Of a stretch of DNA of 64,000 nucleotides, positions 1 through 64,000 are shown one piece after another (the first letter of the stretch is position 1; the number at the start of each line of letters is the position of its first letter). The notes under the pieces are model-generated. The model ran no database searches and had not been told where the DNA came from. It saw only the letters and a program-made list of their open reading frames with translations. Source of the DNA: an uncultured Oscillospiraceae bacterium (GTDB lineage Bacteria; Bacillota; Clostridia; Oscillospirales; Oscillospiraceae); assembly GCA_934593275.1 (NCBI GenBank), contig CAKTQE010000003.1:1-64000 (forward strand), written 5' to 3'. A program made the position numbers and the translations under genes.

Positions 1-386
1 GAGGTGGCGTCCCAGGCGGTGTAGCCCCGGGCCTCAAAGGTGGCCCGCAGGCCGCCGGAGGGGAAGGAGCTGGCATCTGGCTCCCCCTGGATCAGCTCCT
101 TGCCGGAAAACTCCATGATGATCTTCCCGCCGTCCTTGGGGGAAATAAAGCTGTCGTGCTTCTCCGCGGTAACACCGGTCAGAGGCTGGAACCAGTGGGT
201 AAAATGGGTGGCTCCTTTTTCCACCGCCCAGTCCTTCATGGCATTGGCCACCACCGTGGCCACGTTCATATCCAGGTGCTTTCCCAGCTTGATGGTGCGC
301 TGGAGGGTCTTGTAGGTCTCCTTGGGCAGACGGGCCTGCATTGTCGCGTCGTCAAATACCATGGAAGAGAAGATTTCTGTAACCAT
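1..386 (-). CDS. glnN: Glutamine synthetase type III, N-terminal part (runs off the window)
   Basis: The minus-strand reading frame from the ATG at 386 stays open to the window edge (128 codons). It carries the GSIII hallmark [13 protein letters not shown] followed by EKHDSFI, after an N-terminal stretch about [17 protein letters not shown] that is typical of this 700-residue class rather than of GlnA. The enzyme makes glutamine from glutamate, ammonia and ATP in the cytoplasm. The start at 386 (MVTEIFSSM) is chosen because an upstream ATG at 393 is out of frame; a GGGGAA-type ribosome site precedes it. Expression is probably controlled by the leader attenuator immediately upstream. Family assignment is secure; only the C-terminal catalytic part is missing because of the window boundary. 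Confidence 0.93.
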
Positions 387-409
387 AATTCATGTTCCCC
401 TTTCAGAAA

Positions 410-495
410 TAAAAAAGGCGGCAAGGAGGGTCTATGGGTTTCCCCACAGACGACTTCCTTGTCGCCTTTTTTGTCTGTTTAAAGCCACGGGCTTT
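410..495 (-). promoter_or_regulatory. 5' leader of glnN with terminator hairpin overlapping an ANTAR-type stem-loop
   Basis: On the minus strand the leader folds into a long stem pairing 442-466 with 417-438, followed by a U run (411-416), so it is an intrinsic terminator lying between promoter and start codon. Its 5' arm also forms a small alternative stem-loop (449-466): GGCGAC, loop AAGGAA, GTCGTC. A hexaloop with A at position 1 and G at position 4 overlapping the terminator is the signature of the P2 hairpin bound by ANTAR antiterminators such as EutV/NasR. A second small hairpin (481-495) lies just upstream, but its loop is three bases, not the expected hexaloop. Attenuation is strongly suggested; the ANTAR reading is inference. 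Confidence 0.65.
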
Positions 496-505
496 GTATG
501 GGGGT

Positions 506-534
506 ATCTTACTCCTATCTTTTTGCAATGTCAA
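506..534 (-). promoter_or_regulatory. Sigma-A promoter of glnN
   Basis: Minus strand: TTGACA at 534-529, a 17-base spacer, and TAAGAT at 511-506. Transcription would start near 499, leaving a leader of about 110 bases that contains the terminator hairpin. Confidence 0.75.
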
Positions 535-609
535 TCACTTTTTCTTGCAAAATCTGTGTTTTGTACAATGTGATACCCATTGAAACCAGGGAATGGGAGG
601 TAGCTTGTG

Positions 610-631
610 CAGGATGACCCATCCTGTTTTT
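610..631 (+). terminator. Small terminator-like hairpin with T run, no upstream plus-strand gene
   Basis: CAGGATG (610-616) and CATCCTG (620-626) pair around a 3-base loop and are followed by TTTTT on the plus strand. The only gene ending here is on the minus strand (641-1330), for which the T run is on the wrong side. It may still pause minus-strand transcription before glnN, or be a relic. Confidence 0.35.
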
Positions 632-640
632 GCGTGGCCT

Positions 641-1330
641 TCAGCCCAGGGATGAAAGCTCCTGCCACAGCCCTACACTGAGGGTCACCCCCAGGGGCTC
701 CGCCCGGGCCAGCAGCTTTTGGAGACAGGCCCGGTCCCGGCCCAGGCGGAAGAGAAACCCTTGGGGCGTTTCCCGGATGGTGTACCGGCAGCAAAGAGCC
801 TCGTCGTAAAAGCCCTGCGGGAGGGGCTCCGCCGTCGGCGAGTAGATCGCGCCCGCCGGGGTCAGGGTCAGGTCCAGGCCGCAAAGGCCGGTATCCAGCC
901 AGATTTCCCGTCCCTGCCAGGGGGCCAGATGGTCTTCCACCGTGCAGTCCACAGGCACCGGCGGAAGAAACAGAGGACCATTTTCCGGGGCGTACTCCGG
1001 CGGGGCGGCCACCGGGCAGGGAAGATGCCGGGCCAGAAAGGCGGCCAGGGCCTTTTGCGCGGCAATTCCCGGCCGCTCAAAGTCCAGCAGCAGCCCCCGG
1101 CAGGAGAAGCGGACAAGAATTTCTTGCAGCGTCTCCCCAATTTCCGGAATGGGCCGGTCTCCCGGCGGGATGCGGTCGTCCAAAATCAGCAGGGCCCCCG
1201 GGGGAAGACTTTGGGGCAGACCTGCAAGCCCCGACTCTGAAAAACAGCAGCCCAAATAGGCAAGGTCCGGGGGCGGGGGACCGGCGGAAAGCTCCTGCTC
1301 CGTCATGGCCAGATACTGTGTGATACCCAT
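641..1330 (-). CDS. Hypothetical protein, 229 residues
   Basis: I do not recognise this family. The ORF is open for 229 codons with the GC-rich third positions of its neighbours and has an excellent ribosome site (AAAGGAGG, 8 bases before the ATG at 1330; a TTG six bases further upstream is less likely). The protein is proline- and leucine-rich, with no signal peptide or membrane segment. Pieces such as LLLDFERPG, followed by a block ending PPVPVD, suggest a barrel-like fold of the glycosidase-18 or spore-germination type, but this is only a resemblance in pattern. It sits between glnN and yqeG, divergent from yqeG. It could be a lineage-specific cytoplasmic protein; no function is proposed. 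Confidence 0.7.
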   Translation of the reverse strand: MGITQYLAMTEQELSAGPPPPDLAYLGCCFSESGLAGLPQSLPPGALLILDDRIPPGDRPIPEIGETLQEILVRFSCRGLLLDFERPGIAAQKALAAFLARHLPCPVAAPPEYAPENGPLFLPPVPVDCTVEDHLAPWQGREIWLDTGLCGLDLTLTPAGAIYSPTAEPLPQGFYDEALCCRYTIRETPQGFLFRLGRDRACLQKLLARAEPLGVTLSVGLWQELSSLG

Positions 1331-1432
1331 GGACAAATCCTCCTTTCCGTGGTATACTGGTAGAGCGTTCGGGGATCATGGGCCGGGTCAAACGGCATTT
1401 CTCCGTCAGTATATGATAAAGGAGAAACGAAT

Positions 1433-1936
1433 ATGTCTTTGTCCTTCCTGCCGGGGCTTATGACCGAGAAGCTGACAGACCTGACCCCGGAATTTTTGCG
1501 CAGCCGGGGCATCATGCTGCTGATGATGGATTTTGACAATACCATCGTCCCCTACACCACCGATGTGCCCACGGAAGAGATGCGGCGGTGGCTGGAGGCC
1601 ATGAACGCCTCTCCGGTGAAGATCGCCATTGTCTCCAACAGCAAAAATGACCGGCTGATCCGCTTCTGCCGGGACTATCACCTGGACTATATCATGCGGG
1701 CCCACAAGCCCAGACCCCAGGGCCTGCTGGAATGTATGGAGCGCTTCGGCTTCACCCCGGAGCATTCCGCCATTGTGGGGGACCAGATCTTTACGGATAC
1801 ACTGGCCGGAAACCTGGCGGGGGTCACACCCATCCTGGTAAAGGCCATTGATAATCATACGATTTGGCTGAAAGCAAGGCATGTTTTAGAACTGCCCTTT
1901 ATCTTTGCGGCCAGAAAAAGGAGAATCAAGCTATGA
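1433..1936 (+). CDS. yqeG: YqeG-family HAD phosphatase
   Basis: A 167-residue HAD-superfamily IIIA protein. Motif I is D33-F-D35-N-T (nucleophile and acid/base aspartates), motif II is the IVSNS segment near residue 70, the conserved lysine lies in AHKPRP, and motif III is IVGDQIFTD with the metal-binding aspartate pair. Length and motif order match Bacillus YqeG, a phosphatase-like protein usually encoded near translation or cell-growth genes. The substrate is not established. Ribosome site AAAGGAGAAACGA precedes the ATG. The stop overlaps the ATG of the next gene (ATGA at 1933-1936), so the two are translationally coupled. Confidence 0.9.
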   Translation: MSLSFLPGLMTEKLTDLTPEFLRSRGIMLLMMDFDNTIVPYTTDVPTEEMRRWLEAMNASPVKIAIVSNSKNDRLIRFCRDYHLDYIMRAHKPRPQGLLECMERFGFTPEHSAIVGDQIFTDTLAGNLAGVTPILVKAIDNHTIWLKARHVLELPFIFAARKRRIKL

Positions 1937-2997
1937 AAAACATTGAAAAATTCCTGTCCATTCTGGATGGCGAGGCAGATGGCTTGCTGCTGACCTCCCG
2001 CTACAGCCGTCATTACGGCGCGGAGTTCGACATTGCCGAGGGCATGGCCATCGTCACCAAGAAGGGCTGCCGCTATTTTACAGACAGCCGCTATATTGAG
2101 TCCGCCCAGGCGGGCATCCGGGGCTTTGAGGTGCTGGATGTGAACGCCGACCGGAACTACGCCAAGTGCCTCAACGATGCCATTGCGGACTTTGGGGTCA
2201 CCACTCTGGGATATGAAGAGAAGTATCTCACCGTGGCGGAGTTTATGAACCTGGAAAAGAACCTGAACGCCAAGCTGGTTCCCATGAACGACCGCATCAA
2301 CGGTTTCCGGGATGTGAAAGAGCCTTGGGAGCTGGATCTGCTGCGGAAAGCCCAGAAAATCGCCGACAAGGCCTTTGAGGAGGCCCTGCCCCGCATCCAT
2401 GCCGGTATGACCGAGCTGGAAGCCCAGGCGGAGCTGATTTACGCCATGTACAAAAACGGTGCCCAGGGCCTGTCCTTTGACCCCATTGTGGTGTCCGGCC
2501 CCAATACCAGTATGCCCCACGGCGTGGCCGGTGACCGGGTGATCCGGGAGGGGGACTTTGTGACCATGGACTTTGGCGTTCTTTATCAGGGCTACTGCTC
2601 CGATACCACCCGGACCTTTGCCGTGGGCTACGCCACCGAGGAAATGAAGAAGGTCTACGATACCGTTCTGGAAGCCCAGAAGGCTGGTATAGCCATTACA
2701 AAGGCCGGTGTTACCGGTGCCCAGGTGGACGGTGCTGCCCGGAAAGTCATTACCGATGCCGGTTACGGTGAATACTTTGGTCACAGCTACGGCCACGGCG
2801 TGGGCCTGGAGATCCACGAAGGCCCCAATATGAGCTTCCGCTACCTCAAGGAGATCCCCGCCGGTGCGGTGACTTCCGCAGAGCCCGGCATTTATCTGCC
2901 CGGAAAGTTCGGCGTTCGTATTGAGGATGTGACAATTGTCACCGCCGATGGCTGCGAAGATATCACCAATCTCCCCAAAGATTTGCTGATCATCTAA
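1933..2997 (+). CDS. M24-family aminopeptidase (Xaa-Pro peptidase type)
   Basis: The 354-residue protein has an N-terminal creatinase-like domain (about 1-120) and a C-terminal pita-bread domain. All five metal ligands of M24 peptidases are visible: D213 in MDFG, D224 in SDTTRT, H288 in GHGVGLEIHE, E317 in SAEPGIY and E331 in RIEDV. It should remove N-terminal residues before proline, or act on dipeptides, with two Mn or Co ions in the cytoplasm. An M24 peptidase directly before efp is the same order as yqhT-efp in Bacillus subtilis. The start at 1933 is chosen because it overlaps the yqeG stop; an in-frame start 69 bases upstream would extend deep into yqeG. Confidence 0.92.
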   Translation: MKNIEKFLSILDGEADGLLLTSRYSRHYGAEFDIAEGMAIVTKKGCRYFTDSRYIESAQAGIRGFEVLDVNADRNYAKCLNDAIADFGVTTLGYEEKYLTVAEFMNLEKNLNAKLVPMNDRINGFRDVKEPWELDLLRKAQKIADKAFEEALPRIHAGMTELEAQAELIYAMYKNGAQGLSFDPIVVSGPNTSMPHGVAGDRVIREGDFVTMDFGVLYQGYCSDTTRTFAVGYATEEMKKVYDTVLEAQKAGIAITKAGVTGAQVDGAARKVITDAGYGEYFGHSYGHGVGLEIHEGPNMSFRYLKEIPAGAVTSAEPGIYLPGKFGVRIEDVTIVTADGCEDITNLPKDLLII

Positions 2998-3015
2998 AAA
3001 ATTTACAAAACCCCC

Positions 3016-3044
3016 TTGCAAAATAACGTATTATAGGGTAAACT
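3016..3044 (+). promoter_or_regulatory. Probable promoter of efp
   Basis: TTGCAA (3016-3021), 17-base spacer, TAAACT (3039-3044). The -10 is only a 4/6 match, but spacing and position 64 bases before the efp ATG fit. Confidence 0.5.
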
Positions 3045-3108
3045 AGCATAGTTAAGGATATAGATTCTTGTATCCCCCCAAGGGAACATAAATTAGGAGG
3101 ATAAACCA

Positions 3109-3672
3109 ATGATTTCTGCAAGTGATTTTAGAAACGGCGTTACTTTTGAAATGGACGGAAAGGTGATGCAGGTCATCGAATTCCAGCACGTCAAGCCCGG
3201 CAAGGGCGCGGCTTTCGTCCGTGTAAAGATGAAAAACGTGATCACCGGCGGCGTGACCGAAACCAGCTTCAACCCCTCTGCCAAGTACCCCACCGCTTAT
3301 ATTGAGCGCAAGAAGATGGAGTACTCCTACAATGACGGCAACCTCTACTACTTCATGGACGGCGAGACCTACGAGCTGACCCCCATTGATGCCAGCGTTC
3401 TGGACGACTCCTTCAAGTTCGTCAAGGAGAACGACACCTGCACCATCATGAGCTACAAGGGCAACGTCTTTGGCGTGGAAGCTCCCAACTTTGCCGACCT
3501 GGTGGTCACCAAGACCGAGCCTGGCTTCGCCGGCAACACCGCTACAAACGTTACCAAGCCCGCCACTGTTGAGACCGGTGCTGAAATCAAGGTGCCTCTG
3601 TTCATCAACGAGGGCGATAAGATCCAGATCGACACCCGCACCGGCGAGTACCTGGGCCGTTCCAAGGCCTAA
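3109..3672 (+). CDS. efp: Translation elongation factor P
   Basis: Full-length 187-residue EF-P with the three beta-barrel domains. The tip of domain I reads KPGKGAAF with Lys32, the residue that is modified in other bacteria (5-aminopentanol in Bacillus, lysylation in Escherichia coli). The C-terminal signature [11 protein letters not shown] is present. EF-P enters the ribosomal E site and relieves stalling at consecutive prolines. Ribosome site TTAGGAGGATAAACCA precedes the ATG. No epmA/epmB-type modification genes are seen in the window. It has its own likely promoter and is probably co-transcribed with the acidic zinc-ribbon gene 32 bases downstream. Confidence 0.97.
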
Positions 3673-3704
3673 GGACAGCCGTCTTGGCTGAAAGGAGAAC
3701 GAAT

Positions 3705-4193
3705 ATGACGATTTCTGAAAAATCCGCCTACCTGAAAGGACTCATGGACGGCCTGAAGCTGGACACCGAGACCAATGAGGGAAAGATGATCGCTGCCATC
3801 GTTGATTTGCTCGGCGACATGTCCAAGCGTATGGTGGACATTGAGGATACCACCATTGCCATCTCCGACGAGCTGGACGAGATCGAGGAGGACCTGGACG
3901 CCATTGAGGACTTCATCATGGATGAAGACGACGACTATGACGACTGGGACGATGACGACGACGACTACTACGATTTCTCGGATGACGAAGACGACGAAGA
4001 CGATGACGATGACGAGGAAGAGCCTGAGGAGGGCTTTGACTTTGGCGACGAGGATAGCACCATCTATGAGGTAGAGTGCGCCTGCGGCAACATCATCGAC
4101 TTTGACGAAGAAGTTCTGGAGTCCGGCAGCATTGTCTGCCCCAACTGCGGAGAGACCCTGGAATTCACCTTTGACGACGAGGATTCCGAGTAA
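3705..4193 (+). CDS. CD1247-type acidic protein with C-terminal zinc ribbon
   Basis: 162 residues. The N-terminal 65 residues form a helical domain (SEKSAYLKGLMDGL...) recognised in Clostridia as the CD1247 N-terminal domain. A very acidic Asp/Glu stretch follows (about 72-120, almost uninterrupted D/E with Y and W). The C-terminus holds a CxC plus CxxC zinc-ribbon arrangement (ECACGN and CPNCGE). The start at 3705 has AAAGGAGAACGAAT before it; the longer frame starting at 3684 has none. Function is unknown; the acidic region and zinc ribbon suggest a protein or nucleic-acid contact role. Placement after efp is common in this lineage. Confidence 0.85.
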   Translation: MTISEKSAYLKGLMDGLKLDTETNEGKMIAAIVDLLGDMSKRMVDIEDTTIAISDELDEIEEDLDAIEDFIMDEDDDYDDWDDDDDDYYDFSDDEDDEDDDDDEEEPEEGFDFGDEDSTIYEVECACGNIIDFDEEVLESGSIVCPNCGETLEFTFDDEDSE

Positions 4194-4201
4194 GCATTCA
4201 T

Positions 4202-4240
4202 CTTCACCGGCGGAAACTTCCGCCGGTGAAGATTTTGGTA
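4202..4240 (+). terminator. Intrinsic terminator of the efp operon
   Basis: A 12-base-pair stem, CTTCACCGGCGG with CCGCCGGTGAAG (4202-4231), is followed by a T-rich ATTTTGG tail, nine bases after the stop codon. Confidence 0.8.
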
Positions 4241-4268
4241 AATTTTGCGGTTCCTGAGTAAAAAATGC

Positions 4269-4297
4269 TTGACAAGAGGCCCATGCCGTGGTATAAT
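4269..4297 (+). promoter_or_regulatory. Consensus tRNA promoter
   Basis: Perfect TTGACA (4269-4274) and TATAAT (4292-4297) with a 17-base spacer, 34 bases before the first tRNA. Confidence 0.92.
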
Positions 4298-4331
4298 CCT
4301 ACCCGTAGTGACGAGCGTCACTTGATTGAAC

Positions 4332-4408
4332 GGGCCTTTAGCTCAGTTGGTCAGAGCCTCCGGCTCATAACCGGATAGTCCCGGGTTCGAGTCCCTGAAG
4401 GCCCACCA
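4332..4408 (+). tRNA. tRNA with CAT anticodon (elongator Met, or Ile2 if lysidine-modified)
   Basis: 77 bases ending in encoded CCA. The acceptor stem GGGCCTT/AAGGCCC is perfect; the anticodon loop is CTCATAA in a CCGG/CCGG stem, and the T arm has GTTCGAG. It lacks the C1 mismatch and three G-C pairs of initiator tRNA. The GGNCCTTTAGCTCAG start also resembles Ile2 tRNAs of Firmicutes, whose CAT is changed to lysidine-AT, so Met is preferred but not proven. Confidence 0.9.
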
Positions 4409-4436
4409 TTAACGAAAGGTTTTCCTTTTTACATAT

Positions 4437-4512
<76 letters not shown>

Positions 4513-4551
4513 AGATCACCGAACAGATTTTGTTCGGTGATCTTCTTTTTT
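4513..4551 (+). terminator. Terminator of the tRNA transcript
   Basis: A 14-base-pair stem (AAGATCACCGAACA with TGTTCGGTGATCTT) is followed by CTTTTTTT immediately after the tRNA-Trp CCA end. Confidence 0.92.
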
Positions 4552-4641
4552 ACCCTATTTTTAATTGCTTTTACCGTACCAGAAGTTCGGATTTCGCCCA
4601 CCCGATTTTTCGCTGTTTCGTGTTTTCCCTTATTTTTTCCC

Positions 4642-4839
4642 TTATTGGGAAGAACTTGTTTCCCTTATGGATTCATAGAATCTCTGCATTCTTGTAGCAC
4701 TGTCCCGCTTCGTTTTTTCTGTTACATGACTGTAAACGTCCAACGTAAAAGCTGCCGTGGCATGGCCTAGGTTGGTCTGCACAGTTTTGATGTCATTCCC
4801 TTTCTTCCGCTCCAACTTTTCCAGTTATTCTTTACTCAT
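4642..4839 (-). pseudogene. Tyrosine integrase remnant (C-terminal end only)
   Basis: In one minus-strand frame from 4839 to a stop at 4642, 66 codons read as ATG-AGT-AAA-GAA, an in-frame TAA, then the C-terminus of a Tn916/phage-type tyrosine recombinase. The key piece is LGHATAAFTLDVYSHVTEK (box II histidine and catalytic tyrosine region), then KRDSATRMQRF. The bulk of the catalytic domain is absent. The ATG has a good ribosome site (GAAAGGAGC), so the start of a small upstream element gene appears fused by deletion to the integrase tail. The stretch 4552-4641 holds nothing I can identify. This marks a decayed integrative element beside tRNA-Trp. Confidence 0.8.
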
Positions 4840-4866
4840 AGACAAGCTCCTTTCGCAATAATGGAT

Positions 4867-4901
4867 AAAACAAAAGCGACCAACTTTTTGCAGTTGATCG
4901 C
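4867..4901 (-). terminator. Terminator of the zinc-ribbon operon
   Basis: On the minus strand GCGATCAACT pairs with AGTTGGTCGC (4901-4892 with 4885-4876) and runs into CTTTTGTTTT. It lies 40 bases beyond the stop of the gene at 4942-6153. Confidence 0.8.
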
Positions 4902-4941
4902 CTTTGGCTTAGTCATTATGTAGTTAAAATGGAATAATACT

Positions 4942-6153
4942 TTAGTTTAATTCGATGTGTTTCAGTCTATCATCCCATACTGTGACTCTGCAATACAATC
5001 CATCTGGATAGTTGAATAATGAATAAATCACAATTTGATCAGAATCAACAGATTCTCCATCCCCACCAGCCAAATTAGCTCTATACAAAGAACCGGTACC
5101 GATGAGAGCAAGTTTGTAGGTTAATACTTCTGACGATGTATCACCCGCATACTCTGCAATAGAATCCCGTTCATCACTTGTCATTTGATGGTTATAATAA
5201 ATGTATCCGTCATAGAAGGCATAGCTATACAGCGAATCGTCACGGATTATCTTCGTAATAGTGCTTTCACCGTTCACCATTACGGAACTCAAACCAGTAT
5301 CGCAAGCAAAGTACAATGTGTTACCATCTACAGACAGATAATTCGCCCCAGATGATTTGCAGAGTTCCTTAGTCTCTGCATTTTTTATACAATAAGAACG
5401 AATCACATCATCATTGTCCACATAATAAATATAACCATTGCAAAGAGTAAATGTGTCAACAGATTCAAGGAGTGCTGTATCATTTTCTCCTGTTAGCGTG
5501 CAAGTGTGAATTGTTGAGTCTTGAATATAATACAATGTTTCTTTGTAGACATCATAACGCCCCAAACTTTCTGAACTTGTTACGATAACCGATTTGCCAG
5601 AACCGTCCATGTTGATAACACCGATAGTATATTCATCATCGCCACTGGCTTTATAATAAATCTTACCATCTACCAAACGAATGCTATTGATATCGGAGTC
5701 ATCAGAAATTAGTGTTTTGTTAACTCCCTTGTAATCTGTAGAATAAAGTGAGGTATCTTCATCATCCTCATTATACAGACCTATGATATACAGACGAGAA
5801 CCATCATAAGCAAATTTCGCACCATTGTTGAAGTTTACTTCTTGGTAAAGATTGCTGTTCTTGCTACCAGAATTGTTTCCTAAAGCAATAAGAAGTGCTA
5901 CAATGATTGCAATAGCAGCAACAATAGCAACTACAATAGTTTTTGAAAAATGTTTTTTCTTAGGTTGTATAACGTCCTGTTCAGATTTTGATGTGCTGGA
6001 AGCTCCCAAATCAGTGTGGTCTTTAATATCTGTGTTTTCTTCTGATATGCTTAACTGTGATGTGTCTTGAGCAATTCGCTTAATTTCAGTTCCGCATTTT
6101 TCGCAGAATTGAGCGTCATCATCTAAATATGCTCCGCAATTTTTACAAAACAT
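4942..6153 (-). CDS. Zinc-ribbon, single-pass membrane protein with beta-propeller-like extracellular part (DUF5050 type)
   Basis: 403 residues in three parts. Residues 2-21 form a zinc ribbon (CKNCGAYLDDDAQFCEKCG). A Ser/Asp-rich linker reaches about residue 65, and a strong membrane segment rich in I, V and A spans about 72-92. The remaining 310 residues are exported and contain repeated units with the pattern DGxIYYxxx, such as LVDGKIYYK, LCNGYIYYVDN and FYDGYIYYN. That is the DUF5050-type propeller repeat. The zinc ribbon should stay cytoplasmic. It is the last gene of a three-gene minus-strand operon of similar proteins, in AT-rich DNA unlike its flanks. Function is unknown; sensing or surface binding is a guess. 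Confidence 0.75.
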   Translation of the reverse strand: MFCKNCGAYLDDDAQFCEKCGTEIKRIAQDTSQLSISEENTDIKDHTDLGASSTSKSEQDVIQPKKKHFSKTIVVAIVAAIAIIVALLIALGNNSGSKNSNLYQEVNFNNGAKFAYDGSRLYIIGLYNEDDEDTSLYSTDYKGVNKTLISDDSDINSIRLVDGKIYYKASGDDEYTIGVINMDGSGKSVIVTSSESLGRYDVYKETLYYIQDSTIHTCTLTGENDTALLESVDTFTLCNGYIYYVDNDDVIRSYCIKNAETKELCKSSGANYLSVDGNTLYFACDTGLSSVMVNGESTITKIIRDDSLYSYAFYDGYIYYNHQMTSDERDSIAEYAGDTSSEVLTYKLALIGTGSLYRANLAGGDGESVDSDQIVIYSLFNYPDGLYCRVTVWDDRLKHIELN

Positions 6154-6171
6154 ACTGCTTCTCCTCTCTTG

Positions 6172-6852
6172 CTAGTAGTCAAAATCAAGAATGGATACAG
6201 AACATTCTTTTACAGACCAGTTCTTCTTTATGGACATTCTCCATGTACAACTTTCGCCTGGCGCAAGTCCTTCTGAGTCAACGGCATATGTCCAATCTGT
6301 GTCAAGTACTGTTCCAGATCTGTTCTTAAAGGCTCCTTTAATTTTCACGTAACTAACGGTTTGGTCGCTATTATTTGTTATAGTTCCTTCCGCAATGGTA
6401 TAACTGCTAGTTGAAGATAACGTTACATTTGAAATCTTCAACTCATACGAATATACCTTTGGCGAATACGCTGATTCTGCACCATCGTCATAAAGTAGGT
6501 AATGCGAATAGCAATAATTGCTGAAGCTATATCTTTTGCTGTCGCAGTTCGTAACAGCACATTTATGATTATAGCAATAACTCATGCCAGAAACAGCTTT
6601 GTTTTTACACCCGCTTGCATCACATTTGCCTGAATTAAAAAGTAAAGCAACAATCAAACCAATAATTGCTACCGCAATTATTGTTATAACACGTTTATCT
6701 CTTAATATAGCGAATAACTGTTTAGATATGGATGTATTCTGATGTGATTGATTATCTGCTATCGGACTTTTTGCTCCAATGTATTTGCTACACTGAGGGC
6801 ATTGCTCCACATCATCAGAGACTTGAGACCCGCAATACTTGCAAAATCTCAT
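6172..6852 (-). CDS. Zinc-ribbon membrane protein with Cys/His cluster and FxLYD-like domain
   Basis: 226 residues. An N-terminal zinc ribbon (CKYCGS...CPQCSKY, 4-24) is followed by one membrane helix (about 54-72). Next comes a compact Cys-rich motif just outside the membrane (CDASGC, then SYCYNHKC, then YCYSHY; about 75-115). The C-terminal immunoglobulin-like domain of about 100 residues has the pattern SYTIAEGTITNNSDQTVSYV, as in FxLYD domains. It is 18 bases from the next gene and 1 base from the previous one, clearly one operon. The external Cys/His motif could bind zinc. No function is known to me; the AT-rich codon usage suggests acquisition with the neighbouring recombinase. Confidence 0.72.
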   Translation of the reverse strand: MRFCKYCGSQVSDDVEQCPQCSKYIGAKSPIADNQSHQNTSISKQLFAILRDKRVITIIAVAIIGLIVALLFNSGKCDASGCKNKAVSGMSYCYNHKCAVTNCDSKRYSFSNYCYSHYLLYDDGAESAYSPKVYSYELKISNVTLSSTSSYTIAEGTITNNSDQTVSYVKIKGAFKNRSGTVLDTDWTYAVDSEGLAPGESCTWRMSIKKNWSVKECSVSILDFDY

Positions 6853-6853
6853 A

Positions 6854-7258
6854 TCATCCCTCCTGCTTGAGAGAAATCACATCAATAGCAGCACCAATAG
6901 CAACAACTACCCACCCCAGTGTAACTTCGATAGAAGCGAGAATTTCTGAAATTGCAACAATGCCCCGATAAGTGTAGGTGTAGAAATCGCCGCCAAAAGA
7001 TGTTGATGAAATACTCGTGCCTGCTGAGAAGATTCTAATAAATCCGATAATAATAAGGACTGTTCCAACAATTAGACCAATCTTTTTGCTCGAAATTTTG
7101 GCAATCTTAGATCCTTTTTCTACTTTGTGTTCTTCTCCGTTCGGAAAATTTGAAGATTCGATTTTTTCTACTTCCTGATTAGGTTCGAGATTTGCTCCAC
7201 AAGAAGTACAGAATTTGGAGTGCTCCTCCAAAAGTGCGCCGCATTTAGGACAGTTCAT
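6854..7258 (-). CDS. Small zinc-ribbon membrane protein
   Basis: 134 residues. An N-terminal zinc ribbon (CPKCGALLEEHSKFCTSCG, 3-21), a charged linker with K-rich end, and two membrane helices (about 60-77 and 108-125) separated by a Ser/Thr-rich loop. The start at 7258 is preferred because GAAGGAG stands 8 bases before it; the open frame extends upstream to 7351 without a ribosome site. It is the first gene of the operon and probably a membrane partner of the next two proteins. A TM2-like or superinfection-type small protein is possible, but I see no decisive motif. Confidence 0.7.
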   Translation of the reverse strand: MNCPKCGALLEEHSKFCTSCGANLEPNQEVEKIESSNFPNGEEHKVEKGSKIAKISSKKIGLIVGTVLIIIGFIRIFSAGTSISSTSFGGDFYTYTYRGIVAISEILASIEVTLGWVVVAIGAAIDVISLKQEG

Positions 7259-7296
7259 AATTTTTCTCCTTCTTTTTCGAATTTGTGTATTATCCA

Positions 7297-8105
<809 letters not shown>

Positions 8106-8186
8106 TTAGGCATCACCGCCTTTCGCATTTATTGTAGCTCATAGCTGTGTCAAGGCTTTTGACGAACAGTTGCTATGCCATGTGCC

Positions 8187-8426
8187 TTACAGTGCGTCGT
8201 TGTAAGTGGTGATACCCCGAAAAAAAACGTATTGGAAATCAAGGCCGCCGTTGCAGAAGCAGTTTGTCGTGCGCCAGTAGACGACCTCATTGGAAGTCAG
8301 CAGGTATATGGCGGCGTAGTAGGCGGGTGTATTACGGCCCGGAACGTAGCCAAGCTGGGCAACCAGCATCCGTTCTGTCAGCGGAGACGTACTTGCCGAT
8401 GATATATGCACTGACAGTGGCCACAT
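8187..8426 (-). pseudogene. Unrecognised gene remnant
   Basis: A minus-strand frame of 79 codons ends at 8187 and reads as ordinary protein (LVAQLGYVPGRNTPAYYAAIYLL, split here: LVAQLGYVPGRN, TPAYYAAIYLL), with plausible continuation of its N-terminal side in another frame further upstream (VNVATVSAYIIGKYVSA near 8395-8440). That pattern suggests the frameshifted tail of a lost gene. I do not know the family. No ribosome site precedes the frame. The rest of 8088-8441 shows nothing else. Confidence 0.3.
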
Positions 8427-8441
8427 TTACGTTGTACCGAT

Positions 8442-8470
8442 TTGCCGGCAGAGGGGATCTGTGGTATAAT
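8442..8470 (+). promoter_or_regulatory. Promoter of the MmcQ/YjbR gene
   Basis: TTGCCG (8442-8447), 17-base spacer, TATAAT (8465-8470), 29 bases before the ATG. Confidence 0.75.
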
Positions 8471-8499
8471 GAAGAAAACGGTACAAAGGGGCGGTACAT

Positions 8500-8886
8500 A
8501 TGACGAAAGAGGCTTTCTTTCTTTGGGTGGAACGGGAATTTGGTGTGAAGCCGGACTATCCCTGGGAGGAGCGGAATGCGGTTTTGCGGCATGGGGACAG
8601 TCGGAAGTGGTTTGCTCTGGTGCTGGAAGTGGAGCGGTGCAAGTTGGGACTGGAAGGGCAGGGGAAGGTGGAGGTGCTGAATGTGAAGGGGGATCCCCGG
8701 ATCATTGGGAGTCTGAAAGGGCAGCCTGGGTACTTTCCTGCCTACCATATGAACAAGGAGCAGTGGGTCAGCATTCTTCTGGACGGCCCGGTGGGGGAGG
8801 GGCAGATTCAGGAGCTGTTGCGCATGAGTTTCGACCTGACTCGGGGAAAGGCCAGGGTATCGCCGCCGAAACATTCATCTTTGTAA
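8500..8886 (+). CDS. MmcQ/YjbR-family protein
   Basis: 128 residues, the usual family length. Recognisable are the N-terminal PDYPWEE and the family signature WFALVLEV near residue 47, then the VLNVKGDP and PAYHMNKEQWVSILLDG blocks of the CyaY-like fold. Family members bind DNA in some reports, but the physiological role is unsettled. The gene stands alone with its own promoter and terminator. Ribosome site AAAGGGGCGGT precedes the ATG at 8500. It separates the AT-rich island from the catabolic operon and returns to the GC-rich codon usage of the core genome. Confidence 0.88.
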   Translation: MTKEAFFLWVEREFGVKPDYPWEERNAVLRHGDSRKWFALVLEVERCKLGLEGQGKVEVLNVKGDPRIIGSLKGQPGYFPAYHMNKEQWVSILLDGPVGEGQIQELLRMSFDLTRGKARVSPPKHSSL

Positions 8887-8893
8887 TTTGAAA

Positions 8894-8930
8894 GGGTCTC
8901 CGACCGATGTGGCCGGAGGCTCTTTTTTTA
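8894..8930 (+). terminator. Terminator after the MmcQ/YjbR gene
   Basis: The stem GTCTCCGACC/GGCCGGAGGC (8896-8905 with 8911-8920, one mismatch and one G-U) is followed by TCTTTTTTT. Confidence 0.85.
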
Positions 8931-9094
8931 ATGAGGCGACTTGCAAAAATAGGTTCAAAAATGAAGTTTTCTTGGATGGGCAACGGAAATTTCTGATTGC
9001 AAAACGGCTGTTTCCTATTAGAAAACGGTTCGGTGATTTCTCACAAACGGGTGGGCCGAAAATTGTGAGTGCCTCCAAAGATGGCGTTGCATAA

Positions 9095-9123
9095 TTGACA
9101 GCATTCGACAAAAATGCTATACT
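9095..9123 (+). promoter_or_regulatory. Promoter of the iclR-type gene
   Basis: TTGACA (9095-9100), 17-base spacer, TATACT (9118-9123). Transcription would begin near 9130, just upstream of an inverted repeat at 9144-9160. The gap 8931-9094 shows no other feature. Confidence 0.85.
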
Positions 9124-9143
9124 ATTTCCAGATAAAGAAAGCT

Positions 9144-9160
9144 GTTCTCAAAGAGAGAAC
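9144..9160 (+). promoter_or_regulatory. Inverted repeat, probable operator
   Basis: GTTCTC (9144-9149) and GAGAAC (9155-9160) are perfectly inverted around five bases, lying about 14-30 bases after the predicted start of transcription. The same GAGAAC/GTTCTC half-sites recur before the transporter operon at 9961-9976, which points to autoregulation by the IclR-type protein encoded between them. Confidence 0.6.
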
Positions 9161-9177
9161 GGAGAGGAGGGGCTTTC

Positions 9178-9948
9178 ATGGAATATGAAGAGGGTGTAAA
9201 AGTCAAATCCCTGGCAAAATCCTTGGAGCTTTTGTCCTGCTTTACCTCCCAGAAGCCGGTGCTTGGGGTCACGGAAATTGCGGAGCGGTTGGGTGTTACC
9301 AAATCCAATGTCCACAATATTCTCTCCACCTTTGTGGCCATGGGCTATCTGGACCGGCTGCCGGATGGGCGGTACCAGCTGGGGTTAAAGATGTTGGAGT
9401 TCGCGTTCATCATCAACCAGAATTTGGGCTACCCCAATGCGGTGTACGACATTATGGTAGACACCGCCGGAAAAACCGGAGAGATCGTCTATTTTGGTCT
9501 TCCCTATGGGGACCGGGTTTTGTATCTGTATGTGGCCCACCCGGTGGACCGGATGGGGGTGCTTCCTTACCGGGACATCCTGGGAGAAACGGCACCATTC
9601 TACTGCACCGGCATTGGCAAGGCCATCCTCGCCCACATGCCGGAGAGCGAATGGCCCCAGCGAATCAGCAAGGAACGCCGAAAATACCAGCCCGGCACCA
9701 TCACCGATTACGATGCCATCATTGAGGAGCTGCGCACCACCCGCCAGCGGGGCTATGCCATTGACAACGGGGAACGGGAGCGGGATGTGCGCTGTGTGGG
9801 CGTCCCCATCTACAATGCCTTGGGGCAGCTGGTGGGGGGTATGAGTACCTCGGGACCCAGCATCACCATGACGGATGAAAAATTAGGAAACTGCGCCAGG
9901 ATCCTACAGACCGCCGCTATTAAAATGCGGGATAGGATCTACCGGTAA
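9178..9948 (+). CDS. IclR-family transcriptional regulator
   Basis: 256 residues. The N-terminal winged helix (about 8-70) contains the IclR pattern LGVTEIAERLGVTKSNVHNI followed by GYLDRLPDGRYQLG. The C-terminal effector domain (about 85-255) has the usual GEIVYFGLPYGDRV, APFYCTGIGKAILAHM and RGYAIDNGERERDVRCVGVPI blocks, which form the small-molecule pocket. It likely represses or activates the downstream TRAP/sugar operon in response to its substrate or an intermediate. GAACGGAGAGGAGGGGCTTTC provides the ribosome site. Inverted repeats lie on both sides of the gene, consistent with control of itself and of dctP. Confidence 0.95.
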   Translation: MEYEEGVKVKSLAKSLELLSCFTSQKPVLGVTEIAERLGVTKSNVHNILSTFVAMGYLDRLPDGRYQLGLKMLEFAFIINQNLGYPNAVYDIMVDTAGKTGEIVYFGLPYGDRVLYLYVAHPVDRMGVLPYRDILGETAPFYCTGIGKAILAHMPESEWPQRISKERRKYQPGTITDYDAIIEELRTTRQRGYAIDNGERERDVRCVGVPIYNALGQLVGGMSTSGPSITMTDEKLGNCARILQTAAIKMRDRIYR

Positions 9949-9960
9949 TCTATTGTTAGA

Positions 9961-9976
9961 AAGAGAACGTTCTCTT
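9961..9976 (+). promoter_or_regulatory. Palindromic operator before the TRAP operon
   Basis: AAGAGAACGTTCTCTT is a perfect 16-base palindrome, 13 bases after the regulator stop. It lies between a weak TTGTTA (9953-9958) and a TATAAG-like element (9979-9984), so it may sit within a promoter; spacing of these hexamers (20) is poor. It could also act as a weak terminator (stem plus TTTTT). The half-site match to 9144-9160 favours an operator. Confidence 0.55.
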
Positions 9977-10086
9977 TTTATAAGACAGCGTCGCACAACT
10001 GCGGCGGCGGACTTTGGCGGTATACGCCGGATGCTTCTGCTAAATTGTGCGTTGGTGTCAAAAAATTTTTTTGGAGGAAGAATTTT

Positions 10087-11169
10087 ATGAAACTGAGAAG
10101 AACCCTTGCTCTGTGCCTGAGCCTGATTCTCGCTCTGGGCATGCTGTCCGCCTGCGGCAGCAACACCGCAAACACTGCGACCACCGCAACCACCGCCGCC
10201 GCTGCCGATGCCCCCGCAGCCACGGAAGCTGCCGCTTCCGGTGATGTGGGCGAACCCGTCAATCTGATTTTCTCCATTGCCGCTGTTCCCACCGATGCCC
10301 ACGGTGCGGCGCAGAAGGTCTTTAAGGAAAAGCTGGAAGAGATTTCCGGCGGCAACATGACCGTTGAGTGCTACGACTCCGGCACCCTGTATGGCCAGGA
10401 CACCGAGACCGACGCCCTGATGAACGGTGACGTAGACATGATCTACTCCTCCGCTTCCTGGCTGACCGACGGCTCTCCCTGGGTCTCCATGTTCACTGCC
10501 GGTTATGTGTTCCAGAGCTACGACCACATGACCAAGGTCCTCAATGGCGACATCGGCAAGGAAGTCTTCCAGAAGATCGCTGACGAGCAGGGCATCCTGC
10601 CTCTGGGTGCGTTCTACCTGGGTACCCGTGAAATCTCCCTGTCTCAGGACAAGGCCATCAAGACCCCGGAAGATCTGAAGGGCATCAACCTGCGTATGCC
10701 CAACTCCGATGCTTGGGTGTTCCTGGGCAAGGCCATGGGTGCCAACCCCACCGCCATTGGCTTTAACGACCTGTATCTGGCTCTGCAGACCGGCACTGTA
10801 GACGGCCAGGATAACCCCCTGCCCACCGTCAAATCCGCCAAGTTCTACGAAGTCCAGAAGTCCATTTCTCTGACCAACCACCTGGTGGACTCCGTATGGC
10901 CCACCATGAACCTGAACACCTGGAACAAGCTCACCGACACCCAGAAGGGCTGGGTCATGGAAGCCATCGAGGCTGCCCGGGAAGCTTGCGACAACCAGAA
11001 CCTGAAGACCGAAAGCGAAGTTCAGGACTTCCTGAAAGAGCAGGGCCTGACCATCTACGAGGCAGACGTTGCCGCTTTTGCTGACCACGTTCTGGATGCT
11101 TACCTGAACGATCCCATCTCTGACACCTGGGATAAGGACCTGCTGGAGCAGATCAAGGCTATGGCCTAA
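10087..11169 (+). CDS. dctP: TRAP transporter solute-binding lipoprotein (DctP family)
   Basis: 360 residues. A Lys/Arg start, hydrophobic stretch and lipobox LSAC (Cys23) mark a lipoprotein, followed by an Ala/Thr-rich linker typical of Gram-positive anchors. The mature part has DctP motifs: KVFKEKLEEISGGNMTVECY, then GTREISL, and PEDLKGINLRMPNSD with the conserved arginine that grips the substrate carboxylate, then NPTAIGFNDLYLALQTGTVDGQDNP. The ligand should therefore be an organic or sugar acid. ATG 10087 has GGAGGAAGAATTTT; the frame starting at 10045 lacks a site and would spoil the signal peptide. It heads the operon with dctQ and dctM and is separated from them by a hairpin. Confidence 0.95.
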   Translation: MKLRRTLALCLSLILALGMLSACGSNTANTATTATTAAAADAPAATEAAASGDVGEPVNLIFSIAAVPTDAHGAAQKVFKEKLEEISGGNMTVECYDSGTLYGQDTETDALMNGDVDMIYSSASWLTDGSPWVSMFTAGYVFQSYDHMTKVLNGDIGKEVFQKIADEQGILPLGAFYLGTREISLSQDKAIKTPEDLKGINLRMPNSDAWVFLGKAMGANPTAIGFNDLYLALQTGTVDGQDNPLPTVKSAKFYEVQKSISLTNHLVDSVWPTMNLNTWNKLTDTQKGWVMEAIEAAREACDNQNLKTESEVQDFLKEQGLTIYEADVAAFADHVLDAYLNDPISDTWDKDLLEQIKAMA

Positions 11170-11180
11170 TTTCGTACCAG

Positions 11181-11218
11181 ATTGGGGAGATGGCAAAACA
11201 TCTCCCCAATTCTTCTTC
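11181..11218 (+). terminator. Intercistronic hairpin after dctP
   Basis: The 12-base-pair stem ATTGGGGAGATG/CATCTCCCCAAT (11181-11192 with 11199-11210) is followed by TCTTCTTC, a weak U tract. Probably partial termination or mRNA stabilisation, giving more binding protein than membrane subunits. Confidence 0.7.
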
Positions 11219-11251
11219 ATACCCCCAAATCATTTTTAAGGAGGAAGGATC

Positions 11252-11869
11252 GTGAAGTTTCTGAAAAAACTGGAATTTGGCATCCGACAGGCCGTTGAGC
11301 TGTATATTCCCGCCGTCTGCTTTGTGGTTATGTTCTGCCTGTTCTGCTATCAGATCATTGTCCGCTATATCATTAGTAAATTCACAAACCTGGTGGTACC
11401 CTGGACCACCGAAGTGGAGCAGATGTGTTTCCTGTGGATCGCGCTGCTGGGTGCCTGCTATGTGCAGCGCAACAAGGGCCACGTGGTATTCACCATGGTC
11501 TATGACGCTCTGAAACTGAAAGGCAAGGCCATTATGGCCATGTGCAGCAACATCCTGGTGGCCTTTGCCATGGCCATTACCTTTGTACCCTCTTTCCGGT
11601 ATATCTGGGGTCTGACCTCCAGAAATCAGGTCACATCCTTGCTGAAAATCCCCAAGACCCTGGTGTTCTTCCCCTATGTGATTTTCCTGTTCCTGATTTT
11701 CGCCTACAATGTTATGGATATTTACGAGGACATTATGGTATTGAAAGGGGACGAATACTATACCAAGAAGCTCCAGAGAGAGTCCATGTCCGAGGCCGAT
11801 CTGGCCATTGAAACCATGAAGCAGCAGATGGCCGAAATGGAAGCTGCTGACAAAGCCAAGGAGGATTGA
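11252..11869 (+). CDS. dctQ: TRAP transporter small membrane subunit (DctQ)
   Basis: 205 residues with four predicted helices (about 13-35, 57-75, 93-113, 130-152) and the DctQ signature WTTEVEQMCFLWIALLGACY near residue 50, followed by a conserved RNKGHV motif. The tail of about 40 residues is Glu/Met-rich, cytoplasmic and longer than in most DctQ proteins. It starts with GTG preceded by AAGGAGGAAGGATC. DctQ pairs with DctM in the membrane to drive sodium-coupled uptake of the ligand delivered by DctP. The next gene begins three bases after its stop. Confidence 0.93.
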   Translation: MKFLKKLEFGIRQAVELYIPAVCFVVMFCLFCYQIIVRYIISKFTNLVVPWTTEVEQMCFLWIALLGACYVQRNKGHVVFTMVYDALKLKGKAIMAMCSNILVAFAMAITFVPSFRYIWGLTSRNQVTSLLKIPKTLVFFPYVIFLFLIFAYNVMDIYEDIMVLKGDEYYTKKLQRESMSEADLAIETMKQQMAEMEAADKAKED

Positions 11870-11872
11870 GCC

Positions 11873-13213
11873 ATGGCTGGATACTTACCCCTGATCGTCT
11901 TTGTGGCGTTTTTTGTTCTGATGTTTATCATCCGTATGCCCATTCCCACCGGCATGATCGTGGCCTGTGCCATGTATTTCCTGGTTGACGGCCTGTGCAA
12001 GGGCTATGGATTTGGGGATATGGTCATGGGAAACGCGGGCCAGCTGCATTTGATCGCCCAAAAGACCATTGAAGCCATATTTACAAACGGTACCATTGTT
12101 GCCGTACCCCTGTTTATTTTTGCCGCGAACCTGATGAATTCCTCCACCGTGACGGACTATATTTTTGGCTTCTGTGACGGTCTGGTAGGCCGCTTCCGTG
12201 GCGGCATGGCCCATGTAAACGTGCTGTGTTCCCTGGTGTTCTCCGGCATGACCGGTTCCGCCATTGCCGATGCCACCGGTATCGGCACCATGGAGATCGA
12301 AGTGATGAAAAAGCAGGGTTATGACGATGACTTCTCCTGCGCCATCACCGCCGCCTCCGCCACCATCGGTCCCATTTTCCCGCCCTCCATTCCCATGGTG
12401 GTCTACGCCATGCTGACCGGCGCGTCCGTAGGTGCCCTGTTTATGGGCGGCATGGTACCCGGCATTCTGCTGGCTGTATTCCTGGGCATTTACATTGTCT
12501 TTATCGCCCACAAGCGCAATTACCCCCGGTCGGAGCCGGTGGCCATCAAGGCATACCTCAAGTTCCTGTTGAAAGCCATCTGGGCGTTGCTGACCCCCGT
12601 CATCCTGCTGGGCTGCATCTACTCCGGCATCACCACCCCCACCGAGGCCGGTGCCATTGCAGGACTGTATACCATTCTGGTTTCCGTGCTGATTTATAAG
12701 ACCATGGGCTGGAAAGAGCTGAAAAAGGTCCTGTTCGATACCGTTAAGGGTACCGGCGGCGTGACCATTATGATCGGTGCCGCCTCTGCCATTTCTTTCA
12801 TTTTCGCCAAAGAGGGCCTGGGCGTGACCATCGGCAATTGGCTGCTGAGCCTGTGCCACAGCCAGTGGACCTTCCTGCTGCTGACCAACGTTGTGGTGCT
12901 GATTCTGGGTATGTTTATCGATACCTCCGTCATTCAGCTGGTGATGATCCCCATTCTGTGGCCCGTGGCCCAGCAGCTGGGTATCAACGTCATCCACTTT
13001 GGCCTGGTGTTCACCTTTAATACCATGCTGGGCCTGTCCACCCCGCCTTTCGGTATGCTGCTGTTCATCACTTCCAGCACATCCGGCACCCCCTTGAAGA
13101 ACGTCATCAAGGAGATCATGCCCATGATCGTTGTCATGCTGCTGGAGCTGCTGCTCATCACCTTTATTCCCAATGTGGTCCTGTTCCTGCCCAAGATGTT
13201 CGGCATGATGTAA
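11873..13213 (+). CDS. dctM: TRAP transporter large permease subunit (DctM)
   Basis: 446 residues, the standard DctM length, with about eleven to twelve hydrophobic segments. Typical blocks include MPIPTGM, VPLFIFAANLMN, GMAHVNVLCSLVFSGMTGSAIADATGIG, here noted as GMTGSAIADATGIGT, then GPIFPPSIPMV and the second-half TPTEAGAIAGLY. The paired GSAxAD- and PTExG-type loops hold the sodium and substrate sites in this family. The gene is fused in expression with dctQ (stop to start three bases). Together with dctP it completes a tripartite importer. Confidence 0.95.
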   Translation: MAGYLPLIVFVAFFVLMFIIRMPIPTGMIVACAMYFLVDGLCKGYGFGDMVMGNAGQLHLIAQKTIEAIFTNGTIVAVPLFIFAANLMNSSTVTDYIFGFCDGLVGRFRGGMAHVNVLCSLVFSGMTGSAIADATGIGTMEIEVMKKQGYDDDFSCAITAASATIGPIFPPSIPMVVYAMLTGASVGALFMGGMVPGILLAVFLGIYIVFIAHKRNYPRSEPVAIKAYLKFLLKAIWALLTPVILLGCIYSGITTPTEAGAIAGLYTILVSVLIYKTMGWKELKKVLFDTVKGTGGVTIMIGAASAISFIFAKEGLGVTIGNWLLSLCHSQWTFLLLTNVVVLILGMFIDTSVIQLVMIPILWPVAQQLGINVIHFGLVFTFNTMLGLSTPPFGMLLFITSSTSGTPLKNVIKEIMPMIVVMLLELLLITFIPNVVLFLPKMFGMM

Positions 13214-13226
13214 TGTCCGCTCCTTA

Positions 13227-13251
13227 CCACCGGGCCGAAAAGGCCCGGTGG
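13227..13251 (+). other. Intercistronic hairpin between dctM and the lyase gene
   Basis: CCACCGGGCC (13227-13236) pairs with GGCCCGGTGG (13242-13251) around GAAAA, with no U run after it. It is likely an mRNA-stabilising or processing hairpin rather than a full terminator. Confidence 0.6.
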
Positions 13252-13303
13252 CGGGAACGTCAGATACAATTTTTTACCCACGAATCAAAAAGGAGAAATT
13301 ATT

Positions 13304-14230
13304 ATGGCATTTTCTATCAATCCCGGTATCTGGCCTGTGATGATCACCCCCTGGACCGAGGACAACAAGCCGGATTTCAAGGCCATCAAGGGCCTGGTTG
13401 ACTGGTATGTGGAAAAGGGCTGCACCGGTATTTTTGCCGTTTGCCAGTCCAGTGAAATGGCTTACCTGACCCCTCAGGAGAAGCTGGACATTGCCAAGGC
13501 CACTGCTGACGCAGTAGATGGCCGGATCCAGGTGGTGGCCTCCGGCCATACCGCCGATGACAAGGCGACCCAGTTCAAGGAACTTGAGGACATGATGCAG
13601 ATCAAGGGCATCGACGCGTATGTGCTGGTTTCCAACCGTCTGGACCAGAAAAACGAGGGCGAGGCTGTTTTTGAGGCCAACGCCCAGGAGATTTTTGACC
13701 GCTATCCCGAAATCGACTTTGGCATTTACGAGTGTCCCATGCCCTGGAAGCGTCTGGTGACCACGGAGTTCCTGCGCCACGCCGGAGAGCAGGGCCGCAT
13801 GGTATTCCTGAAAGACACCTGCTGCGATTATGAGCTGGTGCGGGAGCGTCAGGCTGCCGTCAATGGCACCCCCTTGAAGATTTACAATGCCAACGCCCAG
13901 TCCTGGTTTGACAGCTGCTGCCACGGCGCGGCGGGCTACAGCGGCGTGATGGCAAACTTCCACCCGGATCTGTACAAGTGGGCCTTTGACCACAAGGATA
14001 CGGACTATGAAAAGGCCCGTCTGGTAGCGGATTTCCTGACTGCTGCCGCCATGATTGAAATGCGGATCTATCCCTGCAACGCCAAGTATTATCAGCAGAA
14101 GTACGCCGTCCCCATGTCCACCTTTGCCCGCAGTGCGGACCGGGCCAAGCTGGATAAAAACGCCATGGGCGAGGTGGAGAGCCTGCGGCATCTGGAAGAA
14201 TACGTTCGCCAGCAGATCGGCCTGAAATAA
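13304..14230 (+). CDS. DapA/NanA-superfamily Schiff-base lyase, atypical active site
   Basis: 308 residues, a TIM-barrel aldolase/dehydratase of the dihydrodipicolinate synthase-N-acetylneuraminate lyase superfamily. Schiff-base Lys170 is in VFLKDT and the catalytic tyrosine is Tyr142 in IYECP. The carboxylate-binding GTTGE or GSTGE loop is replaced by CQSSE (residues 47-51), so it is neither a standard DapA nor NanA. It probably cleaves or dehydrates a 2-keto acid or sugar acid brought in by the adjacent TRAP transporter. AAAGGAGAAATTATT precedes the ATG. Kinase, SIS isomerase and RbsD/FucU genes follow in the same direction. The exact substrate cannot be read from the sequence. Confidence 0.88.
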   Translation: MAFSINPGIWPVMITPWTEDNKPDFKAIKGLVDWYVEKGCTGIFAVCQSSEMAYLTPQEKLDIAKATADAVDGRIQVVASGHTADDKATQFKELEDMMQIKGIDAYVLVSNRLDQKNEGEAVFEANAQEIFDRYPEIDFGIYECPMPWKRLVTTEFLRHAGEQGRMVFLKDTCCDYELVRERQAAVNGTPLKIYNANAQSWFDSCCHGAAGYSGVMANFHPDLYKWAFDHKDTDYEKARLVADFLTAAAMIEMRIYPCNAKYYQQKYAVPMSTFARSADRAKLDKNAMGEVESLRHLEEYVRQQIGLK

Positions 14231-14249
14231 CCGGAGGGAGGCATTTTTG

Positions 14250-15245
14250 ATGCTGAGAAAACCCAAAATTCTGGTGGTTGGCAGCTTTATGATGGACCTG
14301 ATCGCCTCCACCAGCCGCGCGCCCAAGGAGGGGGAGACCGTCATCGGTATGAGCTTCCGCACGGCCCCCGGCGGCAAGGGTGCCAACCAGGCAGTCCAGT
14401 GCGCCCGGTTGGGTGCGGATGTGACCATGGTTGGCCGGGTGGGCAACGATGCCTTTGGCACCATCCTGCAAAACGCCGTGAAGGATGCGGGCATTGATGT
14501 ATCCCATGTGACCGTTGACCCCCAGGAGTCCTCCGGCGTGGGCCACATCACCCTGGAAGTGACGGAGCATAACGCCAAAAACCGGATCACCGTCTGCCCC
14601 GGTGCCAACTTCACCATGAAAGAAGAGCATATTGCCTGGCTCAAAGATGCCATCGGCCAATATGACATGGTGATCATGCAGTTGGAGCTGCCCATGGACA
14701 TTGTAAAGACCGTGGCCCGTTGGGCCAAAGAGTCCGGTGTTCCCGTGATGCTGAACCCGGCTCCCGCGGCGGCACTGTCGGATGATCTGCTGTCCTGTGT
14801 CACCTATCTGTCCCCCAACGAGCATGAGGCGGCCCTGATGGCCGGCCATGAGATCGATGTGTCAGAGGGCATCAACATGGAGGATGTAAAAGCCGTGGCG
14901 GGCTGGTTTGAGGACCGGGGCGTCCGGAAGCTGATCATCACCATGGGTGAAAACGGCTCCGTTGTGGCGACCCGTGATTCCGTCAGCCATACCGACGTGG
15001 TGCGTATGCCCCATGTTGCCGATACCACCGCCGCCGGTGACTCCTTTGTGGCGGCGTTCTGCACCGGCCTGACGGCGGGATTGCCTGAACACCAGGCCCT
15101 GGCCTTTGCCAGCCACACCGCCGCCATTACGGTATCCCGTATGGGTGCCATTCCCAGCTTGCCCACCGTATCCGAGGTTCAGGCCTTGCTCCGGGAGCGG
15201 AGCTATGTCGGCTTTGACGCTGGGGAACTGGATGCCCTGAAATAA
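14250..15245 (+). CDS. PfkB-family sugar kinase, ribokinase-like
   Basis: 331 residues. The N-terminal PfkB signature APGGKGANQA (39-48) and the C-terminal DTTAAGDSF (258-266) with catalytic Asp264 are both intact; in place of GAGD it has AAGD. The family phosphorylates a sugar hydroxyl with ATP. LSPNEHEA near residue 187 and TMGENGSV near 231 complete the ATP site. ATG 14250 has GGAGGGAGGCATTTTTG before it; a TTG three bases upstream is less likely. Position between the lyase and SIS genes suggests it phosphorylates the sugar or sugar-like cleavage product before isomerisation. Ribokinase, or a ketodeoxy-sugar kinase, are both possible. Confidence 0.92.
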   Translation: MLRKPKILVVGSFMMDLIASTSRAPKEGETVIGMSFRTAPGGKGANQAVQCARLGADVTMVGRVGNDAFGTILQNAVKDAGIDVSHVTVDPQESSGVGHITLEVTEHNAKNRITVCPGANFTMKEEHIAWLKDAIGQYDMVIMQLELPMDIVKTVARWAKESGVPVMLNPAPAAALSDDLLSCVTYLSPNEHEAALMAGHEIDVSEGINMEDVKAVAGWFEDRGVRKLIITMGENGSVVATRDSVSHTDVVRMPHVADTTAAGDSFVAAFCTGLTAGLPEHQALAFASHTAAITVSRMGAIPSLPTVSEVQALLRERSYVGFDAGELDALK

Positions 15246-15251
15246 CGCTTT

Positions 15252-15276
15252 GCAGCCCCGGCAGGGCCGGGGCTGC
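15252..15276 (+). other. Intercistronic hairpin
   Basis: GCAGCCCCGGC and GCCGGGGCTGC (15252-15262, 15266-15276) form an 11-base-pair stem with a 3-base loop between the kinase and SIS genes, followed only by TTCT. Likely mRNA processing or partial termination. Confidence 0.6.
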
Positions 15277-15299
15277 TTCTATCGGAAAGGAGAAATTTT

Positions 15300-15914
15300 A
15301 TGCTGAAACCAGAAAGCAACCAGGCGGTAGAGAACTTTTTCTCCGCCGTAGACCGGGAATTCAATGCCTTTCTGCATGACCGGAACCCCCAGGAGTATCA
15401 GGCCGCCGCGGACCTGATTTTGGAGGCCCAGGCCCAGGGCGGGCGCATTCATGTTACCGGCATTGGCAAGTGCAGTCACGTGGCGACCTATGTGGCTTCT
15501 CTGATGTCCTCCACCGGCAACCCCGCCTATTATCTGCATGGCACCGAGGCGGTTCATGGCTCCTGCGGCCAGCTGGTGGCGGGGGATGTGGTTATTGCCA
15601 TTTCCAATTCCGGAGAGACCGGAGAACTGAAATCCACCGTTCTGGCGGTGAAAAACAACGGCTGTAAGACCATCGGCGTTTCCGGCAATCCGGAGAGCTG
15701 GTTGGCCAAGAATACGGATGCCTTTCTTTTTGCCGGTGTCCATGCCGAGGGCGGCCCTCTGAACCGTGCACCCCGAAACTCTGTTTTGGCGGAGCTTTTG
15801 ACGCTGCAAGCCCTTTCTGTGGCACTGCAAGCGGAAAAGGACTGGGACCCTGTTCGCTATGTCCGCTGCCATCCCGGCGGAGCCTTGGGCGCGCTGCGTG
15901 AGGGCGAAAAGTAA
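15300..15914 (+). CDS. SIS-domain sugar-phosphate isomerase, KpsF/GutQ-like without CBS domains
   Basis: 204 residues, a single SIS domain. Motifs are HVTGIGKCSHVATYVASLMSSTG (nucleotide/sugar-phosphate loop; quoted in part as TGIGKCSHVA), HGTEAVHGSCG, AISNSGETGEL and the C-terminal HPGGALG. They match arabinose-5-phosphate isomerases (KdsD, GutQ, KpsF), but the two C-terminal CBS domains are missing and the usual H-GDLG is HGSCG. It likely interconverts a ketose and aldose phosphate in the pathway. The ATG at 15300 follows GAAAGGAGAAATTTT, and the next gene starts 13 bases after its stop. Hexulose-phosphate isomerase activity is an alternative. Confidence 0.88.
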   Translation: MLKPESNQAVENFFSAVDREFNAFLHDRNPQEYQAAADLILEAQAQGGRIHVTGIGKCSHVATYVASLMSSTGNPAYYLHGTEAVHGSCGQLVAGDVVIAISNSGETGELKSTVLAVKNNGCKTIGVSGNPESWLAKNTDAFLFAGVHAEGGPLNRAPRNSVLAELLTLQALSVALQAEKDWDPVRYVRCHPGGALGALREGEK

Positions 15915-15927
15915 GGAGGAATAACAG

Positions 15928-16335
15928 ATGCTTACCGGAAAACTGATTCATCCCCAGTTGATTTCCGCTCTATCCTACTGCGGCCACGGGGACAAGATTC
16001 TGATTGCTGACGGCAACTACCCCCTGGAGGGCAAAACCAATGGGGCAGAGCTGATCTACTTGGGCCTGACCCCTGGGCTGCCCCAGGTGACGGATGTGTT
16101 GGAGGCCATTCTCAGTGCTGCCAATGTGGAAAGTGCCGCCGTTATGGAGCCGGGGGACGGAACCACCCCGGAGATTTTTGGCACCTTTGAAAACATGCTC
16201 GGCGGCATGTCCCTCCAAAAGCTGGGCCGGTATGAATTCTATGATGCCTGCTGCGAGCCGACGGTCCGCATCGCCATTTCCACCGGCGAAAAGAGAACCT
16301 TTGCCAATATTCTCCTGACCGTAGGCGTAGCCTAA
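15928..16335 (+). CDS. RbsD/FucU-family mutarotase
   Basis: 135 residues. It begins MLTGKLIHPQLISAL and contains the catalytic GHGD motif with His20 and Asp22, then ADGNYP, as in RbsD and FucU. These enzymes speed the interconversion of pyranose/furanose or alpha/beta forms of imported sugars so that kinase or isomerase receives the right anomer. It is the last gene of the operon, 13 bases after the SIS gene, with TAAGGAGGAATAACAG as ribosome site. Its presence argues that a sugar with a free anomeric carbon passes through the pathway, alongside the acidic ligand implied by the TRAP system. Confidence 0.93.
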   Translation: MLTGKLIHPQLISALSYCGHGDKILIADGNYPLEGKTNGAELIYLGLTPGLPQVTDVLEAILSAANVESAAVMEPGDGTTPEIFGTFENMLGGMSLQKLGRYEFYDACCEPTVRIAISTGEKRTFANILLTVGVA

Positions 16336-16350
16336 CCCTAAGATGAAGAA

Positions 16351-16384
16351 CCCCCACATGAAACATCGGCGTTTCATGTGGGGG
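16351..16384. terminator. Bidirectional terminator between convergent genes
   Basis: The 14-base-pair stem CCCCCACATGAAAC/GTTTCATGTGGGGG (16351-16364 with 16371-16384) lies between the mutarotase stop and the aldo-keto reductase stop. T-rich sequence follows on the minus strand (TTCTTCATCTT) and weakly on the plus strand. Confidence 0.85.
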
Positions 16385-16390
16385 AAAACT

Positions 16391-17383
16391 TTATTCCAGG
16401 GAAATCTTGTCGATCAGCTGTAGTTCTTCCTCTGTAAAGGGGGCGCAGGAGAGGGCTTTTACGTTGTCCAGGATTTGCTGGGGCTTGGAAGCACCAATCA
16501 GAACGCTGGTTACTTCCTTTTGCCGCAGCAGCCAGCCCAGGGACATCTGGGCGAGACTTTCCCCACGCTGGGCGGCCAGGTCGTTCAGGCGGCGAATTTG
16601 CTCCATCCGGTGGGGGGCCAGGGTGGCTTCTTTCAGGTATCGGCCATCGGTGCGGATGCGGCTGTCGGCGGGGATGCCGTTTAAGTACCGGTCCGTCAGC
16701 TGGCCCTGGGCCAGGGGGCTAAAGGTGATCAGGCCCTTGTGCAGTTCCCGGGCGGCATCTTTCAGGCCGTTTTGCTCAATGGTCCGGTCAAAAATGGAAT
16801 ACCGGTTCTGATTGATGACAAAGGGGCAGTTCAGTTCTTTCAAAATCGCCGCGGCCCGCCGGAGATTTTCTCCGTTGTAGTTGGAAAGACCGGCATAAAT
16901 GGCCTTGCCCTGGTGTACGGCGGTGGCCAGGGCACCCATGGTTTCTTCCAGAGGGGTATCGGGGTCCATCCGGTGGTGGTAGAAAATATCCACATATTCT
17001 AGACCCATGCGGCGTAGGCTCTGGTCCAGGCTGGAGAGCATGTGCTTCCGGCTGCCCCACTCCCCGTAGGGTCCATCCCACATCAGGTATCCTGCCTTGG
17101 TGGTGATCACCAGTTCGTCCCGGTAGACGCCCAAATCCTCTTTGAGAATCCGGCCAAAGTTCTTTTCCGCGCTGCCCGGTTGGGGGCCGTAGTTGTTGGC
17201 CAGGTCAAATTGGGTGATGCCCTGGTCAAAGGCGGTGAAGCACAGCTGCTTCATGTTTTCAAAATTGGCGGTGTCCCCAAAGTTGTGCCACAGGCCCAAG
17301 GATACTTTCGGCAGCATCAGGCCGCTGTTTCCGCAGCGGTTATATTCCATGGCGGTGTATCGGTCTTTGGATGCCATATACAT
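16391..17383 (-). CDS. Aldo-keto reductase, YghZ / glyceraldehyde-3-phosphate reductase type
   Basis: 330 residues, AKR14-like. It has the catalytic-tetrad regions: Asp and Tyr in the DLANNYGPQPGSAEKNFG segment, Lys in TTKAGYLMW, and His in DIFYHHRMDP. The C-terminal NADPH-binding loop is present as VTSVLIGASKPQQI. Members reduce aldehydes such as L-glyceraldehyde 3-phosphate or methylglyoxal with NADPH. The start at 17383 is chosen for GGGAGGGATTTACC; the longer frame to 17419 lacks a site. It converges on the sugar operon and shares its terminator; a link to that pathway is possible but not shown. Confidence 0.93.
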   Translation of the reverse strand: MYMASKDRYTAMEYNRCGNSGLMLPKVSLGLWHNFGDTANFENMKQLCFTAFDQGITQFDLANNYGPQPGSAEKNFGRILKEDLGVYRDELVITTKAGYLMWDGPYGEWGSRKHMLSSLDQSLRRMGLEYVDIFYHHRMDPDTPLEETMGALATAVHQGKAIYAGLSNYNGENLRRAAAILKELNCPFVINQNRYSIFDRTIEQNGLKDAARELHKGLITFSPLAQGQLTDRYLNGIPADSRIRTDGRYLKEATLAPHRMEQIRRLNDLAAQRGESLAQMSLGWLLRQKEVTSVLIGASKPQQILDNVKALSCAPFTEEELQLIDKISLE

Positions 17384-17464
17384 GGTAAATCCCTCCCAAG
17401 GGTAAAGAAGTGAAACCAAAATCGGTTTTCTTGATTATACCACGGATGCACCCCTTTTTTCAAT

Positions 17465-17509
17465 AAAAAACAGCAGCCCCCGGAAAAATCCGGAACGGGG
17501 CTGCTGTTT
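17465..17509 (-). terminator. Terminator of the adhesin transcript
   Basis: Minus strand: AAACAGCAGCCCC (17509-17497) pairs with GGGGCTGCTGTTT (17480-17468), followed by TTTATT. It lies about 70 bases after the adhesin stop. Confidence 0.88.
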
Positions 17510-17580
17510 TGTGTTGGGGTCAGCCGCAATGCTGCCTTAAGGCAAAAAGGGGGCGCAGCAGAGGAAGAAGAAAAGGGAAG

Positions 17581-20500
17581 CTATGTTTCGTGGTTTTCTT
17601 TCCTTTTTCGTTTCCGGTTCTCCCGGCCCGTCAGCATGCACCCGGCCAAAAGTGCTGCGGCGGCTCCGGAAATCCGGTAAAGGCCGGTTCCCACCCCGCC
17701 GGTCTGGGGCAGCTCCCGGTAGTTCATGCGGTTGGTGACGGCAATGGAGCCTGTGGAGGTTTCTTTCGTGACCTGGATTGTTTGCCCTTGGTCATAGTTT
17801 ACCACAAAGGGAATTCCGCTGACGGTGGCAGTCCCTCCCGGTTCGATGGGATTTCCCTTGTCGTCCAGTTCAAAGACGTAGTAGTTTGTGTTCAGGTCTA
17901 CGTTTTTGAATTTGGCTTCACCGGTTGGCGTTCCAAAGGCGTAGGTCACAGAGGTTTTCTGTACCTGGTTCGTGCCATCGGCATCTGTATACAGCCCGAA
18001 ATTGTACGTTCCGTTGAGGACTCCACCAAGGGCAGTGCCATCGGCTTTGGCGAATTTCTTTTCCACTGTGACCGCACCCTTGTGGTTGTAGGCGGGGTAT
18101 GTGTAGGTGGAGGAATAGTGAATCGTTACGCCGAGTTCTGTATAGCTGGTGTAGTCAGGGTAGATATCCCCAACTTTTTTTGCAAATAGAATATATTTCT
18201 CTTTGCTATCCAGTACATAGCCCTTGGGTGCTGTGGTCTCCTGAACTTTATAGACCTTGTTATATTCCAGATGTGGTGCGCTTTCTCCAAAGGTCAGTGT
18301 ACCGTCCTGGTCGGTCGTCTCTGTTTGTGGCGTGAAATCTGTTTTCTCAATCAGTTTGCCGGAAGTAGTATCCAACTCCATTTCCGTCAGCTTAAATTTT
18401 GCATCCGCAAGCTTTGTTTGTGTATTGTACTGATCCAGCTTGAGAATTTTGATTTTCGGGGTGGTATCGCCACCGGCGGTACCGCCCACACTGTAAGAGA
18501 ACTTTTCATCCTTTACGGAACTGCCACCCGTTGTGGCATACCCCTCCCAGTGGGCGTTGTTGGTAACGGTGACGGTTTTCCCTGGGGGCGCGTTGACGGA
18601 GGCGGTGTAAGTAATGGTCAGGGGCTGGTTATCCGGTAGGTCGATGCGCAGCGTTTGCTTTCCATCAGCTGCCGTTTCCACAGAGGATGTCCAGGTGACA
18701 GCCGTTTCCGGGGAATTTTTATTCGTCACCTTAATGGATTCCGTGTCAATGGTCAGACCGGTTCCCAGTTCATCCACCAGGGTGATGGTATCGTTTTTGT
18801 CCCCGGGCATCAGGTCAATGCCGTTTTCGTTGACGGTAATGACGAAAGGATAGGTTGCACCGGAAAGACCGGTGGTTTCTCCCTTTTTCTTGCTCATCGT
18901 GGATACGGACAGCGTTACCGGGCTTCCATCCGTATCCAGCACCTGGCCATTAAGGGTAGAAAGCTTGACCTGATTGTTAAAGGTTCCTGTTTGCCCGCCC
19001 TGCAATACGTCCTTGTCCACCAACTTGCAGACGATTTGTAGTTCTACGGCGTACTGGTCCTCTTCGCCACCGGCTACCAGGTTGGAGACCTCCATGATGG
19101 CGGTTTGGCCCTTGACATAGTAATAATTCGTGTGCCGTCCGGTGTTGTTTCCCTCGGAAGGATTTGTTACTTCTTTCCAATCCGAACCATGGACGGAAAT
19201 CTGGGTCATTTCTGAGTTCGGGTATCCGCTAAGTTTTTGCCCATACCAGTACATCCGGATATAGGCGATCTCCATCCCATCAGGAACGGTTTCCTCCACC
19301 TGGTAATTTCCGCTCAGTGTACCCGCATGGTTCAGATGGATCAGCCAGCCAACATATTCTCCCGGTTGATTCTTCAGCAAGGTAGCATCATAATCCGCCC
19401 GTTTCGTTGTGTTTTCACTGGTTGTGCGGATAATTTTGAGTTTAGACCCGTCAAAGGTGAACACATCCGCCAGTTCCTTAAAGATGGAGCCTTTGCCATA
19501 GATGGTCTGGCTGGCCGGGCTGCCCTCAACCCAGTTGCCGTCCTCAAAGGAATACTGGAACCTGTTCTGATAGGTGAATACATGCCGCTTCTCTGTGGGT
19601 AATTCTGTTGGCTGAGTTTTTACCAGGATATAGAGGGACTGGTTGCCAAGCTCTATACGCTCTTTGAGTGTCACGGTGCTGTTATTTGTGACGGTGTATT
19701 TTGTAGCATCTACCGGGGCCAGCTGTTTTTCCATCACATCGGAAAGGGTGGTGCAGTCCGTAAAGCTTAAATCATTAGGCCCTGTATACACCCCAACCAG
19801 AGAGCCGTCAGTCAGGCCGTGGCCCTTGAGACCATCCCCGGTGCCGGGGATGTCCTGGATGTCAAAGCCCTCCGGCAGCGCGGTTCCGCTGACCTGAATG
19901 ACCCAGTAGAGGAAGCCCTGGGTGTCCTGGGCCGTGGGGGCCTCGTAGAATAGGGCCTGTTTTGTGGCACCGAAGCTGCTGTCTTTGGAGACGGTTGCTT
20001 CTGCTTTGGAACTGATACTGATATTTTGATATTTCTTACCATGATAAACGACATCACCGCTGAGCGTAAAGGTATTCTCCACCTTAATAGAGCCGGTAGA
20101 AACAGACTTTGCATAGTAGGTCAGACGGTAGGCACGATTGGTCTCCTGAGAAAAGCGGCTGGGAGTGAAAGAGAATTCCTGCTTCCCGTCTATTTTGACC
20201 CAGAATGTTTCGGTTGGTTTTTGGGTATTGAACCAGCTCAAGGCATCGGTGTCACTTGCGTTGGATTTGGGCTGGTTGGTGCCACTTGCGCCGGAACCGG
20301 GCTTGGGGGTGTTAATTTTGTAAGCATCCACCCGCACATAACCCACAAATTGCATAAGGGTACTGTCCAGTCTATCCGTCAGCGTGGCACCGGACACATC
20401 CCAGTCCCCGGCCTCGTTGACCAATACCTGGTATTGCTGACTGCCTTTGGGAACGGTGAAGCTGGTTGGGTTAGTTCCATCCGCGCTATCATAGACCGTT

Positions 20501-23151
20501 CCGGGAGTCATTTGAATAGTCCTATCTTCCGCTACCGGCGATCCTGCAATCTTCCGAGTCCAGGCTTTGCGGTCGATTGTTTTCTCGACAAACCACCGTT
20601 GCCCATCCATTATTATTGGTTTTTGGTTTTCATCAACCCAATAGATTTGTACTCTGTTTTTAATGATTTCGGGATTATTCCCCGCCACAGTGAAGAATCC
20701 CGGCTCTACCACAACGGTGTAAACCAGAGTGCGACTCTCGTTGGGTTGGAGCGGGCCGACATGGTATTCAAAGGCACCGTTGGGTTTGCCATCGGCAATC
20801 TTATTGTCGTTGAACGTTAATTGTCCGGATGGTGCTGCTGTGTATAGCTCACCAAGATCCGTTCCATTACGTTTATCACCCTGGTAAAGCTTAAAACTAT
20901 CTGTTTTGTAGTAAATGTGCTTTCGGAGTTCTTGACTTGTGCAGATACCATCGCCAAGCACCGAATTATCCAGGGAATCCTTGATCAATACATCCCTCAG
21001 AGGATAGTAGCCATCACCTGCTGTTACCCACACATAGTAGGTGATTTCCAAATCGCCGCTCTCTGTTGTTACGATGTCACCCAAAACGCCCTTTTCTAGA
21101 GTGGCTGTTCTTTCTGGATTAAAGTTTGCGGTAGAATTGCTCCGTTCATACTCCTTGGAATAAACCGTGGCGGTATTCTGAATATTCTCCTTTGGCTGGC
21201 CGCCGGTATAGCCCTCCTTTAACTTGACCTTATAGGTAAGGGTTTTTGTTGTATTGGGGGCCATATCGCCAATCGTCCAGGTCGTGGTTTTATTCGTATT
21301 ATTGGTTGCGACAGTAATCCCGTTTTCGTCCGTCACGACATAGGAATCCACCCACTTTTTTCCATCCCCAAAAGTATCTTTAACCGTTACCTCCGGACAG
21401 CCGTCTTTCTTCGTAGTGACTGTAATTTTGTATTCCAGGTAGTCGTTCCCGTCTTCGTCTTGGGTGACTTTCGGCTCGACTGTTTTTGTAATAGTAACAT
21501 CACCATACTGGGCAAGCAAATCCCCTTTAAAGTTTACGGTAAAACTAACATCACCGATTTGGATGATTTTGTTTCCACCACCGGGAATCTCAGTCAAATT
21601 CACCATGGCCTGTACATAGAAATCGCCGCCAATGACATGTTTATCATTAGCCTGTTGCTGCCTTAGCCATTCTTCCTTAAATGTGACCGTTGCGGTCTGC
21701 CCGGACGCAACAATGGTGCCAATGACGTTGTTGTCCCTATCGTGAATATAGCCATTGTCATGGGCATCCCGAAAATAATCCGGCAGGGTATAGCTCAGCT
21801 GCCTTCCGGCATTCAAAAGGGCAGCAATCGGCACTCCCTCATATTTGACAGTCAGCTTAAACTCCGCATTACCAGGGATGTCCGTTGCGTCTTGATCCTG
21901 TGTATTCTTCCAAGTTCCATCAGAGGTTTTATATTTCAGCGTGGTTCCATCTGCTTGTATGAACCGATCAACAACCACCGGCCCGGTACTCCCGTCCCGG
22001 TCCTCCAATACGGCCTCGTCCTCCTCCAGCGTCAGGGGCATGATGCCGTAGGGGTCAACCGCGGCGTAGGCCTGGCCCAGTACCGGCAGACCGGAGGGGG
22101 TGGATTCAGGCAGGGGCGTCTCCGGGTTCCGGGATTCTTCCGTGGGTTCCGTTTCCTGGGTTTCCTCGGTGGCTTCCGTGGCTTCCGTCTCCTGGGTTTC
22201 TTCCGTAGCGTCCCGGGCGGGGGTGCAGCGGTCGTCATGGGTGTGTTCTTCCAGCGGGCAGACAAGCTGCCACTGGCCGTAGCACTGTGGCCCGTGTTCG
22301 TGGGTTTCGTCGGCACAGGTCAATTCATCTGTGTCCACCGGGATTTCCTGGGTCACGAAGCATTCTTCCCCGTGCTGGTGATGCAAAACTTGCAGCATCC
22401 CGCAGACCTGTTGGCCGTTCTCGTCATAGCAGTTGCCGGTGTGCCGGTGGAGAATGATTTCCGGCTTCCGGCAGACCAGCACCGGGGTCTCCTCCTGGGT
22501 GCAGGCAAGCTCCTGTTCCCAGGCGTAGCATTCTTCTCCATGGGTGTGGTCGCCCTCTTCTCCGCAGGTCTGCTCCCGGTCAACCCGGTAGCATTCTTTC
22601 CCGTGGGTGTGGTCGGGGCTTTCCTCCTGGCCGCAGACCGTCTCCTGGGTCTCGGCCCAGCAGCTTTCCGTATGTACATGCTTGTGGCAAATCAGGGGGC
22701 CTTGTACCTGGGTGTAGCAGTCCGCCCCATGGCTGTGGCCGGGGGCATAGCAGCCCTCGTCATGGCTGTGGGCCTTGATTTCCGGCAGGGTGCAGCGCAG
22801 ATTCCCGGAGCCGTCATAGCAGCATTCCTCATGGACGTGTACCAGAAAATCGGCATAGCCGCAGACCAGATTGTGATGTTCGTCATAGCAGCTGTCTGTG
22901 TGCTGATGGATTTGGGCAGCGCAGGAGAGAGTGGTCTCCTGCCGCGCCGTTACCTGGGTGTAGCATTCCGGGCCATGGGTATGCTCCGGGATGGGGCAGC
23001 CCTTTTCCAGGGTGATGGCCGGGAGGATCAGGGCATAGGTGGTGCAAAATACCACCAGGGCGCAAAGAGCCGTGGCGATTTTTTGCCACCGTTTCCGGTT
23101 TTGCCGCTTTTTCATTGTTTCTTCCAAGTCCAGCCAAGGCTCTTGTGTCAT
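17581..23151 (-). CDS. Giant LPXTG cell-wall adhesin with N-terminal His/Cys repeat array
   Basis: 1856 residues. A basic start and membrane-type signal (about 23-45) end in the ALILPAITLEKG motif common to Firmicute pilin-like proteins. Residues 57-309 contain twelve copies of H-x-H-x3-C, each usually followed by a second Cys 8-15 residues later. An acidic Thr/Glu linker (314-345) follows. The long middle part has many beta-sandwich modules resembling DUF11, CNA-B/SpaA and Spy0128 pilin domains (for example DAKFKLTEMELD and VYKVQETTAPKGYVL). The sortase signal LPQTGG starts at 1814, followed by a hydrophobic helix and RKRKRK tail. It should be covalently wall-anchored. AGGAGGTG before the ATG overlaps the upstream signal-peptidase stop, so the genes are coupled. 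Confidence 0.92.
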   Translation of the reverse strand: MTQEPWLDLEETMKKRQNRKRWQKIATALCALVVFCTTYALILPAITLEKGCPIPEHTHGPECYTQVTARQETTLSCAAQIHQHTDSCYDEHHNLVCGYADFLVHVHEECCYDGSGNLRCTLPEIKAHSHDEGCYAPGHSHGADCYTQVQGPLICHKHVHTESCWAETQETVCGQEESPDHTHGKECYRVDREQTCGEEGDHTHGEECYAWEQELACTQEETPVLVCRKPEIILHRHTGNCYDENGQQVCGMLQVLHHQHGEECFVTQEIPVDTDELTCADETHEHGPQCYGQWQLVCPLEEHTHDDRCTPARDATEETQETEATEATEETQETEPTEESRNPETPLPESTPSGLPVLGQAYAAVDPYGIMPLTLEEDEAVLEDRDGSTGPVVVDRFIQADGTTLKYKTSDGTWKNTQDQDATDIPGNAEFKLTVKYEGVPIAALLNAGRQLSYTLPDYFRDAHDNGYIHDRDNNVIGTIVASGQTATVTFKEEWLRQQQANDKHVIGGDFYVQAMVNLTEIPGGGNKIIQIGDVSFTVNFKGDLLAQYGDVTITKTVEPKVTQDEDGNDYLEYKITVTTKKDGCPEVTVKDTFGDGKKWVDSYVVTDENGITVATNNTNKTTTWTIGDMAPNTTKTLTYKVKLKEGYTGGQPKENIQNTATVYSKEYERSNSTANFNPERTATLEKGVLGDIVTTESGDLEITYYVWVTAGDGYYPLRDVLIKDSLDNSVLGDGICTSQELRKHIYYKTDSFKLYQGDKRNGTDLGELYTAAPSGQLTFNDNKIADGKPNGAFEYHVGPLQPNESRTLVYTVVVEPGFFTVAGNNPEIIKNRVQIYWVDENQKPIIMDGQRWFVEKTIDRKAWTRKIAGSPVAEDRTIQMTPGTVYDSADGTNPTSFTVPKGSQQYQVLVNEAGDWDVSGATLTDRLDSTLMQFVGYVRVDAYKINTPKPGSGASGTNQPKSNASDTDALSWFNTQKPTETFWVKIDGKQEFSFTPSRFSQETNRAYRLTYYAKSVSTGSIKVENTFTLSGDVVYHGKKYQNISISSKAEATVSKDSSFGATKQALFYEAPTAQDTQGFLYWVIQVSGTALPEGFDIQDIPGTGDGLKGHGLTDGSLVGVYTGPNDLSFTDCTTLSDVMEKQLAPVDATKYTVTNNSTVTLKERIELGNQSLYILVKTQPTELPTEKRHVFTYQNRFQYSFEDGNWVEGSPASQTIYGKGSIFKELADVFTFDGSKLKIIRTTSENTTKRADYDATLLKNQPGEYVGWLIHLNHAGTLSGNYQVEETVPDGMEIAYIRMYWYGQKLSGYPNSEMTQISVHGSDWKEVTNPSEGNNTGRHTNYYYVKGQTAIMEVSNLVAGGEEDQYAVELQIVCKLVDKDVLQGGQTGTFNNQVKLSTLNGQVLDTDGSPVTLSVSTMSKKKGETTGLSGATYPFVITVNENGIDLMPGDKNDTITLVDELGTGLTIDTESIKVTNKNSPETAVTWTSSVETAADGKQTLRIDLPDNQPLTITYTASVNAPPGKTVTVTNNAHWEGYATTGGSSVKDEKFSYSVGGTAGGDTTPKIKILKLDQYNTQTKLADAKFKLTEMELDTTSGKLIEKTDFTPQTETTDQDGTLTFGESAPHLEYNKVYKVQETTAPKGYVLDSKEKYILFAKKVGDIYPDYTSYTELGVTIHYSSTYTYPAYNHKGAVTVEKKFAKADGTALGGVLNGTYNFGLYTDADGTNQVQKTSVTYAFGTPTGEAKFKNVDLNTNYYVFELDDKGNPIEPGGTATVSGIPFVVNYDQGQTIQVTKETSTGSIAVTNRMNYRELPQTGGVGTGLYRISGAAAALLAGCMLTGRENRKRKRKENHET

Positions 23152-23164
23152 TCCCGTTCACCTC

Positions 23165-23752
23165 CTAGTGCAGTGTCCCCAGGTCCGCCAGAGGCCAGAC
23201 CCGAAACACGATTTTTCCCACGATTTGCTCCTGGGATACGCAGCCGATTTCTTTATGCCGGGAGTCCACCGAGGTGGACCGATGGTCGCCCATGCAGAAG
23301 TACCGGTTATCCGGCACCTGATAGGGCAAATCAATATTGGCATCGCCAAAGGCTTTTTCCGTCAGATAAGGCTCAGCCAGCCGCCGCCCGTCAATGGAGA
23401 CGTTGCCCTCCTCGTCAATATCCACCGTCTCCCCAGGGCCGGCGATGACCCGCTTTACAAGGATTTTATTGCCGATGTAAAACGCCACCAGATCTCCCTG
23501 GTGAAAATCCGCCCCCTTTAGGGATACCACAATATCCCCCTCGTTTAAGGTCGGGGTCATGGAAGCACCGTAAATTTGCAGCACCGGCATCCAGACCGTG
23601 GCAACCAATACCGCCACCGCCGCCACCACCACCAGGGAATAGACGGTGCTGCGCAAAACGCTGCGGTAACGGGACCGGTAATGAATCCGGTTCCGCTCTG
23701 CCTCGATTTGTTCCAGAGAGGGGATCTCCGGTGGTAATTCCGTTCGTCTCAT
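23165..23752 (-). CDS. Signal peptidase I, adhesin-linked
   Basis: 195 residues. One N-terminal membrane helix (about 36-56) is followed by the Ser/Lys dyad: Ser64 in YGASMTP and Lys100 in VKRVIAGPGE. The later boxes D and E are present (FCMGDHRSTSVDSR). It should remove signal peptides outside the membrane. Its stop codon lies inside the ribosome site of the adhesin gene, so the pair forms an operon, as in pilus loci where a dedicated signal peptidase serves one substrate. No sortase is found nearby, so anchoring must rely on a sortase elsewhere. The start is preceded by GAAAGGACGAAACC. Confidence 0.94.
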   Translation of the reverse strand: MRRTELPPEIPSLEQIEAERNRIHYRSRYRSVLRSTVYSLVVVAAVAVLVATVWMPVLQIYGASMTPTLNEGDIVVSLKGADFHQGDLVAFYIGNKILVKRVIAGPGETVDIDEEGNVSIDGRRLAEPYLTEKAFGDANIDLPYQVPDNRYFCMGDHRSTSVDSRHKEIGCVSQEQIVGKIVFRVWPLADLGTLH

Positions 23753-24168
23753 GGTTTCGTCCTTTCGTTTCTTCCCGGTAAACAGCAGCCCCCATGGCTC
23801 CCACAGGGTACAATGGGGCTATTTTTTCTTATGGTATCATATTGGTTACAATTTTGCAACTATTTTTCAGCACTTTCCCCATAGTTTTTTTATGGACCAA
23901 CCCTGCGTATCGGTAAAAATACAAAGAAAAAATAAATATGGATAAAAATGGAAAAAGAGGGGCTGTAAAAATAACCAGCGGTTTCTTTTGGACAGGTAGA
24001 TCTATGAGCTTTCGGCCAGTAAAGGAATCTGATTGCAAACCGTCTCTTTTTGGGGCGGTAATCTCTATTACGCAATGGATGCACCGGTTTTATGACGTTT
24101 CTCGTAACTATTGACAAAATCACCAAATGCCAACCCTGGAATTTGTATGCAATTTGACGAAATCGGCG
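23753..24168. other. Intergenic region between divergent operons
   Basis: About 415 AT-rich bases without a convincing ORF. Near 23781-23826, AACAGCAGCCCCCATGG and CAATGGGGCTATTTTTT form a terminator-like hairpin on the plus strand, lying in the leader of the minus-strand signal peptidase gene. The 13-mer AACAGCAGCCCCC also occurs at 17469-17481 beyond the other end of the adhesin operon. I found no clear -35/-10 pair for the minus strand; a TATGAT at about 23834-23839 (minus) is a possible -10. The rest, 23850-24168, shows nothing I can name. Confidence 0.4.
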
Positions 24169-24197
24169 TTGAAAAAAATGGAAACTTATAGTATGAT
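24169..24197 (+). promoter_or_regulatory. Promoter of the CooC/dehydratase operon
   Basis: TTGAAA (24169-24174), 17-base spacer, TATGAT (24192-24197), 40 bases before the ATG of the first gene. It appears to be the only promoter for seven genes. Confidence 0.7.
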
Positions 24198-24237
24198 ATT
24201 GATAAAAAGAGAGCGAAAGGAGGAAAGAAGCGTTTCT

Positions 24238-25008
24238 ATGAGCAAAGCCATCATTACTGTCGCAGGAAAGGGCGGTGTCGGTAAGACATCCATTTCTGCG
24301 GCAATTGTTCGTCAATTGGTAAAAGCCCATCCGGAGGACCGGATTCTGGCCATTGACGCCGACCCTGCCGTGGGTCTTGCCACGGCCCTGGGGGTGGAGG
24401 TGGGAACCACGGTGGACGATATCCGGAAAGCCATCACCCAGGCCGGGCAGGAGGAACGGGACAAGCGTCGGGCCAAGGCCATGCTGGGGGAGGTCAAATT
24501 CCGGCTGTTTGATGCCATGGTGGAGACCAACGGATTTGCCTTTATCGCCGTAGGCCGCCCGGAGGCTGCGGGCTGCTACTGCGGGATCAACGCCTACCTC
24601 AAAGAGGTCATCAGCATGATGAGCGAGGAGTTTGATTACGTGGTGATCGACGGGGAAGCCGGTATTGAGCAGGTCAACCGCCGGGTCATGGAAAAGGTGA
24701 GCCATATGCTCCTGGTCAGCGACCCCAGCAAAAAGGGGACCACGGTGATCAAAACCATCAAAAAGGTGGCCGATGAACTGGTGATGTATGAGAAAATCGG
24801 GGTCATCATCAATCGGCTGGGGGAAGAAAGCCAGAAGCAGTATATTGATACGGGAGACCTACCCATCCTTGCCTACATCCCGGAGGACAAGGCCCTACAG
24901 ATGGCGGATATAAAGGGCGAAAGCGTTCTGAATTTGCCGGATGATTCCCATTTGGTGGGCGGTGTCCAACAGGCGTTGGAACAAATCGGTATTTTGAGGA
25001 AACTCTGA
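24238..25008 (+). CDS. CooC-like nucleotide-binding maturation ATPase
   Basis: 256 residues of the MinD/ParA/CooC class. A deviant P-loop GKGGVGKTS begins at residue 10, ADPAVGLATALGVE follows switch I, and VIDGEAGIEQVNRR is the switch II region typical of CooC. A CYCG pair near residue 121 could be the metal-binding CxC of CooC proteins. In other organisms CooC delivers nickel to carbon monoxide dehydrogenase. Here no CODH is present and the next genes encode a dehydratase-type Fe-S system, so it may mature that system or the Cys-rich protein at 28870. The start at 24238 has AAAGGAGGAAAG; a frame opening at 24127 has no site. Confidence 0.88.
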   Translation: MSKAIITVAGKGGVGKTSISAAIVRQLVKAHPEDRILAIDADPAVGLATALGVEVGTTVDDIRKAITQAGQEERDKRRAKAMLGEVKFRLFDAMVETNGFAFIAVGRPEAAGCYCGINAYLKEVISMMSEEFDYVVIDGEAGIEQVNRRVMEKVSHMLLVSDPSKKGTTVIKTIKKVADELVMYEKIGVIINRLGEESQKQYIDTGDLPILAYIPEDKALQMADIKGESVLNLPDDSHLVGGVQQALEQIGILRKL

Positions 25009-25084
25009 AAAATCGTCTGGGGCTGGACAGCGGCTCTTGCCGATCGAATCAGAGCTTCCTTATCATTTTGAAAGAGGTGAAACG

Positions 25085-26302
25085 GTGAAAGACTTAAAAC
25101 ATTTGTATTACTTTGAGAACCTGCTGCAGGATGCCAACAATGCCCTGGTGCGGCAGGCGCAGGAAGAGGGGGGCCTGGCCATAGGCTACACCTGCTTCCA
25201 CATGCCGGAGGTTCTGCTGAACCTGGGCAAGTGCTTCTCCGTAAGATTGCGCGCCCCCAACACCGGCTCTATGGAGGTTGCCACCTACTATATGTGCAAC
25301 GGTAGCTGTGAGTACAGTCGTGCGCTGCTGGAACGGGCGTTGGAGGGAAACTACCGGTTCCTGGATGCCATGGCCGGTGTAGACCTGTGCGAGGCCATGA
25401 ACCGCTGCATGGAGAACATGGAGCTATTGCAGATCCAAGACCCGGAGAAGAAGAACTTCTTCTGGACCAATACGGACGTGGCCTATTCCGATGACGAGGC
25501 CAGCGTCAAGCACACGGTGGAGCAGCTTCGCCGGAAGCTGTTAAAGCCCCTCCACGACAACTACGGTGTGGATGTATCGGACGATGCCCTCCGGGCGGCG
25601 GTGGCAGAGCATAACGAGATTTGCCGCCTGATCACCCAGATCGGGGAGTACCGGAAGCTGGATAACCCCACCATTACGGGGTATGAATTCCATGTTCTGA
25701 CCCTGGCCACCTATGTCTGCCCCAAATACCTGATTATTGACAAGCTCCGGGAGACCCTGGAGGAACTGAAAACCAGAGAGCCGGACAAGAAGCCCAAGCA
25801 CCGCATCCGTGTAGTGGTGGTTGGCTCTGAAATCGATGACCCGGAGCTGATTTCTCTGATGGAAGAAAACGGTGCCATGGTGGTGGCGGACCGGTTCTGC
25901 TATGGCAGCATTCCCGGCAGACAGGAGATCATTCTCAATGACGAGGAAGATGTGCTGACCCAGATTTGCCGCCGGTACCTACAGGATACCGAGTGTCCCC
26001 GGCACTGCTCCCCCCACAAGGTCCAGTACCGCTATGACCATGTGGCGAAGCTTGTAAAGGACTACAAGGCCGATGGCGTGATTTACGAGCAGATGAAGTT
26101 CTGCACCTATTGGAGCTATGAGCGGACACTGGCCTCCCATGTGATGGCCGATGAGTACGGCATTCCCACCCTCTCCATTGACCGCCCCTACCGCAGCGGC
26201 AGCAGCGGCCAGCTCCGGACCCGTATCCAGGCCTTTGTGGAGAACGTGGAAATCAAGAAAATCAAGGCCCGCCGGGCCGAAAAAGCCCAGGAGGTGCAAT
26301 AA
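25085..26302 (+). CDS. 2-hydroxyacyl-CoA dehydratase / benzoyl-CoA reductase family subunit (HgdB-like)
   Basis: 405 residues. The family pattern begins with GYTCFHMPEVLL (Cys37), then YYMCNGSCEYSR (Cys71, Cys75), and continues with RVVVVGSEIDDPELI, VVADRFCYGS, and DGVIYEQMKFCTYW. The C-terminal GQLRTRIQAFVE is diagnostic. These proteins bind a [4Fe-4S] cluster that receives one very-low-potential electron from the ATP-driven activator. The start is GTG 25085 with GAAAGAGGTG; an upstream TTG at 25037 has no site. It lies 76 bases after the CooC gene and 2 bases before the second subunit. Dehydratase and aryl- or double-cubane-type reductase are both possible; the substrate is unknown. Confidence 0.88.
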   Translation: MKDLKHLYYFENLLQDANNALVRQAQEEGGLAIGYTCFHMPEVLLNLGKCFSVRLRAPNTGSMEVATYYMCNGSCEYSRALLERALEGNYRFLDAMAGVDLCEAMNRCMENMELLQIQDPEKKNFFWTNTDVAYSDDEASVKHTVEQLRRKLLKPLHDNYGVDVSDDALRAAVAEHNEICRLITQIGEYRKLDNPTITGYEFHVLTLATYVCPKYLIIDKLRETLEELKTREPDKKPKHRIRVVVVGSEIDDPELISLMEENGAMVVADRFCYGSIPGRQEIILNDEEDVLTQICRRYLQDTECPRHCSPHKVQYRYDHVAKLVKDYKADGVIYEQMKFCTYWSYERTLASHVMADEYGIPTLSIDRPYRSGSSGQLRTRIQAFVENVEIKKIKARRAEKAQEVQ

Positions 26303-26304
26303 AG

Positions 26305-27873
26305 ATGGCATACAACCCCAAAACAGGTAAGGGCCTGGGCAACCTCTACCGGGCCGACAGCAGAGCCATGACCCACCGGGAATGGAAAGGCTTCAAGGAC
26401 ACCATGTATGATTTTGGCCGCTGGCTCAAGTGCTACGGTTTTATTGCCGTGACCCTGGGCGGCCATCCCATTCTGATGGTCAAGGCCATGAAGCGGTATC
26501 GCTGGATGCTCTCTTACCTCACCGCCGCCAACATGATCGACCGGCACACCATTGGACTGCGGGGCAAGGAACTGCGCTACGTCCATGAGGAGCTGTTTGC
26601 CCTGGTCCATAACGCCACCATCAACGTCAAGAAAATCATTGAGCGGGACGAGCATCTGCGGCCAAACAGCAAAAAGGCCAAGGCCCTGCGGGATAACACC
26701 GTCATGTTTGACGAAATGACCCCCTCCAACATCATGTGGGGTTTCCCAACTCTGGACTGGATGGACATTGCCATGATGACCATCGGTATGCCCGGAGAGG
26801 TGGACCAGCAGGCCAACATCTATTACATTGACCGCATTGAGGAGTTCGGCATGGCCGCCGACGTTTGTCCTCTGCCGGCGGCAGAGTGCGGCTGCGCCGT
26901 GGTCAATGACTATCCCATTCTGGGCAAGACCTACATCACCAGCACCATGCCCTGTGACGGCTCCATCGGCCAGACCACCTTTATGGGCCGGTACTTTCGG
27001 AATCTGCCCATCTATCAGATCACGCCCCCTCAGCGGTTCAATGAGCCGGAGGTCCAGGAGTTTGCGGTACACAATCTGAAAGGCTGCATCAAGTTCATTG
27101 AGGACAACTACGGGGTCCAGTGGGACTGGGATGCTTTCTGGAAAAATGCCCAGGAATACAACAAGTCCACCCAGGCGGTCATCGACAAGTGGGACATCAA
27201 CTGCACCGATTATCCCCAGGTCTGCGGCGCGGCCCTGTCTCTGACCCGGGAGTATGAATTCCAGGGTGCGGGCTGCATGGACCCCTACCTCTACAAAGCC
27301 CAGCTGAAAACCACGGAAATGGCCAAGAAGGGCTATGAGGAGGACGCGGCCAAGGGCGTCAAGAACTATCGCCACCGTGCCATCGTCTGGGCCTGCCCCG
27401 CCCACTATTACACCAACTTCACCTACTGGGCAGACCACTGCTGGGGCGTCAAGACCCTGGTGGACATGGAGTGTATGCTTTCTTACCATATGTATCACAT
27501 CGGGGATGAGGAACAGGCCATGATCGATATGGCCAGCAGCTACGAGCGGATGATGATGCGCTCCCACACCAACGGCGGCTATGTCAATTCCCTGGACGAG
27601 CTGTGGAAGATGGTGAAGAAGTTCAACGCGGATATGGTCATTATGTATGACCACGTTTCCTGCAAGAACGTGGGCTGCCTCCACGGACTCTACGAGGACC
27701 AGGCCAGAGAACACGGTGTCCATATGGTTTGGGTCCCCCACGACCTGATGGATCCCCGTACCGTTTCCCGTGTGGCCATGCGTGACGCGTTCAACAAATA
27801 CATGACCAACGTCTTCCGGGAAGAGCCGCTGGATCCCACCTTTGTGGACTACGAAGACCCCCTGACCTGGTAA
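26305..27873 (+). CDS. 2-hydroxyacyl-CoA dehydratase family second subunit (HgdA-like), long form
   Basis: 522 residues, about 100 longer than common HgdA subunits. The family fold is indicated by AADVCPLPAAECGCAVVNDYP in the N-terminal half (here cited by its CPLP and CGC cysteines), the WACPAHYYTNF segment near residue 370, and a C-terminal half ending in FNADMVIMYDHVSCKNVGC. Several cysteines are available for a cluster. It starts two bases after the stop of the HgdB-like gene (AGGAGGTGCAATAAAG). It presumably forms the heterodimer with that subunit. The N-terminal 120 residues, rich in Arg, Lys and Trp, are not something I recognise from characterised dehydratases. Confidence 0.85.
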   Translation: MAYNPKTGKGLGNLYRADSRAMTHREWKGFKDTMYDFGRWLKCYGFIAVTLGGHPILMVKAMKRYRWMLSYLTAANMIDRHTIGLRGKELRYVHEELFALVHNATINVKKIIERDEHLRPNSKKAKALRDNTVMFDEMTPSNIMWGFPTLDWMDIAMMTIGMPGEVDQQANIYYIDRIEEFGMAADVCPLPAAECGCAVVNDYPILGKTYITSTMPCDGSIGQTTFMGRYFRNLPIYQITPPQRFNEPEVQEFAVHNLKGCIKFIEDNYGVQWDWDAFWKNAQEYNKSTQAVIDKWDINCTDYPQVCGAALSLTREYEFQGAGCMDPYLYKAQLKTTEMAKKGYEEDAAKGVKNYRHRAIVWACPAHYYTNFTYWADHCWGVKTLVDMECMLSYHMYHIGDEEQAMIDMASSYERMMMRSHTNGGYVNSLDELWKMVKKFNADMVIMYDHVSCKNVGCLHGLYEDQAREHGVHMVWVPHDLMDPRTVSRVAMRDAFNKYMTNVFREEPLDPTFVDYEDPLTW

Positions 27874-27906
27874 CGACTAAAGATTGAATTCAGAAAGGAA
27901 TTGAGT

Positions 27907-28704
27907 ATGAAATATTTCGGCGGATGCGATGTAGGCTCCACCTATACCAAATGCGTCATCATTGACGAAACCGGTAAAATGGTTGCCAATACCACCATTC
28001 GAAGCAAAATCAACGCGGAAATCAGTGCCAAAGATGCCCTGACCCAGACCATCGCCCAGGTGGCGGACCTGCATGACATCGGAGACCTTACATACCTGGT
28101 GGGTACCGGCTATGGCCGGAACAAGGTACCCCAGGCAGATGAAAATATCTCGGAAATCTCCTGTCACGCCATGGGCGTCCACGTGACCAATCCCGACGTC
28201 AAGGCCATTATCGATATCGGTGGCCAGGACGTAAAGGGTATTGCCATTGACGCGGACGGCACGGTTCAGACCTTTGCCATGAACGACAAATGCGCAGCCG
28301 GTACCGGACGTTTCTTCGAGGCCATGGCCAACGCCTTTGAGTGCAGCTTGGAGGAGTTCTCCAACCTGTCCCTGACGGCGAAAAACGTGATCCCCATTAC
28401 CGCCCAGTGTACGGTTTTTGCCGAGTCTGAGGTCATTACCCTGGTAGGCGAGGGCAAGCCCCGTGACGAAATCGCCGCAGGCATCCAGCAGGCCGTGGCA
28501 AAGCGTTGCTTCGTCATGGCTAAAAAGGCCGGTGCCAAGGACCAGATCACCCTGACCGGCGGCTGCGCCAAGAATACGGGCCTCAAGAGAGCCATTGAAA
28601 AGGTGCTACGTATCCAGGTGGTGGAGCTTTCTACGGATCCTCAGCTGATGGGTGCTTTGGGTGCCGCGGAATACGCCCGCCAGAAGGGCCTGGACCAGGA
28701 ATAA
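27907..28704 (+). CDS. Acyl-CoA dehydratase activase (HgdC / BcrA-BadF type ATPase)
   Basis: 265 residues of the ASKHA ATPase fold. The phosphate loop DVGSTYTK is at 8-15 and DIGGQDVK at 103-110. The two cysteines that hold the single [4Fe-4S] cluster at the dimer interface are Cys129 in KCAAGTGRFFE and Cys168 in ITAQCTVFAESE. ATP hydrolysis in this homodimer drives electrons onto the dehydratase. The start at 27907 has AAAGGAA seven bases upstream. Length and motifs match single-domain activators of 2-hydroxyglutaryl-CoA dehydratase rather than the two-gene benzoyl-CoA reductase activators. Confidence 0.95.
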   Translation: MKYFGGCDVGSTYTKCVIIDETGKMVANTTIRSKINAEISAKDALTQTIAQVADLHDIGDLTYLVGTGYGRNKVPQADENISEISCHAMGVHVTNPDVKAIIDIGGQDVKGIAIDADGTVQTFAMNDKCAAGTGRFFEAMANAFECSLEEFSNLSLTAKNVIPITAQCTVFAESEVITLVGEGKPRDEIAAGIQQAVAKRCFVMAKKAGAKDQITLTGGCAKNTGLKRAIEKVLRIQVVELSTDPQLMGALGAAEYARQKGLDQE

Positions 28705-28714
28705 GGAGGCAGCT

Positions 28715-28870
28715 ATGGCTTGGTATTGGATCGTGGCAATTGTAATTGTCGCTTTGTTTGCCCTGCTGTTTGTGGTGTATATGACCAATGCGGATTTGAA
28801 GCTGGTGGAAAAAATCTATGACGCAATGATCAAATACCACGACCAGCAGCATATTGAGACGAAACTGTAA
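28715..28870 (+). CDS. 51-residue single-pass membrane protein
   Basis: MAWYWIVAIVIVALFALLFVV begins the protein (cited here up to MAWYWIVAIVIVALFALL): one membrane helix at once after the start, then a hydrophilic tail of about 28 residues ending HIETKL. The ribosome site AAGGAGGCAGCT is strong; it begins 10 bases after the activase stop, and its own stop overlaps the next ATG (TAATG). These features make it a genuine gene of the operon despite its size. It might tether the soluble redox proteins to the membrane. No family is recognised. Confidence 0.75.
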   Translation: MAWYWIVAIVIVALFALLFVVYMTNADLKLVEKIYDAMIKYHDQQHIETKL

Positions 28871-29616
28871 TGACTATTTTTGACGAACTGATTCAAAAAA
28901 CCTACGACCTTCTTCCCCAGGGCGGCAAGCATACCACCGCCCTGCCGGATCCTGCATCCCACCAGGGAAAACGCAGCGAGCTGATTTTGGGCAAGGAAAC
29001 GGCCTTTGAGCTGGGGGGCGGCAACGCCCCCTGCACCTCCTGCATCATGTACACCGAAAATGAAGACCTGGTACCCCGGGATGAGGTGGTGGTCTATGGG
29101 CCGGATTTGACCCAATTGAAAGCGGACTGCGCCTTTGCAAGAATCGCCCTCATCCGGACGGATTACATCGAAGCCCAGGGAGAGCAGGGGGCCTACGGGA
29201 TTCTGGAAAACATCGGCCTGAGAAAATACGATGTTTTCCCCAAGGGCTACATGGTCAGGACCTCCGCTTTGAGCAACCGGGAGCAGATCCGGGTGTCCAA
29301 AACAGCGGTAAAAGAAAAACTTACTTTCGCTCACGTGGGCAGTATTTATATTTCCGAGTTCCACAAAAACGAACACGTCCAGGCGGTGAAGATGATTTTC
29401 GTGACCCTGCCGGATTTTGACTACCGGAAGCTGGACCATCTGGGAACCCTTTCTCTGGAAGTGTTCAGGGCCTTGAACCATATGCTGACAGACCTGAAAA
29501 TGGACTGCAAGGCCTGTGAGTGGAAAATTGTCTGCGATGAGGTGGAGGGCATGAAGACCCTGCACCAGGAGCGGCTTAGCAAGGAGCAAAAGAATAAACA
29601 GGAGGAATTATCTTGA
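28870..29616 (+). CDS. Cys-rich protein, possibly related to CO dehydrogenase/acetyl-CoA synthase beta subunit family
   Basis: 248 residues, soluble. Cysteines cluster at two places: C55-x2-C58 in APCTSCIMY and C213-x2-C216-x5-C222 in CKACEWKIVCDE. This arrangement could bind an Fe-S or nickel-containing cluster. The tail CDEVEGMKTLH reminds me of proteins annotated as CdhC/ACS-beta-like, but I cannot confirm homology. Such a relation would explain the CooC-like ATPase at the head of the operon. The start overlaps the previous stop by one base and its end overlaps the next start by four, showing tight coupling. Alternative: an electron-transfer adaptor for the reductase that follows. Confidence 0.6.
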   Translation: MTIFDELIQKTYDLLPQGGKHTTALPDPASHQGKRSELILGKETAFELGGGNAPCTSCIMYTENEDLVPRDEVVVYGPDLTQLKADCAFARIALIRTDYIEAQGEQGAYGILENIGLRKYDVFPKGYMVRTSALSNREQIRVSKTAVKEKLTFAHVGSIYISEFHKNEHVQAVKMIFVTLPDFDYRKLDHLGTLSLEVFRALNHMLTDLKMDCKACEWKIVCDEVEGMKTLHQERLSKEQKNKQEELS

Positions 29617-31895
29617 GTAATTTTAGGGTAGACCCTGAAATCCAGGAACTTTGCGACAGCTTTGGCAACTGGTTTCAGGATGGGTGCAAAAATCAGGCGG
29701 GCAACGCCGCCAAGATGACCAGGGAGCTTTACCCCTATACGTCCATCTTCTCTCCCATCCGGGTGAACCGCCTGACCATCAAAAACCGTGTGGTCATGGC
29801 CCCTATGGGAAACCTGATGATGGCCGAGGAGCATGGCCGCCCCAATGAAAAAATGATCCAGTATTTCCTGGCCCGGGCCAAGGGCGGCGTGGGTCTGCTG
29901 ACCTCCGGCCTGGTACCTATCAGTGACGGCATTGATAACACGGTGCAGGAGCCGGATAAGAAAGTCATGATGCCCCGGATCAGTCCCGCCCGTACCCTGA
30001 TGTCCGGTTGGAGAGACCTGGCCCAGGGCTGCCATGCCTACGGCTCCCGGTTCTTCATTCAGCTGACTCCGGGTCTGGGCCGTGTCGGTCCCCCCACTTG
30101 CCTGGTACAGCAGCATAAGTTCCCGGTGTCCGCTTCATTTAATCCCAACTTCTACATTCCGGAAGTACCCTGTATGCGGCTGACGGACCACAGCCTGAAC
30201 AAAATCATCAAAAATGCCGGTCAGGCTGCCGCCGATGCAAAGGAATGCCTGATTGACGGCGTGTACCTCCACGGCCACGAGGGCTATCTTCTGGAGCAGA
30301 TGACCAACAAGGCATTCAACCACCGGAAGATGGGCAAATTCGCGGACTGGCAGCGGTTCGGCATTGACATGGTCAAGGAAATCCGGAACCGTGTGGGACC
30401 TAACTATCCCATTATGTACCGCATTGATTTGTCCCTGGCTCTGAACGAGACCTACGGCGAGAGCGGTATGGACCGGGTAAACTCCCTGAAAAAGTTCAAG
30501 AATGGCCGCAATATTGCGGAGACCCTGAATTATATGGAGAACCTGGTGAAAGCCGGTGTGGACCTGTTTGACGTGGATATCGGCTGCTATGACAACTGGT
30601 GGCTGCCCCATCCCCCCGCGGGGATGCCTGCGGGCTGCTTCCTGGATGTGTCCAAAATCGTCAAGGACCACTTTGAAAAGAACAAGATTTTGTCCAATGC
30701 CGGTATTCCCGTGCCTGTGGTGGCGGTGGGCAAGCTGGGCTACCCCGATGTTTCCGAGCGGGCCATCCGGGAGGGCATGTGCGATATGGTTATGCTGGGC
30801 CGTCCGCTGCTGGCAGACCCTGAGTGGTGCAACAAAGCCTATGCCGGTGACGTAGACAAGATTTGCCCCTGCATCGGCTGCCAGGAGGGCTGTGTCAACG
30901 AGTTTGTGGAGGGTGGCCACATCCAGTGCGCCGTCAACGCCAGAACCGGCTTTGAAGAAATCATTCCGGAAATCCCGCCCAGAGCGGAGAAGCCCAAGAA
31001 AATCGGCGTGGTAGGCGGCGGCCCTGCCGGTATCGTCTTTGCGGTGAATGCCGCCAAGCGGGGCCATACTGTGGAACTGTTGGAGCGGAGTGACCGGCTG
31101 GGTGGCCGTGTGGTTCCCGGCAGCGTTCCGGCCATCAAGTTTGATTTCGCCAACTATCTGGAATGGCTCCATAACCAGGTGAAAGAGGCGGAAGCAAACT
31201 ACAATTTCACCCTGAAAATGAATACGCCTGTGGACAAGGACTATCTGGCAGCCCAGAAATACGATACCATCGTCTTTGCCATGGGTACCAAGAACGCGTT
31301 CCCGCCCATCCCCGGCATTGACAAGGTGAAGACCGTCCAGGCGGTAGACCTGCTGGTACATCCGGAACTGATGGATGGGGCCAAGAAAGTGGTGGTCTGC
31401 GGCGGCGGCGTTGTGGGCTGCGAAACGGCCTACTGGCTGAGCTATGAACACGGCAAGGACGTGAAGGTCATCGAAATGATGAAGAACTTCATGGAAGGTG
31501 TCTGCACCGCCAACCGGGGCCATCTGCTGCACTATATGGAGGGCAGGGTAGAGCTGATCAACTGCGCCCGGGTCACCTCCTTTGAGCCGGGGAAGGTCCA
31601 TTATAACCGCAACGTCTCCAAGGGCGTTCCCAACCCCTACAATACCTGGCAGCCCCTGCTGCCACCCAACATTCCCAATCCCATGGAAAAGAAGTTGGGA
31701 ACGGAGACCCAGGACTTTACGGCTGAGGCCGACCTGATCGTTCTGGCCATGGGTGGCCGTCCGGATGACGCGTTGTATGTGGAGGCCCTGCGGGGCAACC
31801 TGGCACCGGAGATCTGCAACATCGGTGACAGCTTCGCCGGTGGCAGAGTTCTGGAAGCCAACCGCGCGGCTTTCCGTCTGGCACAGCGTATCTGA
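29613..31895 (+). CDS. OYE-type flavin/Fe-S enoate reductase (2,4-dienoyl-CoA reductase / BaiCD-like)
   Basis: 760 residues, longer than the usual 640-680 through an N-terminal extension of about 40. The FMN barrel (about 43-400) contains RVVMAPMGNL and MLGRPLLADPEW. A [4Fe-4S] motif follows as C420-x2-C423-x3-C427-x11-C439. An FAD/NAD(P)H module starts at GVVGGGPAGI (465-474), with a second dinucleotide motif VVVCGGGVVGCETAYW. Members reduce activated C=C bonds by hydride transfer, for example in bile acids or dienoyl-CoAs. It starts with TTG (GGAGGAATTATC before it) and ends the operon. It may accept the product of the dehydratase or feed it electrons. Confidence 0.92.
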   Translation: MSNFRVDPEIQELCDSFGNWFQDGCKNQAGNAAKMTRELYPYTSIFSPIRVNRLTIKNRVVMAPMGNLMMAEEHGRPNEKMIQYFLARAKGGVGLLTSGLVPISDGIDNTVQEPDKKVMMPRISPARTLMSGWRDLAQGCHAYGSRFFIQLTPGLGRVGPPTCLVQQHKFPVSASFNPNFYIPEVPCMRLTDHSLNKIIKNAGQAAADAKECLIDGVYLHGHEGYLLEQMTNKAFNHRKMGKFADWQRFGIDMVKEIRNRVGPNYPIMYRIDLSLALNETYGESGMDRVNSLKKFKNGRNIAETLNYMENLVKAGVDLFDVDIGCYDNWWLPHPPAGMPAGCFLDVSKIVKDHFEKNKILSNAGIPVPVVAVGKLGYPDVSERAIREGMCDMVMLGRPLLADPEWCNKAYAGDVDKICPCIGCQEGCVNEFVEGGHIQCAVNARTGFEEIIPEIPPRAEKPKKIGVVGGGPAGIVFAVNAAKRGHTVELLERSDRLGGRVVPGSVPAIKFDFANYLEWLHNQVKEAEANYNFTLKMNTPVDKDYLAAQKYDTIVFAMGTKNAFPPIPGIDKVKTVQAVDLLVHPELMDGAKKVVVCGGGVVGCETAYWLSYEHGKDVKVIEMMKNFMEGVCTANRGHLLHYMEGRVELINCARVTSFEPGKVHYNRNVSKGVPNPYNTWQPLLPPNIPNPMEKKLGTETQDFTAEADLIVLAMGGRPDDALYVEALRGNLAPEICNIGDSFAGGRVLEANRAAFRLAQRI

Positions 31896-31920
31896 TTCTT
31901 TTAGACAGGTTCAAAAAAAG

Positions 31921-31960
31921 GAAGCCACATCGGTTCAACAGGGCTGATGTGGCTTCTTTG
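31921..31960 (+). terminator. Terminator of the dehydratase operon
   Basis: GAAGCCACATC (31921-31931) pairs with GATGTGGCTTC (31946-31956), followed by TTTG, 26 bases after the reductase stop. Confidence 0.8.
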
Positions 31961-32004
31961 CGGTGGACGCCGGAAATTCCAAAAACGAATTTGTGAAAAA
32001 AGTG

Positions 32005-32033
32005 TTGACAAACGGAGAACCCCGTTGTATAAT
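32005..32033 (+). promoter_or_regulatory. Consensus tRNA promoter
   Basis: TTGACA (32005-32010), 17-base spacer, TATAAT (32028-32033), 36 bases before tRNA-Phe. Confidence 0.92.
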
Positions 32034-32069
32034 ACCCAAGCTGTCAGCGAGACAGCGCATCGCAAAGAT

Positions 32070-32145
<76 letters not shown>

Positions 32146-32174
32146 TATTACCTGAAATTTTTCAGGTAATAGAT

Positions 32175-32250
32175 GCGGGTGTAGCTCATCCGGTAGAGCG
32201 CCACCTTGCCAAGGTGGAGGTAGCGAGTTCGAGCCTCGTCACCCGCTCCA
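32175..32250 (+). tRNA. tRNA-Gly (GCC)
   Basis: 76 bases; anticodon loop TTGCCAA gives GCC in a CCACC/GGTGG stem, T loop GTTCGAG, acceptor GCGGGTG paired with CACCCGC, ending TCCA. Same transcript as tRNA-Phe. Confidence 0.95.
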
Positions 32251-32258
32251 AACATGAG

Positions 32259-32287
32259 AGATCTGCGAAAGCGGGTCTCTTTTTTTG
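32259..32287 (+). terminator. Terminator of the tRNA-Phe/Gly transcript
   Basis: GAGATCTGC pairs with GCGGGTCTC (two G-U pairs) around GAAA and is followed by TTTTTTT. Confidence 0.85.
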
Positions 32288-32318
32288 TTGGCATGATGAA
32301 ATCTGAAATCCGCCTCCC

Positions 32319-32367
32319 AAAAAAAACGGGAAGCCCAGGCTCCGCTTTTGGCGAAACCGGGCTTCCC
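32319..32367 (-). terminator. Terminator of the DUF975 gene
   Basis: Minus strand: GGGAAGCCC (32367-32359) pairs with GGGCTTCCC (32336-32328), followed by GTTTTTTTT. Confidence 0.82.
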
Positions 32368-32424
32368 TGGTTCTGTAAATATTCGATTCCGGAAAAAACC
32401 TGATGGAGACCGCTACGGGGATTT

Positions 32425-33426
32425 TCACATCTGGAAAATGTTTCCCAGAACCGCGCCGCCCTGGTCATCTTCTTTGGGCTTTAGTTCCCCATAGGCCAGG
32501 GCATAGGTCACATTCAGCTTGTTATACAGCCGATAATACAGAAAAAAGTTGGCGGCCAGGGAGAGCAGGGCAAAGAGGTAGAAAGATACATTGCTGCTCA
32601 GGGGCAGGGTAATGCCCGCAAAGGACAGCAGCCAGTCCCCATAGGCCAGGGCGTTGGCCAAAAACAGCAGCACATAGTACCACCAGAAGCTTAAATCCAG
32701 CCGGAACAGCCCAAAGCGGCTGCCCCGCATCATCTGGCGGCTTTCCCGCAGGGCATACAACGCACCAGCCTCCGGGTGATCCAGAAGCACAAAGTCCGCC
32801 ATCCGGTAGCGGTACACAATGGGCAGCACAAAGGCCAGGAACACCACTAGGAAAATCCCCAGAATGGGCAGCATCAGCCAGGACAGCTGGTCTAATGCGG
32901 CGGCATCAATTTGAATGGTGCCGCTGCCGCCCAAAAGACTGCCGCCTGAGAGATAAGGCTCCAGCATTTGGGTGAAGCTGTCAGAAAGAGGCGACAGGAG
33001 GAACACCATAATGGACAGGTAAAAGGCGGCCATGCTGGCCCCCAGAATGATGCATCCCTGCAATAGCTTCATTCGAACCAGCGGCCAGAACCGCTCAAAG
33101 CCGGTCCGCAGAGCATTCCGGGAGGCGTACTGCCCCCGGCTGATCCGGAGCATCCCCCCTGCGTAGCCAAAGCCCAGGCAAAGGGTGAGGATGCTGCACA
33201 CCACCGGCAGAAAGGTGGATACCGTAGACAGGAAAGAGCGGAAGCCCATATTGGCCAGCCCTCCCGTATTGGCGATCTGGCTGGACACCAGGTCCTGCAG
33301 CAGCAGATTTATAAGACCGATGCCGATGACCAAACCGCTGTAAAGCAGCACGATTTGCCGTTGATTCTGGGCCGCTGCCAATTTTTGCGATGCCGTTTGT
33401 TTCAGTTCACGGCTTTGAAACGTCAT
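32425..33426 (-). CDS. DUF975-type integral membrane protein
   Basis: 333 residues with about six hydrophobic segments (near 30-47, 70-95, 125-150, 190-215, 255-275, 285-305). The motif ALRESRQMMRGSRFGLFRLDLSFWWYY (key pieces ESRQMM and LDLSFWWYY) is the DUF975 signature. The N-terminus is Gln/Lys-rich and cytoplasmic. Function is unknown; the family is frequent in Clostridia. Start ATG 33426 is preferred because GGAGG stands nine bases before it; the ATG at 33435 directly abuts that site. It is divergent from the XRE regulator, so co-regulation through the shared 180-base gap is possible. Confidence 0.82.
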   Translation of the reverse strand: MTFQSRELKQTASQKLAAAQNQRQIVLLYSGLVIGIGLINLLLQDLVSSQIANTGGLANMGFRSFLSTVSTFLPVVCSILTLCLGFGYAGGMLRISRGQYASRNALRTGFERFWPLVRMKLLQGCIILGASMAAFYLSIMVFLLSPLSDSFTQMLEPYLSGGSLLGGSGTIQIDAAALDQLSWLMLPILGIFLVVFLAFVLPIVYRYRMADFVLLDHPEAGALYALRESRQMMRGSRFGLFRLDLSFWWYYVLLFLANALAYGDWLLSFAGITLPLSSNVSFYLFALLSLAANFFLYYRLYNKLNVTYALAYGELKPKEDDQGGAVLGNIFQM

Positions 33427-33526
33427 AAATTCCATCCTCCATTTGATTCATTATTACAGTTATAACCCAAAGGGGACAAAATAGCAAATGAATTTTTTGT
33501 GTTCGATGGATTTTGACCGCTGTATC

Positions 33527-33535
33527 TGCTATAAT
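33527..33535 (+). promoter_or_regulatory. Extended -10 promoter of the XRE regulator
   Basis: TGCTATAAT (33527-33535) is an extended -10 with a perfect hexamer and no good -35. An imperfect inverted repeat (CTCTGATGAA near 33545 and TTCATTCAGAG near 33573) follows in the leader. Confidence 0.6.
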
Positions 33536-33608
33536 CAAAGGAAACTCTGATGAAACCCCAATCGTAGTCGATTCATTCAGAGCTTCCCAACAAAAAGGAG
33601 GGGCCAAT

Positions 33609-34397
33609 GTGAAACTAGGCGCGCGTATCAAACAGGCCCGGCTGGAAGCGGGGCTGAGCCAGCGGGAGCTGTGCGGAGACCGGATCACCCGGAATATGCT
33701 CTCTCAAATCGAGCATGGTACCGCCAGCCCATCCATGCAGACCCTACGGTATTTGGCCGAACGCCTGGAAAAACCTATAAGTTTCTTCCTGGAAGAATCG
33801 GCGGTAACACCCAATCAGATATTGATGGCCAAGGCCAGACAGGCCTACAGCCGGGGAAACGGCCGGGAGGCCCTGCTTGCCCTGGAGGATTACAGCGGCC
33901 CGGATGAGGCCCTGGACTGGGAACAGGGTCTACTGGGTTTCCTGTGCTGCCTGGAGCAGGCGGAAAAAAATCTGTCCCAGGGCCGGGAACCTGTGGCGGA
34001 AAAGCTGCTGTCTCAGACCTTTCTGTATGACAGCCCCTATATTACCCCGGAGCTGGCCCAGCGTCGGGACCAATTGAGCTTTCGCCTTGGAAAAAAAGAC
34101 ATGCCCCAGAGTTTCCCCTCCCTGGATGAGGAACTGCTGCGCCGTGCCGAGTCTGCTCTGGCAGAGGGAAACACGGAGCGCGCCAACAGCCTTTTGGAAG
34201 CAACGGAGACCCGGGACGAAAGATATTACTTTTTCAGCGGCAGAATCCTGTTTTTGCAGAAAAACTACAGAGCAGCCAGGGACGCCTTTTTAGAATCCGA
34301 GTCCCGGGGGAAAAACTGTGACGACTTTTTGGAGATTTGCTATCGGGAACTGGGGGATTATAAAAGTGCCTATGCCTACGCCAGAAAACAAAAATAA
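33609..34397 (+). CDS. XRE-family regulator with TPR-like C-terminus
   Basis: 262 residues. An N-terminal helix-turn-helix (3-60) reads LGARIKQARLEAGLSQRELC, with TRNMLSQIEHGTASPS in the recognition part. The remaining 190 residues are helical with TPR-like periodicity (AKARQAYSRGNGREALLALED and ESALAEGNTERANSLLEA), as in RggS/PlcR-like or phosphorelay-independent peptide-responsive regulators. The start is GTG 33609 after AAAAAGGAGGGGCCAAT; the ATG one base earlier is immediately followed by a stop. It might bind a peptide or protein signal. It lies just upstream of the surface-glycan locus and could control it, though nothing in the sequence proves this. Confidence 0.85.
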   Translation: MKLGARIKQARLEAGLSQRELCGDRITRNMLSQIEHGTASPSMQTLRYLAERLEKPISFFLEESAVTPNQILMAKARQAYSRGNGREALLALEDYSGPDEALDWEQGLLGFLCCLEQAEKNLSQGREPVAEKLLSQTFLYDSPYITPELAQRRDQLSFRLGKKDMPQSFPSLDEELLRRAESALAEGNTERANSLLEATETRDERYYFFSGRILFLQKNYRAARDAFLESESRGKNCDDFLEICYRELGDYKSAYAYARKQK

Positions 34398-34457
34398 CCG
34401 GGAAACTCCGTAAAAAAGCGTTTCTCCTGAAAAAAGCAACAATTATATGGATGGTTT

Positions 34458-34484
34458 CTTCAAAAAAATATAAATTTTTTGAAG
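34458..34484 (+). terminator. AT-rich hairpin after the XRE regulator
   Basis: CTTCAAAAAA and TTTTTTGAAG (34458-34467 with 34475-34484) form a perfect 10-base-pair stem about 60 bases after the stop. Weak terminator or regulatory hairpin. Confidence 0.45.
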
Positions 34485-34511
34485 AATGTGTGCAATTTAT
34501 GGGAATAGAAC

Positions 34512-34539
34512 TTGAAAATATCGCGCAATGCGGTAGAAT
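34512..34539 (+). promoter_or_regulatory. Promoter of the surface-glycan locus
   Basis: TTGAAA (34512-34517), 16-base spacer, TAGAAT (34534-34539), giving a leader of about 105 bases before the first gene. Confidence 0.6.
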
Positions 34540-34652
34540 ATACCGGAATATGGTGTGATGAAAAAAAGTCGGTGCGCCGTTTCCTTTGGAGCCGCCGACC
34601 AAACCAGGCCGAAATGAGAAAAGATGGGCCTGAGAGGAGTGAAGAACCAAAC

Positions 34653-36605
34653 ATGACAAGAGGAAAAGTCCGCTGGCCGCTGGTGGTCTATGATGTGCTG
34701 ATTCTGCTGGCGGTGGATGTTCTCCTTCTGGGATTCTATCGAAGCAACGAAAGCCTTTCCTGGAGCGGTGTGGCGTTCCATACCATTGTCTCCTTTGTAT
34801 GTGTTTTTTCTGCCAGATGTATCGGGAATATTTACCAGCAGATTTGGCGTTATGGCGGCATTCAATGCTATATTCGGCTCCTGCTGGTGGATGCCGCTGG
34901 GTTCCTGGTGTTTCTTGCCATCGAACTGGGCGTCCGGGTCTACTACCCCATTGAGCAGGTGACTTTTGCCCGACTGGTTTCCATTTCCAGTATCAATTTG
35001 TTGATGTCTCTGTCCATGCGGATGTTCTACCGGTACGCCTTTAAGTGCGGAACGGAGGACACATCCATGGGCAGATTCTTGCGGATTTGTCTGCGCATTT
35101 TCGCCGGTGAGGAAATGATCCACGAGGTGGACAGGGAAAAGCGAATCAAGGTCGCCATCATCGGCGCGGGCCGTGTGGGCGTGAATCTGGCGGAAGAACT
35201 GCTTGCGAACAGTGCTTCCAGCTATGTACCCAGATGTTTTGTGGATTCCAACGATGAGAAAGCCGGTAAGGAAATTCATGGCATTCCCGTATGGAAAGAA
35301 GATGACGGAACGGTTGAGCGGCTTCACAAAGTAGAGGTTCAGGAGGTGGTGTTTGCCATCCCCAATATGAACGATGAGAAAAAGCGCAGCCTCTGCAAAA
35401 TGTACATGGATGGCGGATTCAAGGTCAAGGTCTATGATTATCCCGTGATCCAGAGTGCCGGACAAAAGCGGCACCTCCGGGATTTTGATATTGAGGAACT
35501 ATTGTTCCGCAAGCCCATTACCATTTCTGATCCCCGCACCAGTGCCTATTATCGGGATAAGGTAGTCCTGATCACCGGCGGTGGCGGTTCCATAGGCTCA
35601 GAACTGTGCCGCCAGTTGGCAAAAATGGAACCCCGGCAGATCATTCTCCTGGACATTTACGAGAACGGGGTATATGATATTCAGCAGGAATTGAAAATCG
35701 CCTATGGTGAACAGCTGAATTTGCAGCTGGAAATCTGTTCCATTACCAATCGCAGAGCTTTGGAGCGGGTTTTTGTCCGTTATAAGCCCCAAATCGTCAT
35801 CAACGCCGCGGCCCATAAGCATGTGCCGTTGATGGAAAAGAACTGCGTTGAAGCGATTTATAATAATGTATTCGGCACCCGAAACCTGATCGACTGCTGT
35901 GAGGCTTACGGGGCGGAGCGAATGATGATGGTCTCCACAGACAAGGCGGTAAACCCCACCAACGTTATGGGTGCCACCAAGAGAATGTGCGAAATGCTGG
36001 TCCAAAGCGCGGCCACCTGGGGGCGGGTCAATTACAGTGCCACCCGGTTTGGAAACGTCCTTGGTTCTGCCGGTTCCGTCATTCCTCTTTTTAAGCGGCA
36101 GATCGCCAGCGGCGGACCTGTGACGCTGACGGACAAACGGATCATCCGCTACTTTATGACCATCCCGGAAGCTTCCCAGCTGGTGCTGGAATCCGGCCCC
36201 ATGGCCAAAAACGGAGAGATGTTCGTGCTGGATATGGGCCAGCCGGTGAAAATTCTGGAATTGGCGGAGAACATGATCCGCCTCTCCGGTGCCCAGGGCA
36301 TTGAAATCATGGAAACCGGTCTGCGGCCCGGTGAAAAGCTTTATGAGGAGCTTCTGGTAAAAACCGAGGAACTGGATAAAACGGACAATCGCCTGATTTT
36401 CATTGAAAAGGATTGCCCCCTACCCCGGGAGGAGATGGACCGCCGCATGGAACTTTTAGCCCGGGCTGTGGAGAGCGGCAGCGATGCCAAGGCCCGAAAG
36501 GCCCTCAAACAGGCAGTACCCACCTACCGTTCCCCGGAGGAGGTCAACGCCAGTGCGGAGCAGTCTGAGGAAATGAAAATGCAGCGGGAAACCGTCTGCG
36601 TGTGA
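34653..36605 (+). CDS. Membrane UDP-N-acetylhexosamine 4,6-dehydratase (PglF/CapD/EpsC-like)
   Basis: 650 residues. Four N-terminal membrane helices (about 10-120), a first nucleotide-binding region (AIIGAGRVGVNLAEEL near residue 167), then the catalytic short-chain dehydrogenase domain with GGGGSIGSELCRQL near 306 and STDKAVNPTNVMGATKRMCE near 425. Members of this type remove water from UDP-GlcNAc to give the 4-keto-6-deoxy sugar, the first step to bacillosamine-like sugars. The start at 34653 follows GAGGAGTGAAGAACCAAAC; an in-frame ATG at 34614 is possible. It opens a 26-kb plus-strand glycan locus and is followed by PglE- and PglC-like genes. Confidence 0.93.
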   Translation: MTRGKVRWPLVVYDVLILLAVDVLLLGFYRSNESLSWSGVAFHTIVSFVCVFSARCIGNIYQQIWRYGGIQCYIRLLLVDAAGFLVFLAIELGVRVYYPIEQVTFARLVSISSINLLMSLSMRMFYRYAFKCGTEDTSMGRFLRICLRIFAGEEMIHEVDREKRIKVAIIGAGRVGVNLAEELLANSASSYVPRCFVDSNDEKAGKEIHGIPVWKEDDGTVERLHKVEVQEVVFAIPNMNDEKKRSLCKMYMDGGFKVKVYDYPVIQSAGQKRHLRDFDIEELLFRKPITISDPRTSAYYRDKVVLITGGGGSIGSELCRQLAKMEPRQIILLDIYENGVYDIQQELKIAYGEQLNLQLEICSITNRRALERVFVRYKPQIVINAAAHKHVPLMEKNCVEAIYNNVFGTRNLIDCCEAYGAERMMMVSTDKAVNPTNVMGATKRMCEMLVQSAATWGRVNYSATRFGNVLGSAGSVIPLFKRQIASGGPVTLTDKRIIRYFMTIPEASQLVLESGPMAKNGEMFVLDMGQPVKILELAENMIRLSGAQGIEIMETGLRPGEKLYEELLVKTEELDKTDNRLIFIEKDCPLPREEMDRRMELLARAVESGSDAKARKALKQAVPTYRSPEEVNASAEQSEEMKMQRETVCV

Positions 36606-36625
36606 TCAAGACTAGGAGGAAAACG

Positions 36626-36734
36626 ATGGAAGCAGCAAACGAAAAAAGAAGGACAAATCTGCGGTTCTTGCTTCTGGCGACACTATGATTTGTATTGCGA
36701 TTTTCGGTTGCTTTCAGGCTCTATAGCAGCCATT
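36626..36734 (+). pseudogene. Broken small membrane-protein ORF
   Basis: After AGGAGGAAAACG, an ATG at 36626 opens 20 codons (ending RFLLLATL) before TGA at 36688. In the next frame the hydrophobic run continues as MICIAIFGCFQAL to a TAG near 36726. A frameshift would therefore join two halves of one membrane helix. It could be a decayed small protein or a leader peptide; the strong ribosome site argues that something is translated. Confidence 0.4.
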
Positions 36735-36856
36735 AGCCCATGCGTATGCAGCCTGTGCAGTTTGTGGCATAGGTTGAAAATTGGTTGCAGTGGATCCATT
36801 ACCGTTTTGCAAAGAGCTTACCCATTCATTTATTGAGAATGGAAAGGATGATTGAA

Positions 36857-38899
36857 ATGAAAGAGAACTATTTGTTCAACAGAAGAAACGCAGTAAAAGC
36901 ATTGATGATGCTCTTTGACGCTGTGGCGGTGAATCTGGCCTATTTTCTTGCGCTGGTATTGCGATACTACATGATGTTCCATTTTAACGCTGAGGCGACA
37001 CGGTTTGTTGAGTTTTTTTGGAAAACTGCTCCGTGGTATAGCGTTATTTGCGTTGTCGTATTTTATATATTCCGACTTTACAATACGATATGGAAATTCG
37101 GTGGTCTGCGTGATTTGAACCGAATTTTTATGGCATGTATTGTTACGGCACTGATTCAAGTTGCTGGTACGATACTCTTTTTTGAACGAATGTCTCTGAG
37201 CTACTACACCCTTGGTGCGGCAATCCAATTGGTGCTTATCGTTTGTGGCCGCTTTGCCTATCGCCTTTATTTATTGGAACGCAATTCGGCTGAAGCGCAG
37301 TGGAAAGCCAGGACCAATGTCATGGTGATTGGTTTGGACGGAATCGGCTATTTTGCTCGGAAGCACGTGGAACAGGATGGTTCCATGAAGGTAGTCTGCC
37401 TGGCCAGCAAAAGCAAAGAATGGCCCAATCAGTATATTAACGGTGTTCCGGTTGTTAGTGGCTTGTCCAATTTGGATCAGGCCATTAAGAAGAATAAAGT
37501 TGATTATGTTGTAATCGCGGATGAAAAACTGACCGTAGAAGAAAGAAATCGAATCAAAAAAATCTGTGATGAACAGAAAGTTGAAGTGCAGGACTTTATC
37601 GAGTTTGTCCGGAATGATAATGAAGCGGTCACACCTATTCCTGCGGTAAAGAATGAGGGGGGACGCAGGATGATTCCTTTCAGTCCTCCCGATATCACAG
37701 ACGCAGAGATCGAGGAAGTCGCCCGAGCAATGAAATCCGGCTGGATCACTACCGGACCCCGCACTAAGGAGTTGGAGCGAAAGCTGGCGGATTTTTGCCA
37801 TACGTCTAAGGTGGTTTGTCTCAACTCTGCTACCGCGGCAGAGGAACTGAATTTCCGTGTCTGCGGTATTGGTCCCGGAGATGAAGTGATCGTCCCGGCC
37901 TATACCTATACCGCCTCTGCCTCGGCGGCAATCCATTGTGGGGCAAAGGTCATTTTCGTGGATAGCCAAAAGGACAACTGCGAGATGGACTATGAGAAAG
38001 TAGCAGCTGCCATTACAGAGAAGACCAAGGCTGTTGTTGCTGTGGACCTTGGCGGCATTGTGGCTGACTATGATAAGTTGTACGCAGCTGTAGAGAGCAA
38101 GCGTTCTCTGTTCCGGCCCAAGCAGGGCGATGGCCTGGGAGCCAGGATTCAGCAGACCATTGGCCGGGTCTTGGTGTTTGCGGATTGCGCCCATGCGCTG
38201 GGTGCCCAGTGGCACGGGAAAATGGCCGGAGAGATTGCGGACTTCACGGATTTCTCTTTCCATGCTGTAAAGAACTTTACCACCGCTGAGGGTGGTGCTG
38301 CCACCTGGCGGGATATTCCCGGTATTGACAATGAGGAAATGTACCACCAGTACCAGCTCTACAGCCTCCATGGCCAGAGTAAGGATGCCCTGGCAAAGAC
38401 CAAGTTGGGAGCCTGGGAATATGACATCGTTGGGCCTTGGTACAAGTGCAATATGACGGATATTATGGCCGCCATCGGTCTGAAGCAGTTTGACCGCTAT
38501 CCCGGCCTGGTTGCCAGAAGACATGCGATCATTCAGAAGTACGATACCATTTGTGACGAACTTGGGGTCATGCACCTGAGCCACGAGGGGCCGGACTTCC
38601 GTTCTTCCGGTCATCTGTATATTACCCGTATTCCTGGAATTACACTGGAGCAGCGGCAGGAAATCATCGTTAAACTGGCAGAATTGGGCGTATCCACCAA
38701 TGTGCATTATAAACCTTTGCCCATGATGACGGCATATAAGGCGTATGGTTGGAATATCCAGGATTTCCCCAATGCCTATGATTATTATCATAACCTCATC
38801 ACACTGCCTCTGCATACCTGTTTGACCGATGAGGACGTGGATTATGTCTGCCAGTGTTTCAAGCAGGTAGTGGCGGAGTATGTCAAGACACCTGTTTAA
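36857..38899 (+). CDS. Fusion of a CapD-type membrane/nucleotide-binding half with a DegT aminotransferase
   Basis: 680 residues. Residues 1-140 hold four membrane helices (MMLFDAVAVNLAYFLALVL and following) like the front of PglF/EpsC. Residues 150-255 are a CoA-binding-type Rossmann region (NVMVIGLDGIGYF) without the catalytic dehydratase domain. Residues 272-675 are a complete DegT/DnrJ/EryC1 aminotransferase with PLP lysine K472 in FSFHAVKNFTTAEGG and NSATAAEEL near 323. It should turn the 4-keto sugar from the preceding enzyme into the 4-amino sugar, as PglE does, but at the membrane. The start at 36857 has AAAGGATGATTGAA. I know of PglF and PglE as separate proteins; this arrangement is unusual. 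Confidence 0.88.
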   Translation: MKENYLFNRRNAVKALMMLFDAVAVNLAYFLALVLRYYMMFHFNAEATRFVEFFWKTAPWYSVICVVVFYIFRLYNTIWKFGGLRDLNRIFMACIVTALIQVAGTILFFERMSLSYYTLGAAIQLVLIVCGRFAYRLYLLERNSAEAQWKARTNVMVIGLDGIGYFARKHVEQDGSMKVVCLASKSKEWPNQYINGVPVVSGLSNLDQAIKKNKVDYVVIADEKLTVEERNRIKKICDEQKVEVQDFIEFVRNDNEAVTPIPAVKNEGGRRMIPFSPPDITDAEIEEVARAMKSGWITTGPRTKELERKLADFCHTSKVVCLNSATAAEELNFRVCGIGPGDEVIVPAYTYTASASAAIHCGAKVIFVDSQKDNCEMDYEKVAAAITEKTKAVVAVDLGGIVADYDKLYAAVESKRSLFRPKQGDGLGARIQQTIGRVLVFADCAHALGAQWHGKMAGEIADFTDFSFHAVKNFTTAEGGAATWRDIPGIDNEEMYHQYQLYSLHGQSKDALAKTKLGAWEYDIVGPWYKCNMTDIMAAIGLKQFDRYPGLVARRHAIIQKYDTICDELGVMHLSHEGPDFRSSGHLYITRIPGITLEQRQEIIVKLAELGVSTNVHYKPLPMMTAYKAYGWNIQDFPNAYDYYHNLITLPLHTCLTDEDVDYVCQCFKQVVAEYVKTPV

Positions 38900-38995
38900 G
38901 GGAGAAGGAGTGCATCTGCGGTGGCTGTGAATCACACTTTGAGCGGATGCAAAAGGGACAGTGACTTTGACTGCTGCCCGGAAGGAGAATGAGGT

Positions 38996-39709
38996 TTGCT
39001 GAGAAGATGGGAGGAACTTCCGGAGGCCATGCGCTGCCCGGAAGTACGGGAATACTACGATATTTTGCGGAAACGGCAGGGGAGCTTGCTGTTAAAGCGA
39101 GGTTTCGACATTGTGGCAGGACTGTGTGTGCTGGTACTGACGGCCATTCCTATGGTCGTTATTGCGGTACTCATTAAACGGGATTCTCCCGGTCCGGTGT
39201 TCTACCGCCAGGAGCGGGTGACGGCCTACGGAAAGAAATTCCGTATCCATAAATTCCGTACCATGGTCAGCAACGCCGATAAAATCGGTACGGCAGTTAC
39301 CGTGGGCAATGATAGCCGAATCACCAAAATCGGCGCAAAACTCCGGGGTTGCCGCTTGGACGAACTGCCCCAGGTTTTTGATGTGCTCAGCGGCGACATG
39401 AGCTTCGTAGGCACTCGCCCGGAGGCAACGAAATATGTAGAACAATACAGACCTGAATACTATGCTACCCTGCTGCTCCCTGCCGGCATCACCAGCGAGG
39501 CCAGCATTCTCTATAAGGACGAAGCAACCCTCCTGGATGGAGCGGAAGATGTGGACCGTACCTATATGGAAAAAGTCTTGCCTGGAAAGATGAAATACAA
39601 CCTGGATAGTATCCGTGGCTTTAGCTTCCTGGGAGAGTTGGCGACAATGTTCCGCACAGTAGGGGCGATATTGGGGTTGGAGTATTCGGATAAGGAGATA
39701 CCTGTATGA
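38996..39709 (+). CDS. Initiating sugar-1-phosphate transferase (PglC/WcaJ-like)
   Basis: 237 residues. One hydrophobic re-entrant helix (about 43-60) is followed by the bacterial sugar transferase core: KRDSPGPVFYRQERV, then FRIHKFRTM, LRGCRLDELPQ, and GTRPEATKY. It transfers a sugar phosphate from UDP-sugar to undecaprenyl phosphate on the cytoplasmic face, starting the repeat unit. The sugar is likely the 4-amino (or acetamido) product of the two previous genes, although no PglD-type acetyltransferase lies beside them. It starts with TTG at 38996 after GAAGGAG; a nearby ATG is out of frame. It overlaps the next gene by four bases. Confidence 0.93.
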   Translation: MLRRWEELPEAMRCPEVREYYDILRKRQGSLLLKRGFDIVAGLCVLVLTAIPMVVIAVLIKRDSPGPVFYRQERVTAYGKKFRIHKFRTMVSNADKIGTAVTVGNDSRITKIGAKLRGCRLDELPQVFDVLSGDMSFVGTRPEATKYVEQYRPEYYATLLLPAGITSEASILYKDEATLLDGAEDVDRTYMEKVLPGKMKYNLDSIRGFSFLGELATMFRTVGAILGLEYSDKEIPV

Positions 39710-40476
39710 TCGATGGCCTTGTATCTATTATTATGCCTTCCTGGAATACAGGGCGGTTTATTGGAGAGTCCATCCAGTCTGTATTAAATCAGTCCTACCG
39801 GAATTGGGAACTCATCATCGTGGACGATTGCTCTACAGATCATACGGATGAAGTGGTTGCATCCTTTCAGGATGAGCGTATTCGATACTTCCATAATGAA
39901 CACAATTCCGGTGCTGCTTTAACTCGGAACTATGCCCTCCGGGAGGCTAGAGGCGAGTGGATCGCATTTCTGGATTCTGATGATTTGTGGGAACCGGAGA
40001 AATTGGAGCATCAGATCAAGTTCATGGTGGATAACGGATACAGCTTGTCCTATACCGAGTATGAGAAAATCGATGAGGCTTCCCAGCCTTTGAATATCTA
40101 TGTTTCCGGGCCTGAAACGGTCAACAAGCGGAAGATGTATCATTATGATTATATCGGCCAGCTGACCATGATGTACAGTGCCAAACATTTTGGCTTGGTC
40201 CAAATCAAGGACATCAAAAAGAACAATGACTATGCGATCCGACTCCAGCTATTCCGGCAGTCGGATACCTGCGCCTATCTTTTAAAGGAAAATTTGGCAA
40301 AGTATCGCATCCGAAAGGTCAGCATCAGCCACGATAAATTCAAAAGAAAGTTCAAAAGCCACTTTGATCTGTTCCATGTATGTGACGAAAAAACGGCCCC
40401 GGTAGCCCTATGGCTGGCATGCTGGAATATGTGGTTTGGATTGATGAAGAAGAAAAAGTACGAAAAGTGCTATTAG
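39706..40476 (+). CDS. Glycosyltransferase family 2
   Basis: 256 residues, GT-A fold. The N-terminus reads VSIIMPSWNTGRFIGESIQSVLNQ, with WELIIVDDCSTDHT for nucleotide binding and LDSDDLW as the DxD metal site. After about residue 150 the sequence diverges, ending in a basic, aromatic tail that may touch the membrane. It would add the second sugar to the lipid-linked primer. Donor and linkage cannot be told. It overlaps the initiating transferase (ATGA), so their products are probably made together. Confidence 0.9.
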   Translation: MIDGLVSIIMPSWNTGRFIGESIQSVLNQSYRNWELIIVDDCSTDHTDEVVASFQDERIRYFHNEHNSGAALTRNYALREARGEWIAFLDSDDLWEPEKLEHQIKFMVDNGYSLSYTEYEKIDEASQPLNIYVSGPETVNKRKMYHYDYIGQLTMMYSAKHFGLVQIKDIKKNNDYAIRLQLFRQSDTCAYLLKENLAKYRIRKVSISHDKFKRKFKSHFDLFHVCDEKTAPVALWLACWNMWFGLMKKKKYEKCY

Positions 40477-40484
40477 AGGTTTAC

Positions 40485-41516
40485 ATGAAAAAGGTCTGTG
40501 TGATTGGCCATTTCGGGTTTGGTAAAGAAATGCTGAATGGGCAAACCATCAAAACAAAGATCGTTGCGGCGGAGCTGGAAAAACAGCTTGGCTGTGAGCA
40601 AATCATGAAGATTGATACCCACGGCGGGGCCAGGGTATTACCAAAAGTGATGATACAGATGGCAAGAGCCTTTAGAAGTTGCGAGAATATCATCATTCTC
40701 CCTGCTCAGAATGGTGTCCGTATTTTTCCTCCACTATGTGTGGTGTTTCGTAAGTTGTATCAAAGAAAACTTCACTATATTGTAATCGGTGGATGGCTGG
40801 ATCATTTTCTGGAAAGGAACCCACGCTTTCTAAAAGCATTAGATTCCTTTACCGCGATTTACGTTGAAACCCGAACAATGATGCAGGACCTGGAGAAAAG
40901 GGGGTTGCGTAATCTCTGTATTCTTCCAAACTTCAAGGACATTCATATTTTGGCAGAAGATGAACTGGTTTATCCCACCGGAGAACCCTACCGCCTATGT
41001 ACGTTTTCCCGAGTAATGAAGGAAAAGGGAATTGAGGATGCAGTTGATGCGGTCAAGGCCGTTAACGAGAAATACGGAAGGACCGTCTATACCCTGGATA
41101 TCTATGGTCAAATCGATGCCGAACAGACAAAGTGGTTTGAAGGTTTGAAAGCAACTTTTCCGGGTTATGTGCGGTATAAGGGCTTGGTCCCATTTGATAA
41201 AACGGTAGAGATTTTGAAGATTTACTATGCTCTTCTTTTTCCTACATACTATAGCGGAGAAGGATTTGCCGGTACGCTGCTGGATGCAATGTCGGCAGGC
41301 GTCCCAGTGATAGCAAGCGATTGGAAATACAATTCAGAAGTAATTGTCCCGAACAAGACAGGTATTTTGTTTTTTCCTAAGGACGTTACAGCACTTGCAC
41401 GAGCCTTAGAATCATCAATGTCTGGGAATTTGAATGAAATGAGAAGCACATGTATCTATGAGGCACAAAAATATGCGTCTGATACTGTTATTCAAGTGGT
41501 GTTGGAGCATTTATAG
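40485..41516 (+). CDS. Glycosyltransferase family 4
   Basis: 343 residues, GT-B fold. The N-terminal half starts KVCVIGHFGFGKEMLNGQTIKT; the C-terminal half has the donor-binding blocks YRLCTFSRVMKEKGIEDAV, the conserved GEGF motif in YYSGEGFAGTLLDAMSAGVPVIA, and PNKTGILF. The latter corresponds to the E-x7-E motif of GT4 enzymes in part. Its start at 40485 is nine bases after the previous stop, with AGAGGTTTAC before it; an internal in-frame start upstream overlaps the preceding gene. Sugar specificity is unknown. The last 100 bases become more AT-rich, an early sign of the mosaic composition of this locus. Confidence 0.9.
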   Translation: MKKVCVIGHFGFGKEMLNGQTIKTKIVAAELEKQLGCEQIMKIDTHGGARVLPKVMIQMARAFRSCENIIILPAQNGVRIFPPLCVVFRKLYQRKLHYIVIGGWLDHFLERNPRFLKALDSFTAIYVETRTMMQDLEKRGLRNLCILPNFKDIHILAEDELVYPTGEPYRLCTFSRVMKEKGIEDAVDAVKAVNEKYGRTVYTLDIYGQIDAEQTKWFEGLKATFPGYVRYKGLVPFDKTVEILKIYYALLFPTYYSGEGFAGTLLDAMSAGVPVIASDWKYNSEVIVPNKTGILFFPKDVTALARALESSMSGNLNEMRSTCIYEAQKYASDTVIQVVLEHL

Positions 41517-41539
41517 TAAAATAGTAAAGGATCATACAT

Positions 41540-42646
41540 ATGAAAAGACTGCTTTGCATTGTTTCCGCAATGAACACCGGGGGTGCGGAAACATTTTTGA
41601 TGAAAATGTATCGGTCGCTGGATCGTGAAAAATATCAGATGGATTTTTGTGTCAATAGTGACGAGAATTTCTATGAGCAAGAGATTCTTAAAATGGGCGG
41701 AAAAATTTATAAGATTTCTGCAAAGTCTCAAAACGTGCTCAAGTGGCATCAGGAACTAAAGCAGGTTGTGCATGAGAACGGGTATCAGTATGTGATTCGT
41801 GTCTGTGAGCATTCCTTAGCGGCGTTGGATTTGCTTGTGGCCCGTGAGGGCGGTGCGAAACAGTTGATCATGCGCTCCAGCAATACGGGATCTGGCGGTA
41901 AAATAACCACAGTGGTTCATAGATGCTTCCGCTTTCTTCCTCAGACCGTTCCAACGGTTAAACTGGCACCCTCTACCGAGGCTGCGGAATATACCTTTGG
42001 AAAAGGGTGTATCGGGCGGGGCGAGGCGTTTCTTTTGCACAACGCTATTGACACGAGCGTATATTGTTTTGACGAAAACGGTAGAGAGCGACTGCGCAAA
42101 GAGATGGGGCTGGAAGATAAGTTTGTAGTCGGCCATGTGGGCCGTTTCAACCAACAGAAAAACCATGCGTTTCTGATTGACGTTTTTCAGGAACTCCATA
42201 ATAGGAACCCCCAGGCCAGATTGGTTTTGGTAGGAAAGGGGGAGCTGGAACAAGCGGTGCGGCAGAAAGTTTGTGCTCTCGGGCTGGAAGAATACGTGAT
42301 TTTTACCGGAGTCCGCCAGGATATTCCGCAATTGTTGTCAGCTTTTGACGTGTTCCTTTTTCCATCTCTGTATGAGGGAATGCCCAATACAGTCATTGAG
42401 GCCCAGGCGACAGGGCTGCCTTGTGTAATATCGGATACTATTACGCAACAAGCAAGAATTACAGATCTTATCCGTTTTTGCTCACTTCAGTCCTCAGTAT
42501 TGACTTGGGCTGACGCTTGCTTAAAAGTAACAAGCGTTAATCGTGCAAAGTACAGTAATACATTGATAGAGGCTGGATATGACATTAGTGCTGTTGTGCC
42601 ACAATTTGTAAAATGGACATTTGGGTGCAATACTGAAAACAGTTGA
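41540..42646 (+). CDS. Glycosyltransferase family 4
   Basis: 368 residues, GT-B. It has the acceptor-side MNTGGAETFLMKMYRSL motif, then VGHVGRFNQQKNHAFLIDVF and FLFPSLYEGMPNTVIEAQATGLPCV, containing the EGxPxxxxE retaining-GT signature. Its last 70 codons are AT-rich and the C-terminus is short compared with related enzymes. After the stop comes a 242-base gap. It probably extends the repeat unit with a further sugar. Similar to the enzyme at 46472, to which it may be paralogous (same GGAET start and EGxPxT motif). Confidence 0.92.
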   Translation: MKRLLCIVSAMNTGGAETFLMKMYRSLDREKYQMDFCVNSDENFYEQEILKMGGKIYKISAKSQNVLKWHQELKQVVHENGYQYVIRVCEHSLAALDLLVAREGGAKQLIMRSSNTGSGGKITTVVHRCFRFLPQTVPTVKLAPSTEAAEYTFGKGCIGRGEAFLLHNAIDTSVYCFDENGRERLRKEMGLEDKFVVGHVGRFNQQKNHAFLIDVFQELHNRNPQARLVLVGKGELEQAVRQKVCALGLEEYVIFTGVRQDIPQLLSAFDVFLFPSLYEGMPNTVIEAQATGLPCVISDTITQQARITDLIRFCSLQSSVLTWADACLKVTSVNRAKYSNTLIEAGYDISAVVPQFVKWTFGCNTENS

Positions 42647-42678
42647 TAGAAGAAAGACAAAGGGAAGCTCCTTTGATA

Positions 42679-42783
42679 ATGTACATATACAACGGCCTTT
42701 TACTGCCTGTGTATGGCATGTTGTTCAGTATTTTCTTTTATTTCAATAATAGACTTTTCGGGCATGATGTCAAGATTGCATAG
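42679..42783 (+). pseudogene. Short hydrophobic ORF, possible polymerase remnant
   Basis: 34 codons from the ATG at 42679 to TAG 42783: a hydrophobic segment with LLLPVYGMLFSIFFYF followed by NNRLFGHD. A weak GGGAAG site lies 12 bases upstream. The rest of the gap (42784-42888) has stops in all frames. An N-terminal membrane helix alone, in a locus that lacks a Wzy, is what a degraded polymerase or flippase would leave. This is a guess; nothing else is recognisable in the gap. Confidence 0.3.
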
Positions 42784-42888
42784 AACGGCATAACTACTAT
42801 AAATAAATTAGTGCCGTATGCGGTGTGCCTCTAAGTATAATTCTAATCAACTTTTATAAAAGACATTATAGTGGGCAGGGAATCTGAA

Positions 42889-43824
42889 ATGAAAAAAATG
42901 TCAGCTGAAATAGCGAAAGGTTTGCGTTATATATCAGATAAGAATTACAGAACGATTATAAATGCGAATTTGGGATTATATAATCATTTGCCAGATGATA
43001 AGTATCTGAAAAAGATTTATCAGGCGCATTTTCATGAGAACCTGGATTTGAACGATCCCCAAACCTTTAACGAAAAACTCCAATGGCTGAAACTCTACAA
43101 CCGGAAGCCGGAATACACCATGATGGTGGACAAGTACAAAGTCCGGGAATACATTGCCCAGACTCTGGGGGAAGAATATTTGATTCCTCTGATTGGGGTA
43201 TGGGATGACCCGGATGAAATTGATTTTGATACTTTGCCGGATCAATTTGTCCTGAAATGCAATCACAATTCTGGTTTGGGTATGTGCATATGTAAAGACA
43301 AATCTAAGCTGGATATTTCAAAAGTCAAGGCTGAGCTTCGGAAAGGACTCAAACAGAATTACTACCTGACAGGGAGAGAGTGGCCCTATAAAGATGTGCC
43401 TAGAAAAATTATCTGCGAGAAGTATATGCAGGATGATTCCAAAACGGGCAATCTTGCAGATTATAAGGTGCTTTGTTTTAACGGAGAGCCTCGATTGGTA
43501 GAAATACATCGAGGACGATTTGAAGGAGTTCATACCCAGGATTTTTATAATGAGGATTGGGTAAAAACAGACATTGAGCAGCCGGAATTACCCTTGTCTG
43601 ATGAAATAATGCAAAGACCGCCATTTGCCGACGAAATGTTTCGTTTGAGCAGAATTTTGGCGAAAAATATTCCGCACGTACGTGTTGACTGGTATTACAC
43701 TGGTGGGAGACTGTACTTTGGAGAATTGACATTTTTTGACGGTTCTGGTTTTGGAGCGTTTGAAGACAACCAAGACATGGAACTCGGAAGTTGGATGAAA
43801 CTTCCTGAAAAAAACAACGATTAA
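42889..43824 (+). CDS. TupA-like ATP-grasp protein
   Basis: 311 residues. The pattern DPQTFNEKLQWLKLYNRKPEYTMMVDKYKVREY (cited as TFNEKLQWLK and DKYKVREY) is typical of the TupA-like ATP-grasp family found in teichuronopeptide and capsule loci. It is followed by FVLKCNHNSGLG and the metal/ATP segment HVRVDWYYTGGRLYFGELTFFDGSGF. TupA is thought to attach amino acids or peptides to an acidic polymer; others are annotated as glycosyltransferases. The start at 42889 has AGGGAATCTGAA. It precedes an amino-acid symporter gene by 20 bases, which fits an amino-acid-linked modification. Confidence 0.88.
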   Translation: MKKMSAEIAKGLRYISDKNYRTIINANLGLYNHLPDDKYLKKIYQAHFHENLDLNDPQTFNEKLQWLKLYNRKPEYTMMVDKYKVREYIAQTLGEEYLIPLIGVWDDPDEIDFDTLPDQFVLKCNHNSGLGMCICKDKSKLDISKVKAELRKGLKQNYYLTGREWPYKDVPRKIICEKYMQDDSKTGNLADYKVLCFNGEPRLVEIHRGRFEGVHTQDFYNEDWVKTDIEQPELPLSDEIMQRPPFADEMFRLSRILAKNIPHVRVDWYYTGGRLYFGELTFFDGSGFGAFEDNQDMELGSWMKLPEKNND

Positions 43825-43844
43825 CTATTACTTGGGGAAGAAAA

Positions 43845-45194
43845 GTGCGTGTTATAGTAGAAATCAATGATTTCATAAATGGAATTGTCTGGGGAACACC
43901 GATGATTATCCTGATATTTGGGACAGGTATTTATTTCACCCTCCGGCTTGGGTGTGTTCAATTCCGGCATCCAAAATTCCTAATAAAAGAGACCGTAATT
44001 AAGGCGTTTCGGAAAAAGACAGATCAGGCGACTGCCCCCGGCGAATTAACGAGTTTTCAAGCTGCTATGACATCAGTTGCTGCAATTGTTGGATCTGGAA
44101 ATATTGCCGGAGTTGCTACTGCTGTGGTTATGGGTGGACCGGGGGCTCTAGTGTGGATGATCTTGGCAGCATTCGTCGGAATGGCAACGAAGTTTGCAGA
44201 GATTGCCTTGAGTGTTCGTTATCGCAGAATCAACAATGATGGTTCTATTAGTGGCGGCACGATGTATTACCTCACGGATGGATTGAACGTCAGATGGCTG
44301 GGATGCATTTTTGCAGCTTTAATTATTCCTACAGCCTTTGTTATTTCCGGAATCGTGGATACAAATACCATAGCACTTACGGTTCAGGACTATTGGGGTG
44401 TTTCCACGTTGGCGACTGGCGTGATTCTAGCGATTTGCGTTGGAGTCGTGATTTTTGGAGGCGTAAAACGTGTTGGGCATGTTTGCGAAGTTGTTTCTCC
44501 GTTTATGGGAGGCGCTTACATACTGGCTGGTGTTCTGATTCTGATTTTGCACTATCGTCAAATACCGGAAGCGGTTGGCCTTATTTTTAAGGCAGCCATT
44601 ACTCCCGAAGCTGTTACCGGAGGAGCAGTAGGTTCTGTGTTCCTTTGCATGCGATACGGAGTTGCTCGTGGAATTTTCTCAAACGAAGCAGGACTGGGAA
44701 CGGCAGCAATGGCGCACTGTTGCGCAAAAGTGAATGACCCTATTGAACAGGCATTGTGGGGGCCGGTAGAAGTTTTTTTGGATACAGTTTTTATCTGCTC
44801 AGTTACCGGGATTTCCATTGTATTGTCCGGCCTATGGAACAGTGGCATGGATGGTGCTGTTTTAACGATGCGCGCTTTTGAGGCATTGCTTCCGGCAGGT
44901 GGTATTATTTGCCTCTTTTCCGTGATCCTTTTTGGATTTTCTTGCTTGATCAGCTATTACACATACGCAGAACGTGCTTGCGATTTCTTGTTTGGCAAAA
45001 AATCTAAGAAGTTCGTTAAATTTCTTTGGATCGTTGCGATTTTTATAGGTTCCCAAAGTACACTCGGCTTGGCTTGGGATTTGGCAGATACGTTTGATGG
45101 ATTGATGATTATTCCAAATCTAATTGGTATTCTGCTACTGAGCAATGAGGTTGTATCCTTAAAAAAAGAATACTTCTCAAAACAAGGGCGATAA
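43845..45194 (+). CDS. Sodium:alanine/glycine symporter family protein (AGCS)
   Basis: 449 residues with about ten membrane helices. Family motifs are GTGIYFTLRLGCVQFRH near residue 25, AAIVGSGNIAGVATAV near 80, GGTMYYL near 141, RGIFSNEAGLGTAAMAH near 272, and YTYAER near 378. It imports alanine, glycine or a related small amino acid with sodium. The start is GTG at 43845 after GGGGAAGAAAA. Such symporters are seldom found inside glycan loci; here it sits between a TupA-like ATP-grasp gene and a CapA-like gene, so a supply of amino acid for glycan decoration is the obvious idea, though unproven. Confidence 0.93.
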   Translation: MRVIVEINDFINGIVWGTPMIILIFGTGIYFTLRLGCVQFRHPKFLIKETVIKAFRKKTDQATAPGELTSFQAAMTSVAAIVGSGNIAGVATAVVMGGPGALVWMILAAFVGMATKFAEIALSVRYRRINNDGSISGGTMYYLTDGLNVRWLGCIFAALIIPTAFVISGIVDTNTIALTVQDYWGVSTLATGVILAICVGVVIFGGVKRVGHVCEVVSPFMGGAYILAGVLILILHYRQIPEAVGLIFKAAITPEAVTGGAVGSVFLCMRYGVARGIFSNEAGLGTAAMAHCCAKVNDPIEQALWGPVEVFLDTVFICSVTGISIVLSGLWNSGMDGAVLTMRAFEALLPAGGIICLFSVILFGFSCLISYYTYAERACDFLFGKKSKKFVKFLWIVAIFIGSQSTLGLAWDLADTFDGLMIIPNLIGILLLSNEVVSLKKEYFSKQGR

Positions 45195-45213
45195 ACCCAA
45201 ATAAGGAGCTAAA

Positions 45214-46350
45214 ATGAAAATTTTAATCGGTGCCGATTTGGTGCCAACGAAGCGTAATATTTCGCTGTTTGAGTCCGGGAATGCGGAGGAACTTCTGGGG
45301 AAAGAGCTTGCGGAATGCTTGAATAGTGCGGACTATCGTATTTTTAACTTGGAGGTGCCCTTGACAGACCGGGAGCAGCCGATTCCCAAATGTGGCCCAA
45401 ACCTGATCGCACCCACCAAGTGCATTGCGGGTTATCAGGCCATGGGGGTGGATTTGCTGACCCTGGCCAATAATCATATTTTAGACCAGGATCAGCAAGG
45501 CCTGGAGAGTACGGTCAGGACGTTAAATCAGGCCGGAATCGCCTACACCGGTGTGGGCAGCACCCCGGAAGATGCGGCGAAGCCCTATCTGTTTACCTGT
45601 GACGGCAAAAGAATCGGTGTGTATGCCTGTGCGGAGCATGAGTTTTCCATCGTTACAGACCATTCCGCCGGTGCAAATCCCATTGACCTGCTGGAATCCC
45701 CGGATCATGTGGCAGAGCTGAAGAAACAGTGCGACTATGTAATTGTTCTGTACCACGGCGGTAAGGAACACTATCGTTACCCCTCTCCCAATTTGCAAAA
45801 GGTCTGCCGGAAGCTGGTAGAAAAGGGCGCCGACCTGGTGGTGTGCCAACACAGCCACTGTATCGGTTGCGAGGAAAAGTATCTGCACGGCACCATTGTC
45901 TACGGGCAGGGAAATTTCCTGTTTGATGACGATGAAAGTGAGTTCTGGAAAACAAGTTTAATTATTCTATTGAATGAAAAGAACGATATAACTTATATAC
46001 CAATTATGAAGAACGCAAATGCTGTTCGACTGGCTAACGAAGATGATGCTGCAAAGATTATTTCTGATTTTAATACTAGGAGCGAGAAAATAAGAGATGA
46101 AGTGTTTGTTGAGTCGGAATATAGAAAGTTTGCAGATAAAATGATTGGTAGCTATCTGGGAACGATTACAGGTAAAAGCAGAAATCTTGTGTTTAGAATA
46201 AAGAATAAAATAACCCGAGGAAAATGGAGCAAAAAGATTGTAGGGAAGATTCCACAAAAAGATAAGTTGGCAATTCTTAATTTCATGATGTGTGAGGCAC
46301 ACATAGAACTCCTAATTGATGCTTTGCAATCGGATACCTACAGTGGTTGA
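45214..46350 (+). CDS. CapA/PgsA-family metallophosphatase-like protein
   Basis: 378 residues. The calcineurin-like core (about 1-240) shows KILIGADLVPT, FNLEVPLTD, LLTLANNHILDQD, and HSHCIGCEEKYLHGT, typical of CapA/YwtB proteins needed for poly-gamma-glutamate or capsule export; the aspartates and histidines can bind metals. There is no signal peptide, unlike secreted CapA. The C-terminal third (after base 45950, residue 246) is AT-rich and unrelated to CapA proteins that I know. That change of composition falls within one open frame and suggests a mosaic gene. It may hydrolyse a phosphate linkage of the glycan or its precursor. Confidence 0.85.
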   Translation: MKILIGADLVPTKRNISLFESGNAEELLGKELAECLNSADYRIFNLEVPLTDREQPIPKCGPNLIAPTKCIAGYQAMGVDLLTLANNHILDQDQQGLESTVRTLNQAGIAYTGVGSTPEDAAKPYLFTCDGKRIGVYACAEHEFSIVTDHSAGANPIDLLESPDHVAELKKQCDYVIVLYHGGKEHYRYPSPNLQKVCRKLVEKGADLVVCQHSHCIGCEEKYLHGTIVYGQGNFLFDDDESEFWKTSLIILLNEKNDITYIPIMKNANAVRLANEDDAAKIISDFNTRSEKIRDEVFVESEYRKFADKMIGSYLGTITGKSRNLVFRIKNKITRGKWSKKIVGKIPQKDKLAILNFMMCEAHIELLIDALQSDTYSG

Positions 46351-46471
46351 GAAGAATTGTAAGAACAAGAAAAGCATCTTCTATGTTGAATGCTACGGAA
46401 AGGCTAGTATATAGATGCTGTGGTAAGTGATTCAAAGGAACAAATAGAGTGGATTTAGGGAGAACAGAAAA

Positions 46472-47602
46472 ATGATAAAAGTAGTACACTTTATTCATGG
46501 CCTGAGCATGGGAGGGGCCGAAACATTAGTAAAAAACTACGCACTTTTCCTGGATAAGACAAAGTTTAATGTAACTGTTCTGTGCTATGAGCATTTTGAT
46601 TCTCCCTATGAGGATTTGTTACGTCAGAATAACATTGATGTTATTTATGTTTGTGATCAGATTCCGAAATATCGGAAACCAAATTTGATAACGAGAGTTC
46701 TCAATCATTATCGACTCGATTGGTCGATTCGTAAGGAATTAAATAAACAAAACCCGGACATTGTACATTTCCATTTGGGATTGAGTAGGTATATTCGATA
46801 TGCAAGATTAAAAAAGAATGTCCATTTGTTCTACACGCAACATTTTAGCACGGATACGTTAGAAAAAGAATGTCCAGAGTATATTACAAATATAAAGTGG
46901 CTTTTAAGGCATTACGATGTCCATCTGATTGCCCTTCACGAAGCAATGAAAAAGAGTATGGATAGAATATTCCAAATCAACAGCACAAAAGTACTGAACA
47001 ATGGTGTGGACATGGAGGCTTTTAGAAGTCCGCTGAATCTGGAAGAAAAACGAGCAGAACTGGGAATTCCATCAAACGCTTTTGTAGTCGTTCATGTAGG
47101 CCGATTTGACCCTGTCAAGAACCATGACTTCTTGGTGGAGGTTTTTGCAGAGCTAAAAAAGAAAAACGAAAACGCTTTTTTACTCATGGTCGGGAGAGGA
47201 GAAACAGAGCAACAGGTTTGCGATAAGCTGAAAAAGTTGGGGCTGGAAGATTCTTACAAAATTCTGCATGATCGCACGGATGTTGCAGAAATTCTGCGGG
47301 CATGTGATGCTGCAGCGTTTCCATCGATTTCAGAGGGAGTTCCACTTACTTTAATTGAAATGCAGGCTGCGGGGTTGCCCTGTGTGGTATCGTCTGGCGT
47401 TCCGAAAGATGTATGCATCTCAAACAGAATACGTTTTCTCGGTTTAAAGTTAAGTGCGGAGAAATGGGCTGTTGAACTGCTTGAAATGTCAAACGCAAAC
47501 ACACCAATTCAATATTACGGAATCGAAGAATGGGACATCCGACATAACGTCAAGCAGCTGGAAATGATGTATGAAGATGCAATGATGTGTGAAAGAGACT
47601 GA
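46472..47602 (+). CDS. Glycosyltransferase family 4
   Basis: 376 residues, GT-B. VVHFIHGLSMGGAETLVKNYAL at the start is the acceptor-loop pattern; VVVHVGRFDPVKNHDFLVEVFAEL and FPSISEGVPLTLIEMQAAGLPCVVSSG give the donor site with the E-x7-E pair. The gene is AT-rich with a different codon preference from the genes at 34-40 kb. A weak site (AGGGAGAACAG) precedes the ATG. The 121-base gap before it holds nothing recognisable. It likely adds a hexose or N-acetylhexosamine with retention of configuration. Confidence 0.92.
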   Translation: MIKVVHFIHGLSMGGAETLVKNYALFLDKTKFNVTVLCYEHFDSPYEDLLRQNNIDVIYVCDQIPKYRKPNLITRVLNHYRLDWSIRKELNKQNPDIVHFHLGLSRYIRYARLKKNVHLFYTQHFSTDTLEKECPEYITNIKWLLRHYDVHLIALHEAMKKSMDRIFQINSTKVLNNGVDMEAFRSPLNLEEKRAELGIPSNAFVVVHVGRFDPVKNHDFLVEVFAELKKKNENAFLLMVGRGETEQQVCDKLKKLGLEDSYKILHDRTDVAEILRACDAAAFPSISEGVPLTLIEMQAAGLPCVVSSGVPKDVCISNRIRFLGLKLSAEKWAVELLEMSNANTPIQYYGIEEWDIRHNVKQLEMMYEDAMMCERD

Positions 47603-47796
47603 TATGCAACAATAAGGAAAATGATGAGCTTCTCGCTGTGTATCAGCAAGGAGCAAGATGAGTTTTGTCTTATATAGGCTCAGTGCGCTAACCAGTATTG
47701 TATTTAGTAATATTACAACTGTATTATGGGCGAATTTGCGCATTTGTGAGGAAAATTCTGCTTGTAAAAGTGTTGTAAAGAAGAATAGGAGACCAT

Positions 47797-48750
47797 ATGG
47801 AACAAGTTCAGGTAAGCATCGTCTGCAATGCCTATAACCATGAACCCTATATCCGGGATGCTTTGGAAGGATTTGTGATGCAGAAAACCACATTCCCTTT
47901 TGAAGTATTGGTTCATGACGATGCTTCTACAGACAATACGGCGAATATTATCCGGGAATATGAAGCGAAATATCCGGAAATTATCAAGCCCATCTATGAG
48001 ACGGAGAACCAGTATTCCAAAAACGATGGCTCTCTGGGGAGAATTCAGTATGGGCGGGTCAGAGGAAAGTACATTGCTATGTGCGAGGGTGATGACTACT
48101 GGACGGACCCTATGAAGCTTCAAAAACAGTACGATGCGCTAGAAAGTCATCCGGAATTGGATATCTGTGCAACGGGCGCAAAAATTGAAAAGGATGGATC
48201 CATTGTTGGCAGCTTCACTACGGTAGAACATGATGCGATTTTTACACCGGAGGAAGTGATTTTGGGCGGCGGTGGATTTGTTGCTACTGCTTCTCTAATG
48301 TATCGGACAGACATTCGAAAGGATCCCCCAGCCTTTTTTAGAATGATGGCTCTGGACTATTTTATCCAGATTCTGGGGTCCCTCAGGGGAGGAATGCTGT
48401 ATCTTGCTGAGGAAAGTTGCGTTTATCGAACTATGACTCCAGGCTCGTGGTCCGAGCGCATCGTTAGCGATATAGAAAAACAAAACTCTTTTGCGAGAGA
48501 ACTGTGTGATGTGTTACGCTGCTTAGATGCAGATACATCCGGTAAATATCACAATGAGGTAGATTATACTATTCGGATGCATGAGTTTAACGTTGATTAT
48601 AGAAATCGTGCCTATAAATCCATGTGCGCCCCAGAATACAAGGAGTTTCTTCAGGAACTCTCGGTTTCCAGAAGAATGATGGTACGGGTTGGAAAATACT
48701 GCCCGCAAGCTGTGAATTTTGCGCTGGCTATTCGTAAGAGGTTTCAGTAA
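47797..48750 (+). CDS. Glycosyltransferase family 2
   Basis: 317 residues, GT-A. It has QVSIVCNAYNHEPYIRDALEGFVMQKTTFPFEVLVHDDASTDNT (abridged: IVCNAYNHEPYI and VLVHDDASTD), and CEGDDYWTDPMKLQ as the DxD metal motif. The middle and end match polysaccharide GT2 enzymes near WcaA-type proteins. The next gene starts directly after the stop codon. The 194-base gap before it has a weak frame (from 47658) that overlaps this gene and is not convincing. Donor specificity unknown. Confidence 0.92.
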   Translation: MEQVQVSIVCNAYNHEPYIRDALEGFVMQKTTFPFEVLVHDDASTDNTANIIREYEAKYPEIIKPIYETENQYSKNDGSLGRIQYGRVRGKYIAMCEGDDYWTDPMKLQKQYDALESHPELDICATGAKIEKDGSIVGSFTTVEHDAIFTPEEVILGGGGFVATASLMYRTDIRKDPPAFFRMMALDYFIQILGSLRGGMLYLAEESCVYRTMTPGSWSERIVSDIEKQNSFARELCDVLRCLDADTSGKYHNEVDYTIRMHEFNVDYRNRAYKSMCAPEYKEFLQELSVSRRMMVRVGKYCPQAVNFALAIRKRFQ

Positions 48751-50202
48751 ATGGCAAAAGACAATACACGGGTTCTATCCAATTTCCTCTGGCGATTCGC
48801 TGAACGCTGTGGGGCGCAGGGCGTGTCTTTTGTTGTCTCTGTGGTTCTGGCCCGGTTGTTGGTACCGGAGGTTTACGGTACCATTGCGCTGGTAACGGTG
48901 TTTACTGCCATTCTGAATGTCTTCGTGGACAGCGGTCTTGGAAGCGCGCTGGTTCAGAAAAAGGATGCGGATGATTTGGATTTTTCGTCTGTGTTCTATT
49001 TCAATGTGGCGGTGTGTTGTCTGCTGTATCTGGGGATGTTTTTTGCGGCTCCTTTTATAGCGGAATTCTACAATCGGCCAGAGCTGACCCCGGTGATTCG
49101 GGTTTTGAGTTTGACACTGGTGATTTCCGGTGTCAAAAATGTGCAGCAGGCCTATGTTAGCCGGACCATGCAGTTCAAGCGTTTTTTCTTTGCCACATTG
49201 GGTGGCACCGTTGGGGCAGCGGGGATCGGTATTGCCATGGCTTACTGCGGCTTTGGCGTGTGGGCGTTGGTTATTCAGCAGATTTTTAATGCCACGGTGG
49301 ATACCGTCATCCTGTGGATCACCGTCAGATGGCGGCCCAAGCGGATGTTCTCCTGGAAGCGGCTGAAAGGGCTGTTTTCCTATGGTTGGAAGCTGCTGGT
49401 TTCCGCTTTGCTGGATACTGTTTATGGAAACCTCCGGCAACTGATCATCGGCAAAATGTATAGTTCGGCAGATTTGGCTCAGTACAATCGGGGCAGACAG
49501 TTTCCGGACGTGATCATTACCAACATCAATTCCTCTATTGACAGTGTACTCCTGCCAACCATGGCGAGAGTCCAGGAGGATGCCGCCCAGGTAAAGGGAA
49601 TGACCCGCCGGGCCATGAAAACCAGCACCTATATTATGGCCCCTTTGATGATGGGCCTTGCGTTCTGCGCCCAACCGGTGGTTCGCCTTGTTCTGACAGA
49701 AAAATGGCTGCCATGTGTACCCTTTATGCAGATATTTTGCATTACCTATATGTTTTACCCTGTCCATACCGCCAACCTGAATGCAATCAAGGCCATGGGA
49801 CGCAGTGACCTGTTTTTGAAGCTGGAAATCGTAAAAAAAGTGGTAGGTCTGGTGCTGCTGCTTTCTACCATGTGGTTTGGCGTCATGGCCATGGCGTACA
49901 GCTTGTTGGTCAGTACATTGACTGGAATGATCATCAACAGCTGGCCCAACAAGCGATTGCTGCGTTACAGTTACTTCGAGCAAATGAAAGACATCCTCCC
50001 GGGCATTCTGCTGGCGGTATTGATGGGCTGCTGCGTTTACCCAATCCAGTGGCTGGGCTTGCCGGATATTGTATCACTCCTGCTCCAAGTCCCCCTGGGG
50101 GCCTTGATCTACATTGGAGCCTCAGCGGTGCTGCATCTGGAATCCTATGAGTACTTGATGGATATGATAGTTCCATTTATAAAGAGAATTAAGAAAAAAT
50201 AA
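48751..50202 (+). CDS. Oligosaccharide flippase (Wzx/WzxC family)
   Basis: 483 residues with about 13-14 hydrophobic segments. The N-terminus (FLWRFAERCGAQGVSFVVSVVLARLL, cited by FAERCGAQGVSF) and the later QQAYVSRTMQFKRFFFA, SYGWKLLVSALLDTVYGNLRQLIIGK and YNRGRQFPD motifs are typical of the WzxC/MviN-like branch. It should flip the lipid-linked repeat unit across the membrane. The ATG abuts the previous stop, with no ribosome site of its own, so translation is coupled. GC-rich codon usage returns here after the AT-rich glycosyltransferase genes. Confidence 0.93.
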   Translation: MAKDNTRVLSNFLWRFAERCGAQGVSFVVSVVLARLLVPEVYGTIALVTVFTAILNVFVDSGLGSALVQKKDADDLDFSSVFYFNVAVCCLLYLGMFFAAPFIAEFYNRPELTPVIRVLSLTLVISGVKNVQQAYVSRTMQFKRFFFATLGGTVGAAGIGIAMAYCGFGVWALVIQQIFNATVDTVILWITVRWRPKRMFSWKRLKGLFSYGWKLLVSALLDTVYGNLRQLIIGKMYSSADLAQYNRGRQFPDVIITNINSSIDSVLLPTMARVQEDAAQVKGMTRRAMKTSTYIMAPLMMGLAFCAQPVVRLVLTEKWLPCVPFMQIFCITYMFYPVHTANLNAIKAMGRSDLFLKLEIVKKVVGLVLLLSTMWFGVMAMAYSLLVSTLTGMIINSWPNKRLLRYSYFEQMKDILPGILLAVLMGCCVYPIQWLGLPDIVSLLLQVPLGALIYIGASAVLHLESYEYLMDMIVPFIKRIKKK

Positions 50203-50212
50203 GGTTATAGAT

Positions 50213-51415
50213 ATGAAAAAATTGATGATTTTAGGCGGTTCTAGATATGCGCTCCCTGTTATTGATGCAGCAAGAAAACTTGGGATTTATACGATTACTG
50301 CTGATTTTCTTCCGAACAATATTGCGCACAAGTATTCAGATGAATATGTAAATGTCAGTATTATTGACAAGGATAAGACGTTAGAAGAGGCAAAAAAACG
50401 GAGAATTGATGGAATTATGTCGTTTGCCTGTGATCCAGGTGTTGTTACCGCTGCATATGTTGCCGACAAAATGGGATTGCCCAATGTTGGCCCATATGAC
50501 TCTGTGTGCATTCTCCAGAATAAAGGAAAATTCAGACAGTTTTTGACAGACAACGGATTTAATGTTCCTGTTGCAAAGAGCTATACAAATGTAGATGCTG
50601 CACTGACGGATGTTGATATTTTTCATTGGCCTGTAATTGTAAAACCTACAGATTCAGCAGGAAGCAAGGGCGTTTCCAAGGTGGAGTCACCAGCGAATCT
50701 GAAAAGAAGCATTGAATACGCTCTTTCATTCTCACTTTCCAACGAATTCATCGTTGAGGATTTTATCGAACAAAAGGGATTTTCTTCTGATACCGACAGC
50801 TTTTCAATTGATGGGGAATTAAAATTTATTTCCTTTAATTGTCAGAGATTTGATTCCAATGCCGAAAACCCGTATACACCGGCCGCATATAGCTGGCCAT
50901 CCTCTCTGAGCAGTGAACATCAGCAGGAATTGAAAAATGAAATTCAGCGGCTTATTAAATTACTTGGAATGAAAACGGCAATTTACAATATTGAGACTCG
51001 TGAAAGCACAAATGGAAAAGCCTATATTATGGAACTGTCCCCCCGGGGCGGTGGCAACCGATTGGCTGAGTGCCTTCGTTATGCAACGGGTGTGGATATG
51101 ATTACCAATATGGTGAAATACTCTGTTGGTTTAGCTACTGATGAGATTATGCAAGAGAATTATAATGGGTGCTGGTGCGAAATCATTCTGCATAGTGACA
51201 AGCCGGGAACATTCAAAGAACTATGGATAGCAGATGAAATCAAAGAGAATGTTGCGGAGCATGATTTGTGGATACCCAAAGGGACTAAAGTAGGTGGTTT
51301 TAGTGCTGCCAACGAGGCTATTGGCACATTAATTTTGAAAATGGAATCGCAGGAAGATGTTGAACAGGTGCTTTCGAATCAGGAGAGGTACGTGAAGGTT
51401 TTGGTGAGCGAATGA
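50213..51415 (+). CDS. ATP-grasp ligase, carbamoyl-phosphate-synthase-like
   Basis: 400 residues. The N-terminal Rossmann part begins KKLMILGGSRYALPVIDAARKLG; the ATP-grasp core includes WPVIVKPTDSAGSKGVSKV (glycine-rich lid) and the Mg-binding YIMELSPRGGGNRLAE. Proteins of this type couple a carboxylate to an amine or thiol using ATP. The AT-rich start abuts the flippase gene by ten bases; the end overlaps the next gene by four. A second member follows at 52358 with only limited similarity. In this context an amide bond between a sugar acid or amino sugar and an amino acid is plausible. Confidence 0.88.
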   Translation: MKKLMILGGSRYALPVIDAARKLGIYTITADFLPNNIAHKYSDEYVNVSIIDKDKTLEEAKKRRIDGIMSFACDPGVVTAAYVADKMGLPNVGPYDSVCILQNKGKFRQFLTDNGFNVPVAKSYTNVDAALTDVDIFHWPVIVKPTDSAGSKGVSKVESPANLKRSIEYALSFSLSNEFIVEDFIEQKGFSSDTDSFSIDGELKFISFNCQRFDSNAENPYTPAAYSWPSSLSSEHQQELKNEIQRLIKLLGMKTAIYNIETRESTNGKAYIMELSPRGGGNRLAECLRYATGVDMITNMVKYSVGLATDEIMQENYNGCWCEIILHSDKPGTFKELWIADEIKENVAEHDLWIPKGTKVGGFSAANEAIGTLILKMESQEDVEQVLSNQERYVKVLVSE

Positions 51416-52404
51416 ACGAAATCGGCGGCTATATCGAGTTGGATACTTACACAGGCCCTATGCTTCACGATGATGGCATTAAACTGAATTGCGGCAGAAA
51501 TGCCCTTGCTTATCTGATTGAAGCGAAAAGCATCCAAAAGATCTGGATGCCCAGGTTTATGTGTGACTCCTGTAATCGGGTGCTGAAAGACCATAATGTT
51601 GAAGTGGCGTACTATTCCATTGGCATGGATTTGAGACCCAGAATTAAAAACTGGGATGGTTGGCTTTACGTGGTCAATTTCTACGGGCAGTTAACCAACG
51701 AATACCTGGCATCTCTGGGGGAAAATGTCATCGTGGACAATGCCCAGGCATATTTTCAGGAACCCATTCCGGGTATTGATACGCTGTATACATGCCGGAA
51801 GTTTTTCGGAGTGGCAGACGGTGCAATTCTCTATACTGACAAAACCATACCTGTTTCCCAACAGGACGAATCTTTTGAACGGATGCACTTTCTGCTGGGC
51901 CGGTATGAGCGAACCGCATCGGAATTCTATCAGGAATATGTGGACAACAACCACTACTTTGAGTCCGAACCGATTAAGAACATGTCCCGCCTGACAGAGA
52001 ATCTTCTGCACGGGATCGACTATGAATTTGTCCGTAAACGCAGAACAGAGAACTTTACATTTTTGCAAAAAAATTTTGGAAACATCAACAAACTGACACT
52101 GCAAATACCGGATGGGGCCTTTATGTATCCGCTATATGTTGACAACGGAGCGCAGATACGAAAAGAACTTCAAAAACAGAAAATCTATATTCCCACATTG
52201 TGGCCTGCGGTTTTTGGTATATGCGGGGAGACAGAACTGGAATATGACATGGCAAAGAATATTCTGCCATTGCCATGTGATCAACGGTATAGTATGGTAG
52301 CGATGTTTAATGTTATGAAAGCATTGCTAATTGAATTAACGAAAATAGGTGAATTTGATGCTAAAAGGAAAAAAACTTTTGATTTTGGGATGTACGGTGG
52401 ATGA
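51412..52404 (+). CDS. Divergent DegT-like PLP-dependent enzyme
   Basis: 330 residues. The order of blocks follows DegT aminotransferases: LNCGRNALAYLIEA (phosphate-binding turn), WMPRFMCDSC, VDNAQAYF near residue 108 (aspartate that pairs with the PLP ring nitrogen) and YTCRKFFGVADGAIL with Lys130 as the probable Schiff-base lysine. Several blocks differ strongly from sugar aminotransferases, so the substrate may not be a nucleotide sugar. Its start overlaps the ATP-grasp gene by four bases and its end overlaps the second ATP-grasp gene by 47 bases. Conserved placement between two ligases suggests one shared pathway. Confidence 0.75.
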   Translation: MNEIGGYIELDTYTGPMLHDDGIKLNCGRNALAYLIEAKSIQKIWMPRFMCDSCNRVLKDHNVEVAYYSIGMDLRPRIKNWDGWLYVVNFYGQLTNEYLASLGENVIVDNAQAYFQEPIPGIDTLYTCRKFFGVADGAILYTDKTIPVSQQDESFERMHFLLGRYERTASEFYQEYVDNNHYFESEPIKNMSRLTENLLHGIDYEFVRKRRTENFTFLQKNFGNINKLTLQIPDGAFMYPLYVDNGAQIRKELQKQKIYIPTLWPAVFGICGETELEYDMAKNILPLPCDQRYSMVAMFNVMKALLIELTKIGEFDAKRKKTFDFGMYGG

Positions 52405-53653
52405 GTTCCAAATAATTGATGCTGCAAAAGGGATGGGAGTGTACACGATTGTAACTGATAACCATATGGATTGGTCACAAGCTCCTGCAAAGTACCGGGC
52501 AGACGAAGCATGGGATATTAGTTGGTCAGATGTTACGACCTTGAAAGAGAAGGCTTTGCTCAGCGGTGTGGATGGTGTGATGGCTGGGTATAGTGAGCGA
52601 AGAATTGAGTGTGCTATCAAATTATGTAGGGAACTAAAAAAACCATTTTATGTTGATAATGAGGATATACTCTATAAAACATTCAACAAACGGCTTTTTA
52701 AGGATATTTGCCGCAGGTATTCTGTACCTGTTACAAAAGACTATTCTGTAAATAATGCAGGGAATGAAGTAGCTGGGCAAACCATTGAGTTCCCTGTGCT
52801 TGTCAAGCCATTAGATAATGGTGGTTCCAGAGGAATTCGAACCTGTTGGAATACTCAAGAACTGGAGCAGAATGTAAAATATGCACTAACTTTCTCACAG
52901 ATGGATACGGTCGTTGTTGAGGAGTTAATTCGTGATGCACGAGAAGTGGTGGTGTATTATACAATTTCTGATGGCGAAATTGCGCTTTCGGCAATGTGCG
53001 ATAAATTTGAGAGGAGAACTTCTGAGGGCTTCAATTCTTTACCTGATGTTTATATGTATCCGTCTTTGCATACGCAAGAGTACATTGAAAAACACAACAT
53101 AGACGTAATTGCAGCATTGAAAAGTATGGGTATGCGGGAGGGAAGTGCAAACCTGCAGGGATTTTACAAACCAGGACGTGGATTCATTTTCTTTGAAATG
53201 GACTTTAGACCGGGTGGAACGAATACTTTTCATTTCACAGACTACTTTTCAGGAGAAAACTATCTGAAGATGCTGATCAATTATTCGCTTACGGGTGAAC
53301 CAGGGAAAGAGAATATTAAATACGCAGATCCTTTATTTGCTGGAAAATACGGATGTATATATACACTTCTATCCAAAGATGGCATAATCAGCCAGATGGG
53401 GGGAGAAGAAAAAGTTCAAAACAACCCCAATGTACTCTATACGTGTTTTTACCATAGCATTGGGACCAAAATTGAGGTAAATGGATCTCAATTTCCTAAA
53501 ACATTTCGTGCGTATATTGTAGGTGACGATATAGAGACAATCAAAAAAACAATTTTGGAAATTCAAGAGACGGTTTACGTCAAAGATGAATTCGGGGATA
53601 ATATGCTATTTTCACCTTTTAACGTAAATAAGCTGGATATTTACCAGAAATAA
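52358..53653 (+). CDS. ATP-grasp ligase, carbamoyl-phosphate-synthase-like
   Basis: 431 residues. It starts KKLLILGCTVDEFQIIDAAKGMGVY, has the lid sequence FPVLVKPLDNGGSRGIRTC and a catalytic metal-binding segment FFEMDFRPGGTNTFH. This resembles ligases of the same clan as the 50213 gene but with a different acid-binding half. The start at 52358 has TAGGTG seven bases upstream and lies 47 bases inside the previous gene; a GTG at 52349 is possible. Two ATP-grasp ligases flanking a PLP enzyme imply two successive couplings or one coupling and one activation step. Confidence 0.87.
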   Translation: MLKGKKLLILGCTVDEFQIIDAAKGMGVYTIVTDNHMDWSQAPAKYRADEAWDISWSDVTTLKEKALLSGVDGVMAGYSERRIECAIKLCRELKKPFYVDNEDILYKTFNKRLFKDICRRYSVPVTKDYSVNNAGNEVAGQTIEFPVLVKPLDNGGSRGIRTCWNTQELEQNVKYALTFSQMDTVVVEELIRDAREVVVYYTISDGEIALSAMCDKFERRTSEGFNSLPDVYMYPSLHTQEYIEKHNIDVIAALKSMGMREGSANLQGFYKPGRGFIFFEMDFRPGGTNTFHFTDYFSGENYLKMLINYSLTGEPGKENIKYADPLFAGKYGCIYTLLSKDGIISQMGGEEKVQNNPNVLYTCFYHSIGTKIEVNGSQFPKTFRAYIVGDDIETIKKTILEIQETVYVKDEFGDNMLFSPFNVNKLDIYQK

Positions 53654-53686
53654 CCGGATAACATATGATATAATGAGGGCAATGCG

Positions 53687-54739
53687 ATGATAAACAAAAA
53701 AACAGTTTGTATTTGTGGTGGTGGACATCAAGGATTGTCAATGGCGGCGCATATGGCTCTGAATGGAGTACCTGTTACGATGTGGAACAGATCGGCAAAT
53801 CATATTCAAGAGATTATTGATACAGGAAAAATCTTTTGCCAGGGGGTTGTACACGGAATTGCCAAAATAGAGAGGGCTTCTACAGATATGGAGAATGTCA
53901 TCTCAGACTTTGTGATGGTGACAACACCTAGTAGTGCGCATAAGGATATTGCTCATCAACTTGCCCCGTTTGTTCATAAGAATATGGTTATTGTACTAAA
54001 TCCTGGAAGAACATTTGGAGCAATTGAATTCACAAGGACCTTGCTGGAATGTGGCGTTAAAGAACTCCCACACATCGCAGAAGCTCAAACGATTGTCTAC
54101 ACATGTAGAAGGGGCGAGAAAAACAATACTACAATCATTGCATTAAAACATGGTGTAAAAATTGCAGCAATCAGAGGTAGCGATATTCAATTCATTATGG
54201 ATCGAATGCCTAAATGTATAAGAGAGTTTTTTACTGTTAGCAATTCTATCTTGGAGACGTCACTCAGTAATGTTGGAATGGTTCTTCACTGTGCACCGGT
54301 AATGATGAATATTGGGTGGATAGAAACACCAAAGGTTGATTTCAAGTACTACTATGATGGGATTTCTCCAAGTGTGGGACGATTTCTTGAAAAAATTGAT
54401 AGGGAAAGGCTCTTAGTGGCACTGGAACTCGGCTGCTCGGTGGAGTCAGTTACAGAGTGGCTAAGGAGAACATATCAGTGTGATGGTAGTTCGATTTTTG
54501 ATTGCATTCGGAATAATGATAGTTACAGAGAGATTGATGCTCCACCAACTATTCAGTGCAGATACATTTTAGAGGATGTACCTAACGGCCTTGTTCCGAT
54601 AGAGGCTGTAGGCAGAGAGTTAGGCATAGATACTCCCAATATTACTACAATAATTAATTTGGCATCTTCTGTAATGGATTTAGATTTTAGAAAAAACGGA
54701 AGAGTCTTTCCTTTGAAATTGATTCAAGAATTTATTTAA
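53687..54739 (+). CDS. Octopine/nopaline dehydrogenase-family oxidoreductase
   Basis: 350 residues. The N-terminal NAD(P) fold starts CICGGGHQGLSMAAHMALNGVPV. The C-terminal all-helical domain contains NVGMVLHCAPVMMNIGWIE, the region that carries the catalytic His of opine dehydrogenases, and the later helix with YREIDAP. Known relatives reduce the imine formed between an amino acid and a 2-keto acid to give an opine-type secondary amine. The gene follows the second ATP-grasp gene by 33 bases and precedes the B12 mutase-like gene by 21. Other beta-hydroxyacid-type activities in the same superfamily remain possible. Confidence 0.85.
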   Translation: MINKKTVCICGGGHQGLSMAAHMALNGVPVTMWNRSANHIQEIIDTGKIFCQGVVHGIAKIERASTDMENVISDFVMVTTPSSAHKDIAHQLAPFVHKNMVIVLNPGRTFGAIEFTRTLLECGVKELPHIAEAQTIVYTCRRGEKNNTTIIALKHGVKIAAIRGSDIQFIMDRMPKCIREFFTVSNSILETSLSNVGMVLHCAPVMMNIGWIETPKVDFKYYYDGISPSVGRFLEKIDRERLLVALELGCSVESVTEWLRRTYQCDGSSIFDCIRNNDSYREIDAPPTIQCRYILEDVPNGLVPIEAVGRELGIDTPNITTIINLASSVMDLDFRKNGRVFPLKLIQEFI

Positions 54740-54760
54740 CTTAATTCAGAAGTGGGAAAA

Positions 54761-56668
54761 ATGAATATTGAAAAAAATGAGACATTCGGATTAATAAAGA
54801 CTATTTTGGATGCACATACAATGGGGGTCCATGCAGCAGCAGCACTACTGAGAGATTGCGGATACCAAGTATTGATAGCACCACCTGAAATAGAAGATGC
54901 TTTAGACAAAGTATCCGCAAGAAGCAGCCAAAGACTAATCAAAAATTGGCTATTAACGAACAATGTGAAACATATTGGTGTATCTTATCGTTTGGATCCT
55001 GATGATGCGGTAAACATCGTGGGTCGGCTGGTTGAAATGCTAAAAAGAGATCGCCTTTTTGAGGTACCCAATGCGGCTGTGAAAAGCGTATTTTTTGCGG
55101 GTCTAGCACCTGCGTGCAAGCAAATCGATAAAGATTACATGGGGCTAATTAAAACATTCTGCGGCGGTGAGTCTGCAGAAGAAACCCTGCGTAATATGGG
55201 AGTCCCGGAGAAAGACATTCCACACCATATCATTGAGGGCTGTAAATATGACAAAGAACTTCTGAAATTTGGGCAGGAGATCATTTGTGATGGTACATAT
55301 CCATCATTGAAGCCACTTACAAGAAAAAAATATCCTGCATTTGGAACTAAAAAAGATACGTTAGAGGCTCGGCTTGCACACAATTTTGAAGGCGGTTTTC
55401 AGCCTCTTATTCGTGCACATTCTGGTCCTTATTCTGCAGAGATGACCAGAGTCCAATGCTTGCATGAATACAATGATTGGTGTAAAAAATTAGCAGAGTC
55501 TGGATACCTTGACATTCTTTCAATTGGTTCTTCTCAGTTGTCTCAGTCAAATTTTGGAGAGGAATGGAAAGATAAACCTAATGGTGGTGGAGTGCCTGTT
55601 AATTCTGAAAAAGAGTTTCATGATATATGGAAAGCTGCTCAACCTATGCTTGTGCGAACATATTCAGGAACCAAAAATGTTTTGTACATGGCAGATATGT
55701 ATGAGCGAACCATTAATATATCGTGGCATGCTCTCTCTCTATGGTGGTTCAACGAACTGGACGGTCGGGGGCCAAACTCACTTTATCAGAACTTAAAAGA
55801 ACATATTGATACAATACGACACATAGCGCAAATAGGAAAACCGGTGGAAACCAATGTTCCGCACCATTTTGCGTTTAGAGGTTGTGACGATGTAACATAT
55901 ATTGTGTCTGCATTTTTGTCTGCAAAAATGGCAAAGATGTGCGGAGTGAGGACATTCATCCTTCAAAATATGTTAAACACACCACGAAGTACGTGGGGAA
56001 TTCAAGATTTAGCAAAATCTCGTGCAATGCTACATCTTGTGAAGTCATTGGAAAATGACAACTTTAGGGTTATATTGCAGACTCGTGCAGGACTGGACTA
56101 TTTCAAACCAGATATCGATGAAGCAAAAGTTCAGCTTGCAGCAGTAACAGCTATGATGGATGATATAGATCCGGAAAATATTTATAGTCCTGAAATCATT
56201 CATGTAGTAAGTTATAGCGAGGCACTATTTTTGGCTACACCTGAAATAATCGATGATAGTATCAAAATAACCAGAAAGGCACTGCAAGAATATCGAAAGA
56301 AAAAACAAGCTGGAGAAACGCCAAATGTTAATACACCGGATATTCAGAACAGAACAGTTCGATTGATGGATTCCGCAAAAAAAATCATCGCTGCCATGGA
56401 ACAAAGCATTCCCAATTTGTATTCTCCAGAGGGGTTGTATGTAGCTTTCATTGCAGGTTGGTTGCCTGTTCCAGAATTATGGTCCAACTCAAATGAATTT
56501 CTTCACGCCAAATGTTGGGAAACAAAGGTGCATAATGGAGGGATTGAACTTGTAGACCATGGCCTCTTGATGACAACAGAATCCAGAATCAGTCGGTGCC
56601 TCGATTTTATGAAGGATGCCGAAGATATGTTATGTCAAAAATATCTAGATAAACAAAAAGGAATTTGA
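54761..56668 (+). CDS. B12-dependent mutase-like protein (glutamate mutase S and E domains fused)
   Basis: 635 residues. The N-terminal 130 residues form a cobalamin-binding domain with D17-x-H19-x-x-G22 (LDAHTMGVHAA), the motif whose histidine replaces the lower ligand of cobalt, followed by HIGVSYRLDP. The rest (about 200-520) follows the barrel of glutamate mutase subunit E: RAHSGP, NGGGVPVNS, VRTYSGTKN, SWHALSLWWFNELDGRGP, KPVETNVPHHFAFRGCDD and LAKSRAM. It should therefore rearrange the carbon skeleton of an amino acid or related acid by a radical mechanism with adenosylcobalamin. The start at 54761 is chosen over a GTG at 54752. Distant homology only; substrate unknown. Confidence 0.7.
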   Translation: MNIEKNETFGLIKTILDAHTMGVHAAAALLRDCGYQVLIAPPEIEDALDKVSARSSQRLIKNWLLTNNVKHIGVSYRLDPDDAVNIVGRLVEMLKRDRLFEVPNAAVKSVFFAGLAPACKQIDKDYMGLIKTFCGGESAEETLRNMGVPEKDIPHHIIEGCKYDKELLKFGQEIICDGTYPSLKPLTRKKYPAFGTKKDTLEARLAHNFEGGFQPLIRAHSGPYSAEMTRVQCLHEYNDWCKKLAESGYLDILSIGSSQLSQSNFGEEWKDKPNGGGVPVNSEKEFHDIWKAAQPMLVRTYSGTKNVLYMADMYERTINISWHALSLWWFNELDGRGPNSLYQNLKEHIDTIRHIAQIGKPVETNVPHHFAFRGCDDVTYIVSAFLSAKMAKMCGVRTFILQNMLNTPRSTWGIQDLAKSRAMLHLVKSLENDNFRVILQTRAGLDYFKPDIDEAKVQLAAVTAMMDDIDPENIYSPEIIHVVSYSEALFLATPEIIDDSIKITRKALQEYRKKKQAGETPNVNTPDIQNRTVRLMDSAKKIIAAMEQSIPNLYSPEGLYVAFIAGWLPVPELWSNSNEFLHAKCWETKVHNGGIELVDHGLLMTTESRISRCLDFMKDAEDMLCQKYLDKQKGI

Positions 56669-56669
56669 T

Positions 56670-57776
56670 ATGCAGAGAATCCTCGTCACCCGTTCCTCCA
56701 TGCCCACATTTGAGGAATACTGCGGTGAAATCAAAGAACTGTGGGATACCCACTGGCTGACGAATATGGGGGTCAAGCACCGGCAGCTACAGGAAGAACT
56801 GGAAACATACTTGGATGTTCCCCATGTGACGCTTTATACCAATGGCCATTTGGCTTTGGAAAATGCCATCGGGGCGATGAATCTTCCGGAGGGCGGCGAG
56901 GTGATCACCACCCCCTTTACCTTTGCGTCTACGACCCACGCCATTGTACGCAACGGACTGGTGCCGGTGTTTTGTGACGTAAATGACAGGGATTACACCA
57001 TGGATGTGTCCAAAATCGAAAGCCTCATTACAGACCGTACAGTGGCCATCGTCCCTGTGCATGTCTATGGCAATCTCTGCGACGTGGAGGCCATTGAGCG
57101 GATCGCCGGAAAGTATGGCCTGAAAGTGGTTTATGATGCGGCTCATGCTTTCGGGGTGCGATATAAGGGCGTTTCCTCCGCTTGCTTTGGGGATGCCTCT
57201 ATGTATAGCTTCCATGCCACCAAGGTGTTCAACACCATTGAGGGCGGTGCGGTATGCTTCCGCGATGACAGCATGGTGCAGATTCTAAATGACATGAAGA
57301 ATTTCGGCATCCACGGCCCGGAGTCTGTGGAGTATATCGGCGGAAATGCCAAAATGAATGAATTTCAGGCTGCTATGGGCATTTGCAATCTGCGGCATTT
57401 GGATGAAGAAATCACCAAACGAAAAAAGGTCGTAGAGCGTTACCGTCAACGCCTGGAAGGGGTAGAGGGGATTCATCTCACGGCGGCTCAGGAGCATGTT
57501 GAACCCAACTATGCCTATTTCCCCGTGGTATTTGACGGTTACAAGTATACCCGCAATGAGATTTTTGCAATGCTTCAAGAGCAGAACATTACCGCCCGGA
57601 AGTATTTTTTCCCCTTGACCAACAGCTTTGAGTGCTATCGGCACTATCCCACCGCCGGCGTGGAAAAAACCCCGGTTGCCCAGCACCTGGCTCTGCGTGT
57701 GCTGACACTGCCGCTGTACGCTGACCTGGCACCGGAAGATGTGGACCGAATCTGCGATATTATTTTGGGAGTGTAA
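56670..57776 (+). CDS. DegT/DnrJ/EryC1 sugar aminotransferase
   Basis: 368 residues. PLP binding is marked by GHLALENAIGA near residue 59, DAAHAFG (156-162) and SFHATKVFNTIEGG with Lys185. This is a close match to nucleotide-sugar aminotransferases such as VioA, FdtB and DesV. With rfbA and rfbB downstream, the likely substrate is dTDP-4-keto-6-deoxyglucose (or its 3-keto isomer), giving dTDP-viosamine or a 3-amino sugar. It starts two bases after the B12 mutase-like stop and returns abruptly to GC-rich codon usage, so it belongs to a different module. Confidence 0.92.
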   Translation: MQRILVTRSSMPTFEEYCGEIKELWDTHWLTNMGVKHRQLQEELETYLDVPHVTLYTNGHLALENAIGAMNLPEGGEVITTPFTFASTTHAIVRNGLVPVFCDVNDRDYTMDVSKIESLITDRTVAIVPVHVYGNLCDVEAIERIAGKYGLKVVYDAAHAFGVRYKGVSSACFGDASMYSFHATKVFNTIEGGAVCFRDDSMVQILNDMKNFGIHGPESVEYIGGNAKMNEFQAAMGICNLRHLDEEITKRKKVVERYRQRLEGVEGIHLTAAQEHVEPNYAYFPVVFDGYKYTRNEIFAMLQEQNITARKYFFPLTNSFECYRHYPTAGVEKTPVAQHLALRVLTLPLYADLAPEDVDRICDIILGV

Positions 57777-57781
57777 CCGAT

Positions 57782-58873
57782 GTGAATACAAATATGCAGA
57801 AAATGTGCGTAGGGGGGGTACAGAAGCCGCCGCGTGATTCCAACGTAGAACTTTACAGAATTATTGTCATGCTTGCAATCGTAGCCCACCATTATGTGGT
57901 AAATTCCGGACTTATGAATATAATTGATCAAAATGGTGCTACGAGACCCGCATCCATTTTCTTATTGTTGTTTGGTTGCTGGGGAAAAATTGGTATCAAT
58001 TGCTTTGTATTGATCACGGGCTACTTTATGTGCAAGTCCAACATCACCCTGAAAAAATTCCTGAGACTGTTCCTGGAATGGATGTTCTATAAGTATGTCA
58101 TCTGGGCCATTTTCATTCTTTGCGGATACCGGTTTTCTTCTGTGAAACAGGCACTTAAAAGTCTGCTTCCCATTACATCGCTGACAGATGGGTTTACCAG
58201 CTGCTATATTGTCTTTTTCCTGTTTATTCCGTTCCTGAACATCCTGATTCAGGGAATGAACCAGCGGCAGCACCAGCTATTGCTGCTGCTTTCCCTTGGT
58301 GTGTTTTCCGTTCTTGGGTCAGTTATCCCGGTAGGTTCCAGCTATGTCATTTGGTTTGTGAATCTGTATTTTTTGGCTGCGTACATTCGGTTGTATCCCG
58401 TTGCACTGTTCGAAAACACACGCTTTTGGGGATGGATGTCTTTGCTTGCGGTTGTCTGCGCCTATGGGAGCGTTATTTTGATGGCGTGGGTGAAAGACTG
58501 CTTTGGATACTCGGGTTACTACTATTTCCTGGCCGATTCCAATAAAATCACAGCTCTGGCCGCGGCTCTTTCTTTCTTCCTGTTTTTTAAAAATTGGAAG
58601 ATAAAATACAACAGGGCGATCAATACGGTTGCTTCGTCAACTTTTGGAGTTCTCTGCATCCATGCACACAGTGATGCAATGCGAACTTGGTTGTGGGAAG
58701 AACTGTGCAGGAATACAGAAGTATATGATTCCGCGTTTTTAGTGTTACATGCGTTCAGTGTTGTGATCGCTGTGTATCTGGTATGTACCGTCATTGACCA
58801 ACTTCGTATAAAATTCATTGAAGAGAGATTCTTCCAATTCTACGACCGGAAGATTTCTTCCAAACTGCTATAA
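57782..58873 (+). CDS. Acyltransferase family 3 membrane protein
   Basis: 363 residues with about ten hydrophobic segments. The family begins RDSNVELYRIIVMLAIVAHHYVVNSG, where the conserved E-x2-R and H are recognised, followed by KIGINCFVLITGYFM. These enzymes O- or N-acylate surface sugars at the membrane (OafA/WecH type). The start is GTG at 57782, six bases after the aminotransferase stop. The preceding amino sugar could be its acceptor, giving an N-acyl amino sugar, but O-acetylation of the finished polymer is equally possible. Confidence 0.85.
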   Translation: MNTNMQKMCVGGVQKPPRDSNVELYRIIVMLAIVAHHYVVNSGLMNIIDQNGATRPASIFLLLFGCWGKIGINCFVLITGYFMCKSNITLKKFLRLFLEWMFYKYVIWAIFILCGYRFSSVKQALKSLLPITSLTDGFTSCYIVFFLFIPFLNILIQGMNQRQHQLLLLLSLGVFSVLGSVIPVGSSYVIWFVNLYFLAAYIRLYPVALFENTRFWGWMSLLAVVCAYGSVILMAWVKDCFGYSGYYYFLADSNKITALAAALSFFLFFKNWKIKYNRAINTVASSTFGVLCIHAHSDAMRTWLWEELCRNTEVYDSAFLVLHAFSVVIAVYLVCTVIDQLRIKFIEERFFQFYDRKISSKLL

Positions 58874-58891
58874 TTAAACAAGGAGAAAGCT

Positions 58892-59776
58892 ATGAAGGGA
58901 ATCATCCTTGCCGGAGGTGCCGGTACTAGACTATATCCGCTGACCATGGTGACCAGCAAACAGTTGCTGCCGGTCTACGACAAGCCCATGATCTACTATC
59001 CCCTTTCTACCTTGATGCTGGCACGGATCCGGGACATTCTGCTGATTTCCACCCCTGAGGATACCCCGCGGTTTCAGGCACTGCTGGGGGACGGAAGCCA
59101 ATTCGGCATTCACCTGAGCTATGCGGTACAGCCCAGCCCGGATGGGTTGGCCCAAGCGTTTCTGATTGGTGAAGAATTCATCGGAGACGATGCCTGTGCC
59201 ATGATTCTGGGGGACAATATCTTTTACGGCAACGGCCTGGGCAGCAAGCTCATGTCTGCCAGAACACATGCGGAAGCGGGCTGTGCCTCTGTTTTCAGCT
59301 ATTACGTGGATGACCCGGAGCGTTTTGGAGTCGTGGAGTTTGACAAGGATGGAAAGGTTCTGAGCCTGGAAGAAAAACCTCAGAATCCCAAAAGCAACTA
59401 TGCGGCTACGGGCCTATATTTTTATCCCAGCGGAGTCAGTAAAATGGCTGCCCAGGTGCGGCCCAGCAGCCGGGGAGAGTTGGAAATCACAACACTGAAT
59501 GAAATGTTCCTGCACCAAGGAAAACTGAATTGCGAATTACTAGGCCGCGGCTTTGCCTGGATGGACACCGGCACTATAGAAAGTCTGCTGAATGCAGGGG
59601 AATTTGTACATATGATCGAGCGAAACCAAGGCATGAAAATCTCCGCGCCTGAGGAGATCGGCTACCGCTTCAAATGGATCACCCGGGAGCAATTGCTGGA
59701 GAGTGCCATCCGTTACGGCAAGAGCAGCTACGGCAAGCACCTGAAATCCGTTGCCGAAGATAGAATTTTGCGCTGA
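58892..59776 (+). CDS. rfbA: Glucose-1-phosphate thymidylyltransferase
   Basis: 294 residues, the usual RmlA length. The nucleotide-binding [11 protein letters not shown] (8-18), [17 protein letters not shown] (23-39), and LGDNIFYG motifs are all intact; EEKPQNPKS and the ATGLYFY block complete the active site. It makes dTDP-glucose from dTTP and glucose 1-phosphate. Ribosome site AAGGAGAAAGCT precedes the ATG. It lies 18 bases after the acyltransferase gene and 11 bases before rfbB. Confidence 0.97.
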
Positions 59777-59787
59777 GAGGTAAAATT

Positions 59788-60861
59788 GTGAAAACATATC
59801 TGATCACCGGCTGCGCCGGATTTATCGGCTCCAATTTCGTTTATTATATGCTGAACAAGTATCAGGATATTTTGCTTGTCAACCTGGACAAGCTGACCTA
59901 TGCCGGGAACCTGGAAAACCTGAAAGGCGTGGAGGGGGATCCTCGCCACATTTTCGTCCAGGGTGACATCTGCGACAGGAAATTGGTGGCATCTTTGTTT
60001 GATAAATATGACTTCGACTACGTCATCAACTTTGCGGCGGAAAGTCATGTAGACCGGTCCATTGCTAACCCGGAGGTTTTTGTCCAGACCAATGTTATGG
60101 GAACCGTGAACCTCTTGCAGCGGGCAAAGGAAGCCTGGTACGATGCCGAGGCCAAGACCTGGAAAGCGGGGAAAAAGTATCTTCAGGTTTCTACGGACGA
60201 GGTATACGGTGCCTTGGGTGCGGAGGGATTCTTTATGGAAACCACGCCCCTCAGCCCCCACAGCCCCTATTCCTCCTCCAAGGCCAGTGCGGATATGTTC
60301 GTTATGGCGTTCCATGATACCTACGGTATGCCCATTAATATTACCCGCTGCTCCAATAACTACGGTCCCTACCAGTTCCCGGAGAAGCTGATCCCCCTGA
60401 TGATCAACAATGTGAAGCACCACAAGCAGCTCCCCGTCTACGGCGACGGTATGCAGGTTCGGGACTGGCTGTATGTAGAAGACCACTGTAAGGCCATTGA
60501 TATGGTGGCCAACGGCGGCACAATCGGAGAGGTTTACAATGTGGGCGGCCACAATGAGCGGCCAAACATCTTTATCGTGAAAACCATTATTCGACAACTC
60601 CACCACAGACTTCATGACGAGGGTATTTCCGAAGACCTCATCAAGCACGTAGAAGACCGCCTGGGCCACGACCGCCGCTACGGCATCGACCCTACCAAAA
60701 TCAAAAACGACCTGGGCTGGTATCCTGAGACCTCCTTTGAAAAGGGCATTGTTCTGACCATCGATTGGTATCTGGAACACCAGGAATGGATGAACAATGT
60801 CACCTCCGGTGCCTATCAGAAGTATTACGAGGATATGTACGCCGCCAAGGCTGAGATGTAA
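59788..60861 (+). CDS. rfbB: dTDP-glucose 4,6-dehydratase
   Basis: 357 residues, extended short-chain dehydrogenase. TGCAGFIGSNFV (8-19) binds NAD, VSTDEVYGALG carries the catalytic Thr-Asp-Glu, and YSSSKASAD contains Tyr and Lys of the YxxxK motif. It converts dTDP-glucose to dTDP-4-keto-6-deoxyglucose. The start is GTG with AGAGGTAAAATT before it. It is the last gene of the glycan locus. rfbC and rfbD are not present in the window, so the product is more likely fed to the aminotransferase at 56670 than made into rhamnose, unless those genes lie elsewhere. Confidence 0.97.
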   Translation: MKTYLITGCAGFIGSNFVYYMLNKYQDILLVNLDKLTYAGNLENLKGVEGDPRHIFVQGDICDRKLVASLFDKYDFDYVINFAAESHVDRSIANPEVFVQTNVMGTVNLLQRAKEAWYDAEAKTWKAGKKYLQVSTDEVYGALGAEGFFMETTPLSPHSPYSSSKASADMFVMAFHDTYGMPINITRCSNNYGPYQFPEKLIPLMINNVKHHKQLPVYGDGMQVRDWLYVEDHCKAIDMVANGGTIGEVYNVGGHNERPNIFIVKTIIRQLHHRLHDEGISEDLIKHVEDRLGHDRRYGIDPTKIKNDLGWYPETSFEKGIVLTIDWYLEHQEWMNNVTSGAYQKYYEDMYAAKAEM

Positions 60862-61006
60862 CGGCACAATGCCATCGGTATACCAAAAAAGAATGAAATG
60901 TGGACTTTACGGAGTGACACCTGGGCTAGGTGTATGTCCACACGGTTCTTTCCCTGCTGCTCGCCGGTTGGGGACATTTCTGAGCATCCTATTCTACGCA
61001 TCCCCC

Positions 61007-61040
61007 GCAGGGACGGCACCACCGCCGTCCCTGCGCATTT
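61007..61040 (+). terminator. Terminator of the glycan locus
   Basis: GCAGGGACGGC (61007-61017) and GCCGTCCCTGC (61024-61034) form an 11-base-pair stem followed by GCATTTCTTA. It ends just before the convergent spoIVB stop, so it may act for both. Confidence 0.7.
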
Positions 61041-61041
61041 C

Positions 61042-61995
61042 TTATCCCGCCGCTTCCAGCATGTTCTCAATGAAAATGCCATATCCTGAGGACGGGTCGT
61101 TGATCAGGACGTGGGTTACGGCGCCGATGAGTTTGCCGTCTTGCAATATGGGGCTGCCGGACATGCCTTGGACGATGCCGCCGGTCAGGGACAGGAGTTC
61201 CGGGTCGGTGATTTTCAGAAGAAAATTCCGGTGGGTCGTCCGGTCTTTTGGATATAATTTCAGAATTTCCACAGAATAATCCCGAGGCGGCCCGGGTTGG
61301 ACGGTGGCCCGGATGGTGGCGGGGCCGCAGTGCAGGGTGTCCCAGCTGCCCACCGGCACGGGGGAGCCGGTAAAGCCTCCGGGGGCGGTGCCGAAAATGC
61401 CCTGGGGGGTATTGCCGGACAGAGTACCCAGGGGAAAGCCGGCGGTGGCTTCACCTTTCAGCAGTCCTGGGGTGCCGATTTTTCCCTTTTGAACGGCACT
61501 GACCTGGGCGGCGTAAACGTCCCCGGATACCATTTTCAAAAGCCCTTCCTTTGGGGTGCTGACCCCGTGGCCCAGGGCGGCAAAGCGGTGGGTCTCCGGG
61601 TCATACCAGGTGACGGTGCCAATGCCTGAGATCCCCTGGCGAAGATAAACGCCCAGAACGGCGGTACCCTGTCTGACCTTTGGGGTGACGGTCAAGGTCA
61701 GTTGGCGGCTGCCCCGGAGTACCGTCAGTTCCACAGGTGCGGGGCTATGCTGCAAAGCGGTACGGACCTGGGGAACGGTGGAGACTGGGGTGCCGTTGAC
61801 TGCCGTGATCCGGTCTCCGATTTTCAGTCCCGTGCTTTTTCCGTCGGCGGCATCGTCATAGGCCGCCACGGTAACGCTATCGGTGCGCAGCTGCAGCCCT
61901 ACCAACTGCCCCACGGGAACCAGGGTCGTTTCCGCGTTGACAGTCAGGGGAAGCACCCATATCCATAAAAGAAAAACCCGCAAAAAACGCTTCAT
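61042..61995 (-). CDS. spoIVB: SpoIVB sporulation protease
   Basis: 317 residues, S55 family. A signal sequence (1-21), a PDZ domain (about 30-105, LKIGDRITAVNG) and the protease core with FAALGHGV (likely catalytic His143) and QGMSGSPI (nucleophile Ser279), then HVLINDPSSGYGIFIENML. In Bacillus this serine protease signals from the forespore to activate sigma-K processing. It indicates a spore-forming lineage. The start at 61995 has GGAGGGATTTTTG; the longer frame to 62193 has no site. It is shorter than Bacillus SpoIVB (about 425) as is usual in Clostridia. Confidence 0.93.
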   Translation of the reverse strand: MKRFLRVFLLWIWVLPLTVNAETTLVPVGQLVGLQLRTDSVTVAAYDDAADGKSTGLKIGDRITAVNGTPVSTVPQVRTALQHSPAPVELTVLRGSRQLTLTVTPKVRQGTAVLGVYLRQGISGIGTVTWYDPETHRFAALGHGVSTPKEGLLKMVSGDVYAAQVSAVQKGKIGTPGLLKGEATAGFPLGTLSGNTPQGIFGTAPGGFTGSPVPVGSWDTLHCGPATIRATVQPGPPRDYSVEILKLYPKDRTTHRNFLLKITDPELLSLTGGIVQGMSGSPILQDGKLIGAVTHVLINDPSSGYGIFIENMLEAAG

Positions 61996-62157
61996 CAAAA
62001 ATCCCTCCTTTCTTTTGTGCCTTCTTAATATGACCCGGCAGCTGGGATGTAACCGCTGAAAAAGTCGAAAAATCTGGGGATGACTGGGTGCCTTTTCAAA
62101 TTTTTCTTGATTGTCTTCCAGAATTTCAGTAGAATAGGGGAGAAAGGCGGGAACAAT

Positions 62158-62613
62158 ATGAAATTTGAAACAGATTATCAGGAACTTCTTCAAAATCTGG
62201 AAGCTCTGACCCAGGGAATTCCTTATTTGACCAGCAATCTAGCCAATACCGCGGCCCTCATCTGGCAGACGGTGCCGGGCCTTAACTGGGCGGGGTTTTA
62301 TGAAAGAATAGAAGATGCCCTAGTGCTTGGACCTTTCCAGGGAAAACCGGCCTGTATCCGCATCCCCTTGGGCCGGGGCGTTTGCGGCACCGCGGCCCAG
62401 GAGGGCAGAACGGTCCGGGTGGAAAACGTGCATGATTTCCCGGGACATATCGCCTGTGACGGAGCTTCCAACTCGGAAATCGTCATTCCCCTCTATAAAA
62501 ACGGCACGCTCTGGGGTGTTTTGGACTTGGACAGCCCCCATTTTGGACGCTTTACCCCGGAAGATCAGCAAGGACTTGAAGGTCTGGCGGCGGGGATACA
62601 GGCATTTTTGTAA
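62158..62613 (+). CDS. msrC: Free methionine-(R)-sulfoxide reductase (GAF domain)
   Basis: 151 residues, a single GAF domain. The three functional cysteines of fRMsr are visible: Cys66 in KPACIRIPLG, Cys76 in GRGVCGTAA and Cys100 in HIACDGASNSEIV. It reduces free methionine-R-sulfoxide, with thioredoxin as the usual reductant. Length and spacing match the enzyme of Escherichia coli and yeast. The ATG at 62158 follows GAAAGGCGGGAACAAT; a frame extending to 62080 is less likely. It stands alone between spoIVB and the Fe-S genes. Confidence 0.93.
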   Translation: MKFETDYQELLQNLEALTQGIPYLTSNLANTAALIWQTVPGLNWAGFYERIEDALVLGPFQGKPACIRIPLGRGVCGTAAQEGRTVRVENVHDFPGHIACDGASNSEIVIPLYKNGTLWGVLDLDSPHFGRFTPEDQQGLEGLAAGIQAFL

Positions 62614-62631
62614 GAAGAAAAGAATTACCTA

Positions 62632-62660
62632 TTGACAAGGTAGGCAAAATGTGGTATGCT
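62632..62660 (+). promoter_or_regulatory. Promoter of the iscS-iscU operon
   Basis: TTGACA (62632-62637), 17-base spacer, TATGCT (62655-62660), about 60 bases before the iscS start. Confidence 0.8.
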
Positions 62661-62695
62661 CCCTACATAACTACTAGGGAGATTCCTTTGGGAAG

Positions 62696-62718
62696 ACCTC
62701 TCCGATACCATAGGAGGT
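62696..62718 (+). promoter_or_regulatory. Leader hairpin covering the iscS ribosome site
   Basis: ACCTCT (62696-62701) can pair with GGAGGT (62713-62718), which is the Shine-Dalgarno sequence of iscS, seven bases before the ATG. The stem has six pairs with one G-U and an 11-base loop. It could limit translation. Confidence 0.45.
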
Positions 62719-62724
62719 TCATTC

Positions 62725-63912
62725 ATGCAAATTTACGCAGACAATGCGGCAACCACCAAAATGAGCCAGACGGCCATGGATGCCATGCTGCCTTATATGA
62801 CCACGATTTACGGCAACCCCTCCAGCCTGCACACCGTAGGCCAGGAGGCCCGAGAGGCCCTGGATGCCGCCCGGGAGACGGTGGCCAAGTGCCTGGGCTG
62901 TGAGCCTCGGGAAATTATCTTCACCTCCGGCGGCAGCGAGGCCGACAACCAGGCCATTATTTCCGCTGCCAGACTGGGGGAGAAGAAAGGGAAAAAGCAC
63001 ATTATTTCCACAGCCTTTGAACATCATGCCGTGCTGCACACCCTAAAAAAGCTGGAAAAAGAGGGCTTTGAAGTGACCCTGCTGGATGTCCGCCAGGGTC
63101 ACAATATCCGCGCCCAGCAGGTAAAAGATGCCATCCGGCCTGATACCTGCCTGGTCACCACCATGTACGCCAACAATGAGATCGGCTCCGTGCTGCCCAT
63201 TGCGGAAATCGGTGCCATCTGCAAAGAGGCAGGGGTTCCGTTCCACACCGACGCCGTTCAGGCGGTGGGACATCTGCACATCAACGTTAAAGAGCAGAAT
63301 ATCGATATGCTGAGCCTGTCCGGCCACAAGTTCCACGGCCCCAAGGGCGTGGGTGCTTTGTATGTCCGCAAGGGCTTCCCTCTGGTAAACCTCATTGAGG
63401 GCGGTGCCCAGGAGCGGGGCAAGCGGGCCGGTACCGAGAACATCCCTGGCATCTGCGGCATGGCTGCCGCCCTGAAAGAGGCCTGTGACCACATGGATGA
63501 GAACGCCGCCAAGGTTTCCGCCATGCGGGATAAGCTTTTGACGGGCCTTGCCACCATCCCCCACAGTGCCGTCAACGGCGATCTGGAACATCGGCTTCCC
63601 GGCAACGTGAGCTTCTGCTTTGAGGGCATCGAGGGCGAAAGTCTGCTGCTGCTGCTGGACCAGAAGGGCATCTGCGCTTCCTCCGGCTCTGCCTGCACCT
63701 CCGGCTCTCTGGACCCCAGCCACGTGCTACTGGCCATCGGCCGGGTTCACGATGTGGCCCACGGCTCCCTGCGGCTGAGCCTGTGCGAGAGCAACACCAT
63801 GGAAGAAATGGACTATATTTTGCAGGCCGTCCCGGAAGTGGTGGCCTATCTGCGTGGGTTCTCCCCTGTTTGGAGAGACCTGCAAACCGGCAAACGGCAA
63901 TTCATTCTGTAA
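62725..63912 (+). CDS. iscS: Cysteine desulfurase (IscS/NifS)
   Basis: 395 residues, class V aminotransferase. HTDAVQAVGH carries the Asp that binds the PLP ring, SGHKFHGPKG has the Schiff-base Lys202, and SSGSACTSGSLDPSH has the sulfur-carrying Cys324. It takes sulfur from cysteine and passes it to the scaffold encoded next. The next gene begins 16 bases after its stop, so it is the usual iscS-iscU pair of Clostridia. The start ATG at 62725 follows TAGGAGGTTCATTC. Confidence 0.95.
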   Translation: MQIYADNAATTKMSQTAMDAMLPYMTTIYGNPSSLHTVGQEAREALDAARETVAKCLGCEPREIIFTSGGSEADNQAIISAARLGEKKGKKHIISTAFEHHAVLHTLKKLEKEGFEVTLLDVRQGHNIRAQQVKDAIRPDTCLVTTMYANNEIGSVLPIAEIGAICKEAGVPFHTDAVQAVGHLHINVKEQNIDMLSLSGHKFHGPKGVGALYVRKGFPLVNLIEGGAQERGKRAGTENIPGICGMAAALKEACDHMDENAAKVSAMRDKLLTGLATIPHSAVNGDLEHRLPGNVSFCFEGIEGESLLLLLDQKGICASSGSACTSGSLDPSHVLLAIGRVHDVAHGSLRLSLCESNTMEEMDYILQAVPEVVAYLRGFSPVWRDLQTGKRQFIL

Positions 63913-63928
63913 TTTGGAGGAAAAAAAC

Positions 63929-64000
63929 ATGGCACTTTACAGTGAAAAAGTGATGGATCATTTTACCCACCCCCGGAACGTAGGCGTGATCGAGGATGCC
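63929..64000 (+). CDS. iscU: Fe-S cluster scaffold IscU, N-terminal part (runs off the window)
   Basis: 24 codons are visible, starting MALYSEKVMDHFTHPRNVG, which is the conserved N-terminus of IscU/NifU scaffolds (YSxKVxDHFxxPRNVG). A strong ribosome site, TTGGAGGAAAAAAAC, precedes the ATG, 16 bases after iscS. The scaffold assembles [2Fe-2S] and [4Fe-4S] clusters from the sulfur released by IscS; this would be needed by the Fe-S proteins of the dehydratase operon. The window ends before the cluster-ligand cysteines. Confidence 0.9.
   Translation, partial: MALYSEKVMDHFTHPRNVGVIEDA

Follow-up and report, generated by a model that had tools for sequence, protein, structure and literature searches.

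The window, a 64,000 nucleotide stretch of DNA from an uncultured Oscillospiraceae bacterium (GenBank contig CAKTQE010000003.1), carries a glycan gene locus in which the following features were recognised:

34512..43824, plus strand: Polysacc_synt_2 dehydratase, DegT fusion, sugar-phosphate transferase, three glycosyltransferases and a TupA-like ATP-grasp protein (Pfam)
46472..50202, plus strand: group 1 glycosyltransferase, family 2 glycosyltransferase and Wzx-type flippase, immediately before the five-gene block (Pfam: Glycos_transf_1, 7e-29; Glycos_transf_2, 2e-16; Polysacc_synt_3, 7e-104)
50213..51415, plus strand: ATP-grasp ligase 1, L-amino-acid-ligase-like (ATP-grasp_4, 2.2e-14)
51412..52404, plus strand: divergent PLP protein of the DegT fold, putative aminotransferase for a sugar or an amino acid (predicted fold)
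52349..53653, plus strand: ATP-grasp ligase 2 (Dala_Dala_lig_C, 7e-9; CPSase_L_D2, 1e-7)
53687..54739, plus strand: opine dehydrogenase (OpDH), CENDH-like (Octopine_DH, 5e-48)
54752..56668, plus strand: single-chain protein with the glutamate mutase fold and an N-terminal cobalamin-binding-like domain (AF2 fold and motif)
56670..57776, plus strand: DegT sugar 4-aminotransferase, DesI-like (DegT, 1e-95)
58892..59776, plus strand: RmlA, glucose-1-phosphate thymidylyltransferase (TIGR01207, 455 bits, cut-off 361)
59788..60861, plus strand: RmlB, dTDP-glucose 4,6-dehydratase (TIGR01181, 469 bits, cut-off 365)
61006..61035, plus strand: terminator-like hairpin of 12 pairs, 10 of them GC (pattern scan)

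An earlier note had assigned the five genes between 50213 and 56668 to two ATP-grasp ligases, a divergent PLP enzyme, an opine-dehydrogenase-like enzyme and a B12-dependent mutase-like protein, and these assignments were borne out by Pfam, phmmer and AF2/Foldseek. The DegT aminotransferase that follows was most similar to DesI in NCBIfam (270 bits, under the 650 cut-off) and to 2po3 ('4-dehydrase') and then perosamine synthetases in the PDB, and its probable role is to give a dTDP-4-amino-4,6-dideoxyhexose donor. Neither RmlC nor RmlD was recognised among the plus-strand ORFs of at least 180 aa in the locus. The hairpin probably ends the glycan locus, a single hairpin being weak evidence as the pattern scan found 16 sites against 15.4 expected in shuffles.

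Both ligases contain an ATP-grasp-clan domain above the Pfam gathering score (ATP-grasp_4, 54 bits against a cut-off of 27, in ligase 1; Dala_Dala_lig_C, 36 bits against 24, in ligase 2), and phmmer matched both to 4dim, a PurD-like entry (2e-27 and 1e-13, respectively). Ligase 1 was also matched by L-amino acid ligase BL00235 (3vot; 1e-14), by the LAL_C2 domain (3e-4, under the Pfam cut-off) and by the NCBIfam PylC model (7e-8; 32 bits, far under its cut-off of 248). The PLP protein had no match in Pfam, DegT included, or in NCBIfam. Its AF2 model resembles sugar aminotransferases (Foldseek; top match 7mfp, 1e-10), and K130 and D109 are invariant in all 15 alignment rows, K130 being the predicted PLP lysine of a fold-type I sugar-aminotransferase fold.

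OpDH scored 163 bits with Octopine_DH (PF02317; cut-off 30) and was matched over its full length by N-(1-D-carboxylethyl)-L-norvaline dehydrogenase (1bg6; phmmer, 1.2e-65). Residues H201, R292, E296 and D297, which we take to be catalytic, are conserved to 97% or more across 38 sequences, that of the window among them. In both respects the protein resembles the CENDH/octopine dehydrogenase family, but it differs in that here OpDH is the neighbour of the mutase at 43 of 45 loci with a mutase. As a control, PF02317 was found at 25 places in 19 of the 118 genomes of the class, and 7 places belong to a mutase pair. For 13 of the 18 other copies, covered by 12 stretches, no mutase was found alongside, thus an OpDH does not imply a mutase. 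Among the copies lacking a mutase, those in L113 and L115 have ATPgrasp_ST neighbours, that in L111 lies between genes for a TRAP transporter (DctM) and an ornithine-cyclodeaminase-family protein, that in L121 has DctM alone nearby, and that in L122 is two genes from a small B12-binding protein.

The AF2 model of the mutase-like protein gave glutamate mutase E as its best match (Foldseek/VIA), and the predicted fold includes a TIM-barrel catalytic domain of the mutase type. The DxHxxG motif that marks the cobalamin-binding domain of AdoCbl-dependent class I (base-off/His-on) mutases is present as D20-x-H22-T-x-G25, invariant in 37 of 37 sequences, while class-2 mutases have CxHxxG, in which C replaces the D. 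Alone, the protein matched Pfam B12-binding under the cut-off, and the N-terminus of a two-class profile, A2, found MetH-sized ORFs (4e-7) and a B12-binding protein (8e-6) that was confirmed by Pfam (3e-26). No Pfam or NCBIfam family could be assigned to the mutase family, and neither phmmer nor profile searches matched it to the PDB. Compared with a single MutE, the profile gave no significant match (probability 1.1%). When profiles of 37 mutases and 12 MutE were compared, a full-length colinear alignment was obtained (hhalign P 2e-4 local and 1.6e-5 global, one comparison), still with a probability of just 48-56%, so the mutase claim is carried by the fold match. Homologues are numerous (2860 at E <= 0.001 among 8000 candidates scored), and no relative was found in plasmid and phage collections at E 1e-5. 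In L004 and L007 a BtuR/CobO adenosyltransferase gene directly follows the mutase gene. The protein would be expected to use cobalamin, and is probably an AdoCbl carbon-skeleton mutase of a separate family, in one chain.

An OpDH gene lies within two genes of the mutase gene, on the same strand, in 39 of 41 loci, the two loci where none is visible (L008 and L044) being cut by a contig end. It also adjoins the mutase in four of four further short contigs (class-2 loci G197, G210 and G267, and fragment L067), which are outside the 41-locus count, and is present for every mutase with both flanks on the contig. Also outside the count are the duplicates L021, L061 and L062 and the short versions L022-L032, L034-L036, L039-L042 and L063-L066, and the weak N-terminal matches L068-L074 were not scored as mutases. 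Protein distances of OpDH and mutase were correlated (r 0.68, 38 pairs; none of 1000 permutations as high), with r 0.90 for the 23 class 1 pairs, which include the window. We read OpDH and the B12 protein as a single unit of two enzymes.

Glycan genes are near the pair in 16 of the 41 loci, and OpDH, mutase and ATP-grasp genes occur together in all 16. No glycan gene was found in the stretch read for the other 25, five of which (L004, L007, L008, L010 and L044) are on short or cut contigs. The pair has an ATP-grasp gene no more than six genes away in 16/16 glycan loci versus 4/25 others (Fisher 5e-8, kinship ignored), or 16/16 versus 3/20 without the five short or cut loci (1e-7). On the tree the association comes down to only four independent contrasts, 3.9 of them the same way on average (sign test p 0.125), which counts against it. 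Those five loci also carried no label in the tree count. A DegT aminotransferase gene is within five genes in 10 of the 16 glycan loci. The glycan and ATP-grasp labels were drawn from iterated profiles seeded from the window, with the PLP family of the block and the DegT gene, together with Pfam-named genes, and are lower bounds, above all on short contigs. The block was also found to recur in other glycan loci, as the earlier note had envisaged. L012 and L015 have all five genes in unchanged order, with a ligase 1 gene that is 56-57% identical, and L001 shows four of the five at a contig end, with a ligase 2 gene that is 63% identical.

It is probable that the OpDH-mutase unit and the ATP-grasp ligases decorate a 4-amino sugar of the glycan with an opine-type amide, and that elsewhere the unit makes a soluble product, which may be an osmolyte. 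The mutase would rearrange an amino acid, or the opine itself, and OpDH would make an N-(carboxyalkyl)amino acid by reductive coupling of an amino acid to an alpha-keto acid. Where the pair lies in a glycan locus, the ATP-grasp ligases would activate a carboxylate of the opine product and link it as an amide to a sugar amine. The most likely sugar is a 4-amino-4,6-dideoxyhexose, whose dTDP form would come from RmlA, RmlB and the adjacent DegT aminotransferase, and the glycosyltransferases and Wzx would assemble and then export the glycan. The computation supports the families, the folds, the lack of an aminomutase PLP lysine, the constant pairing and the ATP-grasp association; cobalamin use and the order of steps, substrate, acceptor sugar and amide are what we infer.

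In the pyrrolysine pathway, PylB, PylC and PylD are a mutase, an ATP-grasp ligase and a dehydrogenase acting on an amino acid, the same logic as that of the block, but the families and the product differ and PylB is a radical-SAM enzyme. A chemical precedent for the inferred product, an opine on an amino sugar, is the alanopine derivative of 4-amino-4,6-dideoxyglucose in the Providencia alcalifaciens O35 O-antigen, according to the title of a paper cited in PMC10609480. The statement in the earlier note that no surface-glycan pathway with a B12 mutase was known agrees with the open-licence PMC literature, in which nothing was found joining octopine dehydrogenase, cobalamin-binding and mutase, or opine dehydrogenase, ATP-grasp and polysaccharide, or glutamate mutase, capsular polysaccharide and cobalamin. 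Opine dehydrogenase with O-antigen returned a siderophore cluster only, and two broader searches showed no B12 mutase in a glycan pathway among the matches listed, judged by title and start of abstract. We likewise know of no B12 mutase for the Providencia derivative.

An ordinary glutamate mutase, with its 3-methylaspartate then used as the glycan substituent, would agree with the best fold match. The window protein shares with MutE/MutS the predicted barrel fold and a His-containing cobalamin-binding-like domain, and the weak colinear profile match aligns E490 with E330. However, its B12 domain precedes the barrel in a single chain, its type is always beside OpDH in the set examined, and PF06368 (glutamate mutase E) was absent from it and from the 12 families tallied for 37 homologues. 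Among the genomes of 19 relatives just one had a classical MutE, and there it lay on a different contig from the pair. In glutamate mutase, R100 and Y177 hold the acrylate part of the substrate, according to PMC10947579. By sequence alignment only, R100 corresponds to the invariant Q265 of the window family, while R66 comes out close to H223/R221 and R149 close to Y304/R302, with a register uncertain by 1-2 residues. A glutamate mutase is on these grounds quite unlikely. An aminomutase of the lysine 5,6 or ornithine 4,5 type, using both PLP and B12, is less likely still, as the H+11 lysine of KamE (3/3 sequences), presumably the PLP-binding lysine, is replaced in the mutases. The residue is L, I or V in all 37 rows of A1; in A2, which overlaps A1, it is L, A or V in the 18 of 19 rows that show the motif.

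The reading in the earlier note held only in part, as the pair itself is not specific to glycans, given the 25 loci lacking glycan genes and a c-di-AMP riboswitch directly upstream of the pair operon in three of them (L048, L053 and L054). These are three of 13 class-2 loci without glycan genes (the upstream side of L057 and L060 is not visible) and three of the 29 c-di-AMP riboswitches over the cut-off in 16 class-2 genomes. Riboswitches of this kind control, among others, genes for K+ and amino-acid transport, the cell wall and osmotic shock (PMC7266159), and a tandem Na+/c-di-AMP riboswitch controls a lysine 2,3-aminomutase for an osmolyte precursor (PMC9337991). The latter is like the three loci in having a mutase for an amino-acid-derived compound under c-di-AMP, but it is another enzyme and outside glycan loci. 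All this would fit a pair that makes a compatible solute or cell-wall precursor everywhere and is merely co-located with glycan genes. We consider that unlikely, as the neighbours of the glycan-locus pairs, in either phylum and for either mutase class, include Wzx, ATP-grasp, DegT and glycosyltransferase genes, and no c-di-AMP riboswitch was found in the window, in the 12 scanned of 16 glycan loci or upstream of the scanned class-1 standalone pairs (L046 has one ~6 kb off). A point against the preferred reading is that no cobalamin riboswitch reached the gathering score in the window or in the 36 loci scanned, which were all of the 41 except L010, L013, L014, L125 and L126.

Opine dehydrogenases are reversible, and OpDH could instead oxidise an imported opine or glycated amino acid, with the mutase aiding degradation. 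The neighbours of the L111 gene and an MFS transporter gene adjoining or nearly adjoining the pair in L056-L058 (Pfam for L056, BLAST for its relatives) would be consistent with this. However, L111 lacks a mutase, and the only genes recurring in at least three non-glycan loci, close and on the same strand, are those for a Ddl-like ATP-grasp protein (L049, L051 and L054) and the MFS transporter. Two others either lie five genes off or have the opposite orientation. The ligases and aminotransferases of the glycan loci also favour biosynthesis rather than catabolism, and a catabolic unit is very improbable. Of the counter-evidence named in the earlier note, the genes occurring together far from glycan loci in a known catabolic pathway, only the first half was found for the pair, as no known catabolic pathway was recognised around the non-glycan pairs.

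The preferred reading, a glycan decorated via OpDH, mutase and ligases, can be extended, tentatively and with more doubt than confidence, to a fused AdoCbl mutase family, not described before, that makes branched opines, a new class of metabolite, with an obligate OpDH partner, as a solute in Clostridia (c-di-AMP-controlled in some species) and as a 4-amino-sugar glycan decoration via ATP-grasp in Clostridia and Bacteroidales, with a B12-dependent coat. Since the distal-carboxylate arginine of glutamate mutase is aligned with an invariant Gln, a testable guess within this extension is that the distal group may be a carboxamide, with glutamine converted to 3-methylasparagine. In short, the two enzymes are a pair not described until now in gut bacteria, one of them probably B12-dependent and the other joining amino acids and keto acids, and in sugar-coat gene clusters their probable product is an unusual decoration, derived from an amino acid, on a surface sugar. 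The product of the pair is findable by ordinary biochemistry. If true, this would add a large unnamed mutase family and be the first case known to us, in gut bacteria, of a cobalamin-dependent radical rearrangement linked to the decoration of a surface glycan, and B12 supply could alter what the gut immune system sees on the surface of a commensal.

The five-gene block described in the earlier note (two ATP-grasp genes, a PLP protein gene, an opine dehydrogenase (OpDH) gene and a predicted B12 mutase gene) was confirmed as tightly packed on a single strand in the AT-rich portion of the window, inside a complete-looking Wzx-type surface-glycan locus. The 5' part of the locus encodes, in order, a Polysacc_synt_2 dehydratase, a DegT fusion, a sugar-phosphate transferase, three glycosyltransferases and a TupA-like ATP-grasp protein, followed by a Na/Ala symporter, a PGA_cap protein, two more glycosyltransferases, Wzx and then the block. 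Downstream lie genes for a DesI-like DegT aminotransferase, an acyltransferase, RmlA and RmlB, and a terminator-like hairpin. Features in the 5' part include:

Window 36785-38899, a 704-aa protein in which a CoA_binding_3-like part is fused to a DegT aminotransferase
Window 42871-46350, TupA-like ATP-grasp, Na/Ala symporter and PGA_cap protein

The latter set suggests more amino-acid parts in the glycan of this locus. RmlA and RmlB were both above curated cut-offs, neither RmlC nor RmlD was recognised among the scanned locus ORFs of at least 180 aa, and the nearest matches of the aminotransferase adjoining the block are 4-aminotransferases (DesI, perosamine synthetase), from which we infer that the nucleotide sugar would be dTDP-4-amino-4,6-dideoxyhexose.

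The pairing of OpDH and mutase was examined in 41 loci, 19 from GTDB genomes, 18 from a class sample (match in 22 of 391 genomes) and four from a Bacteroidales sample (295 genomes). OpDH is within two genes of the mutase on the same strand in 39, the exceptions (L008 and L044) both being cut by a contig end, and accompanies it on four further short contigs (total 43/45). The block's OpDH is CENDH-like over its full length (1.2e-65), and the mutases fall into two classes, of about 610-650 aa (class 1, including that of the window) and about 530-570 aa (class 2). Mutase and OpDH distances are correlated (r 0.68, 38 pairs; r 0.90, 23 class-1 pairs), and in L004 and L007 the mutase gene is followed by one for a BtuR/CobO adenosyltransferase. 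The mutase was not found beside other opine dehydrogenases (0 for 13 copies read in 12 stretches). The pairing is one-way, as OpDH also occurs without the mutase.

Among other opine dehydrogenase neighbourhoods, mutase-less OpDH genes adjoin 'sugar-transfer associated' ATP-grasp genes in L113:5815-9219, where one ATP-grasp gene lies between two OpDHs, and L115:2575-4731, possibly simpler opine-ligase modules. A row of TRAP transporter DctM, OpDH and ornithine-cyclodeaminase-family genes (L111:4789-8863) may serve opine uptake and use. In L122:4098-6941, OpDH forms a row with a ketopantoate-hydroxymethyltransferase-like gene and the gene for a small corrinoid protein, which carries B12-binding and B12-binding_2 domains and is of a different kind from the mutase.

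Iterated profiles found glycan genes in the stretch read in 16 of the 41 loci (L002 on a single glycan gene), in Bacillota and Bacteroidota and with both mutase classes. Recurrence of the block in other glycan loci was borne out by two Paludibacteraceae loci (L012 and L015) carrying all five genes in the same order, preceded by Wzx and DegT genes and followed by a glycosyltransferase gene. A further locus, L001, has genes for the PLP protein (within which the contig starts), the second ATP-grasp, OpDH, mutase, DegT, RmlA and RmlB, and DegT is within five genes in 10 of the 16. A same-strand ATP-grasp gene lies no more than six genes away in all 16 glycan loci versus 4 of the 25 others (Fisher 5e-8), an association that on the tree comprises four independent contrasts, short of what significance would need. 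The glycan label changes at least four times on the tree, thus recruitment into or loss from glycan loci happened repeatedly. Separately, in a Bacteroidales-sample genome (L124:6978-11815), a class-2 mutase and OpDH adjoin two sulfotransferase genes, and the ORFs to either side are very long, at 1494 and 1862 aa.

Most likely, mutase and OpDH would together yield a single product, a branched or rearranged N-(carboxyalkyl)amino acid, which in glycan loci the ATP-grasp ligases would most likely attach to an amino sugar. A precedent for this end point is the alanopine derivative of 4-amino-4,6-dideoxyglucose in Providencia alcalifaciens O35, named in a title cited in PMC10609480; none for a B12 mutase in a glycan pathway was found in the open-licence PMC papers searched. 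We somewhat favour this glycan-opine reading of the block.

The earlier note's proposal of a glycan pathway fits the block, which recurs in glycan loci, but the pair is not specific to such loci, as 25 of the 41 (five with short or cut contigs) have no glycan genes in the stretch read. Almost all of these are from the Clostridia sample, and the pair stands by itself except where an ATP-grasp gene accompanies it (in L010, and of Ddl-like type in L049, L051 and L054). In three, a c-di-AMP riboswitch lies directly 5' of a standalone class-2 operon, at a spacing of about 100-280 bases:

L048:11282-11409, minus strand, c-di-AMP riboswitch
L053:6087-6251, plus strand, c-di-AMP riboswitch
L054:12064-12197, minus strand, c-di-AMP riboswitch

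These are 3 of 13 class-2 non-glycan loci, the upstream side being off-view in L057 and L060. None was found upstream of the scanned class-1 standalone pairs (L046 has one about 6 kb off) or in the 12 of 16 glycan loci scanned. Because 29 c-di-AMP riboswitches exceeded the cut-off in sixteen class-2 genomes, three at this operon is far above the expected number of about 0.02 (assuming 1500 transcription units per genome). A fluoride riboswitch was also seen where the pair begins in L050 (6193-6254). Osmotic-shock and cell-wall genes are described among those controlled by c-di-AMP riboswitches (PMC7266159), and one riboswitch tandem controls a lysine 2,3-aminomutase that serves to make an osmolyte precursor (PMC9337991). 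That the pair makes an osmolyte and is only co-located with glycan genes, which these riboswitches and the 25 loci would support, is considered unlikely. The riboswitch-linked standalone pairs are the strongest counter-argument to a purely glycan reading, and the evidence points to the pair's compound serving purposes beyond glycans.
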